Assembly (NCBI RefSeq): GCF_003386535.1
Contig: NZ_QTTN01000027.1
Coordinates: 1 to 64,000, forward strand
DNA length: 64,000 nucleotides
Source: Paenibacillus taihuensis
Lineage (GTDB): Bacteria; Bacillota; Bacilli; Paenibacillales; Paenibacillaceae
Direction: 5' to 3'
Below are positions 1-64,000 of the stretch, in pieces (the first letter of the stretch is position 1; every line of letters begins with the position of its first letter). Both the position numbers and the translations under genes were made by a program. The notes beneath the pieces were generated by a model. That model was not told the DNA's origin and did no database searches. It saw nothing but the letters and a program-made list of their open reading frames with translations.

Positions 1-1184
1 CCGCTCACGCTGTAGTCCGTACCGGAAACAAGCGGCGCAGCTCCGTTCGCGATCCCGCTGAGCGTATTGCCGTTCAGCGTCATTGTCGTGCTTATATCCG
101 CCTGGTTCGCCGGGTTTTTGTCAAAGCTGCCCGTGGCTGGACTGATTGTAGAATCCGTCGAAACGGAAATGCGGGTCGCACTTACTCCACCACTTCCAAA
201 TGCGAGGAATTGACCGTTATTATACATCATCATATTGATATAGTGAGATCCGAGGCTAGGCGATGCCGCTTCCGCCTCCCAGTTTGATCCGTCATCTGAA
301 GAGGAGTAAAATTGCGACTCACCACCTGCCACAAACAATCCATTGGCATAAGTGATGGCATATAGAACCGCTCCGCTTATTTTGCTGGCCGTCCACGTTG
401 TGCCATCAGCTGACACTGCGACGTCACCATTGGCACCGACGGCAACAAAATGACCATTCCCGTAAGCGATGCCGTCCAATGGACCACTTATGTGGGAGTC
501 TCGCAGAGTCCAGTTCAATCCGTCGGACGATGTATAGATGATCCCGTTATTACCTACTGCAACAAAGAGGTTGTTCGCATAAGTGACGCCATAAAACATG
601 CTGTTGTCTGATTGTGTTGATGTACATGTCGCCCCGCCATCAGTGGAAGTCATGATTTGACCGTCCACCGAGCCGTTTATCCCTCCAACCGCAACATATG
701 TATTGCCATGAAAAGAAGCCCCAAATAAGTTCCCTTGTCCATATGACGTATTAACGATTGAACAGTTGCTCGCGATATTCCAGAGGATTCCATCTGATGA
801 TGTAGCAAGAAATGAATCATAGCCGCCTGTTCCCAGTTTCATTCCGGTTAAGACCCACTTCGTACCCGTATACATAATGTAGGACAACGTATAGGTATTG
901 TCAGCCAATGCAGGGGTAAAGCTAATCGTCTGCTGCACCCAATTACCCATGCCGTTCAATTTGTAGAGATGCCCGCTGTTAAACGAGGAGAACGAAACGG
1001 CCAGCAATGAGGTACCATCATATGCTGCGGCGTAGAAATCCCCGTCAATACCGCTGGATGTTTTCGTAGTCCAGGTACTTGTTGCTGCGGAGACTGTGCC
1101 CGCATATTGCGGGATACAGATACCCAGCAACAAAATCGCAGTTGTTAAAGCCATCATTCGTTTAATTTTAGATATCAACTTCAA
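1..1184 (-). CDS. Secreted propeller-like protein with X2-like domain (3' end outside window)
   Basis: The frame is open from a TTG at 1184 to the window edge, giving 394 visible residues. The TTG lies 7 nt after AGGAGG; a second in-frame TTG (1178) and ATGs (1157, 1154) are less well spaced. The N-terminus is a signal peptide: basic start, hydrophobic core, then an Ala-rich cleavage region near residue 34. Repeats of the type FVAVGxxGxIxTSSDGxxWT follow, the pattern of sialidase/YCF48-like beta-propeller blades. The last residues before the edge (SFDKNPANQADI, then LVSGTDYSVS) match the start of the X2-like carbohydrate-binding domain, CBM_X2. I infer an exported surface or extracellular protein; catalytic activity cannot be judged. 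Confidence 0.8.
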   Translation of the reverse strand, partial: MKLISKIKRMMALTTAILLLGICIPQYAGTVSAATSTWTTKTSSGIDGDFYAAAYDGTSLLAVSFSSFNSGHLYKLNGMGNWVQQTISFTPALADNTYTLSYIMYTGTKWVLTGMKLGTGGYDSFLATSSDGILWNIASNCSIVNTSYGQGNLFGASFHGNTYVAVGGINGSVDGQIMTSTDGGATCTSTQSDNSMFYGVTYANNLFVAVGNNGIIYTSSDGLNWTLRDSHISGPLDGIAYGNGHFVAVGANGDVAVSADGTTWTASKISGAVLYAITYANGLFVAGGESQFYSSSDDGSNWEAEAASPSLGSHYINMMMYNNGQFLAFGSGGVSATRISVSTDSTISPATGSFDKNPANQADISTTMTLNGNTLSGIANGAAPLVSGTDYSVS

Positions 1185-1636
1185 CTTTCCTCCTCCTGCA
1201 TTCTTTCATACAGTGCAATTATATATAAATAATCTGTATATGCATAGTTATATATAAATTTTTAGGTATAAAGCTACTTCCATCACAACAGTAGCCAAAT
1301 TAAATTTTTGGATTCAGTTCGTGAAGGTACCTTGAATTCTAAAAGAGCTTTACTTTCAATGTTTTCGACAGTTCGTAAGAAGGAACAGCTATAAACTAAA
1401 AAAGCATCCCGGAAGGAAGGATACTTGTTGATTTGCATATTTAATACTTTTTAGTGCGAAACATCTTCGGTATCAATGCTCTTTAGCCAAGTTTGTGTTT
1501 ATCATTAGCATCCTCAACTTTAACTAAATTACGCACTATTTCATCTGATTGCTAGACGATTCACTGATTGAAATTCTGAACTACGATGGTTGCTAGCTGA
1601 ATCCATTTATATGGGACGGCTCTATATAAGTTATTC
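1185..1636. other. Intergenic region, AT-rich
   Basis: Between the divergent-away start of the secreted protein and the end of the padR gene. The part next to 1200-1260 is very AT-rich and probably carries the promoter of the secreted protein, but I could not fix -35 and -10 boxes. The only clear structure is the terminator at 1397-1425. No coding remnant seen. Confidence 0.5.
1397..1425 (-). terminator. Probable terminator of padR-like gene
   Basis: Read on the minus strand, AAGTATCC and GGGATGCTT form an 8-9 bp stem with one wobble, followed by a run of T. It lies about 210 bp after the stop of the PadR gene. Confidence 0.5.
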
Positions 1637-2182
1637 TTAACTATCATGCATGCTTTCCAATTCTTCGATACATACTTCTGCCCATGACAATTCCGCTTCG
1701 GCAATCTTGTAACCCTTCATAACCGAAAGCAGCCAGAATTTTTTATCTGTTTCAGAGGAACTATTCCGGATTTGAGCGTCGATTTCATGCAGCACATCGA
1801 TTGTTTCTTTTTTTTGCTTGATTAAAGTTTTCAATTGAAAGATCATCTCGTCCTTATCGATTTTGGAACCAAAAAACATACGCAGAGCAGTCTCGTCGCG
1901 AGTAAATGAAACAAAATTTTGCGGAGTCTGATTCAGCCACTGATTGAGCTCATCCCTACCCTTGTCTGTCAACGAGTAAACTTTTCGGTCAGGACGGGAC
2001 TCTTGCGTTTCAGTATGCGATACAACGAGATCCTTGCCTTCTAATCCACTCAGTTCACGATATATCTGGCTTAAGTGTGCCGGCCAAATGTTTTTTATAG
2101 AGGCATCAAACACGTTTTTCAGATCATATCCCGTCATTTGCTTGTAAGAAAGCAATCCTAAAATAGCAAAAGCTAATGACAT
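1637..2182 (-). CDS. PadR family transcriptional regulator
   Basis: 181 residues. The N-terminal ~80 residues form a PadR winged helix (AILGLLSYKQMTGYDLK, then a QIYREL recognition-helix region and a basic wing RPDRKVYSLT). The rest is the helical dimerisation part of the Vir_act_alpha_C type. GGGGAGAGG precedes the ATG and a good sigma-A promoter lies upstream (2224-2252). PadR proteins of this subtype usually repress neighbouring transporter or detoxification genes in response to small molecules. The neighbour on the other side is a VOC protein, which would fit, but no operator palindrome is visible here, so its target is open. Confidence 0.88.
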   Translation of the reverse strand: MSLAFAILGLLSYKQMTGYDLKNVFDASIKNIWPAHLSQIYRELSGLEGKDLVVSHTETQESRPDRKVYSLTDKGRDELNQWLNQTPQNFVSFTRDETALRMFFGSKIDKDEMIFQLKTLIKQKKETIDVLHEIDAQIRNSSSETDKKFWLLSVMKGYKIAEAELSWAEVCIEELESMHDS

Positions 2183-2223
2183 TTAACCTCTCCCCTTCAA
2201 TATTTAAAATGCTTACCTCCGAA

Positions 2224-2252
2224 ACTATAAAAAATAACAGTTCGCTTGTCAA
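2224..2252 (-). promoter_or_regulatory. Sigma-A promoter of padR-like gene
   Basis: On the minus strand TTGACA (2252-2247), a 17-nt spacer and TATAGT (2229-2224). Five of six -10 bases and all -35 bases match the consensus, and it points to the PadR gene ~40 bp downstream. Confidence 0.7.
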
Positions 2253-2458
2253 TCCATTAAATTGTTTGTCACTTGCTACAAATTCCGTACAATGGGTAGT
2301 CCAATAGAAGATTCGACCTAAACAATCCTAGAGCTCATGCATCGAAATTGAAACTCTCCCTATCTTCGTTGTATCGAGATTTGGAATTTAGAAGTGTTTC
2401 ACTGAATATGATGAAGAGTACATTTGTAACAACTATCTAGAAATCGAGGTGAGCGAAG

Positions 2459-2947
2459 ATGACCGGGAAGATCAAAGCATTCAAAGAAGTGGGAATCACT
2501 GTTTCCAATTTGGAAAGATCCGTATGTTTTTATCGGGACCTGCTTGGATTTGAAGTGTTAATCCCTTATTCCGGTGTATTGTACCGCCCCGGAACAGGCT
2601 ACCCAAACGCCTGGGTTCAATATACCGTGTTATACATGGGTGATATCTGGCTCGAGTTGGTGCAATTTTTGGAGCCCGTGGCAGCTTATAGCCGCCCTTT
2701 GCCGTTATACGCTCCGACCGCACCTCATTTAGGCTTTCAAGTTGAAAATATTGAGCAAATGTATGCCGAGTTTGCAGCACGTGGCGTTCAATTTGTCAGC
2801 CCAATCAATATCGAATATGACGGACCTGTGATCGGCGCGAAATGGGTCTACTTTCTCGATCCGGACGGGGTGACGCTTGAATTGTTCGATCTAAGCGGTT
2901 TGAAGCAGCCGTTAACCGGAACTTTGCGCCCTTCTATGCGTCCTTAG
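2459..2947 (+). CDS. VOC (glyoxalase/dioxygenase superfamily) protein
   Basis: 162 residues with two beta-alpha-beta-beta-beta modules: GITVSNLERSVCFYRDLLGF near residue 12 and HLGFQVENIEQMY near residue 90, ending in the usual FLDPDGVTLELFD. The His of the second module and the Glu of the C-terminal motif are in normal metal-ligand positions; the first module starts with Gly where many members have His. GAGGTG is 7 nt before the ATG. Members include lyases, dioxygenases and antibiotic-binding proteins, so the substrate cannot be assigned. It converges with the gerC-like gene, whose stop is 4 bp away. Confidence 0.85.
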   Translation: MTGKIKAFKEVGITVSNLERSVCFYRDLLGFEVLIPYSGVLYRPGTGYPNAWVQYTVLYMGDIWLELVQFLEPVAAYSRPLPLYAPTAPHLGFQVENIEQMYAEFAARGVQFVSPINIEYDGPVIGAKWVYFLDPDGVTLELFDLSGLKQPLTGTLRPSMRP

Positions 2948-2950
2948 GCT

Positions 2951-4087
2951 TTACTTCGATGCCGATTCCGAGTGCTTCCGATATGCTCCGGAATTATTAA
3001 TGTCGACATGTACTTTGAGATGGAAATCAGTATGGTTAAGGATATGCTCATTTCCTTGCGCACTCATCTGTCCCCATGCTTTCTTATGGTATCGCTGCAA
3101 ATTAATCGCGACATTCAAAATATCGAGATTTTGGCGCCGCATTCGATCCAAAAACAGTTTTAATCTTTGTGCCAATGCCTTTTCAATTTTCTGTTCCAAT
3201 CGACTGGTCTCAGCGGGAACGGAGAGATTCCACTCTCCGTACATATCCTTAATCGTTATTTCTTCTTTCACCGACAAAAATACAGCTATCTTTCCATTGT
3301 CGACCTTCATCCGCATAGCGCACGATTCATCGACCGTCTCCGAAACTACGAGCTCTCCATCGATCGTCCAGTCATCAAACGTTCCCTGAGCAATCTTTCC
3401 TTGCAAATACATGAGATCTTTCGCCGAACTTCCGGTCAGTTCCGCTTTCAAGATTCCTTTTTGAAAGATCCCCATTCCTCCTACTCTATGAACCAGCATG
3501 TCCCCATGTTGATTTCGTTGAACGACCGGCATGAATGCCAATTGGTTCGGGTCGAGTACCCGCTGATAGAGCTGGTTGTAGTTAACTTTATACATCGTTG
3601 CGGTATTTTTCCAATCCTTATCCAGTTGCTTTAATTCTTGAGATGCAGAGCCGGCCGACGTCTTAACGGCCAGTATTTCACTTCCCTTACCCGGTGTAAC
3701 GAAGAAGTAGACCGTCCTTCGAATTTGGAATTCGCGCCCAAGTTCTTCAAGAAGGTCGGCGATACCTTCTCGCGCTTGCTTTTCCCCAATGACAACAATA
3801 CCGACATGTGAGAATGCCGGACGAGCGGAGGATACCTCGGCAAGTGTGTTCTTCGCTTCGGATAAAGAATTGACTTCAACGGAATAAACTTCGCTCGAAG
3901 AATGACCGTTTTGCTCTAATTTCGGAGGCAACCATTGCGCGGTAAATTTGAATCTTTTCCGTTCTCCCTTGTCGATCCCAATCCCGAGAACCAGATTGAT
4001 ATCGCTAATCTCCTTCCGATCCCAGCATCCTGTCAGGAGGAAAGCACAACACCATATAAGAATTAGCATATTAACCGTTTTGCCCAT
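2951..4087 (-). CDS. gerAC: Spore germinant receptor C subunit, Ger(x)C lipoprotein
   Basis: 378 residues from the ATG at 4087, preceded by GAGAGG with 7-nt spacing; a longer frame exists but lacks a ribosome site. The lipobox LLTGC puts the lipidated cysteine at residue 21, followed by WDRKEISD, the hallmark start of mature Ger(x)C proteins. The C-terminal half is the GerAC domain. It acts on the outer face of the spore inner membrane together with the A and B subunits. The start overlaps the end of the B gene by 17 bp, so translation is probably coupled. Which germinant is sensed cannot be read from sequence. Confidence 0.93.
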   Translation of the reverse strand: MGKTVNMLILIWCCAFLLTGCWDRKEISDINLVLGIGIDKGERKRFKFTAQWLPPKLEQNGHSSSEVYSVEVNSLSEAKNTLAEVSSARPAFSHVGIVVIGEKQAREGIADLLEELGREFQIRRTVYFFVTPGKGSEILAVKTSAGSASQELKQLDKDWKNTATMYKVNYNQLYQRVLDPNQLAFMPVVQRNQHGDMLVHRVGGMGIFQKGILKAELTGSSAKDLMYLQGKIAQGTFDDWTIDGELVVSETVDESCAMRMKVDNGKIAVFLSVKEEITIKDMYGEWNLSVPAETSRLEQKIEKALAQRLKLFLDRMRRQNLDILNVAINLQRYHKKAWGQMSAQGNEHILNHTDFHLKVHVDINNSGAYRKHSESASK

Positions 4088-5183
4088 TGCACAACCTCTC
4101 TTTTCTGATGAGGAAAACGATACCGAGCAAGCCGGGAAGGATGAGCTGAAAACAGATGGCAATCCAAATCCCCTGCCCGAATATAAATTGCACCATTTGC
4201 TTTTCAGATCGAAACAGGATCAAGGAGAGCAGCAGAAGAAGCACGGATGCAGGCAGCAATAGACCACGATAACCGTTCTTGCGCTCCATCAATTGATTTA
4301 GCGACGAGATAAAAACAGTAAACACAGTGCCAATCGCGATAAACATGCCCGCTCCATAAAAGGTGACAAACAGGACATCCATTCGTTCGAAAAAATCGCC
4401 GAACTCAACCATTCGGGATAATTCCACGGGCGGATAATGAAGCATAGCCAATTGTCGAGCCGAGAACAGTCCGACGGTGGCTAAATTCAGGAAACTGGCC
4501 ACGAACACGACAAGCGTCGTCCGCCAAGTGATATAGGATCCGATCTTGCGTTGCTTTTGAATGAAGGGGTACAGCATTGTTAAAAAAATGAATTGCGAAT
4601 GGGGAAAAAGGTAATAGATGCTGGACGTACCTATATCACCAAGCGAAGATCCCAAGAAAGGCAAATAATTCGCAGCATTGATATCGGAAATGACCGAGGC
4701 TGTTAGGAATATGTTATTCACACCGAACAATAGAAAGGCAGCCAATACGCCGAGCCTTGCAACCGCGTTATAGCCTTGCAAGGCACTATAGACACAGAAT
4801 GTAAGAGTCATCACTATTAGCACAAAAACAGGAGTGTGAGGCAAAAAGGTCATTTGAAACCCCACGGAAATTCTGCAAATGTACAAGGAAGATATAAGCA
4901 TGAAATAAAGCACATATAAAGCCCCGATGACTCTGCCTACAAATGGACCTAACAAGGTTTTCGTGTATTGGATGAGGGTTTGCGTAGGGAATTTCTTCGC
5001 CAACCAAGCGTAATACGACAAGAGAAGCATTCCGAACATGATCGCAACCACTATCGCTATCCAGGTATCCTGGCCAGAGAGGTCCGCCATTTTGGAAGGT
5101 GCATAGGAGTAAGCCTCTGTCGCAATGCAAAGCGATAACAAAGCAATAGTCTGAGAAGGAGTTATTGTCAACTTATTCTGCAT
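4071..5183 (-). CDS. gerAB: Spore germinant receptor B subunit, amino-acid permease type
   Basis: 370 residues, with about ten hydrophobic segments spread over the whole length, of the APC-like spore permease family. It starts NKLTITPSQTIALLSL, typical of GerAB. In this family the B subunit binds the germinant within the membrane. It lies between the A and C genes in the standard order, 37 bp after gerAA, and overlaps gerAC. Confidence 0.93.
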   Translation of the reverse strand: MQNKLTITPSQTIALLSLCIATEAYSYAPSKMADLSGQDTWIAIVVAIMFGMLLLSYYAWLAKKFPTQTLIQYTKTLLGPFVGRVIGALYVLYFMLISSLYICRISVGFQMTFLPHTPVFVLIVMTLTFCVYSALQGYNAVARLGVLAAFLLFGVNNIFLTASVISDINAANYLPFLGSSLGDIGTSSIYYLFPHSQFIFLTMLYPFIQKQRKIGSYITWRTTLVVFVASFLNLATVGLFSARQLAMLHYPPVELSRMVEFGDFFERMDVLFVTFYGAGMFIAIGTVFTVFISSLNQLMERKNGYRGLLLPASVLLLLLSLILFRSEKQMVQFIFGQGIWIAICFQLILPGLLGIVFLIRKERLCNGQNG

Positions 5184-5220
5184 ACATTCATCCTCTTATC
5201 CTGTTTGATTTGGTCCGGAG

Positions 5221-6669
5221 TCAGCTGTTTTTCTTCGCAAGGCTAAGCAGCCAGCTGAATGGTGCCCGAATAATCGTATCGTAGAAGCCATTTTTCCGGA
5301 TGGGGGCAATAGGATCCAGATAAGGTTCACCTAAGCTGCGAAGTCCAACCAAATGCATGGAAAGCATCATGATTCCCCACATTAATCCAAATGCCCCAAA
5401 GAAGCCGGTCAGGATAATGAACATGAATCTGAACAAACGTAGCGCTACGGATAAGTTATAGCTGGGAATAATAAATGAACTAAGAGCCGTAATCGCGACA
5501 ACGATAACCATCTGCGGACTGATAATACCCGCTTTGACAACGGCTTCGCCAATAATAAGTCCGCCTACGATGCTCGTTGTGGAGCTAAGCATTTTCGGGA
5601 GCCTCAGTCCCGCCTCCCTCAAGATTTCAAACGCCCCTTCCATAAAAACGGCTTCCATGATGGAGGGAAACGGTACGCTAACTCTTCCTTGCTGTATGCT
5701 AAGTGCAAGTTTGGTCGGAAGCATTTCTTGATGGAAACTCGTCAATGCAATGTATAAAGATGGAAGCAGCAGCGAAATGAAAATAGCCAGCAACCGGAGC
5801 AATCGAATGAAGGATCCGAGGTACGGAGAGAAATGGTAATCCTCAGGCGATTGGATTAATGTCAGAAGCTGGACTGGACCGATTATGGCGAAAGGTGTGC
5901 CATCCACAAGGATCGCAATATGGCCTTTAAGTAGATTTCCAACAATGCGATCCGGCCTTTCGGTTACATCGAGTAAGGGAAACAACGAATATTTGTGGTC
6001 ATGCTTCTGAATCGCTTCGAACAATTGCTGCTCCGCTTGAAGCGCAATGGCATTCAAGCTTTGTAGGCGCATCCACCCCGTTTCCACTAACGAGGCATCT
6101 GCTACGCTCTCTATATAAAGAAAGGCAACCGACGTTCGCGTGAGCGTCCCTATTTCGATCTTTCGCAGTTTTAGTCGCGGGGTTTTCAGACGCTGGCGAA
6201 TTAAGGCGATATTGGTAGAGATATCTTCTACAAATCCCACTTTAGAACCGCGAAGCGTTGGCTCTCCGCTCGGTTCATTAAGTGACCGTTTACTTACTTT
6301 GGAGGAGGGGATCAGCTGACAACGCGACTGCCCTTCTACGAAAAAAGCGATGTCCCCATTTAATATTGATAACGAGATATCCCTCATGCTGTCTGCATAC
6401 CGAATGCCTTCCAGCATGAGTGGCTTCTGCGTATCCCTTACTCCCTCCGCTTGTCGTGCGATAGCTGGTAAAACATTTTCATTAATTATAGCCGGATCAA
6501 TTAGTTCTTTTAAATAAGCAAGGGCACAATTAAAATCAAGGGATTGAATATTTAAATCATCCGCATGAAGAAAGTATAGTTGCTTCAACAGACTGATATT
6601 ATCCTTCAAAGTTTGCGATACCGGTGCATCCTCGTACTGGAAATGATCGCCTGCCATTGGATTTCCCAC
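5221..6669 (-). CDS. gerAA: Spore germinant receptor A subunit
   Basis: 482 residues from a GTG at 6669 with GGAGG 7 nt upstream; an ATG four codons later is less well spaced. The soluble N-terminal part contains the GerA signature GHIAILVDGTPFAIIGP near residue 250, and the C-terminal part carries several membrane helices (SIVGGLIIGEAVVKAG). Length is normal for the family. First gene of the gerAA-gerAB-gerAC run. Such operons are normally transcribed in the forespore by sigma-G; I could not mark a convincing sigma-G promoter. Confidence 0.93.
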   Translation of the reverse strand: MGNPMAGDHFQYEDAPVSQTLKDNISLLKQLYFLHADDLNIQSLDFNCALAYLKELIDPAIINENVLPAIARQAEGVRDTQKPLMLEGIRYADSMRDISLSILNGDIAFFVEGQSRCQLIPSSKVSKRSLNEPSGEPTLRGSKVGFVEDISTNIALIRQRLKTPRLKLRKIEIGTLTRTSVAFLYIESVADASLVETGWMRLQSLNAIALQAEQQLFEAIQKHDHKYSLFPLLDVTERPDRIVGNLLKGHIAILVDGTPFAIIGPVQLLTLIQSPEDYHFSPYLGSFIRLLRLLAIFISLLLPSLYIALTSFHQEMLPTKLALSIQQGRVSVPFPSIMEAVFMEGAFEILREAGLRLPKMLSSTTSIVGGLIIGEAVVKAGIISPQMVIVVAITALSSFIIPSYNLSVALRLFRFMFIILTGFFGAFGLMWGIMMLSMHLVGLRSLGEPYLDPIAPIRKNGFYDTIIRAPFSWLLSLAKKNS

Positions 6670-6844
6670 TATGAAGCCTCCTTCGAAAAATCTGGATGTT
6701 TTTACATTCCCCCCTTTTATGCTTATTTATTCCATCCCGGAAGAACAGCGATTAGGTGAATAAACATTCATTTGCAAGAAATAAACGACCCGCAGTTTAC
6801 TGTATAACAAGAACTGAATTAAACCAGCTTTATAAAACGCAGTA

Positions 6845-6871
6845 AACCCGGCCTTTGCTACGGACCGGGTT
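6845..6871 (-). terminator. Hairpin between MFS gene and gerAA
   Basis: AACCCGG and CCGGGTT form a perfect 7-bp stem. On the minus strand it follows the MFS gene and is followed by a weakly T-rich stretch, so it probably insulates the germination operon. Confidence 0.5.
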
Positions 6872-6906
6872 AGTAACTTAGTGTCAGATTTTTTTAAATG
6901 CGAATT

Positions 6907-8085
6907 CTAATCCACTACTGCTTCCATCGTTCCTGTCTCTTTTTGTCGTGAACTGAAAGCCTTTCGATATATAAGCGCCCCTGCAGAGGAGACTGCAAAA
7001 GCAGCTGCTGCAAAAAAATACAACGCTTGAATACCCATGGTATCCGCGATCCATCCCGACAATAATAACGATACTCCATAGAGGAGAGAGATAATTGAAG
7101 ATTGGGCGGCAAATACCGGTGGCAACTCGGATGGGGGGACGCTGGTTTGATATAACGTACGCTCCGCCAAATCTTTCACCGATTGCGAGGCTCCTAGAGC
7201 GAGCATGACGCCAAGCGCTGCCAAAGGGGTGGACAAGAAGCCGAAGCCGAATGTAAATGAGGCTAAACATCCGCTGCCTACTGCGAGCATCAAACCAAGC
7301 TTCTGCATGTACCCCGATAAGCGACTTATAAAAAGGCTCATGATCACGAATCCACCCAAATAAGCACCGTTCAGCCATCCCCACCATATCTCATCGGCAT
7401 GGAGACGATCGCCGACGAACACGAGCAGCAACGCTCCGGCAAACACAGCCCGGAACAGCCCTTCCCAAATGTCCATCCAGAGCAGGACGCGCAGCTCCGG
7501 CACGCGATAATATTGTCGCCATCCGGTCTGGATCAAACAGAGCCACGAAGTGGCTGGAGCGGTATCTGAAAGGGCAGCATCATTTTCTCGGATCAAAGAA
7601 GAAGCCCCCCAAGCTCCGAAAAGCAGTAAAGCCGCAAGGATCAGTACCTGGCCGGCACCGAGCCAGGAAACAACGATAGAACCAATCGTCCAACCGGAAA
7701 GCGAACAGGTCTGTACGACGCCCGCAAGCACGCCGTTCGCTTTCAGCAAGGAATATTCAGGTACGGTTAGCGCAACCAACGACGATCTTACTGGACTCGC
7801 AACTCCTTCCAGAATGGAGATCAAGAACACTATACCGACCAGTAGTGCGACATTTGGATGTTCATTGCCGAACACAAGCATGTATACCGCAAGCAAGCTG
7901 AGCCCAAGGGCTTGCCCTCCGAGGCAAGTGGCCAGAAGACGGCTCAAACGAAGCTTGAGGGTGATGACAGGCGAAAGAGTGCTGCCGACCGTCATACCGG
8001 CGACCCTCAGCAAAGGATAAAGGGCAGTAACGGTTGCCGAGCCGGATAGATGGTAAAGTGTTGCTACCAACGCCAAGATGTACAA
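6907..8085 (-). CDS. MFS transporter, N-terminal codons interrupted by amber stop
   Basis: 392 residues and about 11-12 membrane segments in this frame, of the MFS drug-exporter type. The natural start is almost certainly the ATG at 8148, preceded by GGATGAGG. Its frame reads MFTKSFHRLWLS, a TAG at 8112-8110, then ALSTLGDVLYILALV. Relatives have RLW..Q..S.LGD here, so a CAG to TAG change is likely. Immediately upstream of codon 22 stands AGGAG, 5 nt before a TTG at 8085, which could allow re-initiation with loss of most of the first helix. It may therefore be a pseudogene, a sequencing error, or a rescued gene. Substrate unknown. Confidence 0.7.
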   Translation of the reverse strand: MYILALVATLYHLSGSATVTALYPLLRVAGMTVGSTLSPVITLKLRLSRLLATCLGGQALGLSLLAVYMLVFGNEHPNVALLVGIVFLISILEGVASPVRSSLVALTVPEYSLLKANGVLAGVVQTCSLSGWTIGSIVVSWLGAGQVLILAALLLFGAWGASSLIRENDAALSDTAPATSWLCLIQTGWRQYYRVPELRVLLWMDIWEGLFRAVFAGALLLVFVGDRLHADEIWWGWLNGAYLGGFVIMSLFISRLSGYMQKLGLMLAVGSGCLASFTFGFGFLSTPLAALGVMLALGASQSVKDLAERTLYQTSVPPSELPPVFAAQSSIISLLYGVSLLLSGWIADTMGIQALYFFAAAAFAVSSAGALIYRKAFSSRQKETGTMEAVVD

Positions 8086-8251
8086 GACGTCTCCTAAAGT
8101 CGATAGTGCCTAGCTTAGCCAGAGTCTATGGAATGATTTTGTAAACATGCGCCTCATCCTTCCCTATATTCAGTTGTCAAATGGAAAAGGAATGAGTGAT
8201 TACAACGGCCTTGCCTCCGATCGGTGCGAAATTAAGTAATATTGTAACATA

Positions 8252-8266
8252 CGACGTTTTACGTCG
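8252..8266. promoter_or_regulatory. Operator-like palindrome upstream of MFS gene
   Basis: CGACGT-TTT-ACGTCG is a perfect 6-bp inverted repeat, ~105 bp before the MFS start. A TACAAT -10 candidate lies just downstream on the minus strand. It looks like a site for an ArsR/TetR/MarR-type repressor, but no regulator gene stands beside it. Confidence 0.4.
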
Positions 8267-8530
8267 AAAAGAAAAATAGTTGAGTAACTTATATAACAAG
8301 ATTTTTTATTCCTAAGTCTTTTAAATGGTTTCGAGATTCGTACCGATAAAAGCGCAGTTTACGCTCTTTATTATCACAGTTTCATCGCCGAGAGGCCACT
8401 TTCTTTTATGTCTCGCCCTGAATTGTGAGGTTGTATTGGACCAGATATATGCTTAATGTGCATGATGTGGCGTTAAGTTTCCGCCATTAATTTAATAATA
8501 GGCTCTGTTATTCTTGATTGTTCAAACCAA

Positions 8531-8559
8531 AAGAAAAACCGTCGTATCATAAGGCGGTT
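8531..8559 (-). terminator. Terminator after deaminase-like gene
   Basis: On the minus strand AACCG...CGGTT with inner pairs, followed by TTTTTCTTTT, 18 bp after the stop codon. Confidence 0.55.
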
Positions 8560-8576
8560 AATTCTGAGTGATATCA

Positions 8577-9008
8577 TTATTTATTCTTCGTACCTTGGAT
8601 ACCTGCTTGCTTTTCATAGCTTTTCCACCAATAGTAAGGTTGCAATTCTTCTAAGGTTTTATAAACATACATATTCTTTTCATCATAAACGGCAGCTTTC
8701 AAATACGGTCCCCAAAAGAAGAGTCTTTCTTGACATACTCCACATGGCGTTAGAATTTTATATTCGCTGTTTTCATGCTCACGGATAACACAGATTGTAT
8801 GCGTCACAACTTTATTTAGCTTATGTGCTTCACATATAGATCCCGTTTCTACACAAACTTCCGTTGATGGATTTATCGTTTCAGGTGCAATGCTTGTCAA
8901 TATTGTTCCATCTTCAGTACACATTGCAGCTGCAGAACCCTGACCAGTTGGAAACCTTTCTTCAATTAGTTTAGTGGCAGCTTTAAATAACTTTTGTTCA
9001 ATATTCAT
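8577..9008 (-). CDS. Cytidine/blasticidin deaminase-like protein
   Basis: 143 residues from the ATG at 9008, which has GGGGG 7 nt upstream; the frame is open 33 codons further but that part has no ribosome site. The zinc-site signature of the CDA fold is present: Cys-Glu in SICEAHKL near residue 67 and PCGVCQERL near residue 99. A Cys in place of the usual His in the first motif is typical of the tetrameric CDA and blasticidin-S deaminase group. The ending (ELQPYYWWKSYEK) is not that of housekeeping Cdd. It probably deaminates a cytosine-like nucleoside or nucleoside antibiotic. It stands alone with its own terminator. Confidence 0.8.
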   Translation of the reverse strand: MNIEQKLFKAATKLIEERFPTGQGSAAAMCTEDGTILTSIAPETINPSTEVCVETGSICEAHKLNKVVTHTICVIREHENSEYKILTPCGVCQERLFFWGPYLKAAVYDEKNMYVYKTLEELQPYYWWKSYEKQAGIQGTKNK

Positions 9009-9103
9009 ACTTGTACCCCCTATTTGATTTACCTCTCTAATAAAATTGTTCAAGTTAGTCTGTAAAAAGTTCATTTCTGACTCCACCTGCCGAAAGGAGG
9101 CCC

Positions 9104-9268
9104 TCATATCATTAACAAATGTGTACTGCTTTGCGGCTTAAGTGCAACAACCTCGAAGCGTTCGATTTCCCCTTCCTTCTGCAGTTGGATGCAATACTAC
9201 ATTGCTTCATTCAGCACAGCTTGCGCTGTTTTTTCACATCCTGGAATAATTTCTCCCCAACCAATCAT
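9104..9268 (-). pseudogene. Remnant of a small hypothetical protein gene
   Basis: A 55-codon frame beginning MIGWGEIIPGCEKTAQAVLN and continuing through one TAG (codon 24) into a Glu/Phe-rich part (EGEIERFEVVALKP) before TGA. It resembles, from memory, small uncharacterised proteins with a GWGE...GREK start and an EIESFE motif, truncated at the C-terminus. Family assignment is weak, but the periodic frame and single stop look like decay. Confidence 0.35.
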
Positions 9269-9398
9269 CAACGATCCAATAACCATTAGAAAACATCGTT
9301 TATAATAATGCAAGTATTTTGTTGTTCTTATTTCAGATTTCAGTTACATTTTATGATCGACAAGAGCTCGCATTTTCATGTCTATACAATCATAATAA

Positions 9399-9590
9399 TC
9401 ACTTCACAAAAAGTCTTCGCAACCACTTCATTAGTGACATACCCCGTTTAGTCTTCTTCTGTTCAACCTGATAGTATATCCATGCATGTTTGTTAATATT
9501 TCCAAGCTCCCAATTTCTCATCTTCATCTGTGCTTCATTTAAATAAGTTTTATCTAACACCTTAATCACTTCCCCATAATATTGCGACAT
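9399..9590 (-). CDS. Small hypothetical protein
   Basis: 63 residues, basic at the C-terminus (MKWLRRLFVK). AGAAGAGA touches the ATG, a poor ribosome-site spacing. No family recognised. It may be real or chance. Confidence 0.3.
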   Translation of the reverse strand: MSQYYGEVIKVLDKTYLNEAQMKMRNWELGNINKHAWIYYQVEQKKTKRGMSLMKWLRRLFVK

Positions 9591-9653
9591 TCTCTTCTAA
9601 AGTGCTAAGAAAGCGTTGTGGGCTTTGTGCTTACAAATCACTTAATCGTTTAT

Positions 9654-10814
9654 TTACACCGGCTGTCCAGCGCTCTTCTCTGCCTGCTTCGCTGGAAACG
9701 GCTGCTTCTTCAGCATCGTGACTGCATAGCCCGCTGCGATACTTCCACCAGCAAAGGCAAGCAGTATTCCGATGTCGCGTAACGTATGAACTCCACCGAA
9801 CTGTACGTTCATTAAGCCATCGACCGCATAAGTCGCTGGCAGGAAACCCGACAGCTCCTGGTAAGCATGGCTCAGCATCTGCTTCGGAACGATCGTACCG
9901 GAAGAAACAAGCTGAAGGGAGAGCAGTGACATATTGATGAACATGCCTGCCAAACCGAAGGTCATCAAGAATAATTGAGCAAAAAACATGAATGTCATCA
10001 CCGTCAGCCAGTGAAACAGCCAGAAAGTCAACATGCCGTGCTCCATTTGACCGCCGAAAGCCGCGATAATGGACGTGCCTGCCAGTGATACGACGAGGGA
10101 GGCTGGAATGACGTACACCACACGAAACGCAAAGTGCTGAACCTTCGTCAATGCTGTTCCAATTTGAAGCGACACCTGGTGGACGTTCATGCCCATCAGC
10201 ATCGCGCCAACGAAGGAGCCTAGAATTAACATCATGGGGACCATCTGATTTTCCATACCGTTAACCGGATGAAGAATTGTTGTATGTGAGCCAACCTTGT
10301 GGTGGAGCTCATCAGCCAGCTCGTTAGCTTTGCTCCCTGGCACCTGAAGCTGCTTCAGTACTGCGGTCATGCCTTCTTGTTCGGCATTTGAGACGAGCTT
10401 GTCCGTTATCTTTTCAGATACGCTTTGCATGATGCCTTTGGGCAATTGCGCATTAGCTTCATTGAGCGTAAATGAAACCTCTGCTTTCTTATCCGGCGTC
10501 ATCATCTCACGGCCAAAACCGGAAGGGATCGTAACCATTAATTGAACGTCGCGCTGCTCCAGCTCTGCCAAGGCCTTCTCCTTGGTTAATTTTTCAACTT
10601 GGAACGGCAAGCTAGCCTTCAGCTGGTCTGCAATCCTTGCACCGAAATCACTATCTTCATTAACAATGGCTATTTTTAACTGATCAGTACGATCAAGAAC
10701 GCCATGATATGCAGTCATCCAAAAAATACAAAATATCATTTGAGCCATTAAGGCAACAATAACCGCTAACTTCGTTTGTCCGATCTTCCAATATGCTCTC
10801 CATGCCTGTTTCAC
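9654..10814 (-). CDS. YhgE/Pip-like ABC-2 family membrane protein
   Basis: 386 residues from a GTG at 10814 with GAGG 7 nt before; an upstream GTG at 10820 is too close to it. One N-terminal membrane helix (LAVIVALMAQMIFCIFW), a ~160-residue outer domain containing IAIVNEDSDFG, the YhgE/Pip motif, then five or six C-terminal helices. Proteins of this type act in efflux, secretion or phage adsorption; substrate unknown. It is divergent from a PadR gene, and one of the two palindromes in the shared promoter region lies just upstream, so PadR repression is likely. Confidence 0.82.
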   Translation of the reverse strand: MKQAWRAYWKIGQTKLAVIVALMAQMIFCIFWMTAYHGVLDRTDQLKIAIVNEDSDFGARIADQLKASLPFQVEKLTKEKALAELEQRDVQLMVTIPSGFGREMMTPDKKAEVSFTLNEANAQLPKGIMQSVSEKITDKLVSNAEQEGMTAVLKQLQVPGSKANELADELHHKVGSHTTILHPVNGMENQMVPMMLILGSFVGAMLMGMNVHQVSLQIGTALTKVQHFAFRVVYVIPASLVVSLAGTSIIAAFGGQMEHGMLTFWLFHWLTVMTFMFFAQLFLMTFGLAGMFINMSLLSLQLVSSGTIVPKQMLSHAYQELSGFLPATYAVDGLMNVQFGGVHTLRDIGILLAFAGGSIAAGYAVTMLKKQPFPAKQAEKSAGQPV

Positions 10815-10848
10815 GTTCACGCCTCTTCTCTATGAGTTATAATTAACA

Positions 10849-10866
10849 TAGGTTAATATTAACCTA
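10849..10866. promoter_or_regulatory. Palindromic PadR operator candidate 1
   Basis: TAGGTTAATATTAACCTA is a perfect 18-bp palindrome, 35 bp before the YhgE-like start, in the position of its core promoter. Confidence 0.65.
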
Positions 10867-10891
10867 AACAATTTTAAAGATCAATATGAAT

Positions 10892-10911
10892 ATAAGTTAA
10901 ACTTAACTTAT
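10892..10911. promoter_or_regulatory. Palindromic PadR operator candidate 2
   Basis: ATAAGTTAA-AC-TTAACTTAT, a perfect 9-bp inverted repeat. It shares the GTTAA/TTAAC core with the other palindrome and lies just upstream of the padR -35 box. Confidence 0.65.
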
Positions 10912-10922
10912 GTTAGTTTTAA

Positions 10923-10951
10923 TTGTACTTCTATTTATTTTCGAATAGAAT
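10923..10951 (+). promoter_or_regulatory. Promoter of second padR-like gene
   Basis: TTGTAC (10923-10928), 17-nt spacer, TAGAAT (10946-10951), 33 bp before the ATG. Confidence 0.6.
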
Positions 10952-10983
10952 ATACCTATACATTTGAAGAAAGAGGTGCTGAG

Positions 10984-11535
10984 ATGAGTTCAATTCGATA
11001 CGCGATTCTATCTCTCCTGGCGAGGGAGCCGCTCAGCGGATACGACATTAAACAGTATATGAATAATAGGCTAGGTCCCTTCTGGAAGGTTGGCAGTAAT
11101 CAAGTGTATCCTGAACTGTCAAAGATGGAGGCGGAAGGACTCGTGCAGCGGCAAGCCGTCGAACAGCATTCATACCGACCTGCAAGAAAGGTTTATGAAA
11201 TCACGGCGCAAGGAAAGAGTGAGATTATTGATTGGACGCTTGCTCCCGCAAATTTCGAACTGAATTTACGCGATGAATTTCTTCTGAAAACGTATAATGC
11301 ATGGCTTGTTGAACCGGATAACATGATTTCGAGCTTTATGGAAGAAAGGAAAAAGCACGTTGAGATTCTAGAGACGTATCAGATGAAGCTTGCTGAGCTT
11401 ACGCCGACCCTCGATGCTTCAAATAGTAAAGATCCGTTGAATTCGACCATTTTCATCATCGACTTCGGGTTAAGGCACGAACAGATGTATATTGAATGGT
11501 GCGACCAAATGATCCAGAAATTAAAAACGGAATAA
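10984..11535 (+). CDS. PadR family transcriptional regulator
   Basis: 183 residues. PadR winged helix in the first ~80 residues (YAILSLLAREPLSGYDIKQY, then NQVYPELSKMEAEGLV) and a helical C-terminal dimerisation part. AGAGGTG precedes the ATG. It is divergent from the YhgE-like exporter and the shared region has two GTTAA-cored palindromes, so it very likely represses both. Clearly a different protein from the PadR at 1637, although of the same class. Confidence 0.9.
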   Translation: MSSIRYAILSLLAREPLSGYDIKQYMNNRLGPFWKVGSNQVYPELSKMEAEGLVQRQAVEQHSYRPARKVYEITAQGKSEIIDWTLAPANFELNLRDEFLLKTYNAWLVEPDNMISSFMEERKKHVEILETYQMKLAELTPTLDASNSKDPLNSTIFIIDFGLRHEQMYIEWCDQMIQKLKTE

Positions 11536-11664
11536 AGTGCTGCGATGGCGACCGTCCCGCTTAAAGCTGAGGCATATCGTTTAAGTAGCTATTGGGGCAT
11601 GAGTTCAGTAGTAAACGGACTTATGCCTTTCTCAAACTGGAGCTGATTCGTCTGCAATGTAGGA

Positions 11665-11727
11665 ATCGATGCCGGTCCCATCCAATTGGTTGGATCTAAG
11701 CCGAAGAAGCAGGCTTCCTTTTATCGG
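11665..11727 (+). pseudogene. Fragment of a DUF2306-type membrane protein gene
   Basis: One frame reads GPIQLVGSKPKKQASFYR and then stops. The intact gene at 42475 has GPIQFVGLQPKKPASLHR at the same motif, and the DNA is visibly similar over ~56 bp (GGTCCCATCCAATT at the start of both). Flanking sequence has lost the frame. Confidence 0.5.
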
Positions 11728-11804
11728 CCATGACACCTGCATACCTTTCTATTACCATCTAAGCCCTCATGGTTGCAAAAAAAACCTGCATTGGATTATC
11801 CCCC

Positions 11805-11849
11805 AAAAAAAGCACCACCTTACGGCTTTAGTTAGCCCTGAGGTGATGC
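11805..11849 (-). terminator. Terminator of the large carbohydrate operon
   Basis: On the minus strand GCATCACCT pairs with AGGTGGTGC, with an inner GGCT/AGCC stem, followed by TTTTTTT. It is the first strong terminator after the twelve-gene run. Confidence 0.8.
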
Positions 11850-11971
11850 CATTGTTCGGTTAATCACTAACATTTGCAAAACCATAGTGTCAGTATCTCT
11901 TCAGCCATGATTAGCTTCCAGTTCTTGATCTATATCATACAAGAGTTGTATGGTGCTTTGAGTCCCCTTCC

Positions 11972-13669
11972 TCAGTGAGATACATAACTCGCTATCCTTT
12001 CGGCGCGTATTGTAAAATCCCGGTCCTTCATGGGCAGGTGAACCATGGTTCGAAACTTCGCAGAATAATAGGCCGCCATGATGATCTCTGTCGTTTTGTG
12101 GCCATTCACTCCTTCCAACCCGGTTAGAGCGCCCTCTTCATAAGCTGTCAAAATCTCGCCCAACATCTCTGCAAAGCCTTCGTAATAACCCGACGGCCTT
12201 CTGAATAGGTATTGCTTCTTCAGTTCTTCTGATCTACATTCATCATTAACAATCAACGTTACCTGTTCCCCGATTCGAACCGTACCTTTCTCGCAGTTCA
12301 CGATGACCCCTGCTCCTTCAAGATGGCTTCCCAGATGGATATGACCTAAGACTCCGTTCTCGTACTGCATCTGAATCATAAGGTGATCTTCTACCTCATG
12401 ACCGTATCGTTGTTTTCCTGAGAATATACCTTGTGCCAATACCCACTTCACTTCCATATCGTTCATAAAGTAGCGATGCATATCGACCCAGTGCGTTCCC
12501 CAGGACATAAGATCCCATCCATCGCCTACCCAAGCTTCCATACGCAATACAGCTCCGAGATGACCGTCATCAATCATCTGCTTCACGCCGCTGAAAGTAC
12601 CTTCATACCGGCGCTGATGATTGACATATAATCTGGCACCGTGCATTTGGCATTCCTGAATCATTTCATCGATTTCATCTACTCCGACAGCCATTGGCTT
12701 TTCACACAGGATCATCTTGACTCCTGCCCGTGCTGCTTCAATCGTCATCTCTTTATGCAGATTTGGCCATGTGCAGATGCTCACTATATCAAGCTTCTCT
12801 CGCTTCAACATGAGCTTATAATCTGAATACGTACTAGTTACATTATATTCCTCCGCAAAAACCTGTGCGTTCTCCTCGGATATATCCGAGATTGCTGCGA
12901 TAACGGTATTGGGATTCTCCGTGAATGCCCTCCCGTGATTATAAGCCACCGAGAATCCTTCCTTATTCGCATTAACCCCTGCTTGAGGACGACCGCAGCC
13001 TATAATTCCGACCTTATATGTCATTCGTCGTCTTTCACCTCTCGTTACCCAACTGCAAGCATTCAGAATAAACTGCTTGTAATACGGATTAAAACAGGAT
13101 TCTGCATCATGACCGAGCATGATAGCAGCCACATCTGATTGTTGGATTCTGCGATACCAGATCATTGGGTGGCTGCCTGTTTCCTGTGAAGTGCTGGCTA
13201 GTATGGTGTTCCCTTCTGCCATATCAAGATCGTAGTACATTTCATCTGATACGGAGAACTGATCAGGGATGCCCTCCACTAGTGGATGTCTTCGTGTAAC
13301 TTCAACAGTGAAGTTCTGATCAGCCGGTCCATGCTTCGAGCGCTCCCAGTTCCAGACTCCGCCTGTATAACGGATATACTCTGGCCAGTCATCCCAATTG
13401 CCAATCGAACAATGCAATACTACTATTCCTTTTCCAGCCTGGGTATGCTTCTCTAGGGCAGCTCGGCTGATATCGCTTAACGAATGTCCGCTGCCCGTCC
13501 ATTGACAACTATTCATTACAAGAATGTCACTTGTGACGAAGTGCTCAGTTGCCATATCTTCTGCCACTTCTGTCGAATATACTTCATAGCCTGCTTCTGA
13601 TAAATATTGTTGTACTAGCGGTGTGGTTTCCGTAACCATCATACCTCCACCGAGTAAAAATACTTTCAT
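11972..13669 (-). CDS. ThuA domain fused to Gfo/Idh/MocA oxidoreductase
   Basis: 565 residues from the ATG at 13669, which follows GGAGGAAG. Residues ~1-215 are a ThuA-like glutamine-amidotransferase-fold domain (GIVVLHCSIGNWDDW, GHDAESCFNPYY). Residues ~218-565 are a Gfo/Idh/MocA dehydrogenase with Rossmann start VGIIGCG, cofactor-side motif CEKPMAV and a substrate-side WGTHWVDMHRYF. The two domains are usually separate proteins; here the frame is open through RGERRRMTYK, although an AGAGGTG and an ATG at the junction could allow internal initiation. ThuA and Gfo/Idh partners are known from oxidation of glycosides at a ring hydroxyl. Last gene of the operon. Confidence 0.87.
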   Translation of the reverse strand: MKVFLLGGGMMVTETTPLVQQYLSEAGYEVYSTEVAEDMATEHFVTSDILVMNSCQWTGSGHSLSDISRAALEKHTQAGKGIVVLHCSIGNWDDWPEYIRYTGGVWNWERSKHGPADQNFTVEVTRRHPLVEGIPDQFSVSDEMYYDLDMAEGNTILASTSQETGSHPMIWYRRIQQSDVAAIMLGHDAESCFNPYYKQFILNACSWVTRGERRRMTYKVGIIGCGRPQAGVNANKEGFSVAYNHGRAFTENPNTVIAAISDISEENAQVFAEEYNVTSTYSDYKLMLKREKLDIVSICTWPNLHKEMTIEAARAGVKMILCEKPMAVGVDEIDEMIQECQMHGARLYVNHQRRYEGTFSGVKQMIDDGHLGAVLRMEAWVGDGWDLMSWGTHWVDMHRYFMNDMEVKWVLAQGIFSGKQRYGHEVEDHLMIQMQYENGVLGHIHLGSHLEGAGVIVNCEKGTVRIGEQVTLIVNDECRSEELKKQYLFRRPSGYYEGFAEMLGEILTAYEEGALTGLEGVNGHKTTEIIMAAYYSAKFRTMVHLPMKDRDFTIRAERIASYVSH

Positions 13670-13776
13670 ATGTTTCTTCCTCCAATAGTTCGAAGGGATC
13701 TTCATCCCTATGGAAGCGGTCGAATATCAGCATTTTATCGACTTAGCCTCGAATTGTTCTGTAATGTTATCCTTCG

Positions 13777-14328
<552 letters not shown>

Positions 14329-14349
14329 CTAATCTCCCTAACGGCCCAT

Positions 14350-15537
14350 CTAATTCGAATATAAGCCATGTGATACGGGCTCCAAACCCTCTAAAGCGAG
14401 CGTCATCTTCCTGCTCGCCCAACCGGAGTCGATCCGGTTTCTTAATTGCTGCCAAGTAGGTATACCCGTTACCGCGTCAAGTTTCTCGACATTGCAAGCC
14501 CCGGCACCGACGGCGCTTCTCATCGTATCCGCCATGGACAAGCCGGAATGCCAACCGGCGAGAAAGCCGGCAATCGTACAGTCGCCTGCCCCCGTCGTTC
14601 CCGCTACTTCCACGTTGAAGCAAGTCGCATAATACTCTTGTCCCAGCCATTCCGATTGCCAGCTTTCCGGCATTCTTCCTGCGATCTCACGGAAGCGGCT
14701 TGCGTCGGCGGTTGTCTTGGCATACAAGCCATGCTCACCAAGCTTAATGGCTACTACGGCAGCTCCCATGGAGATCAACTCATCCGTCAGCGATGCCAAC
14801 AGCTCCAGAGTTGCGAACGGGATCAATTCCCCTTCGCCGGCTTCGGCAGAAAGATGGTCGTAAACATCTCGGCGAAGCATGTAAACAATCTCGTCAAAGC
14901 TTGGCAGAAATAGATCCACATGCGGCAGGGCCCGACTTAATATGGTTCCCCAATCAGCTGCTCCGGCATCCGACGCTGGATCAGGCTTGGCCATGTCAAG
15001 AGAAACGGTAGCCCCGCTTGACTTTGCTTTTCGAAGCACGTCCGTGAGCTCCTTGCCCCCTTCCAGGTACATCTCTCTCATCAATGGAGGGTAACCAAAG
15101 TGGAACATGCCTGCATGCTTGACTGTATCCTCTACAACATCTGCTGCCTTGAACGTATCATTGGCACCGGTGCAATGCAGAAAAACCCGATCTACGTTCA
15201 ATGGATTAATAACAATCGTGTACGAGCTTGATTCCCCCTCGGCAACGATCATTGTTTCGGCTAGCTCCGGCGAATAGGAGCGAAGAATATCCTGAATGGC
15301 GCGGCCGAACAGATCGTCTCCGATTTTCCCCATTAATCGTACGGAGAAACCAAGCCGGTGCAGCGCCAGCCCCGTATTGGACACGGCACCACCAGTCGAC
15401 AGCATCACAGGTCCGGTATCCACCAGCTTGCCGGGAACAAGCAGCTCATGCAAAGCTCCCGATGTGGCTTTCAGCTCCGGGATGATGTCAAGACAAATAT
15501 GTCCGGCAACTACAATGCCCTCATTATGCGAGGCCAT
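14350..15537 (-). CDS. PfkB family carbohydrate kinase
   Basis: 395 residues. N-terminal glycine-rich sugar-binding segment (STGGAVSNTGLALHRLG) and C-terminal GTTGAGDC with the catalytic Asp, as in ribokinase/fructokinase/adenosine kinase. It is longer than typical PfkB proteins (~310-330). Its ribosome site GGGAGGG lies inside the end of the upstream dehydrogenase gene, whose stop is 1 bp away, so the two are tightly coupled. Substrate unproven; fructose or a keto-sugar made by the lyxose-isomerase homologue or the TIM-barrel isomerase is likely. Confidence 0.9.
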   Translation of the reverse strand: MASHNEGIVVAGHICLDIIPELKATSGALHELLVPGKLVDTGPVMLSTGGAVSNTGLALHRLGFSVRLMGKIGDDLFGRAIQDILRSYSPELAETMIVAEGESSSYTIVINPLNVDRVFLHCTGANDTFKAADVVEDTVKHAGMFHFGYPPLMREMYLEGGKELTDVLRKAKSSGATVSLDMAKPDPASDAGAADWGTILSRALPHVDLFLPSFDEIVYMLRRDVYDHLSAEAGEGELIPFATLELLASLTDELISMGAAVVAIKLGEHGLYAKTTADASRFREIAGRMPESWQSEWLGQEYYATCFNVEVAGTTGAGDCTIAGFLAGWHSGLSMADTMRSAVGAGACNVEKLDAVTGIPTWQQLRNRIDSGWASRKMTLALEGLEPVSHGLYSN

Positions 15538-15538
15538 A

Positions 15539-16696
15539 TTATCCCTCCCAATTCAGCTTGATTGTTTCTCCTTCTGCTTGTGACTCGAGTGCTGCCGTGA
15601 ACAGACGATGACTGTCCGCCGCTTCCTCAGGCGTCGCACAGCGGAATGACTGCAACATCTGATCGCCATTAACGATCTCATCACAGAACGCTGCCCACAT
15701 TTGAAGAATGGAATCCGAAAATCCAAATTCGAAGATGCCTCCGGTAATAGTAGGGTACGCAGACACGTAAGCTACATCCTCTACGTGCCAAGCCTGGCTG
15801 CCGCCTGGTTCATAGTTCAGATACGCAATCTGCTTCGGCTGCTTCGTGCTGTACTCCATCGACATTTTTGTGCCGGTCACTCTAATGAACCAAGTATTGG
15901 CATGGCCAGGCGCAATGCGCTTCATCGAAAGCATCATCGGGAACTGGCGACCCTGCGATTTGACGTCGCAAGCCAGAATCCCATTATCCCACGTCTCGCA
16001 GGAAGCAAAGCCACCTTTGCCATCCGGGCGTTTGTCAACAACCTTGGACAGCAGAGCTCTCACGCTGTTCGGTTTCCAGCCGAAGCGAAGAGGCAGATGA
16101 AGCACGTGGAGCCCCAGATCACCCATGCATCCGTATTCACCATTGCTTGCGACGATCCGTTTCCAGTTAATCGGTTTGTTCGGATTCAAATCACTGGAAT
16201 GCCAGAAACCGGCTTCAACCTCGATAATGTCGCCAAATCGTCCTTCCTCGACCCACTTGCTAATTTGGAACGCACCTGGGAAGAATGGAAACTCAGAAGA
16301 GCTTCGAACCACAACGCCAGGGTTTGCGTTTATAGCCTCCATAATCGCATCGTTGGCTGCTTTGTCGATGCCAAATGGCTTCTCGCCAAGCAAATGTTTG
16401 CCCGCATTGATGATATCTGAATAAATACGTTCATGAAGGTTGTGCGGAACCGCGCAATACACCGCGTCCACCTCCTCATCAGCAAGCAAATCCTTGTAGT
16501 TCGTATAAGAGCGCTTCACAGAAGGAACACTCGTCGTAAACCAGTTGATTGCCGACTGGTTCGCATCGCAGACAGCGACAATTCGAGGTTCAAAGTTTAC
16601 GTTTGTCAAGTGGCACCATCGTGCTACGGCGCTGGCAAACTCTTTGCCCATCAAGCCGCAACCGATTACGCCAAACCGAATCGTTTTTTTACTCAT
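15539..16696 (-). CDS. Gfo/Idh/MocA family oxidoreductase
   Basis: 385 residues. N-terminal Rossmann fold (FGVIGCGLMGKEFA), the GEKPFGID motif near residue 100, and the alpha/beta substrate domain with GCMGDLGLHVLHLPL. NAD(P)-dependent oxidation of a sugar or cyclitol hydroxyl is expected. GGAGGG lies within the end of the aldolase gene 5 bp upstream. It is only distantly similar to the dehydrogenase domain at 11972, so the operon has two different dehydrogenases. Confidence 0.9.
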   Translation of the reverse strand: MSKKTIRFGVIGCGLMGKEFASAVARWCHLTNVNFEPRIVAVCDANQSAINWFTTSVPSVKRSYTNYKDLLADEEVDAVYCAVPHNLHERIYSDIINAGKHLLGEKPFGIDKAANDAIMEAINANPGVVVRSSSEFPFFPGAFQISKWVEEGRFGDIIEVEAGFWHSSDLNPNKPINWKRIVASNGEYGCMGDLGLHVLHLPLRFGWKPNSVRALLSKVVDKRPDGKGGFASCETWDNGILACDVKSQGRQFPMMLSMKRIAPGHANTWFIRVTGTKMSMEYSTKQPKQIAYLNYEPGGSQAWHVEDVAYVSAYPTITGGIFEFGFSDSILQMWAAFCDEIVNGDQMLQSFRCATPEEAADSHRLFTAALESQAEGETIKLNWEG

Positions 16697-16701
16697 ATCG
16701 A

Positions 16702-17532
16702 TTATCCCTCCAAGAGCGACAAGGCGCTGCCTGCGTCTGCACCATCATGTACGATCGCCATAAGAGCCTTCGTCATGCCGGAAGGATTCGGATGCTGAAT
16801 GACGTTCCGTCCGTAAACGATACCGGAGGCGCCTTGTTCCATCAGTTTAACCGTACGTGTTACGATCTCCTCGTCAGAAGCTCTGCCGCCGCCGCGCACG
16901 AGTACAGGAATGCCGGAGGCTGCCTCGATGACCTTGTGGTAATTCTCCACCTCGTCCGTCGGATCTGCTTTAATGACATCGGCGCCCAATTCAACGCCTT
17001 GACGAACGAGTGGCATAATTTTATGCAGATCTCCGTCTACCATATAACCGCCTTTCTTATCATTCGGCAGCATAACAAGCGGCTCCACCATAAGCGTCAT
17101 GCCATATTGCTCGCAAGCCGTCTTCAGCTTCATTACGTTATTAACGCATTGACGGTGAAGCTCCGGTTGGTTTGGAAGCAGCAGTAAATTGACGCATACC
17201 GCCACAGCATCCATACGAACAGCGTGCTCCACTGCAGAATCAATCAATTCGCTAAACAGCTTCTCTGGCAGCTTGCTGCCATAAATGTTAGCTGCGTCCG
17301 TGCGAAGCACGAGACCTGGCTTTTCTTTGCCCGGAATTTCCTGCAAATGTCTAGCTTGGCCGAGGCTAAGCTGGATACAGTCTGGTCCAGCCTCAACAAT
17401 GGTTTGAACAGCCTCCTTCATATTCTCGATGCCGCCCAGGAACGAGTATTCGTTAAAAAATCCGTGGTCGATTGCCACATCAAAACATTTGCCCTGCGCG
17501 CTGAACATCCGATTTCGTCTTGCTTTTGTCAT
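16702..17532 (-). CDS. Class I aldolase, DhnA/DeoC-LsrF superfamily
   Basis: 276 residues, a complete TIM barrel. VAIDHGFFNEYS at the start is the phosphate/substrate loop of DhnA-type aldolases, GADVIKADPT carries the Schiff-base Lys, and IPVLVRGGGRASD is the C-terminal phosphate-binding loop. Cleaves a phosphorylated keto-sugar; the exact sugar is unknown. In the context it would act after the PfkB kinase. GGGAGAGAG precedes the ATG. Confidence 0.85.
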   Translation of the reverse strand: MTKARRNRMFSAQGKCFDVAIDHGFFNEYSFLGGIENMKEAVQTIVEAGPDCIQLSLGQARHLQEIPGKEKPGLVLRTDAANIYGSKLPEKLFSELIDSAVEHAVRMDAVAVCVNLLLLPNQPELHRQCVNNVMKLKTACEQYGMTLMVEPLVMLPNDKKGGYMVDGDLHKIMPLVRQGVELGADVIKADPTDEVENYHKVIEAASGIPVLVRGGGRASDEEIVTRTVKLMEQGASGIVYGRNVIQHPNPSGMTKALMAIVHDGADAGSALSLLEG

Positions 17533-17586
17533 TTCTCTCTCCCTTTCGCTTCCTTTATTCAGAGCATCAGTTGCGGATTCTTAAAA

Positions 17587-19764
17587 TCACTTCATCTCAA
17601 TGCCGCGTTCACGAAGCACAAGGTGCGCGTACAGAATAAGACCCGAGCACCACGTGTGAGCCAAACCTAGAATCATGCCCTTCGGTTGGAAGCAGTTCGT
17701 ATTATAATAACGTTCGGTTACCATGCCCTTATAGGCATTAAAGTCACCATCTTCCCTCGCAATGAACTGCAGAAAGCACAAGAGATGATCTCGCATACGT
17801 TCGAAGTAGTAGGAATCTCCCGTAGCGTCAAATAATTGGAGCATTTCAGGCATGCATACCAGACCATAATTATGGAGATGATTATTGGCTGGTGATGCAT
17901 TGTCTGCCCCTCTGGTGTGATATTCATACCTCGCCAACAACGAATGCTCGGGGAATTTGATATTATAGCTCCACCTGAAGGTCATGGTCCAATCAGCGGC
18001 AGAAGCCGCACAACGAAGCCAGTTGGCCTTCTCTTCGCTTTCATCGATTCGATAGAGTGACATATACGCCATCACCGCGTTGTAACCATCCTCCGAAGTC
18101 GCGGTCAGATGCACGTCTTCCGGCGCTCCATAGATGTATTCGTCTTCCACGTACGAAATATAAGCTTGCCCCGCGAGCAGTGCCTTCTCCTTATAGCGCG
18201 AATCGCCTAGCAGTTCTGCTGCTTCGACTAGAGCCGGAATCCACAATAAACCTCCGGCTCCTTCCCAAACTTCGACAACGCCTGTCTCCACATGGTAATA
18301 GGAGCCAAAGTGACCGTCTTCTCGCTGTGCCCGGCACGCAAACTCGAGATTGCTTCTTATGGCCGTCTCCCAAGCAGGATGAGTTCGTCCAGCGTTTCGT
18401 TCAAACGACAACGCACGTATCATGAACAAAGTCGCTTCGCTGACCGTCCTCGCCTGAACCCAATGCGGTTTCGGATTCCAGCCTGTGCCCCATCCGTTCT
18501 CAAGCGTCCATTCCGGCCAGAACGTGCCAAGCGGCGCGATCCCCGATGCAATCTTGTTCAGCACTCTTCTTCCCGCTTCGTAATAATCTTTGTTGCGATT
18601 TTCTGCTCCGTAACGCATAAGAGAATAAGCATAGGGCGCACCGCTTACCCATGCGACGTGCATATGCGGGCGATCCGCCTTGCCCTGCGCACCTGTATTC
18701 AACTCCCGGTCGAATGCGATTGTTTCATACAACACATCATACTCCGGTTTGTAATGCCAATTAAACAAACCATAGGCGGTTAATTCAGCTGCCTTAGAGT
18801 CGCTCATCCAAGGATTGAGCGGATGCTGCTCTTTGTTCACATCATATAATGAACGAATGAAAGGATCATAGCCATGAAGCTCTGGACCTGCAAGATACAT
18901 GCGGAAACGGAACGTGAGATCGTCTCCCTTCTCGAATTTCATGCCCGGAATATCTGCGGGCTTCGAGGTTGGGAAACCGTAGAAAACAGCCGGTTCTTCT
19001 GTATAAGGAAAATGAAGGCGCAGGAAGGTTTGTCCCTTCCTTCGTCCAAAAGCGACTCCGGCTTGATTTGTACCACCACGGCTTGAGGCAAAGGTTTCTT
19101 CCGTAGATATCGCCGTCATCATGCCGTCCGTCCAAACGAGAGCAGCAGGAAGACTGCAGCGGTCTGCCCGGAATGACCAAGCATCGGCTGTCATCGATTC
19201 CGCATCATAACAATGCTCCTCATACCTTGGGTAGATACGATGGCAGGAAGGGTCTCGATTGTCTTTGTAGAACATGCCTGGCACCATCCATCGGGGATTA
19301 CCGCTGTCCTGCACCTCCAGCTGGAACCCTGCCGTAGCATGGACAGGAAACTCTCCAGAGTATACCAGCTTAACGTGCCCTTCCAGGTAAACAGTCCTCG
19401 AACCGATCAAGCAGCGGATTGAGGCTGTATAGTGCCAGTCCTCAGCACCGTCTTCGTTGGGATTGAATACGGCTCCAAACAGCTCCAGACTGTCGCCTGG
19501 CAGCATAGTATGCCGTTCGCCTTTTTCCCAAGACATGCGCAAGCCGTCTTCGTTTACCCACGACATTCTCCATATCGGAACCTTATGAATATGGTCGAAC
19601 ATGCCGCCTTCACCAAGAATCTGCAAAGGAGCATCCATGGAAACAGTGATCTCTTCCCCGATATTGCGATGAAATCGAATTTCTATGGAACCATCAGGCT
19701 TATAAACAGGAGTAAAGGCAGGCAGCGAGTCCAACGCAATACCACTATCATTGATCATCCTCAT
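17587..19764 (-). CDS. Large (alpha/alpha)6 six-hairpin glycosidase-like protein
   Basis: 725 residues from the ATG at 19764, which overlaps the preceding stop as ATGA and follows GGGGAGGAG. Residues ~1-300 are mostly beta strands; residues ~330-720 show repeated helical hairpins with Trp/Gly/Tyr-rich turns (WEGAGGLLWIPALVEA, NNHLHNYGLVCMPEM) as in six-hairpin glycosidases and lyases. No signal peptide, so intracellular. I do not recognise a numbered GH family with confidence and cannot name catalytic residues. Translational coupling to the TIM-barrel gene suggests a joint task. Confidence 0.75.
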   Translation of the reverse strand: MRMINDSGIALDSLPAFTPVYKPDGSIEIRFHRNIGEEITVSMDAPLQILGEGGMFDHIHKVPIWRMSWVNEDGLRMSWEKGERHTMLPGDSLELFGAVFNPNEDGAEDWHYTASIRCLIGSRTVYLEGHVKLVYSGEFPVHATAGFQLEVQDSGNPRWMVPGMFYKDNRDPSCHRIYPRYEEHCYDAESMTADAWSFRADRCSLPAALVWTDGMMTAISTEETFASSRGGTNQAGVAFGRRKGQTFLRLHFPYTEEPAVFYGFPTSKPADIPGMKFEKGDDLTFRFRMYLAGPELHGYDPFIRSLYDVNKEQHPLNPWMSDSKAAELTAYGLFNWHYKPEYDVLYETIAFDRELNTGAQGKADRPHMHVAWVSGAPYAYSLMRYGAENRNKDYYEAGRRVLNKIASGIAPLGTFWPEWTLENGWGTGWNPKPHWVQARTVSEATLFMIRALSFERNAGRTHPAWETAIRSNLEFACRAQREDGHFGSYYHVETGVVEVWEGAGGLLWIPALVEAAELLGDSRYKEKALLAGQAYISYVEDEYIYGAPEDVHLTATSEDGYNAVMAYMSLYRIDESEEKANWLRCAASAADWTMTFRWSYNIKFPEHSLLARYEYHTRGADNASPANNHLHNYGLVCMPEMLQLFDATGDSYYFERMRDHLLCFLQFIAREDGDFNAYKGMVTERYYNTNCFQPKGMILGLAHTWCSGLILYAHLVLRERGIEMK

Positions 19765-20618
19765 TTCTTCTCCTCCCCAGTCGCCTTTTCCCAACATTCC
19801 TCAGCAAGCTTTTTCATTATGAGCGACGCTTCCCAACGATTCAGGGGCTCCGTGTATACTCCTGTAGCATTCTCTACAGTTATCGCATATGGAGGAGGAC
19901 CAAGCTCCGTCACAAACGGGAATACCTCGCCAGGTTGCAAATCTTGAAGCCTATGCTTCATGCCTGTTGTCCACCAACGGACAAAATGATTTGTAATTGG
20001 CAGTTTGGTAACTCCATCTTTCTCCCAAGGAACTTGTATCTGTTGACTATTGGATATGCGCCCATGAATACAAGAGGTTCTCTCCAGCAGCTTGGCGAAA
20101 GCCTGCTCCGCTTCAGCGCCTGGCTCCTGCATCTCTCCGGAAAGAACATAATGAGACAGATCGATAGTTAAACGAAGCGAAGGCAGCGCATTCACGTATT
20201 CGACCGTTCGCAGCAAATCCTGTGTTATGCGTCCACGATGCGTTTCCACAAAGAAAGGAAGGGAGGAGACGGCCGCCTCCTCCATCAAACCATCCAGAAG
20301 GCGCAAGGCATCATCGCCTACAACAAATGAATCCATAACTTGAGCATTCATGTACAGCGCACCTGCATGTTTCGCCCTGGCCGCCAATTCGCTAATATCA
20401 CCTCTGCGACCAGGAAAGGCTTGCGTAGCGAAAGATAGACTGTATCGATCCAGAAGTCGGAAATATTCCTTCTCTCGTTCCGGCTCGGGCATATTGTCAT
20501 AAACGCCTCCATAACCCGCTGCGGAGATTCGTTCCAATTTTTCTTCCAAGCTCCATTCCCGGCCATTCTCACCCAAGCCTTCCATCGACCACATGGCTTG
20601 CTGTACGAGCAACCTCAT
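19761..20618 (-). CDS. Sugar phosphate isomerase/epimerase-type TIM barrel
   Basis: 285 residues of the xylose-isomerase-like/AP_endonuc_2 superfamily. Metal-site residues are in the expected strand ends: FVETHRG (Glu), TIDLSHY (Asp, His), CIHGRIS (His) and VTELGPP (Glu). Such proteins isomerise or epimerise sugars, and some relatives cleave 3-keto-glycosides after oxidation by a Gfo/Idh enzyme. Both ends use 4-bp ATGA overlaps, with the ferredoxin before it and the six-hairpin gene after it. Confidence 0.85.
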   Translation of the reverse strand: MRLLVQQAMWSMEGLGENGREWSLEEKLERISAAGYGGVYDNMPEPEREKEYFRLLDRYSLSFATQAFPGRRGDISELAARAKHAGALYMNAQVMDSFVVGDDALRLLDGLMEEAAVSSLPFFVETHRGRITQDLLRTVEYVNALPSLRLTIDLSHYVLSGEMQEPGAEAEQAFAKLLERTSCIHGRISNSQQIQVPWEKDGVTKLPITNHFVRWWTTGMKHRLQDLQPGEVFPFVTELGPPPYAITVENATGVYTEPLNRWEASLIMKKLAEECWEKATGEEKK

Positions 20619-20926
20619 TCCACAGCACTGCCTTCTGATGCTCGTTTGCGCCGTTGCAGCTTCCCTAATACCGCATCACTGTTCGCCGTAGACATGCAGA
20701 GGAGTCGCCTGCCATTCTCTCGTTCTTGCTGGCTGATCATGCAAATTTCCTCGCCTTCTTGGGTCACGCTGCCTTCTTTTATCTCGAAGAGACACGTTCG
20801 GCACGTTCCGTTTCTGCAGGAATGATTAATTGTTACGCCTTGGCGTAGAGCTGCATCCAGCAGCAGCTCTCCTTGCTTGGCCATGAAGCTCTCGCCCGAT
20901 TCCAATGTAATCCGATATTCACTCAC
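20615..20926 (-). CDS. Plant-type [2Fe-2S] ferredoxin
   Basis: 103 residues from a GTG at 20926; GAGG is 9 nt upstream, better spaced than a TTG at 20941. Cluster ligands: C37, C42 and C45 in HSCRNGTCRTC, plus C77 in LLC. An extra Cys at 62. The start overlaps the stop of the diiron gene (GTGAGTGA) and the stop overlaps the next start, so it is translated in a coupled chain. Its place points to electron delivery to the diiron protein. No reductase gene is in the operon; a housekeeping one must serve. Confidence 0.88.
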   Translation of the reverse strand: MSEYRITLESGESFMAKQGELLLDAALRQGVTINHSCRNGTCRTCLFEIKEGSVTQEGEEICMISQQERENGRRLLCMSTANSDAVLGKLQRRKRASEGSAVE

Positions 20927-22202
20927 ACGCCATCGCCTCAAATTTCACGATTTTTTGACGCAACTCCGAGAGAAATGGCTCGTAATCCCATCTTTGATGA
21001 GCTTGCTCGATCCAAGCATTCCATGTCTCCCTGACTTCATCCTTTAAGTCCTCGAGCTTATCGTTATCTCCTCCAAGACGGTGTAAACACCACTTATAAC
21101 CATATTGAAGATGGATGCTTTCGTCCGCCCAATCATAGTCGAAGTCTTGCGAGCTGGCTGTGTCGCCCATTTTTTCAAACTTGGCCTTGAACGTGCTTTT
21201 GAGTCCCGGGCCGTTCGTTTCGAAATCATGAAGCAAGCATAGAAGCGCAAGCTCGCCCATATGCGATACTGACTCGTAATGGTCTCCGACAACCGGGAAG
21301 TCAATGCCCGTCCGGAAGCCCCAAGCCTTCATGCGCTGCTCGCCCATCATACAGTGGCGGGATTCGTCAAAGCACCAGCGAGCCGTTTCCAGATAGAACT
21401 CCCAAGGCATGTCATCCCACTTCCAAAGCACCGTTCCCGGCACTTCTGCCGCCCAAATCTCATTGACATGGTTGATACCGCCCCAAATTTGGTGTTCGAG
21501 GAACGTATTCCATTCAACCGGGGGCATATGGTAGATTGCCTTGCGGAAACGCGGATCGCGTGCTGGAACGAGCGGAGCGGTATAAGGCTCTCGAACGAGC
21601 GCTTCGGAAATACTTACTGGCCCTTTCGATGCTTCCGTTCCGAACAAGCCGCCTATTTCTTGCAGAAGCTCAGACAGCGCCTGTGTTCTTGTATGGTCCT
21701 CGTTCGATATAACTTCTGGAAGCGCATCATAGATCGCACGGATTTCGTCCAGTTGGGCGTGTATCTCGGACGAAAATCTTCTCATAAATTCGTAGGTGGG
21801 AGCATCGTCAAGAGGATCCGATTCTGTCAGGTAGGTATCATAAGCCTCTGCGAGCGCCTGCTTCGTGACGAAGTAGACTCCAACGATTAATTCCGCATCA
21901 TTCAAACTGCGGATTAGCTGCTGAAGGTATTGGGTCAAAGCCTCATCATGATCCTGATCGACATCTCTTCTTGGATAACGAAGCTCTAATACGCGTGAGC
22001 GCAGCGCGTCCGCACGCAGTGAGTCTTGCCAAATATGGTAAGGAAGCTTCTTTTTGAGCTCCCAATCAGATACGCTGACCAAATATCCGCCTAGCGTTCT
22101 CATACATTCTCTCTCGGTGTAATACAGGCGCTTCAGGACTGCGGAAGCGTCATCGACTGCCTTCCGTCCTGCTTCTCCCATAACGATTACTTTCTCTTCC
22201 AT
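20919..22202 (-). CDS. Ferritin-like putative diiron oxygenase (DUF455/MiaE-like)
   Basis: 427 residues, almost entirely helical. The C-terminal half has a complete diiron ligand pattern: Glu near 248-253, E280-S-R-H283, Glu at 317 or 328, and E361-S-I-H364. The N-terminal half (1-165) looks like a degenerate second ferritin-like bundle (HIWQDSLRADALRSR) without ExxH. This layout is that of DUF455/MiaE-like ferritin superfamily proteins, some of which hydroxylate using O2 and a ferredoxin. It is directly coupled to a [2Fe-2S] ferredoxin inside a sugar operon. I infer oxidation, hydroxylation or O-demethylation of a sugar or aglycone; the substrate is unknown. Family name is by pattern, the metal motif is seen. 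Confidence 0.75.
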   Translation of the reverse strand: MEEKVIVMGEAGRKAVDDASAVLKRLYYTERECMRTLGGYLVSVSDWELKKKLPYHIWQDSLRADALRSRVLELRYPRRDVDQDHDEALTQYLQQLIRSLNDAELIVGVYFVTKQALAEAYDTYLTESDPLDDAPTYEFMRRFSSEIHAQLDEIRAIYDALPEVISNEDHTRTQALSELLQEIGGLFGTEASKGPVSISEALVREPYTAPLVPARDPRFRKAIYHMPPVEWNTFLEHQIWGGINHVNEIWAAEVPGTVLWKWDDMPWEFYLETARWCFDESRHCMMGEQRMKAWGFRTGIDFPVVGDHYESVSHMGELALLCLLHDFETNGPGLKSTFKAKFEKMGDTASSQDFDYDWADESIHLQYGYKWCLHRLGGDNDKLEDLKDEVRETWNAWIEQAHQRWDYEPFLSELRQKIVKFEAMACE

Positions 22203-22265
22203 GCTGTCTCCCCCTAACTCTTGGTCGTCTGATCCAATACCATCTTGAGCGAAATCACTCTACTA

Positions 22266-23342
22266 TTAAACAACCTCTAGATCATCTACAGAGCCCAGGC
22301 TTGGATGCGGAGCGTGCGGCTCCAGCTGATACCAGAATGCGGTCGAGCTGATATCATCCCGAAGCGGGTAGTAACGTCCATGCGTACGCCAGCCAAGCGC
22401 TTGAATGGTTACTTTCAGCTCTTCTTCGAAACGAATCGGATCCATGACATGCCATCTGTACATCCCGAACCTTTGGTTCGCCCGGTACAAGCCGTCCGGC
22501 TTAATGACCTGATGCATGCCTAGAAATGGAGTCGAATACGTCGTGTACTGGTTGTTCATATCCCAGTTCCAAGCCCCTCCGAAATAGTCCTCGGTTCCTG
22601 TCCCGCAGATAGTAGGGTATTCGCCGTCGCCGTCTAAATAAAACTTGACCTCGCCTTCTCCCCACCAATTGTTGCTGTTTACCTGCCAAGCCAAGTAAGT
22701 GCCTACGTAATGTCCTCTGCCTTTCACACCATCCAGTATAGTGTGAACCTCTTTGAATTTTAAAGGATTGCTGCGTCTCCACTGTGCGTGGAAGTAAGCA
22801 GCATCTTCCGGTATTTCCGTTAAGGCGTAGTCAATCTGGTAATAGAGCACCACATTCTCATGGCTCATATTCTCCATTTCGATTCGGGCTGTCTTGCGGA
22901 ATGGCATTTCCCAATAACAGTTGAAGCCGCCCGCAGGATTCACCGAAATCGGCAGTGAGTTCACGTTGCTTCTCTCGCACCAGCCGTTTGCGAAGAAATC
23001 ACCGACCGGTACGCGCACAGAGGGCTCCTTCTCATCATCCCAATACATGTTGATCACGAGCGAACGCCAGCGCTCCGGCGGGCAAGTCAGCCATATATGC
23101 TGAATGACGCCAGGACCTTCAATTTCTGCCATCGTAAATGTTTGGTTGCCCTCCACCCAGACAGAAGGTGAAATCTTCCATCCAACTCCTAGGTCTCGGG
23201 CACAGGATGCTCCTGTGCCTTCTGTAGCCATTGCGCCTTTGCCCTTTTCTCCGGTAAAGTTTTCAGGGCTGATCGATCTTGTTTTGGCATTTGATACACG
23301 AGATAAATTGCCAAGTCCCATCCCAAGTCCATTGAAGGTCAT
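22266..23342 (-). CDS. GH172 (DUF2961) family glycoside hydrolase
   Basis: 358 residues, a single DUF2961 jelly-roll domain: GPGVIQHIWLT near residue 80, VPVGDFFANGW, GFNCYWEMPFRKTA and the strongly conserved GTGTEDYFGGAWNW near residue 255. The family is now GH172, with known alpha-D-fructofuranosidase, difructose-dianhydride and alpha-D-arabinofuranosidase activities. No signal peptide, so it acts inside the cell on an imported substrate. It implies that the substrate has a furanoside besides any mannose-like sugar. GGGAG precedes the ATG by 10 nt. Confidence 0.88.
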   Translation of the reverse strand: MTFNGLGMGLGNLSRVSNAKTRSISPENFTGEKGKGAMATEGTGASCARDLGVGWKISPSVWVEGNQTFTMAEIEGPGVIQHIWLTCPPERWRSLVINMYWDDEKEPSVRVPVGDFFANGWCERSNVNSLPISVNPAGGFNCYWEMPFRKTARIEMENMSHENVVLYYQIDYALTEIPEDAAYFHAQWRRSNPLKFKEVHTILDGVKGRGHYVGTYLAWQVNSNNWWGEGEVKFYLDGDGEYPTICGTGTEDYFGGAWNWDMNNQYTTYSTPFLGMHQVIKPDGLYRANQRFGMYRWHVMDPIRFEEELKVTIQALGWRTHGRYYPLRDDISSTAFWYQLEPHAPHPSLGSVDDLEVV

Positions 23343-23357
23343 ATCTTGTCCGCTCCC

Positions 23358-26036
23358 TTAACCTGTTTGCACAAGTATTGTCATGATTTCTTTTGGTTTG
23401 ACCTGCACTGTAACAGTATTATTTTCAGTTTGCAGTTCTTCGGTCGGCTGTTCCATCAAATCAGCTTTCCAGGCTCGCGAGATACCCGCGGCCAGAGTCA
23501 AGCAAGCGGATGTAGGCACATCCAGAGCATTGTAGAAGCGGACCGCGATTTCGGAGCCGCCAAGACGTTTCTTGACAGCGCTCAAGACAGCGCCATCTCC
23601 TTGAAGCATAACGAAGCTTGCTTCTCTCGGAAGTCGCGGCTTGCCTGCGTCTGGATCCGGTCTGCTGAACAAATCACCGATCTCGCTGTCCTGCACCCAT
23701 GGTCTGCCCGAAGCCCATTTATCTTCTCTAACCGGAACGACATATGATCGCAGTCCGTGATGGTAAGCTTCTGCTTCCCTGGCGAGGATTGCCGCATTGT
23801 CAGAAGCGCCGAACGGCCTGAGCGCAAGCTCAAACGTATAGATGCCTTGGCATTGCCCAAGCGGATTGTCATCATTCTCGTGCGGAAGCGGATTTGGACG
23901 TCCAAAGATCGTTCCAACGCTTCGGATCAGCGTCAAATCGAGTGCCGTATCAGCTTCAGTAAGCTCATATTCGTGCAATCCCTTATTGTAAACGGCCATG
24001 CCTTGCTCCCAGCCTGCCGCTGCCCACTTCCAGTTTGGCTGTGAGTTGGCATTGCGAACGTATTCCTTTCCAGATGAAGCTTCTCGGCGAAGCACGTCGA
24101 ATTGACCTCCTGCCAAGGTGCCTGGCACCGCATTCGCAATCGGGAACCGAACGCGTAATCGATGATCCTTCGCCGCGTTGTCCAGCTCGATGCGGACATC
24201 CAAATGTCTTGCATGCCGGAGCAACCCGAGCATCGCTTTTATGGGATATCCAACCTTGTCTTCCGACCTTGATGCTCCGCCCGTCGCGAGACTCGCCGGC
24301 AGCTCCCATTGCCAGCCAATTTCGACTGCTTGGTAGCCCTCAGTCGTAACCGTCGCTTGGACTTGTGCCCTTAACTCGGCGGACGTGAGCGACTTATCAC
24401 CATGCAAATATTTGAATACGTACAAGTCTCCCGCATCCGCATCGTCTACGAAAATAAGCTGTTGCTCATACGTCTCTCCAGTAATCTTATCAAACAGATT
24501 CAGACTCCCATTCGGGTTTACCGTCACACGCAAGAATTCATTCTCCAGCTTGCTTTCTTCATTCTGCGGCGCTTCGAAAGCTGCAGGAAGTTGACTTGGG
24601 ATAACCTGATAAGAAGTGTAGCCCTGCCCCGGCACCTGCTCCGCGGCAAATCCGATAGTATAACGATCTACCGGCAGTTCCGTGGGTAAGTTAATAGGGC
24701 TGAGTCTTTGTTTTCTCGTTTTGGTCTGGCTAATAATTTGATAAGGAACCTCCTCGCCCTTCGCATTAAAGATACGGAACGATTGAACGCTGTCTTTCTC
24801 CAGAAAATCAATGCACTGCTCGATCCATCCTGACAATGGCAATGTGGAGGGGTTGAACACGGCGATCAGTTGATCGTCATCTCCCATTCCCTCCTGGTTG
24901 ATTCCTCTCAGCAGGCTCAGCGCTTGCCGCCGAAGAGTTTCTTCGCCAGCCTCCATCAAAGCCTCAAATCGGTCCATCATATGTTCATGCACCTCGTCTT
25001 GGCTGCATCCACAAATGCTGTCGTGGGGATGGTTCTTCATCAGCGATTTCCATAAATACGTGAGATAGGCTTCCGGATAGCTGCCTAAACCGGACATTCT
25101 TGCCCAAACCGCAAGCGGTTCGATCCACTTCTCCAACAGATCCTGTGCCTTTACGTTTTCCTGCTTAAGATAAACGCGCGCTGACAGTGTGCCTGCCAGG
25201 ATGTGATAATCGTCTCCCGCCCTCATCTCGCCTTTCTGAACGGCTGGCGACAAGAGCTCCGCCTCTACTCTCCGGATATGTTCTTCCAGAGTCGTATGGA
25301 GAATTTCGACCTCATCGCCAAGTGTTTCACGTAGTCCCTTCAGAATACCGCTTAAGTTCTCCTGCGCTTCCAAATGGTCGACGCCGTTCATCAGCAAATA
25401 ATTGTTGGTTTGTTTACGTTCGTCGATTTTGGCTTGAATTAGCTTTAATGTTTTAAGCGCCTTGGCTGGATCTTCGGGTATGCGCTGCGCATTGTTGTAC
25501 CAGTTCGGCATGAAGATCGCCGTTATTCGGCTATCGTCTGCACCCTCCCATAGGAATTCCTGCTCTTGATGGGATTTGAAATTGTCGTAGCCTCTTCCAA
25601 ACACGACATTGCCGATGCCGAAACCGCGAAGAATTTGCGGGATTTGCGAGATATTGCCGAACTGGTCGGGCAAGTAACCTACCTTCATCTCTTTGTCGAT
25701 TTGACGAGACATGGTGATGCCTGTCTGCAAATTCCGGATAGTTGCTTCTCCACTTGTCAAATATTCATCATTTTGCAGATACCAAGGCCCTATAAGGATC
25801 CTTCCTTCGCGAATTAGCTTCTCCAGACGTTCTTTGTTTTCCGGATGAATTTCGAAATAGTCTTCTAAAACAATGGTCTGACCGTCCAAATGGAATACTT
25901 CGAATTCAGGATCAGACTCAAGTAACTCAATCAGCCCGTTGATCAGGTCAACTAGTCTGAAACGGAACTGTTCAAAGGTCAGGTACCATTCCCTGTCCCA
26001 GTGGGTATGCGAAATCACGTGAAAGCTTGGTTTCAT
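23358..26036 (-). CDS. GH38 alpha-mannosidase family protein (second copy)
   Basis: 892 residues from the ATG at 26036, which follows GGGAGAGGG; the frame runs 78 codons further into the neighbour without a start signal. N-terminal SHTHWDREWY, GYLPDQFGNISQIPQ with the presumed nucleophile Asp, and HPHDSICGCSQDEVH are the zinc-site and catalytic motifs of GH38. The C-terminal beta domains are complete. Intracellular. Known members release alpha-mannose, including 2-O-glycerate-mannosides in the MngB subgroup. It starts 35 bp after the other GH38 gene but differs widely in sequence. Confidence 0.93.
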   Translation of the reverse strand: MKPSFHVISHTHWDREWYLTFEQFRFRLVDLINGLIELLESDPEFEVFHLDGQTIVLEDYFEIHPENKERLEKLIREGRILIGPWYLQNDEYLTSGEATIRNLQTGITMSRQIDKEMKVGYLPDQFGNISQIPQILRGFGIGNVVFGRGYDNFKSHQEQEFLWEGADDSRITAIFMPNWYNNAQRIPEDPAKALKTLKLIQAKIDERKQTNNYLLMNGVDHLEAQENLSGILKGLRETLGDEVEILHTTLEEHIRRVEAELLSPAVQKGEMRAGDDYHILAGTLSARVYLKQENVKAQDLLEKWIEPLAVWARMSGLGSYPEAYLTYLWKSLMKNHPHDSICGCSQDEVHEHMMDRFEALMEAGEETLRRQALSLLRGINQEGMGDDDQLIAVFNPSTLPLSGWIEQCIDFLEKDSVQSFRIFNAKGEEVPYQIISQTKTRKQRLSPINLPTELPVDRYTIGFAAEQVPGQGYTSYQVIPSQLPAAFEAPQNEESKLENEFLRVTVNPNGSLNLFDKITGETYEQQLIFVDDADAGDLYVFKYLHGDKSLTSAELRAQVQATVTTEGYQAVEIGWQWELPASLATGGASRSEDKVGYPIKAMLGLLRHARHLDVRIELDNAAKDHRLRVRFPIANAVPGTLAGGQFDVLRREASSGKEYVRNANSQPNWKWAAAGWEQGMAVYNKGLHEYELTEADTALDLTLIRSVGTIFGRPNPLPHENDDNPLGQCQGIYTFELALRPFGASDNAAILAREAEAYHHGLRSYVVPVREDKWASGRPWVQDSEIGDLFSRPDPDAGKPRLPREASFVMLQGDGAVLSAVKKRLGGSEIAVRFYNALDVPTSACLTLAAGISRAWKADLMEQPTEELQTENNTVTVQVKPKEIMTILVQTG

Positions 26037-26071
26037 GGCCAGTCCCTCTCCCTTTTTTTTATCATTTGAGG

Positions 26072-28777
26072 CTATTCGCCGGCAAAGCTGAATCGAATAC
26101 TCCGAATTTGTTTCGGCTCGAATGTTACGGTAATGTGCTTGCCCGCATGTTGAATGGATTCCGATTGCCTTTCTTGCAGGTTGGTCATTGCTGCTTGCGC
26201 AATAGGATCTTTGAATGTTAGAACAGCCTTTTGAGCTTCCGAAGCCGGATTGTACAGTCTTACAATCCAACCCTTTCCGTCTTCAGCCCGCTTCAGAGCA
26301 CTAAGTGACAAGTTACCCTCTGTCAATCGAAGGAAGGAGCACGCTTCAACAGGAAGCTTTCCTTGCTTGCCCGGTGTTCCTTGATAATAACGTAAGCCGG
26401 CGCGGTAAGCGTCCGCCTGTCGGACAAGTTCACTGTCCGATATTCCTTCATGAATAACGATCGCGTAATTATACGTCATCGAGCGCAGGCACTGCGATCC
26501 CGGTGTTTCGAGTGCCGGCCCGGCACCAGCGTTAATCTTCAGCGGATCTGGTGAACCCAGATGCCCGACGGAACGCAGCAACGTCAGAGCCAATGTTCTG
26601 GCAGAATCAGAACATATCTCATACTCCGTCAGATCGCCTGACAAGAGAGCAAAGCCCTTGCCATTCTCGGAAACGTCTACGAAGCCATGCATTGGATACG
26701 TCGTGGGTGCGTCCTCCACCCACACTTCATCATTGGGTTGCTGGACAAACACCTTACGCTTCACAACGTCGAACTGGGATCCTGCTCTTGATTGATCCGT
26801 TTGAACATTCGTCGGGAACAAGACACGCAAGCGATGATCCTTTACGCTATTGACGACAGTCGTTCTTATTTCGACTCGTCTCGTATGTCGCAAGAGCGTC
26901 ACTTCTGTCTCCACGCTCACTCGATTCTTCTCCTTGGTTCTGGCGTTGCGGTCACCAGTCAGCGACAGAGGAAGGAGCATAGATCGTGAAATGCGAATTA
27001 TAGCAAAATCCGGTGTATCCGCGATGACGGAGATCGCGCATTCTTCTCCGCCGCCAACAAACACTTCGTCATACAACGGAGGGGAGTAAACGTATCCATC
27101 TCCTCGGTCGCCGCCGTCCTCGAGCGTATGTTGTCCCGGATATACACGACCGGAGTGTTTATCTGTCAGATCGAATGTGCCGTCGGAACGAATGTCCACT
27201 TTGATCCACTCATTCTCCATTGTTCTAGGCCGAGTGATCAGACTGTTATCCCAAACCTTCGATCTGCGAGTAGGTCTTGCCAATATGGTTGTATAACCTT
27301 GAGCTGGCACATACGGCATATAGAAACGAACCTTAGCAGCTTGCCAATATGGAATAAGCGGATGATGATCATAAGCATGTTTGGCAACTGCTCGTTTGCG
27401 GCTCTCCAGCACCTGCGAGGGAATCAAAGCACCATCTATACCCCTCAATTCCAGATTTCTGATTTCCTCTCCGTCCGGGAATAAAATGTCCGCTTCTACC
27501 ATGCCTTCTCCATCCTGTAGTCCGGTATGGAATACATGTATTGGTACCGCACTTTCATCCAAACCTTCTGTGTTAATTTGAGCGCTGATGCCATGCATCG
27601 CTTCATAAGCGAGTTGGGTGCTGATTTCCGACGACCATTCGAATCTCGTTTCATTCTGATCATGCACCTCATCAATGCTGCAACCGCAAATGCTATCATG
27701 CGGATGGTTCTGCAGCAGATATTTCCATGACTGGCGAAGCAGTTCGTAAGGATAATCAACCCCGCCTATTCGTGATGACCATACTGATAGTGGCTCTGCC
27801 CAGCGCTCTAACATTACTTGAGCGCGCTCATTCTGCATCTTCAAATACATGCGCGTCGACATGACATTTGCCAATACGAAGTTATGATGACCCAAAGGTG
27901 AATAGTTCGTGCTACGAAGCTCCCCCTGCAACGATTGCAGTTCTTCGCGGTGCGCTTCCCCCTTCACCGCTTGCACATATTGATCCACAGTGCTGTGGAT
28001 GAAGGTGAACCCTTCGAAATGCTCGTTCATCCACTCCACCATCTCGACAAGATTCTCTTCCGGCATCGTATGATCCGTTCCGTTCATTAAAAGTAGATGC
28101 TTAGTTGTATTTCGGACGGTTAATTTATCCAACTCCGTCTTTATACGTTCGAGCATCTCTTCTTTGGCACTAGGCAAAGACAATGCATTACTGTAGCCAG
28201 CATGAATCGGCAAATGATTGGCAAGCAATTTACTGCCATCTGCTCCCTGCCATATAAACTCCGATGATTTCTGCTCCGTTCCTTCAGCTCCGCCGTCAAT
28301 TCCACGCCAGAATACGATGTTATCAATTCCGAATCCTTGCAGGAGCTGCGGCATCTGACTGATGTGCCCGAATATATCCGGCAAATAACCAAGCTTCACC
28401 CCTCTCCCGAATTCGTCTGCCATGCTTAAGCCCATCTCAAGGTTGCGAATAATCGACTCCCCGCTTACGAGAAATTCATCCGGCATGACGTACCATGGCC
28501 CGACATCGATTTTCTCCTCCGTAATAAGCTTCTTTAGTATTTCCTTATTGGCTGGCTTAATTTCCAAGTAATCTTCAAGGATGATCGTTTGACCGTCGAA
28601 ATGAAAAGAAGGATAATTTTTGTTTTCTAACAAATACTGCAATCTATCCATGAGCCTAACGAGTCGAATCCGGAAATTCTGATATGATAGATACCATTCT
28701 CGATCCCAGTGCGTATGGGGAACGACATGGACGATCATGTCTCCATTCGGTGGTTTCTTCTTGAACGATTTATTCAT
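26072..28777 (-). CDS. GH38 alpha-mannosidase family protein (first copy)
   Basis: 901 residues; GGAGG 6 nt before the ATG. PHTHWDREWYLS, GYLPDIFGHISQMPQ and HPHDSICGCSIDEVH carry the zinc ligands and catalytic Asp. First gene of the catabolic operon, divergent from the AraC gene with a promoter candidate at 28817-28845. Same domain order as the following GH38 gene but clearly diverged, so different linkage or position specificity is likely. Confidence 0.94.
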   Translation of the reverse strand: MNKSFKKKPPNGDMIVHVVPHTHWDREWYLSYQNFRIRLVRLMDRLQYLLENKNYPSFHFDGQTIILEDYLEIKPANKEILKKLITEEKIDVGPWYVMPDEFLVSGESIIRNLEMGLSMADEFGRGVKLGYLPDIFGHISQMPQLLQGFGIDNIVFWRGIDGGAEGTEQKSSEFIWQGADGSKLLANHLPIHAGYSNALSLPSAKEEMLERIKTELDKLTVRNTTKHLLLMNGTDHTMPEENLVEMVEWMNEHFEGFTFIHSTVDQYVQAVKGEAHREELQSLQGELRSTNYSPLGHHNFVLANVMSTRMYLKMQNERAQVMLERWAEPLSVWSSRIGGVDYPYELLRQSWKYLLQNHPHDSICGCSIDEVHDQNETRFEWSSEISTQLAYEAMHGISAQINTEGLDESAVPIHVFHTGLQDGEGMVEADILFPDGEEIRNLELRGIDGALIPSQVLESRKRAVAKHAYDHHPLIPYWQAAKVRFYMPYVPAQGYTTILARPTRRSKVWDNSLITRPRTMENEWIKVDIRSDGTFDLTDKHSGRVYPGQHTLEDGGDRGDGYVYSPPLYDEVFVGGGEECAISVIADTPDFAIIRISRSMLLPLSLTGDRNARTKEKNRVSVETEVTLLRHTRRVEIRTTVVNSVKDHRLRVLFPTNVQTDQSRAGSQFDVVKRKVFVQQPNDEVWVEDAPTTYPMHGFVDVSENGKGFALLSGDLTEYEICSDSARTLALTLLRSVGHLGSPDPLKINAGAGPALETPGSQCLRSMTYNYAIVIHEGISDSELVRQADAYRAGLRYYQGTPGKQGKLPVEACSFLRLTEGNLSLSALKRAEDGKGWIVRLYNPASEAQKAVLTFKDPIAQAAMTNLQERQSESIQHAGKHITVTFEPKQIRSIRFSFAGE

Positions 28778-28816
28778 TTCCGTCCTCCATAAAAGTTGAT
28801 CTGTGCACTTGTTGCG

Positions 28817-28845
28817 AATAGAATTAGCCTATAGACAAATGTTAA
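28817..28845 (-). promoter_or_regulatory. Promoter candidate of the carbohydrate operon
   Basis: Minus strand TTAACA (28845-28840), 17 nt, TCTATT (28822-28817), 40 bp before the first GH38 start. The modest -10 box fits activator dependence on the divergent AraC protein. Confidence 0.45.
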
Positions 28846-28869
28846 AATATTTAAAAAGGTGGCAATCGT

Positions 28870-29796
28870 ATGACGGAATCTAGAAGCTATCACCAATTGT
28901 CCAAAGAAATTCAACGTTGTCCGCTCGCGTTTGAACTGGGGGCTTTGCATATCGATATCATCAACTTTGAATATGTGCCTCCCGGGCCTTACTGGGTCGT
29001 ACCCAATCACCAGCATTCATCCTACGAATTCCATTTCATATCCACAGGCAAAGGGTATGTCACGCTCGAAGACAAGACGTTTACCGTAACGAAGAACCAA
29101 TGTTACTTGACCGGTCCACATGTCTATCATTCTCAAAAAACGGACGAGCATGATCCTATGGACGAATGCTCCTTACAGTGCCAGATTCGCTTGAATGCCA
29201 GCGCGCCAAAACATGAGCTGGAGGAAGCCGAGCGAATCCTGAAACTTTTGAACCGTCCTAACGGAAGTAACCATGTCGACACCAACGGATGCATCGGTAT
29301 TTTTTTTGGCGTGCTGAGAGAAATACAAGAAAAGCGAATCGGCTATCTTATGGCGATCAAACAGCGAATGATGGAACTGTTCATAGCCGCCGTACGCAAC
29401 TTGCATGGAGATAAACCAAATGAACCTATTGAGCTGCCGATGAATCATTCCGACCACTCAATCGTGCGCCACTGCATATTGTTTCTCGAAGATAATTATC
29501 AGAACCAGATTACTCTAGAAGAGGCAGCAGCTTCCATTCACTTCAGTCCCAGACACTTGGGCAGGGTATTTAAAACGATTACCGGTCGGACTGTCCATGA
29601 ATATTTGATGGCACTACGGCTAAATCGCGCCAGGCAATTACTTGAAGTGAGCGATGAATCACTTGAACAGATTGCACAGGAATGCGGCATTACCAATGGC
29701 AGTTACCTAAATACCTTGTTCAAGAAACATTTTGGCATCAGCCCGAATCAGCACCGCAAGAACTGCGTCTTGCAGAAATGCAACGTTAACCCTTAA
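28870..29796 (+). CDS. AraC family transcriptional regulator
   Basis: 308 residues. The first ~140 residues are a cupin-like ligand domain (HQHSSYEFHFISTGKGYVTL), and the last ~100 hold two AraC helix-turn-helix motifs (ITLEEAAASIHFSPRHLGRVFK and EQIAQECGITNGSYLNTLFK, quoted only in part). It is divergent from the catabolic operon and converges with, overlapping by 11 bp, the importer genes. Most likely the sugar-responsive activator of both. AAGGTGG precedes the ATG. Confidence 0.92.
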   Translation: MTESRSYHQLSKEIQRCPLAFELGALHIDIINFEYVPPGPYWVVPNHQHSSYEFHFISTGKGYVTLEDKTFTVTKNQCYLTGPHVYHSQKTDEHDPMDECSLQCQIRLNASAPKHELEEAERILKLLNRPNGSNHVDTNGCIGIFFGVLREIQEKRIGYLMAIKQRMMELFIAAVRNLHGDKPNEPIELPMNHSDHSIVRHCILFLEDNYQNQITLEEAAASIHFSPRHLGRVFKTITGRTVHEYLMALRLNRARQLLEVSDESLEQIAQECGITNGSYLNTLFKKHFGISPNQHRKNCVLQKCNVNP

Positions 29797-30670
29797 TCCC
29801 ACTGAACGTAATACCTTGAATAATGTAACGCTGGAAGAACAGGAATAAAGCCATCGGCGGGATCGTGATTAAGGTCAGGATCCCGAACTGAACATTCACC
29901 CCGACGCGCCCCATATTTGTTTTATAAATTGCACTGTAAACTGCAGTGGCAATCGGCCAGTTCTCGTTCTTTAGAATCAGAAGGGGCCAGAAGAAATCTT
30001 TCCAAACGTAAGTAAAGCCAAAGATGATCAGCGTAGCAATTACCGGCTTCGTCAGAGGAAGCATAATCTGCCAATAAACCCTGAACTCCGAAGCGCCGTC
30101 GATTCTCGCAGCTTCGAACAAATCTTTAGGTATGCCGAGGAAGAAGCTGTATAACAAAAATAATCCAAACCCATCGGCAGCTCCTGGCAGCCAATATGCC
30201 CAATACGTACCAAGCAGGTTCGTGCCCAATATCGGAAGGCTTTGAAGCGTCAAATAGTTCGGAATCATTAGCACCATGCCCGGTACCATAAGCGTAGCAA
30301 GGAAATACAAAATAAAACCTTTCTTGAGAGGAACCTGCAATACCGCCAACGAATAAGCAGCCAGCGTTATGATAATGATTTTGATGATCATAAAGCCACT
30401 GAAGAGCAATAGAGTATTCCCCATGTACTTCGCAAAGTTAAGACTTGTCCATGCCTCTATATAATAGGAAAAATGCCACTCGGACGGCAGTAGAGCAGGC
30501 GGAAACTGAAGTGCTTCTTTCTCCGTCTTGAACCCATTAAGAACAACCCAGAGTAATGGATATATCATGAATATTGCAACCGCAACCAAGCTTAACACAG
30601 ACAAGACATATCCTAGCTTGACTGCTGGTCTCTTCATGTCGAAATCGGATATGATGGAACGTCCGCGCAT
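29786..30670 (-). CDS. ABC sugar importer permease, CUT1 MalG type
   Basis: 294 residues, six membrane helices; the EAA loop EAARIDGASEFRVYWQIMLP faces the ATPase. It follows the other permease by 2 bp. The C-terminus overlaps the end of the araC gene on the opposite strand. No ATP-binding subunit is encoded nearby, so a shared MsmX/MsmK-type ATPase is presumed, which is common in Firmicute CUT1 importers. Confidence 0.93.
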   Translation of the reverse strand: MRGRSIISDFDMKRPAVKLGYVLSVLSLVAVAIFMIYPLLWVVLNGFKTEKEALQFPPALLPSEWHFSYYIEAWTSLNFAKYMGNTLLLFSGFMIIKIIIITLAAYSLAVLQVPLKKGFILYFLATLMVPGMVLMIPNYLTLQSLPILGTNLLGTYWAYWLPGAADGFGLFLLYSFFLGIPKDLFEAARIDGASEFRVYWQIMLPLTKPVIATLIIFGFTYVWKDFFWPLLILKNENWPIATAVYSAIYKTNMGRVGVNVQFGILTLITIPPMALFLFFQRYIIQGITFSGIKG

Positions 30671-30672
30671 CT

Positions 30673-31593
30673 TTACAATCCCTCCTGTTTACGGTTAAGC
30701 AGCATATAGATAGCGGACAGCGAGGCTAACGTAATAAAGAACAAGGTTCCAAGCGCTGCAGCAGGTCCAAATTTAAAGTAAACGAATGCGTAGCGGTAGA
30801 TGAGATAAAGAACAGTCAGAGTCGAGTTGTTCGGACCGCCTTCCGTGACAACAAACATGCTTTGAAAGGCTTGCGCTGAACCTATTAATTGCAGGACAAG
30901 CAGCACGAGCATCACGTTCTTCATACCTGGAATCGTAATATGAAATATACGTTTCCACACCCCTGCTCCATCAATCTCAGCAGCTTCATACGTTTCCTCC
31001 GATATGGCGCCAAGAGCAGCTATATATAAAATCGCCGTCGAACCAAAACCGGCCCAGGTATCCATAAGCACCATTGAGAACATCGACCATGTCCCGCTTG
31101 TGATCCATGGAATGCCGTGAATCCCGATATAACCAAGCCAAGTATTCAGCAGACCTTGTGGCTCATACATCCATCTCCAAAGGGTATAGATTGCGATACC
31201 TGGCAAAACAGCCGGAATATAAACCGCCATTCGAAAGAAATTCTGGTACCGTCTCATCTCCGCAATCCATACTGCGACAAGAATAGGCAGGAAGTAACCA
31301 ATAACCAAACCGTATGCCATGTATTTTGTAGTATTCCAAATCGCCTTGCCTAACAGAGGATCATTTAAAACTGTCTTATAATTGTCCATCCCCACGAATA
31401 CAGGATCCTTCACCAAGTCGTAATTCACAAACCCGATCTTTATTCCCAGATAAATAGGATACCAAAGGAAAATGCCGAAAATCGCCACAGCCGGAATTAG
31501 AAACAGCAGGGCTAAAATTTTTTTTCTAGATCGTTGTAAACGTCTCTTGAACGGTCCAACCGTGTCGTAGGGCGCGCTTGGTCGCATCTCCAC
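30673..31593 (-). CDS. ABC sugar importer permease, CUT1 MalF type
   Basis: 306 residues from a GTG at 31593 placed 8 nt after AGGAG; a GTG at 31602 abuts the same site and an ATG at 31587 is further away. Six membrane helices and an EAA loop EAAEIDGAGVWKRIFHITIP. Separated from the binding-protein gene by a strong hairpin (31617-31658). Confidence 0.92.
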   Translation of the reverse strand: MEMRPSAPYDTVGPFKRRLQRSRKKILALLFLIPAVAIFGIFLWYPIYLGIKIGFVNYDLVKDPVFVGMDNYKTVLNDPLLGKAIWNTTKYMAYGLVIGYFLPILVAVWIAEMRRYQNFFRMAVYIPAVLPGIAIYTLWRWMYEPQGLLNTWLGYIGIHGIPWITSGTWSMFSMVLMDTWAGFGSTAILYIAALGAISEETYEAAEIDGAGVWKRIFHITIPGMKNVMLVLLVLQLIGSAQAFQSMFVVTEGGPNNSTLTVLYLIYRYAFVYFKFGPAAALGTLFFITLASLSAIYMLLNRKQEGL

Positions 31594-31616
31594 TCTAATC
31601 ACTCCTCCCCGTTAAT

Positions 31617-31658
31617 AGCTAGAAGCCCGGTTTGCTGCGCACCCCGGGGCTTCTAGCT
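31617..31658 (-). terminator. Hairpin between binding-protein and permease genes
   Basis: AGCTAGAAGCCC and GGGCTTCTAGCT make a perfect 12-bp stem with an 18-nt loop. It has no T-run, so it is more likely a partial terminator or mRNA-stabilising hairpin that keeps binding-protein levels above permease levels, as in other sugar ABC operons. Confidence 0.7.
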
Positions 31659-31682
31659 TACGGCTATCCAGTATAGCTTGTA

Positions 31683-33107
31683 TTATTTACTGTTGTATGG
31701 GTCAAGCACTTGTGTTTGGAAATCATTCGCAACTTTCTTCATCAGCTCTTCAGGGTTTGCGTTCTTGTTAGACAATACGAATTCGATCACGCTTGCTACA
31801 TCTGTGTACCATGCTTGAGCCTCAACAGGAGGCTCAGGGTGGCCGGATGCGTAAAGCTGGTTATACAGCTCTGTTGGCCATTGTACGAATGTGCCGGGAT
31901 TCGCATCCCAAATTTCTTTCAGACCCTTGTAAATTTCGGAATTTTCTTTGTAAGGTCTCATCATTACATGAGCCCATACTTCTCCTTTAGACTTTAGTTC
32001 AGCCAAGCGCTCTTGCTCGTTCTTGACAGCTTCATCTTTCGTCTCCAGGAATGTTATCCAGTCAAATGCGGCTTGAAGTTTATCTTTATCTGTTACATTT
32101 GCGTTAATGATTTCAAAACTTCCGCCTTGAACAGCCTGGCTCTTGCCGCTTGGTCCAACTGGCATTGGCACGATGCCAACTTGATCAGGCTTCATTTTGA
32201 ATTGATTCATCATCATGGAAACAACCCAATCACCATGCGTAATCATAGCAATTTTGCCGTTACCAAAGTCTGTATTAATGTCAGCCCCGTCCGCAAGCGC
32301 ATTCGGGTTAAGGACATCATATTTCCAGCGCAAATCTTTGTAGAATTGGAGTGCTTTTACACCAGCATCAGAATCGAATGCCGCTTTTACATTTTTCCCT
32401 TCAAATTTCTCGACTTCTCCGCCTGCCTGGTACAAGAAGTTGGACCAGATCCAAGCGGCTGCTCCGCCTTTGCCTGTCGTGCCAAAGCCTGATATGCCCT
32501 TCTCACGATTTGTAAGTTTCTTAGCTGTATCGATAAATTGATCCCACGTCCAGCCTGCTTTTGGATAAGGTACGCCAGCTTTGTCAAACAGCGCTTTGTT
32601 ATACATGATGTTCATTACATAGCTGCCTTTAGGGAAGCCATAACGTTTGCCGTTGAATTCGAATAGCTTGAAAGCATCATCCGAATACTGATCACTGTAT
32701 TGCCAGTTACGGATCAACTCTGTTAGATCAGCTGCCCAGCCGCGTTCCGCGACGATACGACCCTCGGAAGCAAATACGCCGATAACGTCCGGAGCGCTAT
32801 TGCCCGCCATCTTAACCGCAAACTCCTGCGCATTGTACTGCCATGTGTCTGGTTTTACTGTTACATTCGGATATTTTTCTTGGAAAGCTTTAATCCGTGC
32901 ATCGAAATTCGCTCTACCGGTTTTATCCGTTTCTGCCGGATAGCCGCTTACCGTAATGGTTACGGGTTCTTGCTTTACTTCTCCTTCCGAATTATTATTG
33001 CTTGTGTTACCTCCGGTGTTACTTGCGTTACCATTCTTGTTGCCGCTGCATGCCGCCAATGAGATAGACAGAATGAGCGTTAATACGATCAGGAAACTTT
33101 TCTTCAT
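31683..33107 (-). CDS. Sugar ABC transporter substrate-binding lipoprotein
   Basis: 474 residues. Signal peptide with lipobox LAAC, lipidated Cys at residue 20, then a Gly/Asn/Ser linker and a family 1 extracellular solute-binding fold (SBP_bac_1, VTITVSGYPAETDKTG start, KIAMITHGDWVV in the middle). Captures the oligosaccharide outside the membrane for the two permeases downstream. GGGAGG precedes the ATG. A catabolite-response candidate overlaps its presumed transcription start. Confidence 0.94.
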   Translation of the reverse strand: MKKSFLIVLTLILSISLAACSGNKNGNASNTGGNTSNNNSEGEVKQEPVTITVSGYPAETDKTGRANFDARIKAFQEKYPNVTVKPDTWQYNAQEFAVKMAGNSAPDVIGVFASEGRIVAERGWAADLTELIRNWQYSDQYSDDAFKLFEFNGKRYGFPKGSYVMNIMYNKALFDKAGVPYPKAGWTWDQFIDTAKKLTNREKGISGFGTTGKGGAAAWIWSNFLYQAGGEVEKFEGKNVKAAFDSDAGVKALQFYKDLRWKYDVLNPNALADGADINTDFGNGKIAMITHGDWVVSMMMNQFKMKPDQVGIVPMPVGPSGKSQAVQGGSFEIINANVTDKDKLQAAFDWITFLETKDEAVKNEQERLAELKSKGEVWAHVMMRPYKENSEIYKGLKEIWDANPGTFVQWPTELYNQLYASGHPEPPVEAQAWYTDVASVIEFVLSNKNANPEELMKKVANDFQTQVLDPYNSK

Positions 33108-33140
33108 TAAATTTGACCTCCCACAATCGATTTAAATCAT

Positions 33141-33150
33141 GAAGCGCTTC
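33141..33150. promoter_or_regulatory. Small palindrome in importer leader
   Basis: GAAGCGCTTC, a perfect 10-bp palindrome in the presumed 5' leader of the binding-protein gene. Partly cre-like; could also be an activator half-site. Confidence 0.3.
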
Positions 33151-33166
33151 CTCGTTAGTAGTGCCA

Positions 33167-33191
33167 AGAAATCGCTTACATGATTAGTATA
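33167..33191 (-). promoter_or_regulatory. cre-like CcpA site and -10 box of importer promoter
   Basis: Minus strand TGTAAGCGATTTCT (33180-33167) matches the Bacillus cre consensus TGWAARCGYTWNCW at 13 of 14 positions. TATACT at 33191-33186 is a plausible -10, which would put the transcription start within the cre site, so CcpA would block initiation. The -35 is poor, suggesting an activator. Confidence 0.55.
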
Positions 33192-33564
33192 AAATTTAAC
33201 TTCTTTAAAAGCCTTTAAGAAATGGACATCAAAAAATGTCTTTTAATTTCCGTCACAATTCAAAAAAACGTTGCAACCACTAAATTGTGTTCGTTTTAAA
33301 CAAATTAAAACTTCTTAATGAACATAAAATTCGGACATTTTACGATTTCGGACATGAATATTTGTACTTCTTAAACGCATTATTTATTGAATGGTGTTTG
33401 AAAAAGTCCTTTCTTTATATAAAAGGGGCTTCAAGAATGATCCTATACAGCAAACTGTTTCTCGAAAATCGTACAACCCTATTGCTCAATCTGTAGTATG
33501 CATCTTATTGAAGAACATATTCAGGCCATTTAGTGCTCCCTGTTTTATGGCCCTCTGTAAAATG

Positions 33565-33596
33565 CAAACGTCTCCCCGTTATCAGGGAGACGTTTG
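33565..33596 (-). terminator. Terminator after anti-sigma gene
   Basis: CAAACGTCTCCC and GGGAGACGTTTG form a perfect 12-bp stem with an 8-nt loop, followed on the minus strand by CATTTTACAG. Confidence 0.65.
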
Positions 33597-33618
33597 TAAT
33601 CTTGCATGTTGATGAGAC

Positions 33619-34371
33619 TTACCACTGAATTGATTTAACAATACTCAATGCTTCTCTTTCAGTGAAATGATGTATGAGCGGTATCTTTCCAGCGTTTTCC
33701 GAGTTATCCATATTGAATCCTTCGATGACAATCTTCCACTCTCCATGAAAGATATAAATCCAGTACCCATCGAACTCCTTTACAGATATAAGATGGACTG
33801 GAACTCCGTTTACATAAACCACCTTATCTGAAACTGCATCGGTAGTATTAAAGTTAAAATGTGGACTTGTTGTAGACCTATAGTTGGCCGTGATTGATAC
33901 CATCCGATTACTTGTTCTTATTGAGTAATAATACCCAACCACATCTCCCTTTTCCGTGGTAACACTCATTTCACGTCTCATAGCCGTAGGTTCGCCTTTT
34001 AAAACTTTTAGTGGAAAAGGAAGCTTTTGACCAACTGCCTGCTCAGCATCATGAAGGGATGAATAACTTGTTGCTGTATCCCATTTTCTTGAACTAGCCC
34101 AACCTTCATATACCACAGCATCAGATTCACTATTAACAATGTGGGTATCAATAAACGTGTTGATCGAGGCTCTGACCGAAGGGCTAAGAAGTAAAGTAAG
34201 AATCAGCATACCTGCGACTCCGGACGTAATCCAAGTCATGTAGAATCTGCCGGCACTTTTTTTCTTCCGTTTATTCAAAAAACGGTTCGTATGAACTCCC
34301 CAGACCTGGTCGAACGTAACCGAAGGTTTTAGATTATCTAATGCATCTACAAAATCTGATTTGGCTTTCAT
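33619..34371 (-). CDS. Anti-sigma factor-like membrane protein
   Basis: 250 residues: ~45-residue cytoplasmic part (VTFDQVWGVHTNRFLNKRKKK), one membrane helix (WITSGVAGMLILTLLL), then an outer domain of DUF4367 type (YYYSIRTSNRMVSI, VKEFDGYWIYI). The start overlaps the stop of the ECF sigma gene as ATGA. The arrangement indicates that it holds the sigma factor at the membrane until a surface signal arrives. Confidence 0.8.
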   Translation of the reverse strand: MKAKSDFVDALDNLKPSVTFDQVWGVHTNRFLNKRKKKSAGRFYMTWITSGVAGMLILTLLLSPSVRASINTFIDTHIVNSESDAVVYEGWASSRKWDTATSYSSLHDAEQAVGQKLPFPLKVLKGEPTAMRREMSVTTEKGDVVGYYYSIRTSNRMVSITANYRSTTSPHFNFNTTDAVSDKVVYVNGVPVHLISVKEFDGYWIYIFHGEWKIVIEGFNMDNSENAGKIPLIHHFTEREALSIVKSIQW

Positions 34372-34904
34372 AACATTTCCCCTCCTATTGGACTACGAAA
34401 CATTTCGTTCTCAGGCAATTGCTTACGGAGTGATGATAATGCCGAATGAAGTCGTGATTTACATGTTCCTAAAGGAATTTGAAGTGAATCTGCAATTTCT
34501 CTGAGCTTCAATCCAGAATAGAAATGCATAATGATTACTTCTCTGCTCTTTAGAGGTAGCTGACCAACTTCCTTCCATAGTTCCTTATTTTCAGCTTCCT
34601 GAATAACTGAGACTTCTAAACTCTCTTCTTGTGCTCCATCGGGATGAATACCAACGAATGATAACCACCTTTGCTTTCGTAATAAATTACGAGCCGTATT
34701 AATGGCTATGCGATGAATCCATGGCTCTATGGGCTTCATTTGATCATAGGTGTGAAAATGTTTGAATACCTTTAAAAAGGTCTCTTGCGTCACATCATCT
34801 GCTAAAGCCGCTGATCCAGTTAATAATAGGGCAACGCGAAAGATGTACGCGGAGTAGCTGTTAAAGAGCTCCTCTGCACGTTCTTTGTCGAGTTCTTGAT
34901 TCAA
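34368..34904 (-). CDS. ECF RNA polymerase sigma factor
   Basis: 178 residues from a TTG at 34904 with GGAG 6 nt upstream; the frame extends 21 codons further. Region 2 contains DDVTQETFLKVFKHF and the DNA-melting IEPWIHRIAINTARNLLRK; region 4 contains LKLREIADSLQIPLGTCKSR. Operon partner of the adjacent anti-sigma factor. Confidence 0.9.
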   Translation of the reverse strand: MNQELDKERAEELFNSYSAYIFRVALLLTGSAALADDVTQETFLKVFKHFHTYDQMKPIEPWIHRIAINTARNLLRKQRWLSFVGIHPDGAQEESLEVSVIQEAENKELWKEVGQLPLKSREVIIMHFYSGLKLREIADSLQIPLGTCKSRLHSALSSLRKQLPENEMFRSPIGGEML

Positions 34905-35048
34905 GCCTCTCTCTCCTCTCTTAATCGTCTTCGCCCTGTATACACTTCCAATGGAAAAAAGGTTCATTTTTAACCTGTCAATTTTGATTTATCAAGGCCT
35001 CCACTGAGCTTTCCACACAATTCGACAAAATAATCTATTTTGTGATAC

Positions 35049-35054
35049 TATAAT
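35049..35054 (+). promoter_or_regulatory. -10 box upstream of 49-residue gene
   Basis: A perfect TATAAT, 73 bp before the small ORF; the -35 region is not clear (CAAAAT at 17-nt spacing). Confidence 0.4.
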
Positions 35055-35127
35055 CCTAGTTTTTTTTGTATCGCATAGTATTTTTCATGTGCAATAGTTC
35101 TTTTCACACGGAATTGGAGAGTGCGAA

Positions 35128-35277
35128 ATGGTAGTTAATAAAACTGCTTATAACCCTGAAAAGGAAAGATCGAAAAAAGTACTGGATACTGCTAAGAAAC
35201 TATTGACTGAGAAGAAAAAACAACCCTTTTTCTATAAATATTTTAGATTACATCCCAAAACGAAACCAAGATGGTAA
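35128..35277 (+). CDS. Small basic hypothetical protein
   Basis: 49 residues, very rich in Lys (about a quarter) with an aromatic C-terminal end (FFYKYFRLHPKTKPRW). GGAGAG is 6 nt before the ATG, a TATAAT lies upstream, and a 15-bp-stem terminator follows, so it has its own complete expression unit. No family recognised. Could be a nucleic-acid-binding or membrane-active small protein. Confidence 0.6.
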   Translation: MVVNKTAYNPEKERSKKVLDTAKKLLTEKKKQPFFYKYFRLHPKTKPRW

Positions 35278-35313
35278 GCATGCAACAATTTTCAAGGTTT
35301 TACCAAGAAGCGG

Positions 35314-35348
35314 AATAAAAGCTGCCGAATTGATCGGCAGCTTTTATT
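35314..35348 (+). terminator. Terminator of 49-residue gene
   Basis: AATAAAAGCTGCCGA and its exact complement form a 15-bp stem with a 5-nt loop; the stem ends in TTTTATT. Symmetrical, so it could work in both directions. Confidence 0.8.
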
Positions 35349-35470
35349 CATTCTTCCTATGGCATAGTGAATATAAGGCTATTGATAATATTCCAGTAAG
35401 AGTATATCGTTAGACATAAAACAAACTTAAATCACCTAATATTCTTTACAATATTGGCTTAACACTCATC

Positions 35471-35833
35471 TCAATTGCTTAAATGCTCGTGTATTAGCTT
35501 CCAGTTTCCCTCATTGTCCTTAATAAATACATTTGTGGCTCTACCCCTACCTTGTACAAATTCCCCTTCCAAATAACCTTTATATTCATAGTTGTAAAGA
35601 CATGATGCGGAATTATTATCTATTGTTAACCATTGGACATTATTAATCGAATACACCTCATCTTTTATCATTCGCCATGCGTTTTCAAAATAATATTGTA
35701 TTTCGTCCATATTGGTACATCTTTTACCTGTAAACCAATAAATGGCTTCGGGATGAAGTACTTTTCTTACATTTTCAAAATCATGAGTGTTTGTTGCTTT
35801 GATATATTGACTAAGTGCTTCCAAATGGTTCAA
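35471..35833 (-). CDS. SnoaL-like/NTF2-fold protein
   Basis: 120 residues from a TTG, with AGGAGG 7 nt upstream. Alpha+beta cone fold of the SnoaL/DUF4440 type: EALSQYIKATNTHDFENVRK, LHPEAIYWF, then a beta sheet ending NWKLIHEHLSN. Such proteins are isomerases, cyclases or of unknown use. Single gene. Confidence 0.75.
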   Translation of the reverse strand: MNHLEALSQYIKATNTHDFENVRKVLHPEAIYWFTGKRCTNMDEIQYYFENAWRMIKDEVYSINNVQWLTIDNNSASCLYNYEYKGYLEGEFVQGRGRATNVFIKDNEGNWKLIHEHLSN

Positions 35834-35888
35834 TTCATACCCTCCTTATAATGCCCCTGATAATTACTATGGGGGCCTGAAACAACCA

Positions 35889-36644
35889 CTAAACTATTAA
35901 AATATCCGTTGCTGCAGCATGCAATGCAGATTCCCAATCCTCTGAAGGCCGCAGGTCTGTAATAATTGCAGAAACCTCATTAAGCGTAGAAAAAGAGAAC
36001 AATGCATTTTCACCAAATTTGGTATGGTCCATCACAATAAAGGCATCCTTTGCCTTCTGGATCGCAATACGCTTTATGTCAGCTTCAAGCATGTTTGAAT
36101 TACTAAATCCATGTTGAAAACTAACACCGGTCGTTCCTAGAAACACCTTATCGAAGGCTAGTTTAGAAATTGACTCTATAGCCGAAGTCCCAGCCATTGC
36201 ATTAGTTTTACCCAGAAGTACACCTCCGATAACAACTGTGGGAATTTTCTTTTCCCCTAATGCAGCAGCAACGTGAATTGCATTTGTGACGACCGTAATA
36301 GACGCTTCCTCAGGCAATGAACGTGCGATCTGAAGAGTCGTGGAACCACTATCAATAAAGATGGATTCCCCTGGCAATATAAGCTTTGCCGCAGTTTGTC
36401 CAATCAGTTCTTTCTCAGCCATCCTGAGGCGTGAACGCTCCGCAAGTGCTGTATCTTTGTTATTAAGAACTGCACCACCGTATGTGCGAATCAATACCCC
36501 ACTTTGCTCGAGCTTCTCCAGATCTCGTCTTAACGTCATATCAGTGACAGAAAACAAATCTTTCATTTCTGTAATCTTTACTTCTCCATCCCTTTGCAAT
36601 AGCCTAATAATTTGCCTTTGACGTTTCGTACTCGCAGATGACAT
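35889..36644 (-). CDS. DeoR family transcriptional regulator
   Basis: 251 residues. N-terminal DeoR helix-turn-helix (RQRQIIRLLQRDGEVKITEM, MTLRRDLEKLEQ) and a C-terminal sugar-phosphate sensor domain with ESIFIDSGSTTLQIA and KVFLGTTGVS. GGAGG precedes the ATG. These regulators respond to phosphorylated sugars; no intact partner gene is adjacent, since the neighbouring region is a decayed FAD-oxidase gene. Confidence 0.92.
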   Translation of the reverse strand: MSSASTKRQRQIIRLLQRDGEVKITEMKDLFSVTDMTLRRDLEKLEQSGVLIRTYGGAVLNNKDTALAERSRLRMAEKELIGQTAAKLILPGESIFIDSGSTTLQIARSLPEEASITVVTNAIHVAAALGEKKIPTVVIGGVLLGKTNAMAGTSAIESISKLAFDKVFLGTTGVSFQHGFSNSNMLEADIKRIAIQKAKDAFIVMDHTKFGENALFSFSTLNEVSAIITDLRPSEDWESALHAAATDILIV

Positions 36645-36810
36645 ATCCGTCCTCCAATCAGTTCATAGCTTACATTATAAGTTGGGATTATTTTGAGATC
36701 AATAGACAGAATATTTGTTCGTTTAACACATTTTGATTCTATAATTTTTGATACGGTTCTTGCTGCACCGTAAATGTCCTTATATATTACAAGTATCGAT
36801 TTTCACTTTG

Positions 36811-37170
36811 TGGCGGGGGAATGAGCTTCAAGGTGGTTTCGGTTATTATCGCAAGCGTACCTTCAGATCCGACTAGAAGTTTTGTAACGTCGTAACCTGC
36901 AACATCTTCCATCAATTTACCACCGTTCCTGATTATTTCGCCATTGGGCAAAACAACACCTCAAGACCAATAACGTAGTCCTTCGTTGTTCCATATTTAA
37001 GATCGCGAAGATCAACCTACAGGATTCGATTCTAGATTACTCCATTCGGCAAGCTTTGCAGCATCGGTGTTTCGTCATAGGAATTAGATACGCGTGACCC
37101 CGTATCAACTTTATAGTATTTCTCGCCACCTATGCTTTGAAGCTGATGTACAATGGATAAGTTGAGTATG
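36811..37170 (-). pseudogene. glcD-type FAD-linked oxidase remnant
   Basis: Two disjoint pieces in shifted frames. One (37168 to ~37040) reads LIVHQL-like sequence then DTGSRVSNSYDETPMLQSLP, as in the N-terminus of GlcD proteins. The other reads [20 protein letters not shown] and [19 protein letters not shown], the FAD-binding region. Most of the gene is lost and stops interrupt it. It is upstream of a DeoR gene that may once have controlled it. Confidence 0.75.
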
Positions 37171-37349
37171 CCCCCCTCATTGTTAGTTATTTGTCTAATA
37201 GAACGAATTATATTAGATAAATAGATTCAAGGAAGCACAACTTTGTTTGTTTTAAACAAAGGCTTTGTTTATCTTTGTTGTTGATATTTGATAATTACGA
37301 ACGAATGTTCTATAATGAGGGTAATAACACTGTTCGGAGATATTTACCC

Positions 37350-38396
37350 ATGGAGTTAAATGAATTGAAAAAGCTTGCTGATACGTTGGACGATAATGGT
37401 AAGAGAGAGCTTATCTACTTTTTGCAGTCACGAGCCAAGGGAGTTTCGGTTCCAGTTCGAGCGATTGATGAAATCCATGAGCAGAAGCATAAAGACGGAC
37501 TTGTTTGCCCGAATTGCAAAACCCATTCTGTCGTGCGATTTGGAAAGTACGCTGTAAAAACACGTACTGGAGAGGTTAAACGTCAACGTTACCGTTGTAA
37601 GTCCTGTCTTCAAACGTTCAATGACCTTACAAATACCCCTCTGCAACGAACGAGGAGACCTCATATTTGGGTTCGTTTTATTGAATGCATGATTGAAGGA
37701 TATTCTCTGAGAAAATGTGCAGAGAAGTTAAACTGTGAAGTCACGCATGTCACCTTGTTTTACTGGCGGCATAAGATTCTCTCTGCTCTAAAACAGATTC
37801 CAACCGAAGCATTTCAAGATATTGTTGAGATGGATGAGACTTACTTTCTGTACTCAGAAAAGGGCAAGCGAAATATCGCCGAACGCAAGCCACGTAAACG
37901 TGGAGGCAAAGCTAAATATCGTGGTATAAGCCACGATCAAGTGTGCGTACTTGTTGCACGTGACCGTCAGAAAATGACGTACTCTGGCGTTCTTGGACGT
38001 GGGCGAATTCGTACAACGAAATTGGATGAAGCGATCGGCGGTCATTTGTCCGACTCAAACGTGCTATGCACTGATTCGTGGAGGGCATTTAGCTCCTATG
38101 CCAATTCAAAAGGCTTGGCTCATTACCGATTCAAGTCCGACGGAAAGCAACGTGTAAAAGGCGTGTACCATATCCAAAACGCAAACAGCTACCACAGCCG
38201 CTTGAAGAAATGGATGGATCGCTTTAATGGTGTTGCAACTAAATATTTGCAACATTATTTGGCTTGGTTTCGTTACTTAGACAGCAAGGAATATGAGAAT
38301 ACCGCATCGAATAAGAAAAATATGTTGGTCAAATCGTGCCTGTTTACTGTGACCGATACGAACGCCAAACTTCGGATTTCTGCTTATTCTTGTTAA
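37350..38396 (+). mobile_element. IS1595-family transposase (intact ORF)
   Basis: 348 residues from the ATG at 37350 (GGAG upstream); an earlier ATG at 37275 in the same frame adds 25 residues. N-terminal zinc ribbon (CPNC...CKSC), helix-turn-helix around residues 100-140, then an ISXO2-like DDE/N domain (VEMDETYF, LCTDSWRAF, NSYHSRLKKWMDRF). I could not identify matching terminal inverted repeats or a target duplication; the left side has GGCTTTGTTTATC repeats but no partner is seen on the right. Confidence 0.88.
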
Positions 38397-38455
38397 GGTA
38401 ACGGCAGGTGTGTTCATGCCCTTACTGAAAAAAATGTTTAGGGGAGAAGATATGC

Positions 38456-38815
38456 ATGATACTTAAGAGAAAAGCTGCTTTGCTAATTATCATCTTGGTA
38501 ATGAGTATTCTTTCAACTGGTTGCAATATATTTTCAGGACCACCAGAATCTGAAGAATCGGTTAAACAGAAAGTGGTCGCTCATCTTGTTTCAAAAGGCT
38601 ACAAAGAAAATGAGTTTAATATCGAAGTTAAATATTATAAATCAGGAGAAGGCAAGTTCGGAGGTCCTTACGCCATTAATGTAGTTTTTAACGATGAGCC
38701 TAACGTAATTTATGGTTATAAATATAACTATAAATCAGAAAACAAAGATATAACTCAAAATGGCGTTGCTCCTATGGAAGGTAAGGATGATAAAAATTTT
38801 AAACACGCTGAGTAA
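38456..38815 (+). CDS. Small DUF3139-like lipoprotein
   Basis: 119 residues. Lipobox STGC with lipid Cys at residue 23. The mature part (KVVAHLVSKGYKENEF, then IEVKYYKS) resembles DUF3139 proteins. AGGGGAG precedes the ATG. Followed by a terminator at 38859-38888. Function unknown; placed on the cell surface. Confidence 0.75.
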   Translation: MILKRKAALLIIILVMSILSTGCNIFSGPPESEESVKQKVVAHLVSKGYKENEFNIEVKYYKSGEGKFGGPYAINVVFNDEPNVIYGYKYNYKSENKDITQNGVAPMEGKDDKNFKHAE

Positions 38816-38858
38816 TTTTTTATTACGTCATCCACCTAACGAATTACGATAACTTATT

Positions 38859-38888
38859 AAACCGCCTTTTAGGGGGCGTTTATTTTTT
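38859..38888 (+). terminator. Terminator of DUF3139-like gene
   Basis: AAACCGCC pairs with GGGCGTTT with one bulge, followed by TTTATTTTTT. Confidence 0.65.
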
Positions 38889-39090
38889 GGCTAATAATCA
38901 ACATTGAGATTTAACATAGCCTAAACAAAAAATAAAATGAATCTATTTTCTTAATGAGGATGAATATATCCACATGTCATCTCAATAAATGTACTTACTG
39001 TCATATCTCCTTAAATATATTTAGAAACAACTGTAACCATTCTCCCTCCTTCCTCGTCTTTAATACTGAGAAAAAGGAGAGATGATATTT

Positions 39091-40368
39091 ATGAATAAAC
39101 CATTGATTAGTTCCATGATCGCCATGACGATCTTCACGGCGACGGCCACAAGTGCAATTGCATCTGATAAGTTAATTGCTGGGCCTATCGTCGCACCAAA
39201 TCATTCCTTTGTGGATGTCAGTGACAAGCATTGGGCTTCCAATGCCGTGTATGCCCTTCAAAGTCTGGGGATCATTCATGGAATTGATGCTAACCATTTT
39301 GCCCCCCTTCAGAAAGTGACCAAAGCACAGTTTATTCAAATGGTCATTGAGCTTGGATATAAGTCTGGTGCCTTAACGCCGAGACAACATGTAGCCGAGC
39401 CGACAGAGCCTTATGAAGATGTTCAAAAAACAGACTGGTTCTATGGTTCCGTAGTTGATGCTTTTGACCGAGGATTCATCGATACCTCCGTAAAGTTTAA
39501 CCCTAATGAACCGATCGCGCGGGAAGAAGCAGTCATTATCCTTTCCAAATATTTTTCAGATGCATCGGGAAGCGATCTTAATCTCCGAGGCGACGTAATC
39601 AAGGATTATCCTTATGCTGATGTATCTGAGGCATCACTAGCAGGAAGCAATGCTGCTCTTTATTTGACGCATTTGGGACTGGTAAACGGCAAATTGGATA
39701 ACGCGAATCATAAGGTGTTTGATTTTAAAGGGCAAATGACCCGAGCAGAGGCAGCTGAATTGCTGTACGTTGCGAATTCCAAATATCTTGACCTGTTGTC
39801 GCATAAGACATACAAAGAGGGAGAAGCCACGTTCGAGGTCAATAAAACTACCAACGGTTATACGATCACGGGCACGTTGGATAAGTTGCCGATTGATGGA
39901 TATAGCATCGCCATCACGGGACACAAAATTCAAGGTAACATCATCACTGTGTCCTACACCATTACGGAACCAAACCCCAATCGTAATGATGTTGGGGAAG
40001 TTGTAAGCAACTATTCCATAAAAACGGGAACCGGAGCGAATGTTCGCTTTAATTTCGAAGCTAATCAGAAGGATACTGACATCGTATTGACGGAAAATGG
40101 CGTCACGTTTACCATGGTGCATAAGCAGGATGATCTTACCATTTTTGCTGATATGGGGGAACAACCAACTACAGGATATGCCGTGAAAATCAAGGGAATC
40201 TCCTTCGAACCGAATGATGTAGTGATGATCCAATATTCGGTGCAAAAGCCGCAGCCTGGACAGCTTCAGGGACAGATCGTTATGCATCCTACAGATACCT
40301 TTAGCAATCGCGTAGACATCGGGAAAAACTATACGTACCGCCTTCAATTGATAGATGCTGCAGAGTAA
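39091..40368 (+). CDS. SLH-domain surface protein with PrcB-like repeats
   Basis: 425 residues from the ATG at 39091 (AGGAG 11 nt upstream; the ATG at 39082 is too close). Signal peptide ending near SAIA. Three SLH repeats at about 35-225 (FVDVSDKHWASNAVYALQSL, YEDVQKTDWFYGSVVDAF, YADVSEASLAGSNAALYL) anchor it to pyruvylated cell-wall polymer. Two tandem modules follow near 265-335 and 350-415, each with a TGY/DGY...I.G.........I.Y.....PxP core, like the PrcB C-terminal domain. That domain is associated with surface protease complexes; role here unknown. Confidence 0.85.
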   Translation: MNKPLISSMIAMTIFTATATSAIASDKLIAGPIVAPNHSFVDVSDKHWASNAVYALQSLGIIHGIDANHFAPLQKVTKAQFIQMVIELGYKSGALTPRQHVAEPTEPYEDVQKTDWFYGSVVDAFDRGFIDTSVKFNPNEPIAREEAVIILSKYFSDASGSDLNLRGDVIKDYPYADVSEASLAGSNAALYLTHLGLVNGKLDNANHKVFDFKGQMTRAEAAELLYVANSKYLDLLSHKTYKEGEATFEVNKTTNGYTITGTLDKLPIDGYSIAITGHKIQGNIITVSYTITEPNPNRNDVGEVVSNYSIKTGTGANVRFNFEANQKDTDIVLTENGVTFTMVHKQDDLTIFADMGEQPTTGYAVKIKGISFEPNDVVMIQYSVQKPQPGQLQGQIVMHPTDTFSNRVDIGKNYTYRLQLIDAAE

Positions 40369-40452
40369 TTGGTATAACCATTGCAAGAATCCTTTGTCTT
40401 GTGAAAAGTAACAATAGAAATTGAACCGACGACAGCCATGGACGAGAGCTAC

Positions 40453-40501
40453 AGCGACAAACAGCCGACATCATGTTTCTTGATGTCGGCTGTTTGTCGC
40501 T
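40453..40501. terminator. Bidirectional terminator, 21-bp stem
   Basis: AGCGACAAACAGCCGACATC and its exact complement (21 bp in all) around a 7-nt loop, between convergent genes. T-rich ends follow on the plus strand. Confidence 0.75.
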
Positions 40502-40503
40502 CT

Positions 40504-40821
40504 TTATACTGTACGAGTGGTTAAATAATCGACAACTTTATCCAAGTGAAAGTTATTAGCAGCGTTCGCTTCTTCCACTTCCACTATGCTCCTTGTTTCA
40601 TAGTAGCCTGCTTTTGAGAAGGGGTCTTCTTCCACATATAGAGAAGCTTCTTCTAAGTTTCCACAACTGAGAATCATTATGGCTGTACCATCTTTACAAG
40701 GACCACAAAACGGTAGAACATCTTTTTCTTTTAGCTTCCTTAAATATTCAACATGATCTCGCACCAAACCTTCCGTCATTAAGTGGCGTTGTTTATTTGA
40801 AAGATGAACAAAAAATTGCAC
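40504..40821 (-). CDS. YciI family protein
   Basis: 105 residues from a GTG with GGGAGGG upstream. Dimeric alpha-beta barrel fold of the YciI family: FFVHLSNKQRHLM, a DHVEYLRKLKEKDVL helix with the conserved His, GTAIMILSCGNLEEA and DPFSKAGYYETRSI. Function in this family is mostly unknown (small hydrolase/lyase or binding role). Confidence 0.85.
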   Translation of the reverse strand: MQFFVHLSNKQRHLMTEGLVRDHVEYLRKLKEKDVLPFCGPCKDGTAIMILSCGNLEEASLYVEEDPFSKAGYYETRSIVEVEEANAANNFHLDKVVDYLTTRTV

Positions 40822-41038
40822 AGCTTTCCCTCCCTATAGTTTTATATTTACATTGCGATATTACTGCTTTAATGTTTGCTAAATTACCGTCTAAGTGGTT
40901 ATCTAGTTTCATGTCAGCTTTAACTAGATATCCGGGCTTGTTCAATATCGTTAAGTCCCTTGGGAGCTAGTGTTGAATTAAGGATGTTTTCTTGAATATT
41001 GTTGCTATCTGATATAATGTGAAGTGCGTAGACACACT

Positions 41039-41098
41039 TTAAGGAGCAACTAATTCGACTTTTATTCGGTCGGGGTCTTCGAAAAACAGAGCATAATA
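41039..41098 (-). pseudogene. C-terminal fragment of disrupted VOC gene
   Basis: Reads LNYYALFFEDPDRIKVELVA then stop, the standard C-terminal strand of a VOC domain. The N-terminal 42 codons lie at 42133-42258, on the other side of the IS3-type element. Confidence 0.7.
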
Positions 41099-41099
41099 A

Positions 41100-41777
41100 T
41101 TAAGAGTTGTCATAGCAGTTGCCTTTTCGACTCATGCTGCAGATAAACTCGTGCTTCTTTAGGAGCTTCTGGTAGCCTTTGCTGGCGTATTGGACGCCAC
41201 GATCAGAATGTACAATAAGTCCTTTGGATGCACCGGTGCGGCCAATTGCTTGCTTTAGAGCAGCGCAGACAAGCTCTGTTTTCATACGACCATCCATCGC
41301 CCAGCCTACGAGTTTTCGACCGTGTAAATCCAGTACTCCAGCGAGATATAGCCATCCTTCAGCTGTTGGAATATACGTAATGTCACTCAGCCATTTCTCA
41401 TTGGGTTTGCTCGTTGTAAAGTTCTGGTTCACAATGTTATCTGCAACCGGTAGATTGTGACTTGAATGGGTTGTTGCTTTATATTTTTTAACCACTTTCG
41501 ATCGGATCCCGTTTGCTCGCATTAATCGGGCAACGCGGCCGCGACTCGCCTTCTTCTCTGATGGCAGGTTCTTAGTAATCTGCGGTGCTCCATAGATGCC
41601 ACGACTATTCGAGTAAATGTCTTTTATCGTATGAAGCAGCTCACGATTCGCTTTGCTGCGTTTACTTTCAGGTCGCTTGATATGAGCATAATAGCCGCTT
41701 CTTGAGACGCTAAGGGCCTGGCACATCTTCGCAATCCGAAACTCGAAGCGGTGTTCAAAGATAAACTTGAACCTCAT
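41100..41777 (-). pseudogene. IS3-family transposase OrfB, C-terminally truncated
   Basis: 225 residues: HTH_21 region (YGAPQITKNL), then the rve integrase core with DITYIPTAEGWLYLAGVLDL and HSDRGVQYAS. It stops just after RKGNCYDNS, where intact proteins continue to the catalytic Glu (ESFF), so the third acidic residue is missing and the enzyme is inactive. Confidence 0.88.
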
Positions 41778-42069
41778 TATTTCTGATTTTTCGCGAAGTA
41801 GGCTGCCGCCTTTTTTAGGATATCATTCTCTTCTTTCAAATCCGCCAATTGCTTGCGAAGCTTACGTATTTCATCATCTTCAGCTTTAAGATGACCACTG
41901 CCTGGAAACGAACTGTCTCCATCACGCTTATAAAATTTCACCAGTCACGGACTGTGGTGTAATGTACATCCAGTTCCTTAGCTGCATCCGCTACCGTTGA
42001 TTCCTCGGCTAAGATTCGCAACACAACCTGCTCTTTAAACGCCTTATCGAATTTCTTCCTCTGTCCCAT
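41777..42069 (-). pseudogene. IS3-family OrfA with 1-nt frameshift
   Basis: MGQRKKFDKAFKEQVV start and LADLKEENDILKKAAAYFAK end lie in two frames; one G is missing in GACTGGTGAAA (expected TGGGTG), giving a stop after VRDW. The span of 293 nt is one short of a whole number of codons. HTH_8 type followed by a leucine zipper. Confidence 0.85.
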
Positions 42070-42132
42070 AGTAAATCCCTCCACGTATATTATAGAGGTT
42101 TTCTATGTGTCTATCTATTCGGGGCAGGGTCA

Positions 42133-42258
42133 ACCCTCTTCCCATTGCTGATATGGCGTATAACCAAGCTCCGACAGAAACCACCCCCAAAACTCAGCCG
42201 AATATTTGAGGTCTGATACGTAAATCTCGATATGATGTAGAAATCCAAAATGATTCAC
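42133..42258 (-). pseudogene. N-terminal fragment of disrupted VOC gene
   Basis: 42 codons from a GTG at 42258: MNHFGFLHHIEIYVSDLKYS and on to WEEG, then the IS3 end. Both His of HHIEIYVSDL are typical of metal-binding VOC starts. Confidence 0.72.
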
Positions 42259-42474
42259 CTTTCCTTGTTGCTTTTATCACTTCATCATTAGTCCGCTTTA
42301 AACGATTGTATCGTAATGAATTGGGTTTCTGACACGATGGCAAAATAAATAGTTATCCAAGTAACGAGTCGCAACATCAAAAACTGGAAGTTGAGAAATA
42401 AATACATATTCCTTCAATTAATAAGCAATAATATCAATTGATATTACTCTGTTCGACCAAAAGGGTGGGGCTTT

Positions 42475-43134
42475 GTGGCTTTGTTTAAAAAAAGGTTGTA
42501 TTGGTCGCTGCTTGTTGCTGCGATTATAATTTTCATGGTTTACATTGTTGTTCAATATGTTATCGTCGGAGCTCGTGGGGCAGGAATCGTACAAGCTAAG
42601 TTAGACTCCGTTTCATTTGCGTACCATTGCTGGCTCGCATTCCTAATTGTTCACATATCGGCCAGCAGTATCGCATTCGTAATCGGTCCCATCCAATTCG
42701 TTGGACTTCAGCCGAAGAAACCAGCTTCTCTCCATCGGGCTCTCGGCTACTTGTACGCTGTTTCGATTATTATCGGCTCTTTAACCGGCGCTTATCTGGC
42801 ATACAATTCGACCGGCGGGCCAATTGAGGGGCTAGGCTTCCTAATGCTTGACATACTCTGGATTTCAACCCTGTCGGTAGCGATGAAGCATGTATATTCG
42901 AAAAGATTCATCCGACACCGCGAGTGGATGCTTCGCAGTTATTCGGTCACATTTGCATTCGTCACCTTTAGGGTACTCCTGCTGCCGTTAACCTACGGCC
43001 TGTCTCTTAATTTACAAACCGGAATGCAAATATCATCCTGGCTGTGCTGGATTATCAACTTATCCGCAGCTGAATGGATCATTCGCAGTAATAGGAGGAA
43101 AGCCAATGGGAACAAGATCCCAAATTTTGTTTAG
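42475..43134 (+). CDS. DUF2306 membrane protein
   Basis: 219 residues from a GTG preceded by GGGTGGGG. Six or so membrane helices; motifs LHRALGYLYA and HREWMLRSYSVTFAFVTFR are the His-rich heme-like positions of DUF2306 proteins. It overlaps the next gene by 29 bp. A paralogous pair in the same order lies at 45528-46797. Confidence 0.82.
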   Translation: MALFKKRLYWSLLVAAIIIFMVYIVVQYVIVGARGAGIVQAKLDSVSFAYHCWLAFLIVHISASSIAFVIGPIQFVGLQPKKPASLHRALGYLYAVSIIIGSLTGAYLAYNSTGGPIEGLGFLMLDILWISTLSVAMKHVYSKRFIRHREWMLRSYSVTFAFVTFRVLLLPLTYGLSLNLQTGMQISSWLCWIINLSAAEWIIRSNRRKANGNKIPNFV

Positions 43135-43726
43135 CATTGCAGTGAACGGTCTTCTACCTTGGGGGGTATATGAGCTGCTTCATACCCATATGGGTAGCAC
43201 GCAAGCACTAATCTACGCAACACTTGTGCCGCTCGTTGACAATCTCATCCACTTTGCCAGACACAGGAAAGTGGATGTCTTCGGGTCACTTATGCTGTTC
43301 ACCTTCCTACTTACATTGGGACTCGCTTTTGCAGGAGGAGGAGAGAGGATAATTCTCATGAGGGAATCCTTTATCAGTGGTGGCGTAGGTATTATATTTC
43401 TCGGCTCCCTGGTGTTCCATAAGCCCCTTATGTATTATCTCGCACGCAAATTCGTTCCCTCGGAACGTTTTGTTTCCAATTCGAAGTATCCCTATTTCCG
43501 CTATGTAATGCGTTTGATGACATTTGTCTGGGGAAGTGGTCTGATCTTGGAATCTCTCCTTCGGATATACCTTGTCTATCGCTTGACGATCGACCAGTTT
43601 CTAGCCGTCTCCAGCCTTTTATTCTACATCGCTATTGGCCTCCTGATTCTTTGGACGGTATGGTATCGACGGAAATCTGCCCGCAAACTTGCCGCAGTGA
43701 TTGCCGACTCGGCCAGAGCTCATTAA
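43106..43726 (+). CDS. VC0807-like hypothetical membrane protein
   Basis: 206 residues, about six membrane helices. Conserved VNGLLPWGVYELL, PLVDNLIHFARHRKVDVFG and FRYVMRLMTFVWG. Starts within the DUF2306 gene after an AGGAGG, so translation is coupled. The paralogue at 45528 has the same length. Function unknown. Confidence 0.8.
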   Translation: MGTRSQILFSIAVNGLLPWGVYELLHTHMGSTQALIYATLVPLVDNLIHFARHRKVDVFGSLMLFTFLLTLGLAFAGGGERIILMRESFISGGVGIIFLGSLVFHKPLMYYLARKFVPSERFVSNSKYPYFRYVMRLMTFVWGSGLILESLLRIYLVYRLTIDQFLAVSSLLFYIAIGLLILWTVWYRRKSARKLAAVIADSARAH

Positions 43727-44062
43727 AGTGGTGGATCACTAACATATACTATATCGAGCTTGCTGATGCTCGCCTAGTACTCTGCGCTGCTGAAGTAGAT
43801 ATATGGGAACTCGATATCCGACCAGTAATCTCCCGCGAACAGCAGGCCCAGCGGCTAAATGACCGTATAGATGCCGTCGCTGTTGTGCCTGGGGGAGTGG
43901 TAGAAGGTTAATCGCGTCCCCCCCTCGCTATTACTCAGCTTCAATACCTTGTCCATCCGCCTGCGCTCGGTGCGTGACACTTGGGTAAGCAGTCTCGTAG
44001 TCCCGCTCCAAGTAGGACGAGTCTTCGAAGTCGTAAATTCGCTCGAAAATGATGTATATCAG
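43723..44062 (-). pseudogene. MBL-fold hydrolase remnant
   Basis: One frame reads KLSNSEGGTRLTFYHSPRHN, then SDGIYTVI, TAG, PLGLLFAGDYWSDIEFPYIY, another TAG and KLDIVYVSD. HSPxHNSDG and AGDYxSD are metal-ligand motifs of the metallo-beta-lactamase fold. The upstream part (DSSYLERDYETAYPSVTH) is in a shifted frame. Two stops and a frameshift make it non-functional. Confidence 0.65.
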
Positions 44063-44130
44063 ATTTTCGATTTTTTAGAGATTGCAGAAAGTAGAATCAG
44101 ATATTAGATGCTGATGCTCATCAAACAAAA

Positions 44131-44158
44131 GGGGGCATTGGTGGTGCATCCTCCCCCC
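44131..44158 (-). terminator. Probable terminator of methyltransferase gene
   Basis: Minus strand GGGGG...CCCCC with TTTTG following, 22 bp after the stop. Confidence 0.4.
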
Positions 44159-44180
44159 TCCCCTTTTTAACGATATAATT

Positions 44181-44807
44181 CTACTTAACAATAGCAACCG
44201 CCAAGCCGTCATATGCTGGCAACAGTGTGCCGATGAGTCGCTCGTCGCATACTATTGCTTGGTTGAACTGGCGCATTGCGAAAACAGAAGTGCCGTTCTC
44301 GTCAGGGTCGATCGTTTTTCCATGTAACAGCGCGTTATCACCTGTGATGACCGCGCCAGGGTTTGCGAGCTTGATTGCCCACTCCAGATAGAGCGGATAA
44401 TTCTCCTTATCAGCATCGATGAAGAAGAAGTCAAACCTACGACCTTCTTCAGCTAGTTCGGCTAAACTTTTCTTTGCGTCTCCTACACGGTATTCAACGC
44501 GTTCTCCAAGGCCTGCCGCTTCTAGGCTGCCACGAGCAACATCCGCATATTCCTGAAGTAATTCCAATGACGTCAAGCGTCCGCCATTAGCCAATCCCTT
44601 TGCCAAACAAATCCCGCTGTATCCACCGAGCGCTCCGATCTCAAGTACACTACTTGCGCGGCACATGCGAACAAGCATGGTCAACAGACGACCGTATCCC
44701 ACAGCGATGGAAATCTCCGGCATTGCCTTGTCGCGAATTGTCTGATGAACACGTTCTAGATCAATATTCTCTCCAAGCAAACTTTCCACATATTGTTCGA
44801 CAGACAT
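44181..44807 (-). CDS. SAM-dependent O-methyltransferase (family 3)
   Basis: 208 residues from the ATG at 44807 (GGGAG upstream; nine further codons are open). Motif I VLEIGALGGYSGICLAKGL, metal/catalytic region FFFIDADKENYPLYL with the Asp residues of caffeoyl-CoA/catechol O-methyltransferases, and ITGDNALLHG. It methylates a vicinal hydroxyl on a small acceptor in a metal-dependent way; substrate unknown. Confidence 0.9.
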   Translation of the reverse strand: MSVEQYVESLLGENIDLERVHQTIRDKAMPEISIAVGYGRLLTMLVRMCRASSVLEIGALGGYSGICLAKGLANGGRLTSLELLQEYADVARGSLEAAGLGERVEYRVGDAKKSLAELAEEGRRFDFFFIDADKENYPLYLEWAIKLANPGAVITGDNALLHGKTIDPDENGTSVFAMRQFNQAIVCDERLIGTLLPAYDGLAVAIVK

Positions 44808-45013
44808 GATCTTTTGCTCTCCCTTTAGATACAACCCACATAAGATTTGAAATTTTTTGTACCTATTCGTTTCCGTTTACACAATTACATTAGCAACTTC
44901 TTTTGTCTTTGCTATCCCAAGGCCATTGTCCAACCGTATGTTCAAGTTACGTTGGTATTATCAAATCGACAATTTTGGGCGCCACAACTTAGACTTTCAA
45001 CACTCGGAGGTGT

Positions 45014-45514
45014 TTAAAGCAATTTCTCAAAACATAGATAAGGAACCTTGCGCATCGGAAACTTGATCGTGCCCACCTCAACGTATCCCGCCCGTCGATA
45101 CATGCCGACTGCGCCGGGATTCCCTGTAAAGACGTCGAGCCTGATACTGGAGCTGCCTGCCTCCCGTGCGTGTTCCTCGGCGAACTGAAGCAGTCTTTTA
45201 CCAATTCCCTGCCCTTGATAATCGGGATGTACTGCTAGCCTATGGATGCATGAAGGTTTCCCTGTCCGATCGTTCCATATTAAACGTGCGTACTTTCCGC
45301 TCTGCTGGCTGTCCACAACAACAGCTCCAATTATCCGCTGCCCACCTCTAATGCCGTACACTGTTCCTCTCTTCAAATCCTGTTCGATAACGAATCGATT
45401 CGGGTAGAATCGGTCCCATTGGCGAATGCCCGCTTGGCTTAGACTCAACGTGATCTCGCGGTACAACTGCACCAAGTCCTTCCTATCTTGCTTTGTCAGC
45501 CTGACGATTTCCAT
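45014..45514 (-). CDS. GNAT family N-acetyltransferase
   Basis: 166 residues; GNAT motif A with QGQGIGKRLL for acetyl-CoA binding, and a typical N-terminal MEIVRLTKQDRKDLVQL. GGGAG precedes the ATG. Substrate unknown. Confidence 0.92.
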   Translation of the reverse strand: MEIVRLTKQDRKDLVQLYREITLSLSQAGIRQWDRFYPNRFVIEQDLKRGTVYGIRGGQRIIGAVVVDSQQSGKYARLIWNDRTGKPSCIHRLAVHPDYQGQGIGKRLLQFAEEHAREAGSSSIRLDVFTGNPGAVGMYRRAGYVEVGTIKFPMRKVPYLCFEKLL

Positions 45515-45527
45515 CGTATTTCACTCC

Positions 45528-46148
45528 CTAAAGGTATAGTGTTCCATTTTTCTTTATTTGGAGGAACTTAACTGCGGAGTGTCGGCGGTATACAATCGTC
45601 CACAGCACTGCAGCACCAATGAAGCCGTAGAGCACAAAGTTAGAGAAGACCAAATATCTCTCAGTGGACATGTGGTAAACCATATATACACGAACAGCAG
45701 CTTCCCCCGTGAGCATAATACCCCACACAACCGTCATCAGCCGCATTACAAATCGAAAATAAGCATAGCTCCAGCTACTCGAAAAATCATTACCGATTAC
45801 AAATCGTGTTGCCAGATGGTACATGATTGGTCGGCTAAAGAACAAAGAGCCAAGAAACACCAAGCCCACACTTGCGGTAATGAACGACTCACGGATGAGC
45901 AACAGTTTCTCGTCACCGCCAAAAAAAACAAGCGCGATTGTAAGCACGAACGTAAACAGCATAAGACCACCGAAAGCATCCAGCTTGCGGTGCTTCACGA
46001 GTTGAAATAAGTTGTCAAGCAGTGGGATCAACGTCGCGATGGACAGCGCAGCCAAGCTGCTCATGTGACTCGATAATACGGTATATAATGCCCAAGGAAT
46101 AATACCGTTAATCAGAAGCGTAAGAATGACATATATCTTTTGTGACAT
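45528..46148 (-). CDS. VC0807-like hypothetical membrane protein (second copy)
   Basis: 206 residues from the ATG at 46148; about six membrane helices with INGIIPWALYTVL, PLLDNLFQLVKHRKLDAFG and FRFVMRLMTVVWG, each matching the copy at 43106. The ATG is 1 bp after the DUF2306 stop, so it is coupled. Confidence 0.8.
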   Translation of the reverse strand: MSQKIYVILTLLINGIIPWALYTVLSSHMSSLAALSIATLIPLLDNLFQLVKHRKLDAFGGLMLFTFVLTIALVFFGGDEKLLLIRESFITASVGLVFLGSLFFSRPIMYHLATRFVIGNDFSSSWSYAYFRFVMRLMTVVWGIMLTGEAAVRVYMVYHMSTERYLVFSNFVLYGFIGAAVLWTIVYRRHSAVKFLQIKKNGTLYL

Positions 46149-46149
46149 T

Positions 46150-46797
46150 TCAAACCACTCTTTCAATAGATTTTAGGCTACTACGGCTTGATTTATGGAG
46201 ATATAGTTCAGTGAATGCAAGGTTTAGCGCAATAGATAGGTAAACAGCGAAGGGGAAGGTGGAGCTAGTCGATGCGTCGATGGATAACTGAATGATCCCC
46301 AAAACAATCCGAAAGGTGACAAATACGAATGTAATGGCATAGCTGCGAAGCATCCATTCCCTATGCTGGCGAAGCCTTTTATTCCTAATGTGCCGGATGC
46401 CTATAACCGTCGTTCCCAGCCAGAGGACATCCAATAACAAGAATGCAACCGTCGACGGCGTCCCCCCTGTTGCGTAAAGTGAAATGTACGGGACAACAAG
46501 CACATTTAGCAGAATGGCTATTCCATAGATTCTACCCAGCATTTTGTGCCTGGGTGTTTTTTTGCGGCTTCGCTGCGTCAATTGGTAAGCTCCAATCAGA
46601 AGTGCGGTTATGCCTAGCAGAATGTGAGGGTAGAAGAACAGCTTCCAAATGGCGTAAGGAAACGAGCTATCATTCAGCTTGGCGGACACCATTCCCGCTT
46701 GACTTGGTTTGTAGATTAAATACTGCAGCACCACATAGAAGGTAAATAGATAAACAAGCACATATAACACTGGTAAAATAATCTTCCGGTTCAACAT
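46150..46797 (-). CDS. DUF2306 membrane protein (second copy)
   Basis: 215 residues, membrane helices throughout; PRHKMLGRIYGIAILLN and HREWMLRSYAITFVFVTFR match the copy at 42475. Lies between the TetR gene (22 bp upstream) and the VC0807-like gene in one probable operon. Confidence 0.82.
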   Translation of the reverse strand: MLNRKIILPVLYVLVYLFTFYVVLQYLIYKPSQAGMVSAKLNDSSFPYAIWKLFFYPHILLGITALLIGAYQLTQRSRKKTPRHKMLGRIYGIAILLNVLVVPYISLYATGGTPSTVAFLLLDVLWLGTTVIGIRHIRNKRLRQHREWMLRSYAITFVFVTFRIVLGIIQLSIDASTSSTFPFAVYLSIALNLAFTELYLHKSSRSSLKSIERVV

Positions 46798-46819
46798 AGG
46801 CCTGAGTCACTTCCTCTCT

Positions 46820-47401
46820 TTAACTTAGTGCTTTGGACATGAATGCAATCAAGTCCTGTACCATTATTCGTCTCTGCTCCTGTAAGACAGTGTTTTGCAC
46901 ACGCAGGCCGTACATGAACATGACAAGCATCTCCGCAATCTTCGATCCATCGGTCCCTATGGGAATCACCTTGTGCATCTTACCAACTTCGATCCAGCTT
47001 GTGCAGGTCTCAAGTGTATGGCCGTAGATATCCCGGACGATCGCTTCTACTTTGTCATTGTCCATCTGACTCAGCAAGTAAATGAAAATTTTGTTCGTCA
47101 CATCTTCATGACTCGTAGAGCGGATCATGCCTTCGGCGATGAACTGCAGTGGATAGCTTAGGCCCGATGTACTCGGACTTGCTACAATCTCGGTAAACCG
47201 TGTATTAATTTGTTCGACTCGTGATTTAAGCAAGAGACCGAACAATTCGTCCTTACTGGAGACATAATGATAAATCGCTCCCTTCGACATTCCACTTTGT
47301 CGGATAATATCTCGCAGCGTCGTCTGTGTGCATTCCTTCTGTTGAATAAGCACCTCAGCGGCATCCATAATTGTTTGAAAGCTTGATCTATTTATTGCCA
47401 T
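46820..47401 (-). CDS. TetR family transcriptional regulator
   Basis: 193 residues. N-terminal TetR helix-turn-helix (TTLRDIIRQSGMSKGAIYHY) and a helical ligand domain of the TetR_C_6/YfiR-like kind. A perfect 19-bp palindrome sits between its promoter boxes (47463-47481), so it autoregulates and very likely controls the two following membrane genes. Confidence 0.92.
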   Translation of the reverse strand: MAINRSSFQTIMDAAEVLIQQKECTQTTLRDIIRQSGMSKGAIYHYVSSKDELFGLLLKSRVEQINTRFTEIVASPSTSGLSYPLQFIAEGMIRSTSHEDVTNKIFIYLLSQMDNDKVEAIVRDIYGHTLETCTSWIEVGKMHKVIPIGTDGSKIAEMLVMFMYGLRVQNTVLQEQRRIMVQDLIAFMSKALS

Positions 47402-47455
47402 TCCCCCGCGTCCTTTCGCTTGTCGCTCAAACCAACCGACGGTATATTACAATGA

Positions 47456-47485
47456 AATATACCATACCGACCGTCGGTATGTAAA
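47456..47485 (-). promoter_or_regulatory. TetR operator within its promoter
   Basis: CATACCGAC-C-GTCGGTATG (47463-47481) is a perfect 9-bp inverted repeat. On the minus strand it fills the 18-nt spacer between TTTACA (47485-47480) and TATATT (47461-47456). A further half-site CCGACGGTAT lies at 47435-47444. Confidence 0.75.
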
Positions 47486-47534
47486 GATCACTGCAGATCC
47501 TTCTAAGTTCCGGGAAATTAAGTAAAAGGCAATA

Positions 47535-47840
47535 CTAGAACATAAATACATAAATACATAAAAACAAAAAGACGAAGCGTTTTATCCCCCGCGGAATTGC
47601 GAACACCATCCGAAAGTCCTGGTTATCGAAATACACCACCTGCTGCAGTGGGAACCGTTCTCTGTCAAACACAAGATGATCACCTTTCGTAAGGCGTAGA
47701 TTCTCGCCTGCTTCGAACGGTCCATATCCCGCAGATCGATTACCCAAGGCCACGTTTAAATGCCTCATTCCTGCTACCATGGAATACGTCTTCTCCCACT
47801 TAACAACTGCATTTACATCACTTACTTTAAATTGTGCCAT
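47535..47840 (-). pseudogene. Chimeric ORF carrying an internal glpD fragment
   Basis: 101 residues. Residues ~45-86 ([20 protein letters not shown], then VVYFDN...RMVFAIPRG) match the segment LRLTKGVHLVFDGGRFPLRQ of the glpD gene at the end of this window. The first 44 residues are unlike GlpD and I do not recognise them; the last ~14 are read from AT-rich DNA. It lacks the FAD site and most of the enzyme. Confidence 0.65.
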
Positions 47841-47936
47841 TCTATATCATTCTTCAGTCCTTCATATTCTAAATCATGAAATTCTTGAAACCTGTTACGT
47901 ACTTCACTTATATTGTAGTGTATACTTTGGAAATAG

Positions 47937-48359
47937 CTAACTGAGACCTAATCGTTCCAAGACCTTGGATATCCCTGGGAGTGAATAGCGGTGGCTCCAT
48001 TCTCGTTCCACATAAGCAGCAATGAGCTCAAGCGTCCAGTTGTACTTGGAAGTGAAGCCGACCTCATGTGGAATCGAATTTGCGATAATATGTTTCAACT
48101 GCTGCTGCTGCTGCTTCGTCAACCGGGTAGGAGCGCCAGAAGAGTATTTACGCTGCAAGGCTGTTAATCCACCGCTTTCATACGCATGAATGTAACTGCT
48201 CACCGTCATTCGACATCGATTTAATATGCCAGCGATCTCCGTCATAGATGTGCCTTTCAAATGCAAATAGACGGCTTGATACCGTTCATACATGCGCCGC
48301 TCTTTGACTTGTTTCATTGCTTGTGTTACTTCTTCCAATTCGTTATGCTTCTTAATCAT
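47937..48359 (-). pseudogene. IS630-type transposase N-terminal remnant
   Basis: 140 residues from the ATG at 48359 (GGGGAG upstream). Contains the helix-turn-helix of IS630 OrfA (MTEIAGILNRCRMTVSSYIH), a winged-helix part (YSLPGISKVLERLGLS) and a poly-Gln stretch. It stops where IS630 proteins enter the DDE domain; no DDE domain follows. Confidence 0.65.
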
Positions 48360-48497
48360 AGCACTCCCCACTCGTCCGTTTGTTGATCTGTTTATCATTC
48401 GACAATCGGTTCAATTCCATGTGCTTAAGGATTGCCAAGAACTTTAGTCCATTTATATAGATCGAATTTTAAATCTATCTTACTCGATCGCACCTTC

Positions 48498-48950
48498 TTA
48501 ATGATTAAATTGAATCAACTCGCAATTGTTAAGCACTTTCTCCAAATTAAGAAGTACCACAAACCTGTTCTCGTCCATCTTCGCAATACCTCTCAAATAC
48601 TTTGCTTTTATCCCGCCTATAATTTCAGGAGGATCTTCGATGTGATTAATATCGATATCAACAACATCGTTGGCTGAATCTACGATAACACCTACTTCGA
48701 TATCGTTTACTTCTACAATAATTGTCCGGGCGTTATGCGTATATGCTTCTACCGGCAGCCCAAATCTTCCTCGCAGGTCGATAACAGGAATGACCACGCC
48801 CCGCAGATTGATTACACCTTTAATAAAATCATAGGTATTCGGTACACGAGTGACAGGCATCACTCGTTCTATACCTTTAACCCGCTTAATTTCGATGCCG
48901 TATTTTTCATCTGCAAGCGTAAATACGATAACTTTTAATTCTTCATCCAT
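48498..48950 (-). CDS. cheW: Chemotaxis coupling protein CheW
   Basis: 150 residues, two beta-barrel subdomains: VIVFTLADEKYGIEI start, VPNTYDFIKGVINLRGVVIP with the conserved NLRG, and VGVIVDSANDVVDI. Links CheA to receptors. It follows cheA by 15 bp. No receptor gene is in the window. Confidence 0.95.
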   Translation of the reverse strand: MDEELKVIVFTLADEKYGIEIKRVKGIERVMPVTRVPNTYDFIKGVINLRGVVIPVIDLRGRFGLPVEAYTHNARTIIVEVNDIEVGVIVDSANDVVDIDINHIEDPPEIIGGIKAKYLRGIAKMDENRFVVLLNLEKVLNNCELIQFNH

Positions 48951-48965
48951 GGAAATCCCTCCGGA

Positions 48966-51002
48966 TTAATTGATTAGTGCATTTGTGTCAACAATCAGCG
49001 CTACTTGTCCATCCCCTAATATCGTCGCTCCGGAAATGGCAATTATGTTGGTCAGGTACTTGCCCAACGATTTAAGGACAATCTCTTGCTGTCCTAGAAA
49101 ATCATCAACCGGGATGGCGAACAGTTTTTCGCCTTTGCGAACGACGATAATTTTAATCGTTTCCGCAATTTCCAGTTCAGTTTGCGGGATCTGTAAGATA
49201 TCATGAAGAGAAATTACAGGTATAATATTTTTACGAAACTCCATCATCCGCATACCGCTCACGTACCGCAATTGGTCTTTTCTAACACAGGCAGTTTCGA
49301 CAATAGTTGTTAGCGGAATCGCATATCTCTCGGGACCAATCTGAATTAGCATTGCGGTAATAATTGTTAATGTTAGTGGTAACTGAACAGAAAATGTCGT
49401 CCCTTCTCCCCGCTTCGAATCCACCTGTACACGACCGCCAAGTGATTCGATTTTGGTCTTCACAACGTCGAGACCTACGCCTCTGCCCGAAAGATCAGAA
49501 ATCTGTTCAGCTGTGCTGAAACCTGAAGCAAAGAGAAGCTGGTAAATTTCATGCTCTGACATTCTCGATGCTTGGTCTTGTGTAACAAGCCCTTGCTGCA
49601 TGGCCCTATTAAGAACCTTTTCTCCATTAATCCCCGCGCCATCGTCTTCAATTTCGATAAAAACCTGGTTCCCGCTATGAAACGCACGCAACTGAATGGT
49701 TCCGGTTTCCAGCTTACCCGCTGCCACCCGTGCAGCCAATTGTTCAATTCCGTGGTCAGCCGAGTTACGCAGCATGTGTACCAGCGGGTCGCCGATCTCA
49801 TCTACTATGATACGGTCCATCTCGGTATCTGCTCCGGTAATAACCAGCTCCAACTTCTTACCGATCGATTTAGCCACATCCCGAATCATACGTGGAAAAC
49901 GATTGAATACGTTATCAACCGATACCATACGCAGCTTCATGACAACATTCTGCAAATCGTTGCTTACCCTTGACATATGCTCTACTGTTTCTGTCAGCTC
50001 TGTCCGACGAATTTCCGATGCTAGCTGTTCCAGACGCACACGATCCAACAGTAACTCGCTAAACAGGTTCATTAATGCATCCAAACGTTCGATATCCACG
50101 CGAATCGTTCGTGTTGCAGGTAAAGCATTCCCTGGTGGTGGAGCTGCTTTGGCCGATGGCTCCGCTTTACCACGTGACTGCTCTACAACCTGCGTATCCG
50201 CAACAGTTACCATAGTGTTTTGGGTATTTTCCTGTCCTACCATCAATTCTTTGAGCGAATCGCTTGTCAATCCAATAACGTTCACCGATTCGATCTCCGA
50301 AACGTTCCCTATAATCCTGCAAAGCTCACTTTCCTCTACTTGAGATATATAATAGACAGAGAAAGTTCGATCGAACCTTTCTTGCTCGATCTCTTCTACA
50401 GTCGGTGAGGATTTAACAATTTCCCCACTGCCCTCAAGCGCCTTGAATACCATATACGCTCTTGCTGCCTTAAGAATACAGTTCTCTTCAAGCTCTACTT
50501 CTACGCGAAACACATTATGACCGGACTCGATCAATTGATGCATGATCGCGAACTGGAACTCATCAATATGAGCAGGCAAATGGCCCGATTTATCCTTTCC
50601 ATCGGCATTCTCTTTTATATAATCGCCTGATACAATTGATTTCAATATGGTCACATTTTCTTTGACATCAGCTCGGCCGGTGCCTCCCTGCATAATATCT
50701 TGGACCATAGATTCAAGTGAGTCTGTACTCCTAAATAGTGCATCGAAAATAAAGACGCTCATCTCGAGCTTCTGGTTACGAACCAGATCCAGAACGCTTT
50801 CCATCTGGTGTGTAAGTGCTGCCATATCTTCAAACCCCATCGTCGCTGACATTCCCTTCAGCGTATGCGCTGAACGAAATATCGCTTGAACAAAGCTCAA
50901 ATCCTCCTGGCTTTCCTCTAAACGAAGGAGATTCTCATTGATCGATTGTAAATGCTCTCTAGATTCATCGATAAACATGGACAAATATTGATTCATATCC
51001 AA
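48966..51002 (-). CDS. cheA: Chemotaxis histidine kinase CheA
   Basis: 678 residues from a TTG at 51002, 9 nt after AGGAGG. Domains in order: P1 Hpt with phospho-acceptor His46 in SAHTLKG, P2 region around 150-250, a second degenerate P2-like part, P3 dimerisation near 300, P4 ATPase with HMLRNSADHGIE and GRGVGLDVVK, and P5 CheW-like C-terminus. Length and domain set are normal. Autophosphorylates and passes phosphate to CheY. Confidence 0.95.
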   Translation of the reverse strand: MDMNQYLSMFIDESREHLQSINENLLRLEESQEDLSFVQAIFRSAHTLKGMSATMGFEDMAALTHQMESVLDLVRNQKLEMSVFIFDALFRSTDSLESMVQDIMQGGTGRADVKENVTILKSIVSGDYIKENADGKDKSGHLPAHIDEFQFAIMHQLIESGHNVFRVEVELEENCILKAARAYMVFKALEGSGEIVKSSPTVEEIEQERFDRTFSVYYISQVEESELCRIIGNVSEIESVNVIGLTSDSLKELMVGQENTQNTMVTVADTQVVEQSRGKAEPSAKAAPPPGNALPATRTIRVDIERLDALMNLFSELLLDRVRLEQLASEIRRTELTETVEHMSRVSNDLQNVVMKLRMVSVDNVFNRFPRMIRDVAKSIGKKLELVITGADTEMDRIIVDEIGDPLVHMLRNSADHGIEQLAARVAAGKLETGTIQLRAFHSGNQVFIEIEDDGAGINGEKVLNRAMQQGLVTQDQASRMSEHEIYQLLFASGFSTAEQISDLSGRGVGLDVVKTKIESLGGRVQVDSKRGEGTTFSVQLPLTLTIITAMLIQIGPERYAIPLTTIVETACVRKDQLRYVSGMRMMEFRKNIIPVISLHDILQIPQTELEIAETIKIIVVRKGEKLFAIPVDDFLGQQEIVLKSLGKYLTNIIAISGATILGDGQVALIVDTNALIN

Positions 51003-51198
51003 CCCCAAGCACCTCCTGCTGGTTTACCCGGTTTTCCTATTCAATTATCCGAGATCGACTCTGAATTGATGCAATTCTGCTGCCATCCCCAGAGAGATCA
51101 TTTCCAAAGCATACATTTCAAGTTGAATCAGGGCCTAATATGTCGGTCGTTGAAAGTAAGTTACGGGTATTTCCCTAATTCTCTTAGCGACCAAATGT

Positions 51199-51489
51199 TC
51201 ATCGCTGTAATGTGGATCCGTATGTCTCATCTCTTAGTCTTCGAGTTATAGAAACATATCGTATATCCGTATGTTGCCCTAAGTTCGGTTTAAAGCGCAT
51301 CTTGATAAAATCAATGCATTGCATATTTAGACCCGTCACTTCTTTGATTAAATTCGTGTAGTCTTTTATGTCAGGAAGCTTCTGCTTTGAAACAAGCAAA
51401 GGAAACTGTATGATTTCGGGTTTCCTACCTGCTCTATCTAATTCTAAACTAATATAGTATCTATCCAATAAAAGATTATGATTCTCCAT
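51199..51489 (-). CDS. Hypothetical protein upstream of cheA
   Basis: 96 residues, mixed charge, no signal peptide or membrane helix. GAAGTGAAGA before the ATG is a weak ribosome site. Same strand as the che genes. No family recognised. Confidence 0.4.
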   Translation of the reverse strand: MENHNLLLDRYYISLELDRAGRKPEIIQFPLLVSKQKLPDIKDYTNLIKEVTGLNMQCIDFIKMRFKPNLGQHTDIRYVSITRRLRDETYGSTLQR

Positions 51490-51831
51490 TCTTCACTTCT
51501 ACACATCCATTTTTAAATTATGGGTTAGATAGGACATGACACGCAGCCCTTCCCTATCTTGTTCATTTTAAATAAATTAGGAGCCGGTCACTTGGGCTTA
51601 GCATGCGTCTTCGCCCATATCTGGTTGTAATTTGCAAGCAATTCAATCGCGTAAGAGAAAACACTTATCGCAGTAAACGCCGTCAAGTAATAAAATGAAA
51701 TCCCACAATAAACGCAATTGAAATCTGCAGCAAAGTGTGCGACATGTTCAAGAGAACTACCATACTATAATAATGCTACCGCAACGTAGACAAATCTTAC
51801 TATACATCTAGCTCTCCCAAGGATTATTTTA
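51490..51831. other. Intergenic region with open fragment
   Basis: On the minus strand 51596-51760 an open stretch without a start reads YYLTAFTAISVFSYAIELLA and ends in KTHAKPK. It has the look of a C-terminal membrane helix of a lost gene, but I cannot assign it. Nothing else seen. Confidence 0.3.
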
Positions 51832-52194
51832 TTAAGCCGAGAGCACCTTTCTGACAGCTTCTAACACCCGGTCTTTTTGAAAGGGCTTCACAACAAAATC
51901 CTTCGCCCCTGCTGTAATTGCATCTAAAACCATGCCTTGCTGCCCCATTGCTGAGCACATAATCACTTTAACCTCTGAATTCAATTGTTTAATGGCTTTG
52001 ACCGCTGCTATACCATCCATCTCCGGCATTGTAATATCCATTGTAATGAGATCAGGATTGCAAGATTTATAAAAGGAGATAGCTTCTTCACCGTTAGCTG
52101 CTTCAGCTACCACTTCATGCCCTCCCTCCGTTAAAATTTCTTTTATCATCTTTCTCATAAAAGCCGCGTCATCAACAACCATAATTTTTGCCAT
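51832..52194 (-). CDS. cheY: Chemotaxis response regulator CheY
   Basis: 120 residues, a lone receiver domain. Acidic pair D8-D9, phospho-acceptor D53 in LITMDITMPEMDG, Thr/Ser switch in MCSAMG, and Lys in DFVVKPF. GGGAAG precedes the ATG. Lies 22 bp after the cheX-like gene. Confidence 0.92.
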   Translation of the reverse strand: MAKIMVVDDAAFMRKMIKEILTEGGHEVVAEAANGEEAISFYKSCNPDLITMDITMPEMDGIAAVKAIKQLNSEVKVIMCSAMGQQGMVLDAITAGAKDFVVKPFQKDRVLEAVRKVLSA

Positions 52195-52216
52195 TCAAGA
52201 CACTTCCCATTCTGTT

Positions 52217-52684
52217 TTATTTAGTTGTTTGCGCCTCTTCTAGCTGCATGTACACATCAATTTTGCCTATCTCAGATGTCATTGTTACAACTGTGTAATT
52301 GTTGATGGAATGATACGTAACGTCCCCCTCATGAAGAAGAGGCTGAGTAATATTAACTTGAATTCCTTGGGATGCTAATTCAGTAGCAATTCCGCTAACA
52401 AACCAGTTTCCAAACTCTTGAAATGCGCTCCAACACATTTCATCAAGTTGTTGAACTTCATAGCCCCCCATCATACGACTAACCAATTCCTTAACAGTAG
52501 CCGTACTCATCGTACTAATAAACTGCCCTTCCATCTGCCCAATAATTTGGAGAGCTACACCAACGCCATTACTCTCAATGCTATTAGCCCCTTGCTGCAA
52601 CTCAGATGTCTCAACAATCAAGCCAAGGTACCCAGCTAATACATTCTGTCCAACCTTGGATATTACGTCATATTCATTAAGCAT
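52217..52684 (-). CDS. CheX/CheC-like CheY phosphatase family protein
   Basis: 155 residues. GQMEGQFISTMSTATVKELV and the catalytic-type E-x3-N in FQEFGNWFVSG match CheX-like proteins, which dephosphorylate CheY-P. Only one such motif is seen, as in CheX rather than the two of CheC. First gene of the che run; AGGGAG precedes the ATG. Confidence 0.85.
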   Translation of the reverse strand: MLNEYDVISKVGQNVLAGYLGLIVETSELQQGANSIESNGVGVALQIIGQMEGQFISTMSTATVKELVSRMMGGYEVQQLDEMCWSAFQEFGNWFVSGIATELASQGIQVNITQPLLHEGDVTYHSINNYTVVTMTSEIGKIDVYMQLEEAQTTK

Positions 52685-52832
52685 GTCGTTCTCCCTGAAT
52701 TAAGTCTTAGTTTCTAAGATATTTTTTCCTCGTGTGCTGTAATTTCTGGATTTCCGCAGGTCAGGAAATCCTGCTTTCTCAATTGGTATGAATTTGCTTT
52801 GCAGGATTGAGATCAGCGAGGAGACAATCCCT

Positions 52833-52925
52833 ATTGGAGTTCCATTTTAAATTGAGGCTCTTACCGTGTTCTAACAACTAGACCCACGTATTCTAACTAA
52901 TCACTTCATTGGAGACTGAGAATCG
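52833..52925. repeat. Imperfect direct repeat, copy A (upstream of cheX-like gene)
   Basis: Shares with 54002-54094 the blocks TATT.GAGTT.CATTTTA, TTACCG.GTTCTAACAAC, TTCTAACTAA and TGAGAAT in the same order and spacing. On the minus strand it lies 150-240 bp before the cheX-like start. Confidence 0.65.
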
Positions 52926-52991
52926 CTTATTTGTATGTAATCCAATGTATATTCGTGGAAAGTACGAATATATATGGATTAAAGGTAATGA

Positions 52992-53648
52992 TTAAAATAG
53001 AACCGCCAACTTTTTCTTGATACGTGTTCTTGCGTTGTCGACTGCTCTCAGTGAAATTTCCAACTGAAGAGCGATTTCTTTGTACGATAGATTTTCACAC
53101 GATAATCCCAGAAATACACCCTTTTCAAGAGAAGTTAGTCGACGGAAGAAGGCTTGAAACTGAACTCGTACCTCTTGATTTTCTATTTCCTGTAGTATGA
53201 TATCTTCAGGCGTTTTGTCTTTAGATGGAGTTACATCATAATACGATGTATAGAAACAAGCATTTAAACATGGTTCATCTAGGGAATTGCAGGTAGAAAG
53301 TATCTGCTGTTTCTTTCGTGTTTCCCGTTTCACGGCGTTGATTATTGCAGTTTTCACATGCAGTTTAGCATAAACAATAAAAGGGACTTTCCGCTCAAAG
53401 TCGTAAAGAGTTAGGGCTTTGTAAAGTCCGAGAGACCCCTCTTGGATTAAGTCGCGCTGGGTTAAACTTGGTGCGAAATATTGTTTTGCAATCGATTTGA
53501 TATGGCGGAGGTTTATTTCTAGAAGGGTGTTAAAGGCATCCTCATTGCCTTCTTTGAAACTTTTAACCAGGGTCTGGATTCTATTCATTTCCTGGTCATT
53601 GCTCTCTTTTGGTGCCTGATCATTCTTTTTTCCAAGTAACATACTCAT
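52992..53648 (-). CDS. SigH-like sigma-70 family factor
   Basis: 218 residues. Region 2 with LTQRDLIQEGSLGLYKALTL and a FIVYAKLHVKTAIINAVKRE helix; region 4 with NLSYKEIALQLEISLRAVDN. This composition, including the long SLDEP linker, resembles Spo0H/SigH. It is probably not the housekeeping SigH, as divergence is wide and the context is chemotaxis. AGGTGG precedes the ATG. An upstream repeat is shared with the che run. Confidence 0.82.
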   Translation of the reverse strand: MSMLLGKKNDQAPKESNDQEMNRIQTLVKSFKEGNEDAFNTLLEINLRHIKSIAKQYFAPSLTQRDLIQEGSLGLYKALTLYDFERKVPFIVYAKLHVKTAIINAVKRETRKKQQILSTCNSLDEPCLNACFYTSYYDVTPSKDKTPEDIILQEIENQEVRVQFQAFFRRLTSLEKGVFLGLSCENLSYKEIALQLEISLRAVDNARTRIKKKLAVLF

Positions 53649-54374
53649 GTAATATTACCACCTGTTGAATATATTCTTTCCAAGATGTGAAGTTGAGACA
53701 CATTTGATAAAGTGTCATACGACGACAAGGTCATGTCATGAGATAGATCAGTCCCTTTTTTATCATAAAAATCACCATGTATGTATGGTTGCTAACTCCT
53801 GCGCAGTGTATAGAAATAGTGCAAAGCGTTCACAGTTTATGACAGTTCTCAGACCACAGCTATACAAGACTTCTTATAAAAGTACTAGATTACAGCTCCA
53901 TCAACTCCATCAAGATGCTCTTGGACTAAGCGCTAAAAGTAATTTCTTGCATGTTCTTCGTACTCTTGTATGTGCTCTAATGCAACGACTAAAACATTCC
54001 CTATTCGAGTTTCATTTTAGGTGGAGGTTCTTACCGCGTTCTAACAACGTAGACGCATTTCTAACTAAATCATTTCAAGCAAGAATGAGAATTAACTTTT
54101 AACCGCTTTACTCCACTATCTATCATTGGTGAATTATAATTTTGTTCAATGACTTTACTTTTTCTGAAACTAATCCAATACAATAAGACTCAAATTATAG
54201 CTGGTATCACTAGCGTTGCATAAACTCTCCGCTAGTAATTAGTCAGAATATTAAGAACATGGCTCTGCGTCTGAAATCCAAACAGTCGATCGGCTCTTAG
54301 AGGTAGCTTCGTCCATTTGGAAATTTTATGTATTCCTGTTCACGTGTGTAAGCTTGGTATCGGATCGCGCAACC
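53649..54374. other. Long intergenic region upstream of sigma gene
   Basis: Contains repeat copy B (54002-54094). The rest is AT-rich with no recognisable protein remnant. Plus-strand open frames here lack ribosome sites and family similarity. Confidence 0.4.
54002..54094. repeat. Imperfect direct repeat, copy B (upstream of sigma gene)
   Basis: Partner of the repeat at 52833-52925, same orientation. On the minus strand it lies 355-445 bp before the sigma start. Confidence 0.65.
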
Positions 54375-55523
54375 TTATGAGGTTGCTCTTGGTCTTCGTC
54401 CGGCTGAAGTTCTGCTCGGCCTTCGTTTCATCCGTGCAAGCCACTCCGCATATGGTTGCCACAGCAACTTGTGCAGCCAACGTGAAATCTCAAGTAGGCT
54501 GTGGTCAACCTTCGTCTCAAGTTTGACAAGCACATGCAAGCAAAAGGCGATGAGCGCAATCCAGATTTGGTTGTGTACAGCTCGCTCACTCGTGCCATAG
54601 AACCGCTTTATCCGAAGATGCTGTTTCATCCATTTGAAGAATGTCTCAATGGCCCAGCGATTGCGGTACATTTCACCGATTTCGTCGCCTGTCAGATCGA
54701 ATCGGTTGGTCACCAAAAAGAGTAGGTTACCTTCCGAATCCTCAGTTTGAATCATGCGAAGCTCATGTTTAACGCGCTTCTGCGGTGATCCAATTCGCAC
54801 AATCTCATCAGCCAAAATCTTGCTGTCTGGCGGAATCGCATTCGACATTAGCGGTTCGATGACCGCGTTATTTTTCAGCCGCGTCACAAAGAAAATTCCA
54901 TCCTTGCAATACCGATCAAACGCATCGTAATTCACATAACCGCGGTCAAATATGTACGTTGCACCAGGTTCATCCATGAGCCATCCATTTGTGCCCGATC
55001 GTTCTTCTTTGCTTCTGTAATTGTCGCTCTCTCGGGTAGGACCTCGTTTTCACCGACGAAAGCGAGTCGCAAAAGCAGCTTAATTCCGGCCTTTGACTTG
55101 CGAAACGCCGCCCACTTGTAGGTGTTCAAGCAAAGGGAGACGGTACTCGAATCGATGATCTTCATGTTTTTACGATGGTTGGCAGGCGCATGTCGCATCA
55201 GCATTTGCTTCACCAAGCGCTCGAAAACTTGTTTAAGGAGTTCCGAGTCCACTTGATTATGCTTACGACTCAGCTGCGACGCAGAAATAGAGGATAATCC
55301 AAGTTCCTTCTGAAAAGCACGGCTCAGCATATGATTGGCGATGTCACGAAGGCCATCACAATTGTGTAATTGCGCATGTAAGAACAGCTTGAAGTACGCT
55401 GTCGTTGTCAGTTTCTTGACGCATTTGTCTTGGCCCGATTGTGCAATTTGATCTGTGACACGTTTTTGTACATATTGGCGAAAGCCATTTACCAAACGAT
55501 GAAAATAGCGTATTCTTGTCCAT
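54375..55523 (-). pseudogene. IS4-family transposase, two frameshifts
   Basis: Three frames join into one DDE transposase: MDKNTLFSSFGKW from 55523, then FRQYVQKRVTDQIAQ through IIDSSTVSL to AQMDG, then DEPGATYIFDRGYVNYDAF to MYRNRWAIETFFKWMKQH. Catalytic Asp (DSSTV), Asp (DRGY) and Glu (IETFF) are all present, but frame breaks near 55485 and 54975 inactivate it. Terminal repeats were not found. Confidence 0.82.
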
Positions 55524-56106
55524 GCGATGATCCTTTTTAGTGGATTTGGACAGGTCTACCTTCCATTCCGTTCTAAAGGATTTTTTTATGCTCATTCGGC
55601 ATAAATATTGAAAATTGTGAAAATTACATATACATTAATGCAACGCCAGTGAGCTGGTATAAATAATTGAATTTATTGGCAACGGGGTACACACACGTTA
55701 CAAGTTGTGATCTTCTTCAGCAATAGCGGAAGTCACTTTGTTCTCGATTTAATTTATTCATCTTCGTTGAGGCTGTACCATGCACACCAATAGTGCCGCG
55801 ACCAAAGGCGGCGGCATGACAAAGCTGAGAAGAAATGAACGTCTCGTCTCGCCTCGCCTCTCCCCTCCCCCCATTTCTCTTCAAACGCAGAAGGACCCTA
55901 TTCTCGATATTTGCAAGCAAAACAAGCAGTGTACGGATTCCAGTCAATCATATTTTTTAATAAATCTACTTTTATTCGGCAAGCTAAACAAGCCAGATTA
56001 TGCATAGTGATTGTTTATGTTTTCTGCTCGTAATTGTAGCTTTCCCTAGACGAAAACAGGACGAAGCATGGTATTATCAGCTTCGTCCCATTTTAAGATT
56101 ACTTAA
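55524..56106. other. Intergenic region
   Basis: Between the IS4-type pseudogene and the lipoprotein gene. Holds the terminator at 56059-56088 and a pyrimidine-rich block at 55848-55880. No gene supported. Confidence 0.4.
56059..56088 (-). terminator. Terminator of sigma/anti-sigma/lipoprotein operon
   Basis: GGACGAAGC and GCTTCGTCC form a perfect 9-bp stem, followed on the minus strand by TGTTTTCGT, 19 bp after the lipoprotein stop. Confidence 0.65.
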
Positions 56107-56682
56107 TTAATGGATTGCTTTCGCAGTTTTTGCAATCTTCTCGGAGTCATCTAAAGTTATCTGTTTGGCATCGAACCGGAGATCGTATATTACCTGCGAT
56201 TCCTTCAAGAAATAATAATAATGGATTTCTTCTCTCTCTCCTTCATTTCCACTAGCCTCGATCTTCAAATGCGCACGTACCGTTGGAACAGGGAAGCCAT
56301 TCAATGATTCCTTCTTATTGACAATTGCCCCGTTGGGAAGTAACGAGTCAATGGATTTCGAATCGTTATACCCCAGTCCATCTAACCCTCCGACAGGCAC
56401 CTCATCTTTCTGGAAGCTAAAAGACTCTTCGCCACTTTGCAGCGTCCATTCCGACGGAATTTGTATGACCAGATGAAGCGCACTTACTTCGGCTGTCTTC
56501 TCTTCATCAGCCGCCTTGGAGGCATCTTTTAAATTTAGAGCCAATCCTGAATTAACGGACCTGTCTGCTTTCATCTCCTGATTTCTTTGATTCTCCTGTA
56601 TCTCTTGAGCTGATGAACAACTTGTTGCAAATATAACGACAGCCAGACCTAGACTTAAGCCGAACAAGTATTTTAGTTTCAA
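56107..56682 (-). CDS. Hypothetical lipoprotein in ECF sigma operon
   Basis: 191 residues from a TTG at 56682, 9 nt after AGGAG. Lipobox ATSC with lipid Cys at residue 22, then a charged linker and a beta-rich part (LHLVIQIPSEWTLQSGEESF). No known domain recognised. It follows the propeller anti-sigma gene by 12 bp, so it may be part of surface-signal detection. Confidence 0.7.
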   Translation of the reverse strand: MKLKYLFGLSLGLAVVIFATSCSSAQEIQENQRNQEMKADRSVNSGLALNLKDASKAADEEKTAEVSALHLVIQIPSEWTLQSGEESFSFQKDEVPVGGLDGLGYNDSKSIDSLLPNGAIVNKKESLNGFPVPTVRAHLKIEASGNEGEREEIHYYYFLKESQVIYDLRFDAKQITLDDSEKIAKTAKAIH

Positions 56683-56694
56683 TGGATCCAACTC

Positions 56695-58011
56695 CTAATG
56701 ATAATCGATTGTTAACTCTTGCAATGAGAAATGAATACCGGATTCTTCATTGACATTCCGTGTAAATACCAAATTCTTACCATTCGGAGACCAAGCCGGG
56801 TGCCCATCCGAGGTCTCTCCGCTTACGGCAAATGCAGCATGAAGATCCTCTCGGCTGTCTGCTTCAGTGAGAAGCTCTTTCATTAACCTAACGGGATATG
56901 CACTGTGTGTCAGTTGGGTTTCAGTTCCGCTCTCGATATTAATCGCCCAAAGCTCTTGATATTGAAATTCAGCTGAATAAGCAGCACGCTCTTGCTTCTT
57001 GTTCAGTACTTGATGTTCCACTCGTGTCTTCACATAAGCAACGAATGGTCCTGCCGGTGACCATGCGGGCATTTGTCCATCCACCAGCTTTCTTTGCGTA
57101 TGATCGGACAGATTCATGATCCAGATTTGCGGCGAAACAGAGCCTTCATCCAAGGTGTAGCTAATCTTCTTCCCATCTGGGGACCAAGTAGGCTGGCTCC
57201 CCTTCGTACTGACTCCTAACTCCGTACCGTCTGTATTTACGATGTGTATAGTTCGTTCGTACATAACACCTGTCTCATCAGATAATCGCGCGCGAACAGC
57301 TGTAAATGCAATCCGCTTTCCATCCGGTGACCATACTGGAGCTTCAAATGCAGTGTCGGCGTTTGAAGGAAGAGCCACTAACCTTGACCCAGATCCATTA
57401 CGGTTAACAACCCAAATCCCTGGTACGGAGGTTCTACGTAATGCTTGATTGTAACCTGAAAATGCTATCATTTTGCCGTCCGGAGACCATGCCGCATCCC
57501 TCATATAAGGGAAAGACAGAGAAAGTTTCATCGACTGACCCGATGTACGATCCCATAAAAAAATTTCATCTTCTACCCCGTAGCTAATATTTTGATCACT
57601 GCCTGCATATCTGGGCGACATTGCTTGTTTAACACCAAGACTAAGGAGTTGTCCTTGACTACTAACGCTAAGTTCCGAAGCATTGACGTCAGACCGCCCC
57701 AAGATAGGTGTAAAGATTAACCCTATTACCAGGAGCAGCGCGGCGGCAGCCGTTATCCAACTGAAACGTTTGAGTAAGAATAGCCTCGCCTTCACCTTAT
57801 TCCCTTTGGTAGCATAGGTGATCTGCTCCCAGCCCTTATAGGCAAATTCATTTGAAGGCTCTTGATAAATGCGAGCTGCTCCTCTCAATTTCCTCACGGT
57901 TTCAATCATCGCCTCAAGCTCCGGATTCATCTCGAACTCTTCCCTTTTGTCCGATCCATTCTCTAAATGATCAATCAAACGTGATAGAACTTCTTCCCTA
58001 TTCAGTCCCAT
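56695..58011 (-). CDS. Anti-sigma-like membrane protein with TolB-type propeller
   Basis: 438 residues from the ATG at 58011, after AAGGAG. Cytoplasmic N-terminus of ~85 residues, one membrane helix (WITAAAALLLVIGLIF), then five or six PD40 repeats such as DAAWSPDGKMIAFSG and PTWSPDGKKISYT, giving an outer beta-propeller. It overlaps the ECF sigma gene by 14 bp, so it is probably its anti-sigma factor. The propeller as sensor part is unusual. Confidence 0.8.
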   Translation of the reverse strand: MGLNREEVLSRLIDHLENGSDKREEFEMNPELEAMIETVRKLRGAARIYQEPSNEFAYKGWEQITYATKGNKVKARLFLLKRFSWITAAAALLLVIGLIFTPILGRSDVNASELSVSSQGQLLSLGVKQAMSPRYAGSDQNISYGVEDEIFLWDRTSGQSMKLSLSFPYMRDAAWSPDGKMIAFSGYNQALRRTSVPGIWVVNRNGSGSRLVALPSNADTAFEAPVWSPDGKRIAFTAVRARLSDETGVMYERTIHIVNTDGTELGVSTKGSQPTWSPDGKKISYTLDEGSVSPQIWIMNLSDHTQRKLVDGQMPAWSPAGPFVAYVKTRVEHQVLNKKQERAAYSAEFQYQELWAINIESGTETQLTHSAYPVRLMKELLTEADSREDLHAAFAVSGETSDGHPAWSPNGKNLVFTRNVNEESGIHFSLQELTIDYH

Positions 58012-58513
58012 GGCCTGGTTCTCCTTCCTCATTGTTAATGCCGAGCTTCTTCTGAATCATGCGTATGGCTCTAAATTGCATGGTTTTTACAGATGATTCT
58101 GCCTTTCCGGTTATCTCCGCCGTTTCTTTGACTGAGTAGCCCTGGATAACGCGCAGAACAACAATCATACGCTGCTCATCGTTCAAAGCTTTTAAAGCTT
58201 GACGAATTAGCTCATCACGGATAACCATTTGCTCTGGGTCATACATTCCTTTGTCTGCGAGAATCTCTTCAAAAATAGGTAAGGATTGCCCTTGCTTCCT
58301 CATTTTACGCCAACGATCAATGATAAGCCGTAGAGCTGTTCGCTTAAGCACCGCGACAACGTTCGACGATTCGTAGTTTCGTTTGCTCCGCATAAGACGG
58401 ATGAAAGTCTCTTGTGTTAGATCCTCCGCTTCCTGCCTTCCACTACTCATTTTAAAATAAATAAAATTGTATAGCTCCTTCCAATGATCTTTCCATAGCT
58501 TTTCCCAATCCAT
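57998..58513 (-). CDS. ECF RNA polymerase sigma factor
   Basis: 171 residues. Region 2: AEDLTQETFIRLMRSKRNYE; region 4: SVKETAEITGKAESSVKTMQ. GGAGG is 7 nt before the ATG. First gene of a three-gene unit with its presumed anti-sigma factor and a lipoprotein. Confidence 0.9.
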   Translation of the reverse strand: MDWEKLWKDHWKELYNFIYFKMSSGRQEAEDLTQETFIRLMRSKRNYESSNVVAVLKRTALRLIIDRWRKMRKQGQSLPIFEEILADKGMYDPEQMVIRDELIRQALKALNDEQRMIVVLRVIQGYSVKETAEITGKAESSVKTMQFRAIRMIQKKLGINNEEGEPGHGTE

Positions 58514-58710
58514 TCATGTACCTCCGTAAATAAGAGCCGGCTCTACCGTTAATAACGAAAGATATGAGGATTCGTTACTTGCTAGGTAAAAAATCAACTT
58601 TTTACAAGTGAAGTCAATGAGCCATATAGTTCGTAACTTGCTTTGGAATGCTGCTTCCAATGATAACTATCAGCTGTACGTGTAGAGGATGCAAGAAATA
58701 TTTATTTTGT

Positions 58711-58753
58711 AAGCGTCAAATAGCCCACACCTTTAAGGAGTGGGCTATACGCT
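58711..58753 (-). terminator. Terminator of AIM24 gene
   Basis: TAGCCCAC and GTGGGCTA make a perfect 8-bp stem, extended by AAGCGT/ACGCTT, 10 bp after the stop. Confidence 0.65.
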
Positions 58754-58762
58754 TACGCTTTT

Positions 58763-59443
58763 CTAGTTACCTCTTGGTATGAATTGTTGTACCCAGCTTC
58801 CGAAACCTTTTCCATTGCGAGTCTGAATTAATACAGTGCCTTTCCCTTTAAATCGGCAAACGGCTAACTCACCAGAAGTAAAGGTAGAAAACCATCCTTT
58901 TGAAGCTTTCTCGACTTTATAATTCATATAACTAGGCCATGCGACAAGATGCTGACTATCAATAACAACTTCTTCATGATCAGAAAGACTGATGGCGTGG
59001 ATTGCTCCAAAGGAAGAAATGAATACCGTCCCTTTGCCACTTACCTCAAGGATAAAGAAACCTTCACCTGAAAAAAGAGACTTAGAAATATTTTGAATTT
59101 TTGTTGATACTTTAATTCCCATGGTTGCAGCCAGGAACCCATTCTTTTGGACCAAAAGTGTATACGAGCCATCAAGTTCAACTGCTTGAACATCACCAAC
59201 AGAATTTGGGGCAAGGAGTACTTCTCCCTGGCATTCACTAGCAAGCAACTCCTGGAAAAAGAATTTTTCCCCACTCAGTAGACGGCCAAAACCACGAAGT
59301 ATTCCCCCGTCCAAAGTACCTTTTAACTCAACTTTGGGACTCATTGAGATCATCGCATTCATTTCAGCTTTTATCGCTTCGTCTCTTTCCAACTTTACTT
59401 TTACAAGAGGGAACGTATTGCCATATAAGATCTCATACTTCAC
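58763..59443 (-). CDS. AIM24 family protein
   Basis: 226 residues from a GTG with AAGGAG upstream. Beta-solenoid/trimer fold of the AIM24 family: repeated short strands with Gly-rich turns (GGILRGFGRLLSGEKFFFQE, FSGEGFFILEVSGKGTVFIS). Cytoplasmic. Bacterial function unknown. Confidence 0.85.
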   Translation of the reverse strand: MKYEILYGNTFPLVKVKLERDEAIKAEMNAMISMSPKVELKGTLDGGILRGFGRLLSGEKFFFQELLASECQGEVLLAPNSVGDVQAVELDGSYTLLVQKNGFLAATMGIKVSTKIQNISKSLFSGEGFFILEVSGKGTVFISSFGAIHAISLSDHEEVVIDSQHLVAWPSYMNYKVEKASKGWFSTFTSGELAVCRFKGKGTVLIQTRNGKGFGSWVQQFIPRGN

Positions 59444-59747
59444 GTTAAGCTATTTCTCCTTCTCATTTAAACCCTTCATACCTAGCCTGACGAATTGTAT
59501 TACTATTAATCACAAGCAACAGATTAACCCTCTAGCATGCACAATTATATGCTATTATCTTCATTTGGTAAATAACTTGTGCCTGTTTACATAAAGATGT
59601 TCAAAAGTGTGTGGCGGAATGCCAACCAGAAAAATATTCAAAAAAAGCTTGCACCACCACCAATCTATAAAGGTAAGGGGGTTCATTACCGTTTCAAAGA
59701 AGGGGGCAACACTCATCCCGGGATATACAGGTTCGTCCCTTCTACGT
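59444..59747. other. Intergenic region
   Basis: Between the AIM24 gene and the lysR-type gene end. Open frames on both strands at 59561-59803 lack ribosome sites and family features. Nothing else seen. Confidence 0.4.
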
Positions 59748-60644
59748 CTACCCTTGATTTTTTGGAATTGCAGGAGAATTATCAATTTCTAAAACACATT
59801 TGATGTAATCAAGAAAAGCACTCAAAGTACTGCTAACAAAAGAGTCTCGACGGATTATGAACTCTGTTGTAAGATTATAGTTTAAGGAATCAAGAGCAAA
59901 GATATGCATTTTTCTGCTATTTTCATTTTTCTTTATGATTATTTTAGGTAAAAGTGAGATTCCTAGCCCAGCTTCCACTCCGCCAATGATTGCTTCAACA
60001 GTCCCCATCACAATAAAGTGTGGTCTTGTTTGGGTTTTATCACGCATCCACTGTTCCATGATTTCTTTGTATATACAATTCATATCCAGTACCAGAATCG
60101 GTCTTGTGGTAATTTCTTCTATATCGAAATTTCCTTCTGCCGCAACAATGACTAATTCATCGTTGAAGCACGGAATTGATTGAAGATCGGGATGAACACA
60201 AAGATGACTTATGAAGGCTCCATCAAGATCATAGTCTAGGACTTTTTTTATTAATGTTTGTGTATCCCCTGTCGTAACAGACAAGATGACACCCGGGTAT
60301 TGTTTGTAAAACGAAGTAAACAATTTAGGTAAGTGGATCGAGGCAATTGTCTGCGAAGAGCCAATCATAAGAGGACCGATGGGTTCAAGGGTAGCGGAAA
60401 GTGCTTGGGTTGCTTCTTCCAGCAGACCAACAATTCTATCTGCATATGAAAGAAGGATTTTGCCAGTGGAAGTAAGCTTCATGCCTCTGTTGTGCCTAAA
60501 GAAGAGTGTAGTCCCAAGTTCAGATTCTAACCGTTTGATTCGGGCAGTAACATTTGATTGTACAAAACCGAGCCGTGCAGCAGCTTGTGTGATTGAGCCC
60601 TCTCGAGCAACTATTCGAAATATACGTAAGTCAGAACTATCCAA
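59748..60644 (-). CDS. LysR family transcriptional regulator
   Basis: 298 residues from a TTG at 60644, 7 nt after a G6 run; an ATG at 60668 in frame lies within a palindrome that is probably the operator. N-terminal HTH (GSITQAAARLGFVQSNVTAR), C-terminal periplasmic-binding-like sensor (IGSSQTIASIHLPKLF). Divergent from the EamA gene, which it most likely controls. Confidence 0.9.
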   Translation of the reverse strand: MDSSDLRIFRIVAREGSITQAAARLGFVQSNVTARIKRLESELGTTLFFRHNRGMKLTSTGKILLSYADRIVGLLEEATQALSATLEPIGPLMIGSSQTIASIHLPKLFTSFYKQYPGVILSVTTGDTQTLIKKVLDYDLDGAFISHLCVHPDLQSIPCFNDELVIVAAEGNFDIEEITTRPILVLDMNCIYKEIMEQWMRDKTQTRPHFIVMGTVEAIIGGVEAGLGISLLPKIIIKKNENSRKMHIFALDSLNYNLTTEFIIRRDSFVSSTLSAFLDYIKCVLEIDNSPAIPKNQG

Positions 60645-60661
60645 CAATGATCCCCCCGTTG

Positions 60662-60680
60662 ATATCATTATTTATGATAT
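60662..60680. promoter_or_regulatory. LysR-type operator candidate
   Basis: ATATCAT-TATTT-ATGATAT, a perfect 7-bp inverted repeat in the shared upstream region of the lysR and eamA genes, of the T-N11-A type. Confidence 0.5.
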
Positions 60681-60765
60681 GAACTATAGTTAACAATCAT
60701 TATACATAAAAACAGAATCTCATTACAATATTAATAGAGACATCAGACAATCGGAGGAGACAACC

Positions 60766-61635
60766 ATGAAGAATAATTTTCAATATTTAGGATTAGTCCT
60801 TTTGGCAACAATGTTAATGGGCATTGCGTTCCCAATTGGAAAATTAGGCCTTTTGTACGCCCCCCCATTTTTTCTAATGGGTATCCGTTATATAATGGCT
60901 GGCGGTATACTTGCGTTGATTGTAAAAAGAAAACCATTGCCTAAAAGCCTAAAACAGTGGATACAAGTGTTTATTATAGGATTGCTCCAATCTGCTGGAG
61001 TCATGGGTTGTGTGTATTATAGCATGCAGTGGATTAGCTCTAGTGAGTCAGCAATTCTAACCTTTATGAGCCCACTCCTAGTTATCATTTTAAGCACCAT
61101 ACTTTTAGGGAATCATTACCGGTTTCAGGTATGGATAGGAGTATGCTTCGGTTTTGTTGGGGTCTTCCTTACTTTCGGTTTTAACATGAATATTTCGACA
61201 GGCACAATAATTGGTTTCATGGGGGCAGTTTGTTTTGCATTGTCAACTATACTTGTTAAGAGATGGGGTCAGGTATTTGAAATGCAAGTTCTGACAGCAT
61301 ATCAAATGCTTTCAGGTGGAATCGTACTAATTATCTTAAGTTTACTCCTAGAGCATTCATATTTTATTTTTTCACTAAATTCCGTTTTTATTCTTTTGTT
61401 TCTAGTTATCCTGTGTTCAATTGTCCAATTTTCTGTCTGGTTCTATTTACTTCAAAAAGGCGATCCAGGAAAAACCAGCTCTTTCCTATTCCTTGCTCCG
61501 TTCTTTGGCGTAATCTCCAGTTGGTTATTGCTTGGCGAACAACTGAAATGGTATGTGGGGCTTGGGGGAGTTTTTATTGGAACTGGGGTATTTTTAGTCA
61601 ATTGGAAAGTCACGCAAAAACAAAGTTCTAATTAA
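60766..61635 (+). CDS. EamA/DMT family transporter
   Basis: 289 residues with ten membrane helices in two EamA repeats (5 + 5), ending VGLGGVFIGTGVFLVNW. GGAGGAG precedes the ATG. Exports a metabolite, often an amino acid or similar compound; substrate unknown. Divergent from its probable LysR regulator. Confidence 0.92.
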   Translation: MKNNFQYLGLVLLATMLMGIAFPIGKLGLLYAPPFFLMGIRYIMAGGILALIVKRKPLPKSLKQWIQVFIIGLLQSAGVMGCVYYSMQWISSSESAILTFMSPLLVIILSTILLGNHYRFQVWIGVCFGFVGVFLTFGFNMNISTGTIIGFMGAVCFALSTILVKRWGQVFEMQVLTAYQMLSGGIVLIILSLLLEHSYFIFSLNSVFILLFLVILCSIVQFSVWFYLLQKGDPGKTSSFLFLAPFFGVISSWLLLGEQLKWYVGLGGVFIGTGVFLVNWKVTQKQSSN

Positions 61636-61756
61636 ATTCTGATTAACTTTGATTCTAGACTTTAATTAGCCACATCGAACTAATTGTGCGACAATAATGC
61701 ATTCTTAATCGAGGTGTTCAACGTGATGAACAAATAGGACTGAGATTTTATATTGC

Positions 61757-61990
61757 TCACCATACGACTTATCCAAGATGAAGCGAAGACGGTGGCCATA
61801 CATGAAGAATACCTTGTACCGATAGGCAGCTAAGTTTAATGCAGATGGTACTAATTCGTTCCCATGCAATAATGGTACAGCTAAAGTCTAGTGACAAAGC
61901 TATGCGTGATCTCCAGAGACGACTCCGTGATCTCGAGCAGGAGAATGAAATTTTGAAAAAGCCATACACGACTTCGTGAAATGGAATTAT
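61757..61990 (+). pseudogene. IS3-family orfA remnant
   Basis: Reads IRLIQDEAKTVAIHEEYLVP, a stop and frame change, then LKSSDKAMRDLQRRLRDLEQ and ENEILKK, the leucine-zipper end of IS3 OrfA. It then breaks. A different subgroup from the element at 41100. Confidence 0.6.
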
Positions 61991-62055
61991 TCCATTCAAG
62001 TAAACACTCAAAAACATTAGCGCGGAGGGTGTTGGTTAAATATGGATTATGCGTT

Positions 62056-62190
62056 TTAGGGCAATCCCTTCTTTAAGATGGCGTAAATGTGATACAACAG
62101 CTTGTTGGAGTAAGCAATCACCGTCACCTTGTAGGGCTTGCCCTCTTGTCTTTTCTTGTCGTAGTACGTGACCTCGTATTTCTTTCATAA
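62056..62190 (-). pseudogene. IS110-type transposase C-terminal remnant
   Basis: Reads YYDKKRQEGKPYKVTVIAYS and NKLLYHIYAILKK then stop, the C-terminal signature of IS110/IS116 transposases (EGKPYK...NKL...IYA.L). The rest of the gene is absent. Confidence 0.65.
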
Positions 62191-62319
62191 TACATAGGAA
62201 TGCAGTCCTCATAATAGGAATGATGCTTTTTTGTTGAATTGGGGGCTCAACCCCCTAAAAGTAATGCCTGCATAGTTTTCTCCGTCGTTCTCCCCGTAAT
62301 TGTGCATAAATCTGCGTTG

Positions 62320-62508
62320 TTAACTTGATAGCTGTCCCACTTTCTTTGGTCTCCGCACCAATTCTCCTCCACAATTCGGACATACATGATTCATACTCTC
62401 TGTACACGCCTCACAAAAAGTACATTCATGTGTGCAAATATATGCAATTGAGTGATAATGAAGTTCCTTTGAACACTTCTCACAGCGATTTCTCATCTCC
62501 AGGGCCAT
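62320..62508 (-). CDS. DUF1272 small zinc-ribbon protein
   Basis: 62 residues. Eight Cys in CEKC, YICTHECTFCEAC and CPNCG make two zinc sites; DUF1272 pattern. AAAGGAG precedes the ATG. Function unknown; cytoplasmic. Confidence 0.85.
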   Translation of the reverse strand: MALEMRNRCEKCSKELHYHSIAYICTHECTFCEACTESMNHVCPNCGGELVRRPKKVGQLSS

Positions 62509-63032
62509 TATGGCTTTCTCCTTTAATCCTCTTCAATTTGATCTTTCCGACAGTTAACACTCTTGAAACTTGAACAAGCTTACAAAAGGCACAATATCAT
62601 CAGAAGCTGAGTGCAGCGTAACTAACGGAAGGAAGCAGTTCGTCCCATCCAAGTCGAATACGAATTTCATTTTTGATTCCTCCCTCAGTTTTTCTCATTA
62701 TAACAAAACAGTTTCAGCTGCGTAACTATGAGAAAAACGAGGTCGTGCTAAACCAAGGAGATAAGTTGGAGGGCATTTACTTTCAAGTGGAGGGCCCGAC
62801 TGAATCCAGAGTTAATAAACGCCCCCTAAATTAGAATCATGTGCTTTCAATTGGCTGCTCAGCAGAGCGCAAGGATCAGGATCTGAGTCGGATCGTAGAA
62901 AGGGAAATATAATACAATACAGTCATCGCAAAGTAAAAAACCGCCGCAGCACGGCACCCAAGGGCAGTGATATGCTCGCCCAATCACGCCATGCTGCAGC
63001 TGCCTAAATGGATTTCGTTATTTCCGATTTCG
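62509..63032. other. Intergenic region before glpD end
   Basis: Contains the glpD terminator at 62935-62997. No gene remnant recognised in the remainder. Confidence 0.45.
62935..62997 (-). terminator. Terminator of glpD
   Basis: On the minus strand GCAGCATGGC pairs with GCCGTGCTGC (one wobble), with an inner GTGAT/ATCAC stem, followed by TTTTTT. Confidence 0.75.
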
Positions 63033-64000
63033 TTAATGAGTTGCGCTTCCTACAACTGCTCTTACTTCCGAAGCATGCCGCAGCTCTTCATCAAGCTCAG
63101 CGGCATACCCCAATTGCCGCTCCTCACTCCAGCCAAGTCGCTCAGCCATAGCTGCAATGACCCCCCGTTTCCACCGACGAACATCTGCGATGCGGAAGAA
63201 CAAATTACCCGTACGGCGGATGAAGAAGTCGACCGGACGGACGGTCATCTCTGAGTCGATCGCATATCGGAGCTGAATAGCTAACGACAGCGGCAACCCA
63301 TGTGCATCTGCCCATGCTTGCGTTTCCTTTGCCAACGCGAATAGATGCTCCGCGTTCGAGCCGTATCTCTCTGCAATGAATCGCGCATCGGATTCTGATA
63401 GTCCATCTCTAAGCATTCCCAAAGTCGTCTGAACATTGACAAAAGCTTGGAAGTTCGCCGAGCCGCCGACATCGCCGCCTGAGATCTTCATATCCTGCGT
63501 CCGGCTGCTGCCGATTCCCTGTGCTTTGCCCTCACCCTCAGCGCGCATCAGCTCCACCGCTTTGTCTACGACGGTCTCCGCCATCTTGCGGTAACCGGTT
63601 AACTTGCCTCCGGCGATGGAGATCAAACCCGAACGAGAGACGAAGATTTCGTCGCGGCGAGAGATTTCCGAAGGTGATTTCCCTTCCTGTTGAATGAGCG
63701 GGCGAAGTCCCGCCCAGCTCGATTCTACGTCATCGGCGCGGAGTGACAACTCCGGGAACATGAGGTTAACTGCGCGCAGCAAATAATCGCGATCCTCCTC
63801 CGTAACGCGAGGGTTCGCTGTATCGCTAGTATAATTCGTGTCCGTCGTCCCGAAATAAGTCTTACCTTCACGCGGAATCGCGAATACCATCCGTCCATCC
63901 GGCGTATCGAAGTAAATGGCTTGCCGCAGCGGGAAGCGGCCGCCGTCAAACACCAGATGAACGCCTTTGGTCAGCCGAAGCGTCTTGCCTTCCTTGGATT
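63033..64000 (-). CDS. glpD: Aerobic glycerol-3-phosphate dehydrogenase, C-terminal part
   Basis: 322 residues visible; the N-terminus with the FAD-binding motif is beyond the window. LRLTKGVHLVFDGGRFPLRQ, FGTTDTNYTSD, SSWAGLRPLI and SIAGGKLTGYRKMAETVVDK are GlpD signatures, followed by the DAO_C domain with RYAIDSEMTVRPVDFFIRRT. Membrane-associated FAD enzyme oxidising sn-glycerol 3-phosphate to dihydroxyacetone phosphate. Confidence 0.95.
   Translation of the reverse strand, partial: SKEGKTLRLTKGVHLVFDGGRFPLRQAIYFDTPDGRMVFAIPREGKTYFGTTDTNYTSDTANPRVTEEDRDYLLRAVNLMFPELSLRADDVESSWAGLRPLIQQEGKSPSEISRRDEIFVSRSGLISIAGGKLTGYRKMAETVVDKAVELMRAEGEGKAQGIGSSRTQDMKISGGDVGGSANFQAFVNVQTTLGMLRDGLSESDARFIAERYGSNAEHLFALAKETQAWADAHGLPLSLAIQLRYAIDSEMTVRPVDFFIRRTGNLFFRIADVRRWKRGVIAAMAERLGWSEERQLGYAAELDEELRHASEVRAVVGSATH

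Follow-up and report, generated by a model that had tools for sequence, protein, structure and literature searches.

A two-domain ferritin-like diiron protein of the DUF455 family and a plant-type [2Fe-2S] ferredoxin are encoded by overlapping genes inside a sugar operon of the window (i.e. the whole 64,000-nucleotide stretch of DNA that was analysed). Within the examined members of one clade, this diiron–ferredoxin pair is the unit conserved by evolution, and carbohydrate genes surround it. On balance, the pair is probably a dedicated two-component diiron oxygenase (or oxidase) that acts on an imported sugar or glycoside. The new element is a DUF455 form with two bundles that is linked to a ferredoxin within sugar gene clusters, and its clade-wide pairing suggests that sugar breakdown includes an oxygen-using step not described so far. 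The strict pairing also makes an anonymous ferritin-like family a testable putative two-component oxygenase. The original prediction had read the pair in the same way: the ligand set, the dedicated [2Fe-2S] ferredoxin and the sugar-gene setting hold, but a fixed bond to the GH38 and GH172 glycosidase genes does not.

Diiron protein and its ligands

The C-terminal half of the diiron protein matches DUF455 (PF04305) above the gathering cut-off (39.6 versus 34.3 bits), beginning at profile position 74 and residue 248 of the protein, and the same profile matches all 106 aligned relatives (E ≤ 1). Its ligands follow the ferritin-type order Glu/ExxH/Glu/ExxH. The two ExxH motifs, E280–H283 and E361–H364, are where they had been predicted, and the further glutamates that were expected in ferritin-like positions are E248 and E328, which complete a six-ligand set. 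All 66 aligned proteins (65 distinct), some of them only ∼20% identical to the window protein, share these six residues, which are likewise invariant in a 106-row alignment (A2). Given this invariance, chance motifs were rejected as the source of the ExxH pattern. A complete diiron ligand set makes O2 activation the simplest function.

The N-terminal half is a second ferritin-like bundle, as judged from fold matches of the model, and D60 is the only one of its D, E, H and C positions that is 90% conserved. The full-length AlphaFold2 model (pLDDT 95.9) places five of the six ligands inside helices; E248, the exception, is on a two-residue break between helices 234–246 and 249–261. Modelled alone from three sequences, the C-terminal domain is poor (pLDDT 53.4). 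In Foldseek, neither the full model (best E 0.14) nor the low-confidence C-domain model (best 5.5e-3) reached a PDB match at E ≤ 0.001, and N-domain matches filled the structural re-alignment list, in which a missing family is uninformative. At E ≤ 1, no PDB sequence was matched by the diiron protein. When a profile was run against the PDB, the best match falling in the diiron half was the DExxHxxxGxxW helix of the cyanobacterial aldehyde-deformylating oxygenase (ADO), and it is weak (E 0.031).

Ferredoxin and gene overlaps

The ferredoxin carries the CX4CX2CXnC pattern and matches the Fer2 profile (PF00111) with 55.1 bits against a cut-off of 21. Counted from a GTG at 20926, its four cluster cysteines are C37, C42, C45 and C77, as first numbered; from the upstream listed TTG they become C42, C47, C50 and C82. 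The gene appears to begin at the GTG, because relatives have their first cysteine at residue 37–39 (with a start chosen for each) and a 103-aa record (P0121) exists. The four cysteines are invariant in all 16 aligned ferredoxins, out of 18 found.

Both overlaps described in the original prediction are present: the diiron stop and the ferredoxin start share 8 nt, and the ferredoxin stop and the TIM-barrel start share 4 nt (ATGA). When a start is chosen for each, the overlap recurs in 17 of 18 diiron–ferredoxin pairs; it ranges from 4 to 38 nt and is exactly 8 nt in 10 of these. In the remaining pair the two genes abut.

Sugar operon of the window

Sugar genes follow one another on the minus strand between 33107 and about 13777, interrupted by a single AraC-type regulator gene of divergent orientation (Table 1). 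The glycoside operon setting that had been proposed is borne out, with both GH38 genes and the GH172 gene (PF11175) upstream of the diiron gene on the same strand.

Table 1. Features of the diiron–ferredoxin pair and of the surrounding sugar genes in the window
Feature	Position	Strand	Length	Basis or remark
D-lyxose/D-mannose isomerase	13777..14325	−		PDB 7nzo (E 4e-66), 2y0o (E 6.8e-66); PF07385
PfkB-family sugar kinase	14350..15537	−		PF00294
Gfo/Idh/MocA dehydrogenase	15539..16696	−		PF01408
DhnA/LsrF-type class I aldolase	16702..17532	−		PF01791; PDB 2qjg, LsrF
Family-less protein of the same gene run	17587..19797	−	736 aa	
Xylose-isomerase-like TIM-barrel protein	19761..20618	−	285 aa	Overlaps ferredoxin by ATGA
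Plant-type [2Fe-2S] ferredoxin	20615..20926	−	103 aa from GTG 20926	PF00111
Two-domain ferritin-like diiron protein	20919..22202	−	427 aa	PF04305, ligands, AlphaFold2
N-terminal bundle of diiron protein	residues ∼10–191			No conserved ligand set
C-terminal DUF455 diiron domain	residues ∼230–420			
GH172 (DUF2961)	22266..23342	−		PF11175, 333.7 bits
GH38 alpha-mannosidase ORF	23358..26270	−		PF01074, PF09261, PF07748, PF17677
Second GH38 alpha-mannosidase	26072..28777	−		Family scan
AraC-type regulator, divergent	28870..29796	+		By eye from sequence; used as profile seed
Sugar ABC importer	29786..33107	−		Two permeases and a solute-binding lipoprotein
Permease	29786..30670	−		PF00528
Permease	30673..31602	−		By eye
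Solute-binding lipoprotein	31683..33107	−		PF01547

The true start of the GH38 ORF next to the GH172 gene is probably inside the listed TTG start, just ahead of the HTHWDREWY stretch. The closest solved relative of the GH172 protein is an exo-alpha-D-arabinofuranosidase (PDB 8ic8, E 5.6e-143, residues 11–357). According to the available part of the source, the GH172 enzyme ExoMA1 of Microbacterium acts on mycobacterial lipoarabinomannan and arabinogalactan (PMC10509167); 8IC8 is named once in that paper. The likeness to the exo-alpha-D-arabinofuranosidase, together with the mannosidase setting, suggests that the window operon may serve a glycan containing D-arabinofuranose and mannose.

Among the remaining genes, the TIM-barrel protein falls below the PF01261 gathering cut-off (16.1 versus 31.1 bits) and its alignment, used to search the PDB, found no match at E ≤ 0.01; its residues E125, D153, H156, H185 and E238 are conserved in seven aligned proteins. 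For the 736-aa protein, no Pfam or NCBIfam match was found at E ≤ 0.1 and no PDB sequence match at E ≤ 0.01. The best PDB matches of the Gfo/Idh/MocA dehydrogenase are low-scoring and include putative, inositol and L-glucose dehydrogenases. A promoter and terminator scan gave sites no more numerous than in shuffles. No formaldehyde-handling gene was noticed by eye in the window operon, and the RuMP enzyme HxlA had no match over its cut-off in the window's genome.

Distribution and pairing in the family

We searched 22 genomes of the genus, 295 and then 394 of the family, 392 of the order and 398 of the phylum, in sets that overlap and at thresholds that differ. At E ≤ 1e-20, 29 of the 295 family genomes have a match; at E ≤ 1e-120 the figures are 13 of 394 for the family and 14 of 392 for the order. 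The phylum draw, at E ≤ 1e-40, gave a match in only one genome of 398, the window's own. The window's genome holds three family members; one of the two others (on contig C10) also has a ferredoxin and adjoins a sugar-binding protein and permeases (neighbours assigned by eye). The window and the retrieved regions cover 42 of the 50 matches listed in the search of 295 family genomes, the eight weakest being left out. L002 and L134 were removed as duplicates of L042 and L001, respectively, and L063, L068 and L074 were lost when the simple gene caller missed the DUF455 gene, which leaves a final set of 53 genes.

A gene was scored as ferredoxin-adjacent if the cysteine pattern occurred no more than 200 bases away on its own strand, a measure that leaves other kinds of electron carriers uncounted. 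By this measure, and in a quick-method tree of 66 proteins, all 18 genes of one supported clade are ferredoxin-adjacent and none of the 35 genes outside it is. The clade has 19 rows (SH-aLRT 95), the 19th being a database protein without genomic context; L048 is on a long branch and its placement is less sure. Identity among the paired diiron proteins goes down to 42–48%. Since all ferredoxin-adjacent genes fall in one clade, the pairing appears to have arisen once or a few times and to have been kept as the proteins diverged to this extent. A ferredoxin gene that is kept overlapping despite such divergence is best explained as encoding the electron donor of the diiron protein. L137 and L139 repeat the window's order of diiron, ferredoxin and TIM-barrel genes. 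A separate ferredoxin search returned 17 proteins, including the window's own; eight of these (again with the window's own) belong to records whose longest contig matches in length that of a listed DUF455 relative (88280, 623755, 443394, 7981, 397479, 36861, 8101785 and 357294), so that they may lie on shared contigs, a co-occurrence that is suggestive but unproven.

Some occurrences lie further afield. One DUF455 gene was seen in a plasmid search on a Geobacillus plasmid, amid mobile-element genes, and a Thermomicrobiales protein used as query gave no plasmid match. Chloroflexota-type relatives (P0040, P0054 and P0060) are also present in the family.

Gene neighbourhoods and random controls

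Neighbours were counted within 5 kb of the 53 DUF455 genes and in 37 random regions trimmed to equal size. These are what remained of 40 control regions drawn, after one with a DUF455 gene and two overlapping target regions were excluded; at least 2 of the 37 begin 1.5–2.5 kb beyond a target region. With Fisher p-values that overstate enrichment, as the loci are related to each other and the profiles were seeded from target loci, the DUF455 genes are enriched in nearby AraC regulators (41/53 versus 9/37, p 1e-6), sugar-binding lipoproteins (21/53 versus 4/37, p 0.004), PhyH oxygenases (15/53 versus 0/37, p 0.0003), GH172 (6/53 versus 0/37, p 0.04) and TIM-barrel proteins, a recurrent family neighbour (7/53 versus 0/37, p 0.04). 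ABC permeases show no significant enrichment (18/53 versus 7/37, p = 0.15). A cruder comparison of whole regions gives 11/42 versus 0/37 for PhyH, 6/42 versus 1/37 for GH172, 10/42 versus 3/37 for Gfo/Idh and 5/42 versus 0/37 for TIM-barrel genes. Whole-genome Pfam counts find PhyH in all 23 of these genomes, with 1 to 79 matches each (43 in the window's genome), and GH172 in 16 of 23, with up to 13 each. PhyH is thus very common in these genomes, and its co-location gives moderate support only.

The neighbourhood survey that had been proposed for GH38 and GH172 gives a divided answer: sugar genes in general surround the pair, but each of these two families is near only 1 of 18 pairs, that of the window itself, and we reject them as fixed partners. 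GH172 is found within 5 kb of 5 of the 35 unpaired genes and of none of the controls, and in one of the 37 control regions when these are taken over their whole 19.5 kb; four of the five unpaired loci look like one orthologous locus. GH38 occurs within 5 kb of 2 of the 53 genes, the second being an unpaired one (L073, 1 of 35), and of none of the 37 controls, even over whole control regions.

Selected large neighbours were scanned at seven loci of the ferredoxin clade besides the window, and the carbohydrate genes differ across these eight paired loci: GH42 at L001, GH35 at L135, GH78 and a GH31-like protein at L048, GH2 at L138, GH43 at L133, a sulfatase at L132 and a heparinase II/III-like S-layer protein at L137. 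In one family scan, 2 of 10 neighbour proteins were left without any family. Four loci, namely the window, L001, L135 and L048, have a same-strand glycosidase gene directly beside the pair. At L137, L138, L133 and L132, the carbohydrate gene is about 1 to 4 kb from the pair, and on the opposite strand in the last three. That the same pair stands beside different carbohydrate enzymes suggests that the oxidised group is probably one shared by many sugars.

The ferredoxin-less relative L061 directly follows genes for a fatty-acid-desaturase-like protein, a Rieske ferredoxin and a ferredoxin reductase; this arrangement is suggestive only, as the desaturase-like protein may be the one that uses the electrons. 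None of the 18 pairs has a reductase of the L061 type within 5 kb, and no other reductase type or effector protein was seen beside them by eye in the gene tables.

Proposed function and alternative explanations

From these observations we infer the reductase, the transfer of electrons from ferredoxin to diiron centre, O2 activation, the substrate and the reaction as follows. (i) The substrate would enter through the sugar ABC transporter. (ii) A general cellular ferredoxin reductase would pass electrons to the dedicated [2Fe-2S] ferredoxin, which would hand them on to the diiron centre of the DUF455 domain for O2 activation. (iii) The N-terminal bundle, which has no metal ligands, probably gives the substrate pocket its shape or provides a docking site for the ferredoxin. 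(iv) The enzyme would oxidise a sugar or glycoside before or after glycosidase action, and the TIM-barrel protein, dehydrogenase, kinase and aldolase would then complete sugar breakdown. Removal of an O-methyl ether, with the methyl group lost as formaldehyde, is our leading guess for the reaction; it is unproven, would fit a group shared by many sugars and draws on the analogy of a P450–ferredoxin system that acts on 6-O-methyl-galactose. The negative results for formaldehyde-handling genes and HxlA speak against it.

Two of the alternatives, aglycone or amino-sugar oxidation and deformylation, share the architecture of this preferred reading, and their probabilities overlap with the one we give to it. 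In the first, the enzyme hydroxylates an aglycone, or N-oxygenates an amino sugar, after release by a glycosidase. This is unlikely: the last genes of the window operon encode a sugar isomerase, a kinase and an aldolase, and no aromatic or amine catabolic genes were recognised in it.

A similarly low probability attaches to a ferredoxin that only maintains or loads the diiron cofactor and is not the electron donor in turnover. YfaE is a ferredoxin of this kind, serving the diiron cofactor of ribonucleotide reductase, and the window ferredoxin matches its model weakly (25.9 bits versus a cut-off of 75); 35 of the 53 relatives have no linked ferredoxin of this type, which would also fit. Clade-wide pairing and gene overlap argue against such a role, and the YfaE match is weaker than those to several reductase models of oxygenases, among them AntC (41.8 bits), BenC (38.2 bits) and MmoC (37.6 bits), none of which reaches its cut-off.

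Somewhat less probable again is ADO-like chemistry, i.e. C–C cleavage (deformylation) of a sugar-derived aldehyde and not C–H or methyl-ether oxygenation. The Pfam family Ald_deCOase (PF11266) is not matched by the window protein at E ≤ 0.1 and, when the limit is E ≤ 1, reaches only six of the 106 members (best 0.052); on these profile results, membership of the ADO family was rejected. The structural match to ADO is on the ligand-free half of the diiron protein, and no acyl-ACP reductase-like partner was noticed by eye.

Least probable of all is an oxidative-stress or iron-handling protein (ferritin, Dps, rubrerythrin-like or YciF/DUF892-like) with the ferredoxin as reductant and no sugar substrate: Foldseek aligns the low-confidence C-domain model mainly with ferritins and bacterioferritins (E ≥ 5.5e-3) and DUF892 matches 11 of 106 members (best E 2.5e-5), but the genes are embedded in sugar clusters with regulators, there are several divergent paralogues per genome (three in the window's) and a Pfam/NCBIfam scan of the diiron protein matched no rubredoxin domain.

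The reading we prefer thus remains a two-component diiron oxygenase (or oxidase) for an imported sugar or glycoside. As a tentative extension, doubtful in itself, the pair might serve Paenibacillales as an all-purpose module for oxidative deprotection, taking O-methyl (or similar) groups off many sugars in one glycan operon after another; DUF455 would then have its first function, and the marine P450 system a non-haem equivalent.

Comparison with known systems

Diiron oxygenases that work as two-component, ferredoxin-driven systems are already known. DUF455 is named in a SCOP superfamily assignment, in the available part of that source (PMC4520260), and a literature search, with subscription papers mostly outside its coverage, found no bacterial function for DUF455, PF04305 or COG2833. 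Compared with the DUF455 (PF04305) domain itself, the window protein adds an N-terminal ferritin-like bundle without conserved ligands, and the tie to a ferredoxin is found in one clade.

ADO is a ferredoxin-driven enzyme of solved structure with the ligands E32; E60 and H63; E115; and E144 and H147, as given in the accessible part of PMC4286721. On that account, the window diiron protein has the same E/ExxH/E/ExxH order and shares a short helix motif, and its ligand order, spacing and invariance fit this solved diiron oxygenase. ADO differs in having one bundle, against two here, and in its fatty-aldehyde genes, against sugar genes here.

Membership of the bacterial multicomponent monooxygenases was rejected: the window protein has no hydroxylase alpha-subunit match at E ≤ 0.1, and none is among the 25 of 33 families listed for the 106 relatives. 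In contrast to the toluene 4-monooxygenase type, the window enzyme is one chain, and neither a separate effector nor an FAD reductase was noticed next to it. Its double bundle, in which one half has metal ligands and the other none, is instructive beside the toluene and methane monooxygenase hydroxylases.

A parallel is found in marine porphyran degraders, in which a P450 with a ferredoxin and a reductase removes the methyl ether of 6-O-methyl-D-galactose (PMC10033563, available part). As far as that part describes it, this system likewise combines an oxygenase and a ferredoxin in polysaccharide-degrading bacteria; it differs in that it uses a haem enzyme with a reductase, whereas the window pair is a putative non-haem diiron system with no reductase seen beside it. 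If the window pair does act on sugars, soil Firmicutes would use O2 chemistry within glycan catabolism, as marine bacteria do with P450.

Neighbours of DUF455 relatives in other genomes

The TIM-barrel gene directly follows a ferredoxin or DUF455 (ferritin-like protein) gene in three loci besides the window (L137, L139 and L143), and ETHRxR and DxSH motifs are conserved in this subfamily. The members in L137 and L065 have no NCBIfam match, and the aligned TIM-barrel set gave no match in the PDB. Some DUF455 relatives lack an adjoining [2Fe-2S] ferredoxin; one (L061) directly follows genes for a desaturase-like protein, a Rieske ferredoxin and a ferredoxin reductase, and two GH38-like ORFs also lie near a distant one (L073). 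On the conjugative Geobacillus plasmid pGS18, the DUF455 gene (L076) adjoins transposase genes. Another family member, in a single-contig genome (G077), is covered by two matches that overlap; two in-frame stops interrupt the first of them, and this member is apparently a decaying copy.

PhyH-family dioxygenases are numerous in the window's genome and 22 relatives (43 matches in the former; up to 79 in a relative).

A candidate glycan operon and two further ORFs in the window

The 736-aa protein, possibly an undescribed glycosidase, has no match in Pfam, NCBIfam or PDB sequences. The second half of the 577-aa ORF, a Gfo/Idh dehydrogenase, most resembles inositol 2-dehydrogenase in NCBIfam, below the cut-off; by eye, the first half of this ORF appears ThuA-like. 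The GH172, two GH38, isomerase, PfkB kinase and LsrF-like aldolase genes form a candidate operon that may serve lipoarabinomannan-type glycans built of D-arabinofuranose and mannose.

Coordinates of the features discussed
Feature	Location	Remark
GH172, two GH38 genes	window 22266-28777	GH172 close to characterised exo-alpha-D-arabinofuranosidase
D-lyxose/D-mannose isomerase, PfkB kinase, LsrF-like aldolase	window 13777-17532	
736-aa protein	window 17587-19797	
577-aa ORF	window 11972-13705	second half Gfo/Idh dehydrogenase
TIM-barrel subfamily genes	L137 11079-11870; L139 8476-9267; L143 4531-5397	
Desaturase-like protein, Rieske ferredoxin, ferredoxin reductase	L061 6094-10176	
Two GH38-like ORFs	L073 9063-18767	
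DUF455 gene, pGS18	L076 8434-9567	
DUF455-family member, apparently decaying	G077:C1:5516862-5518042
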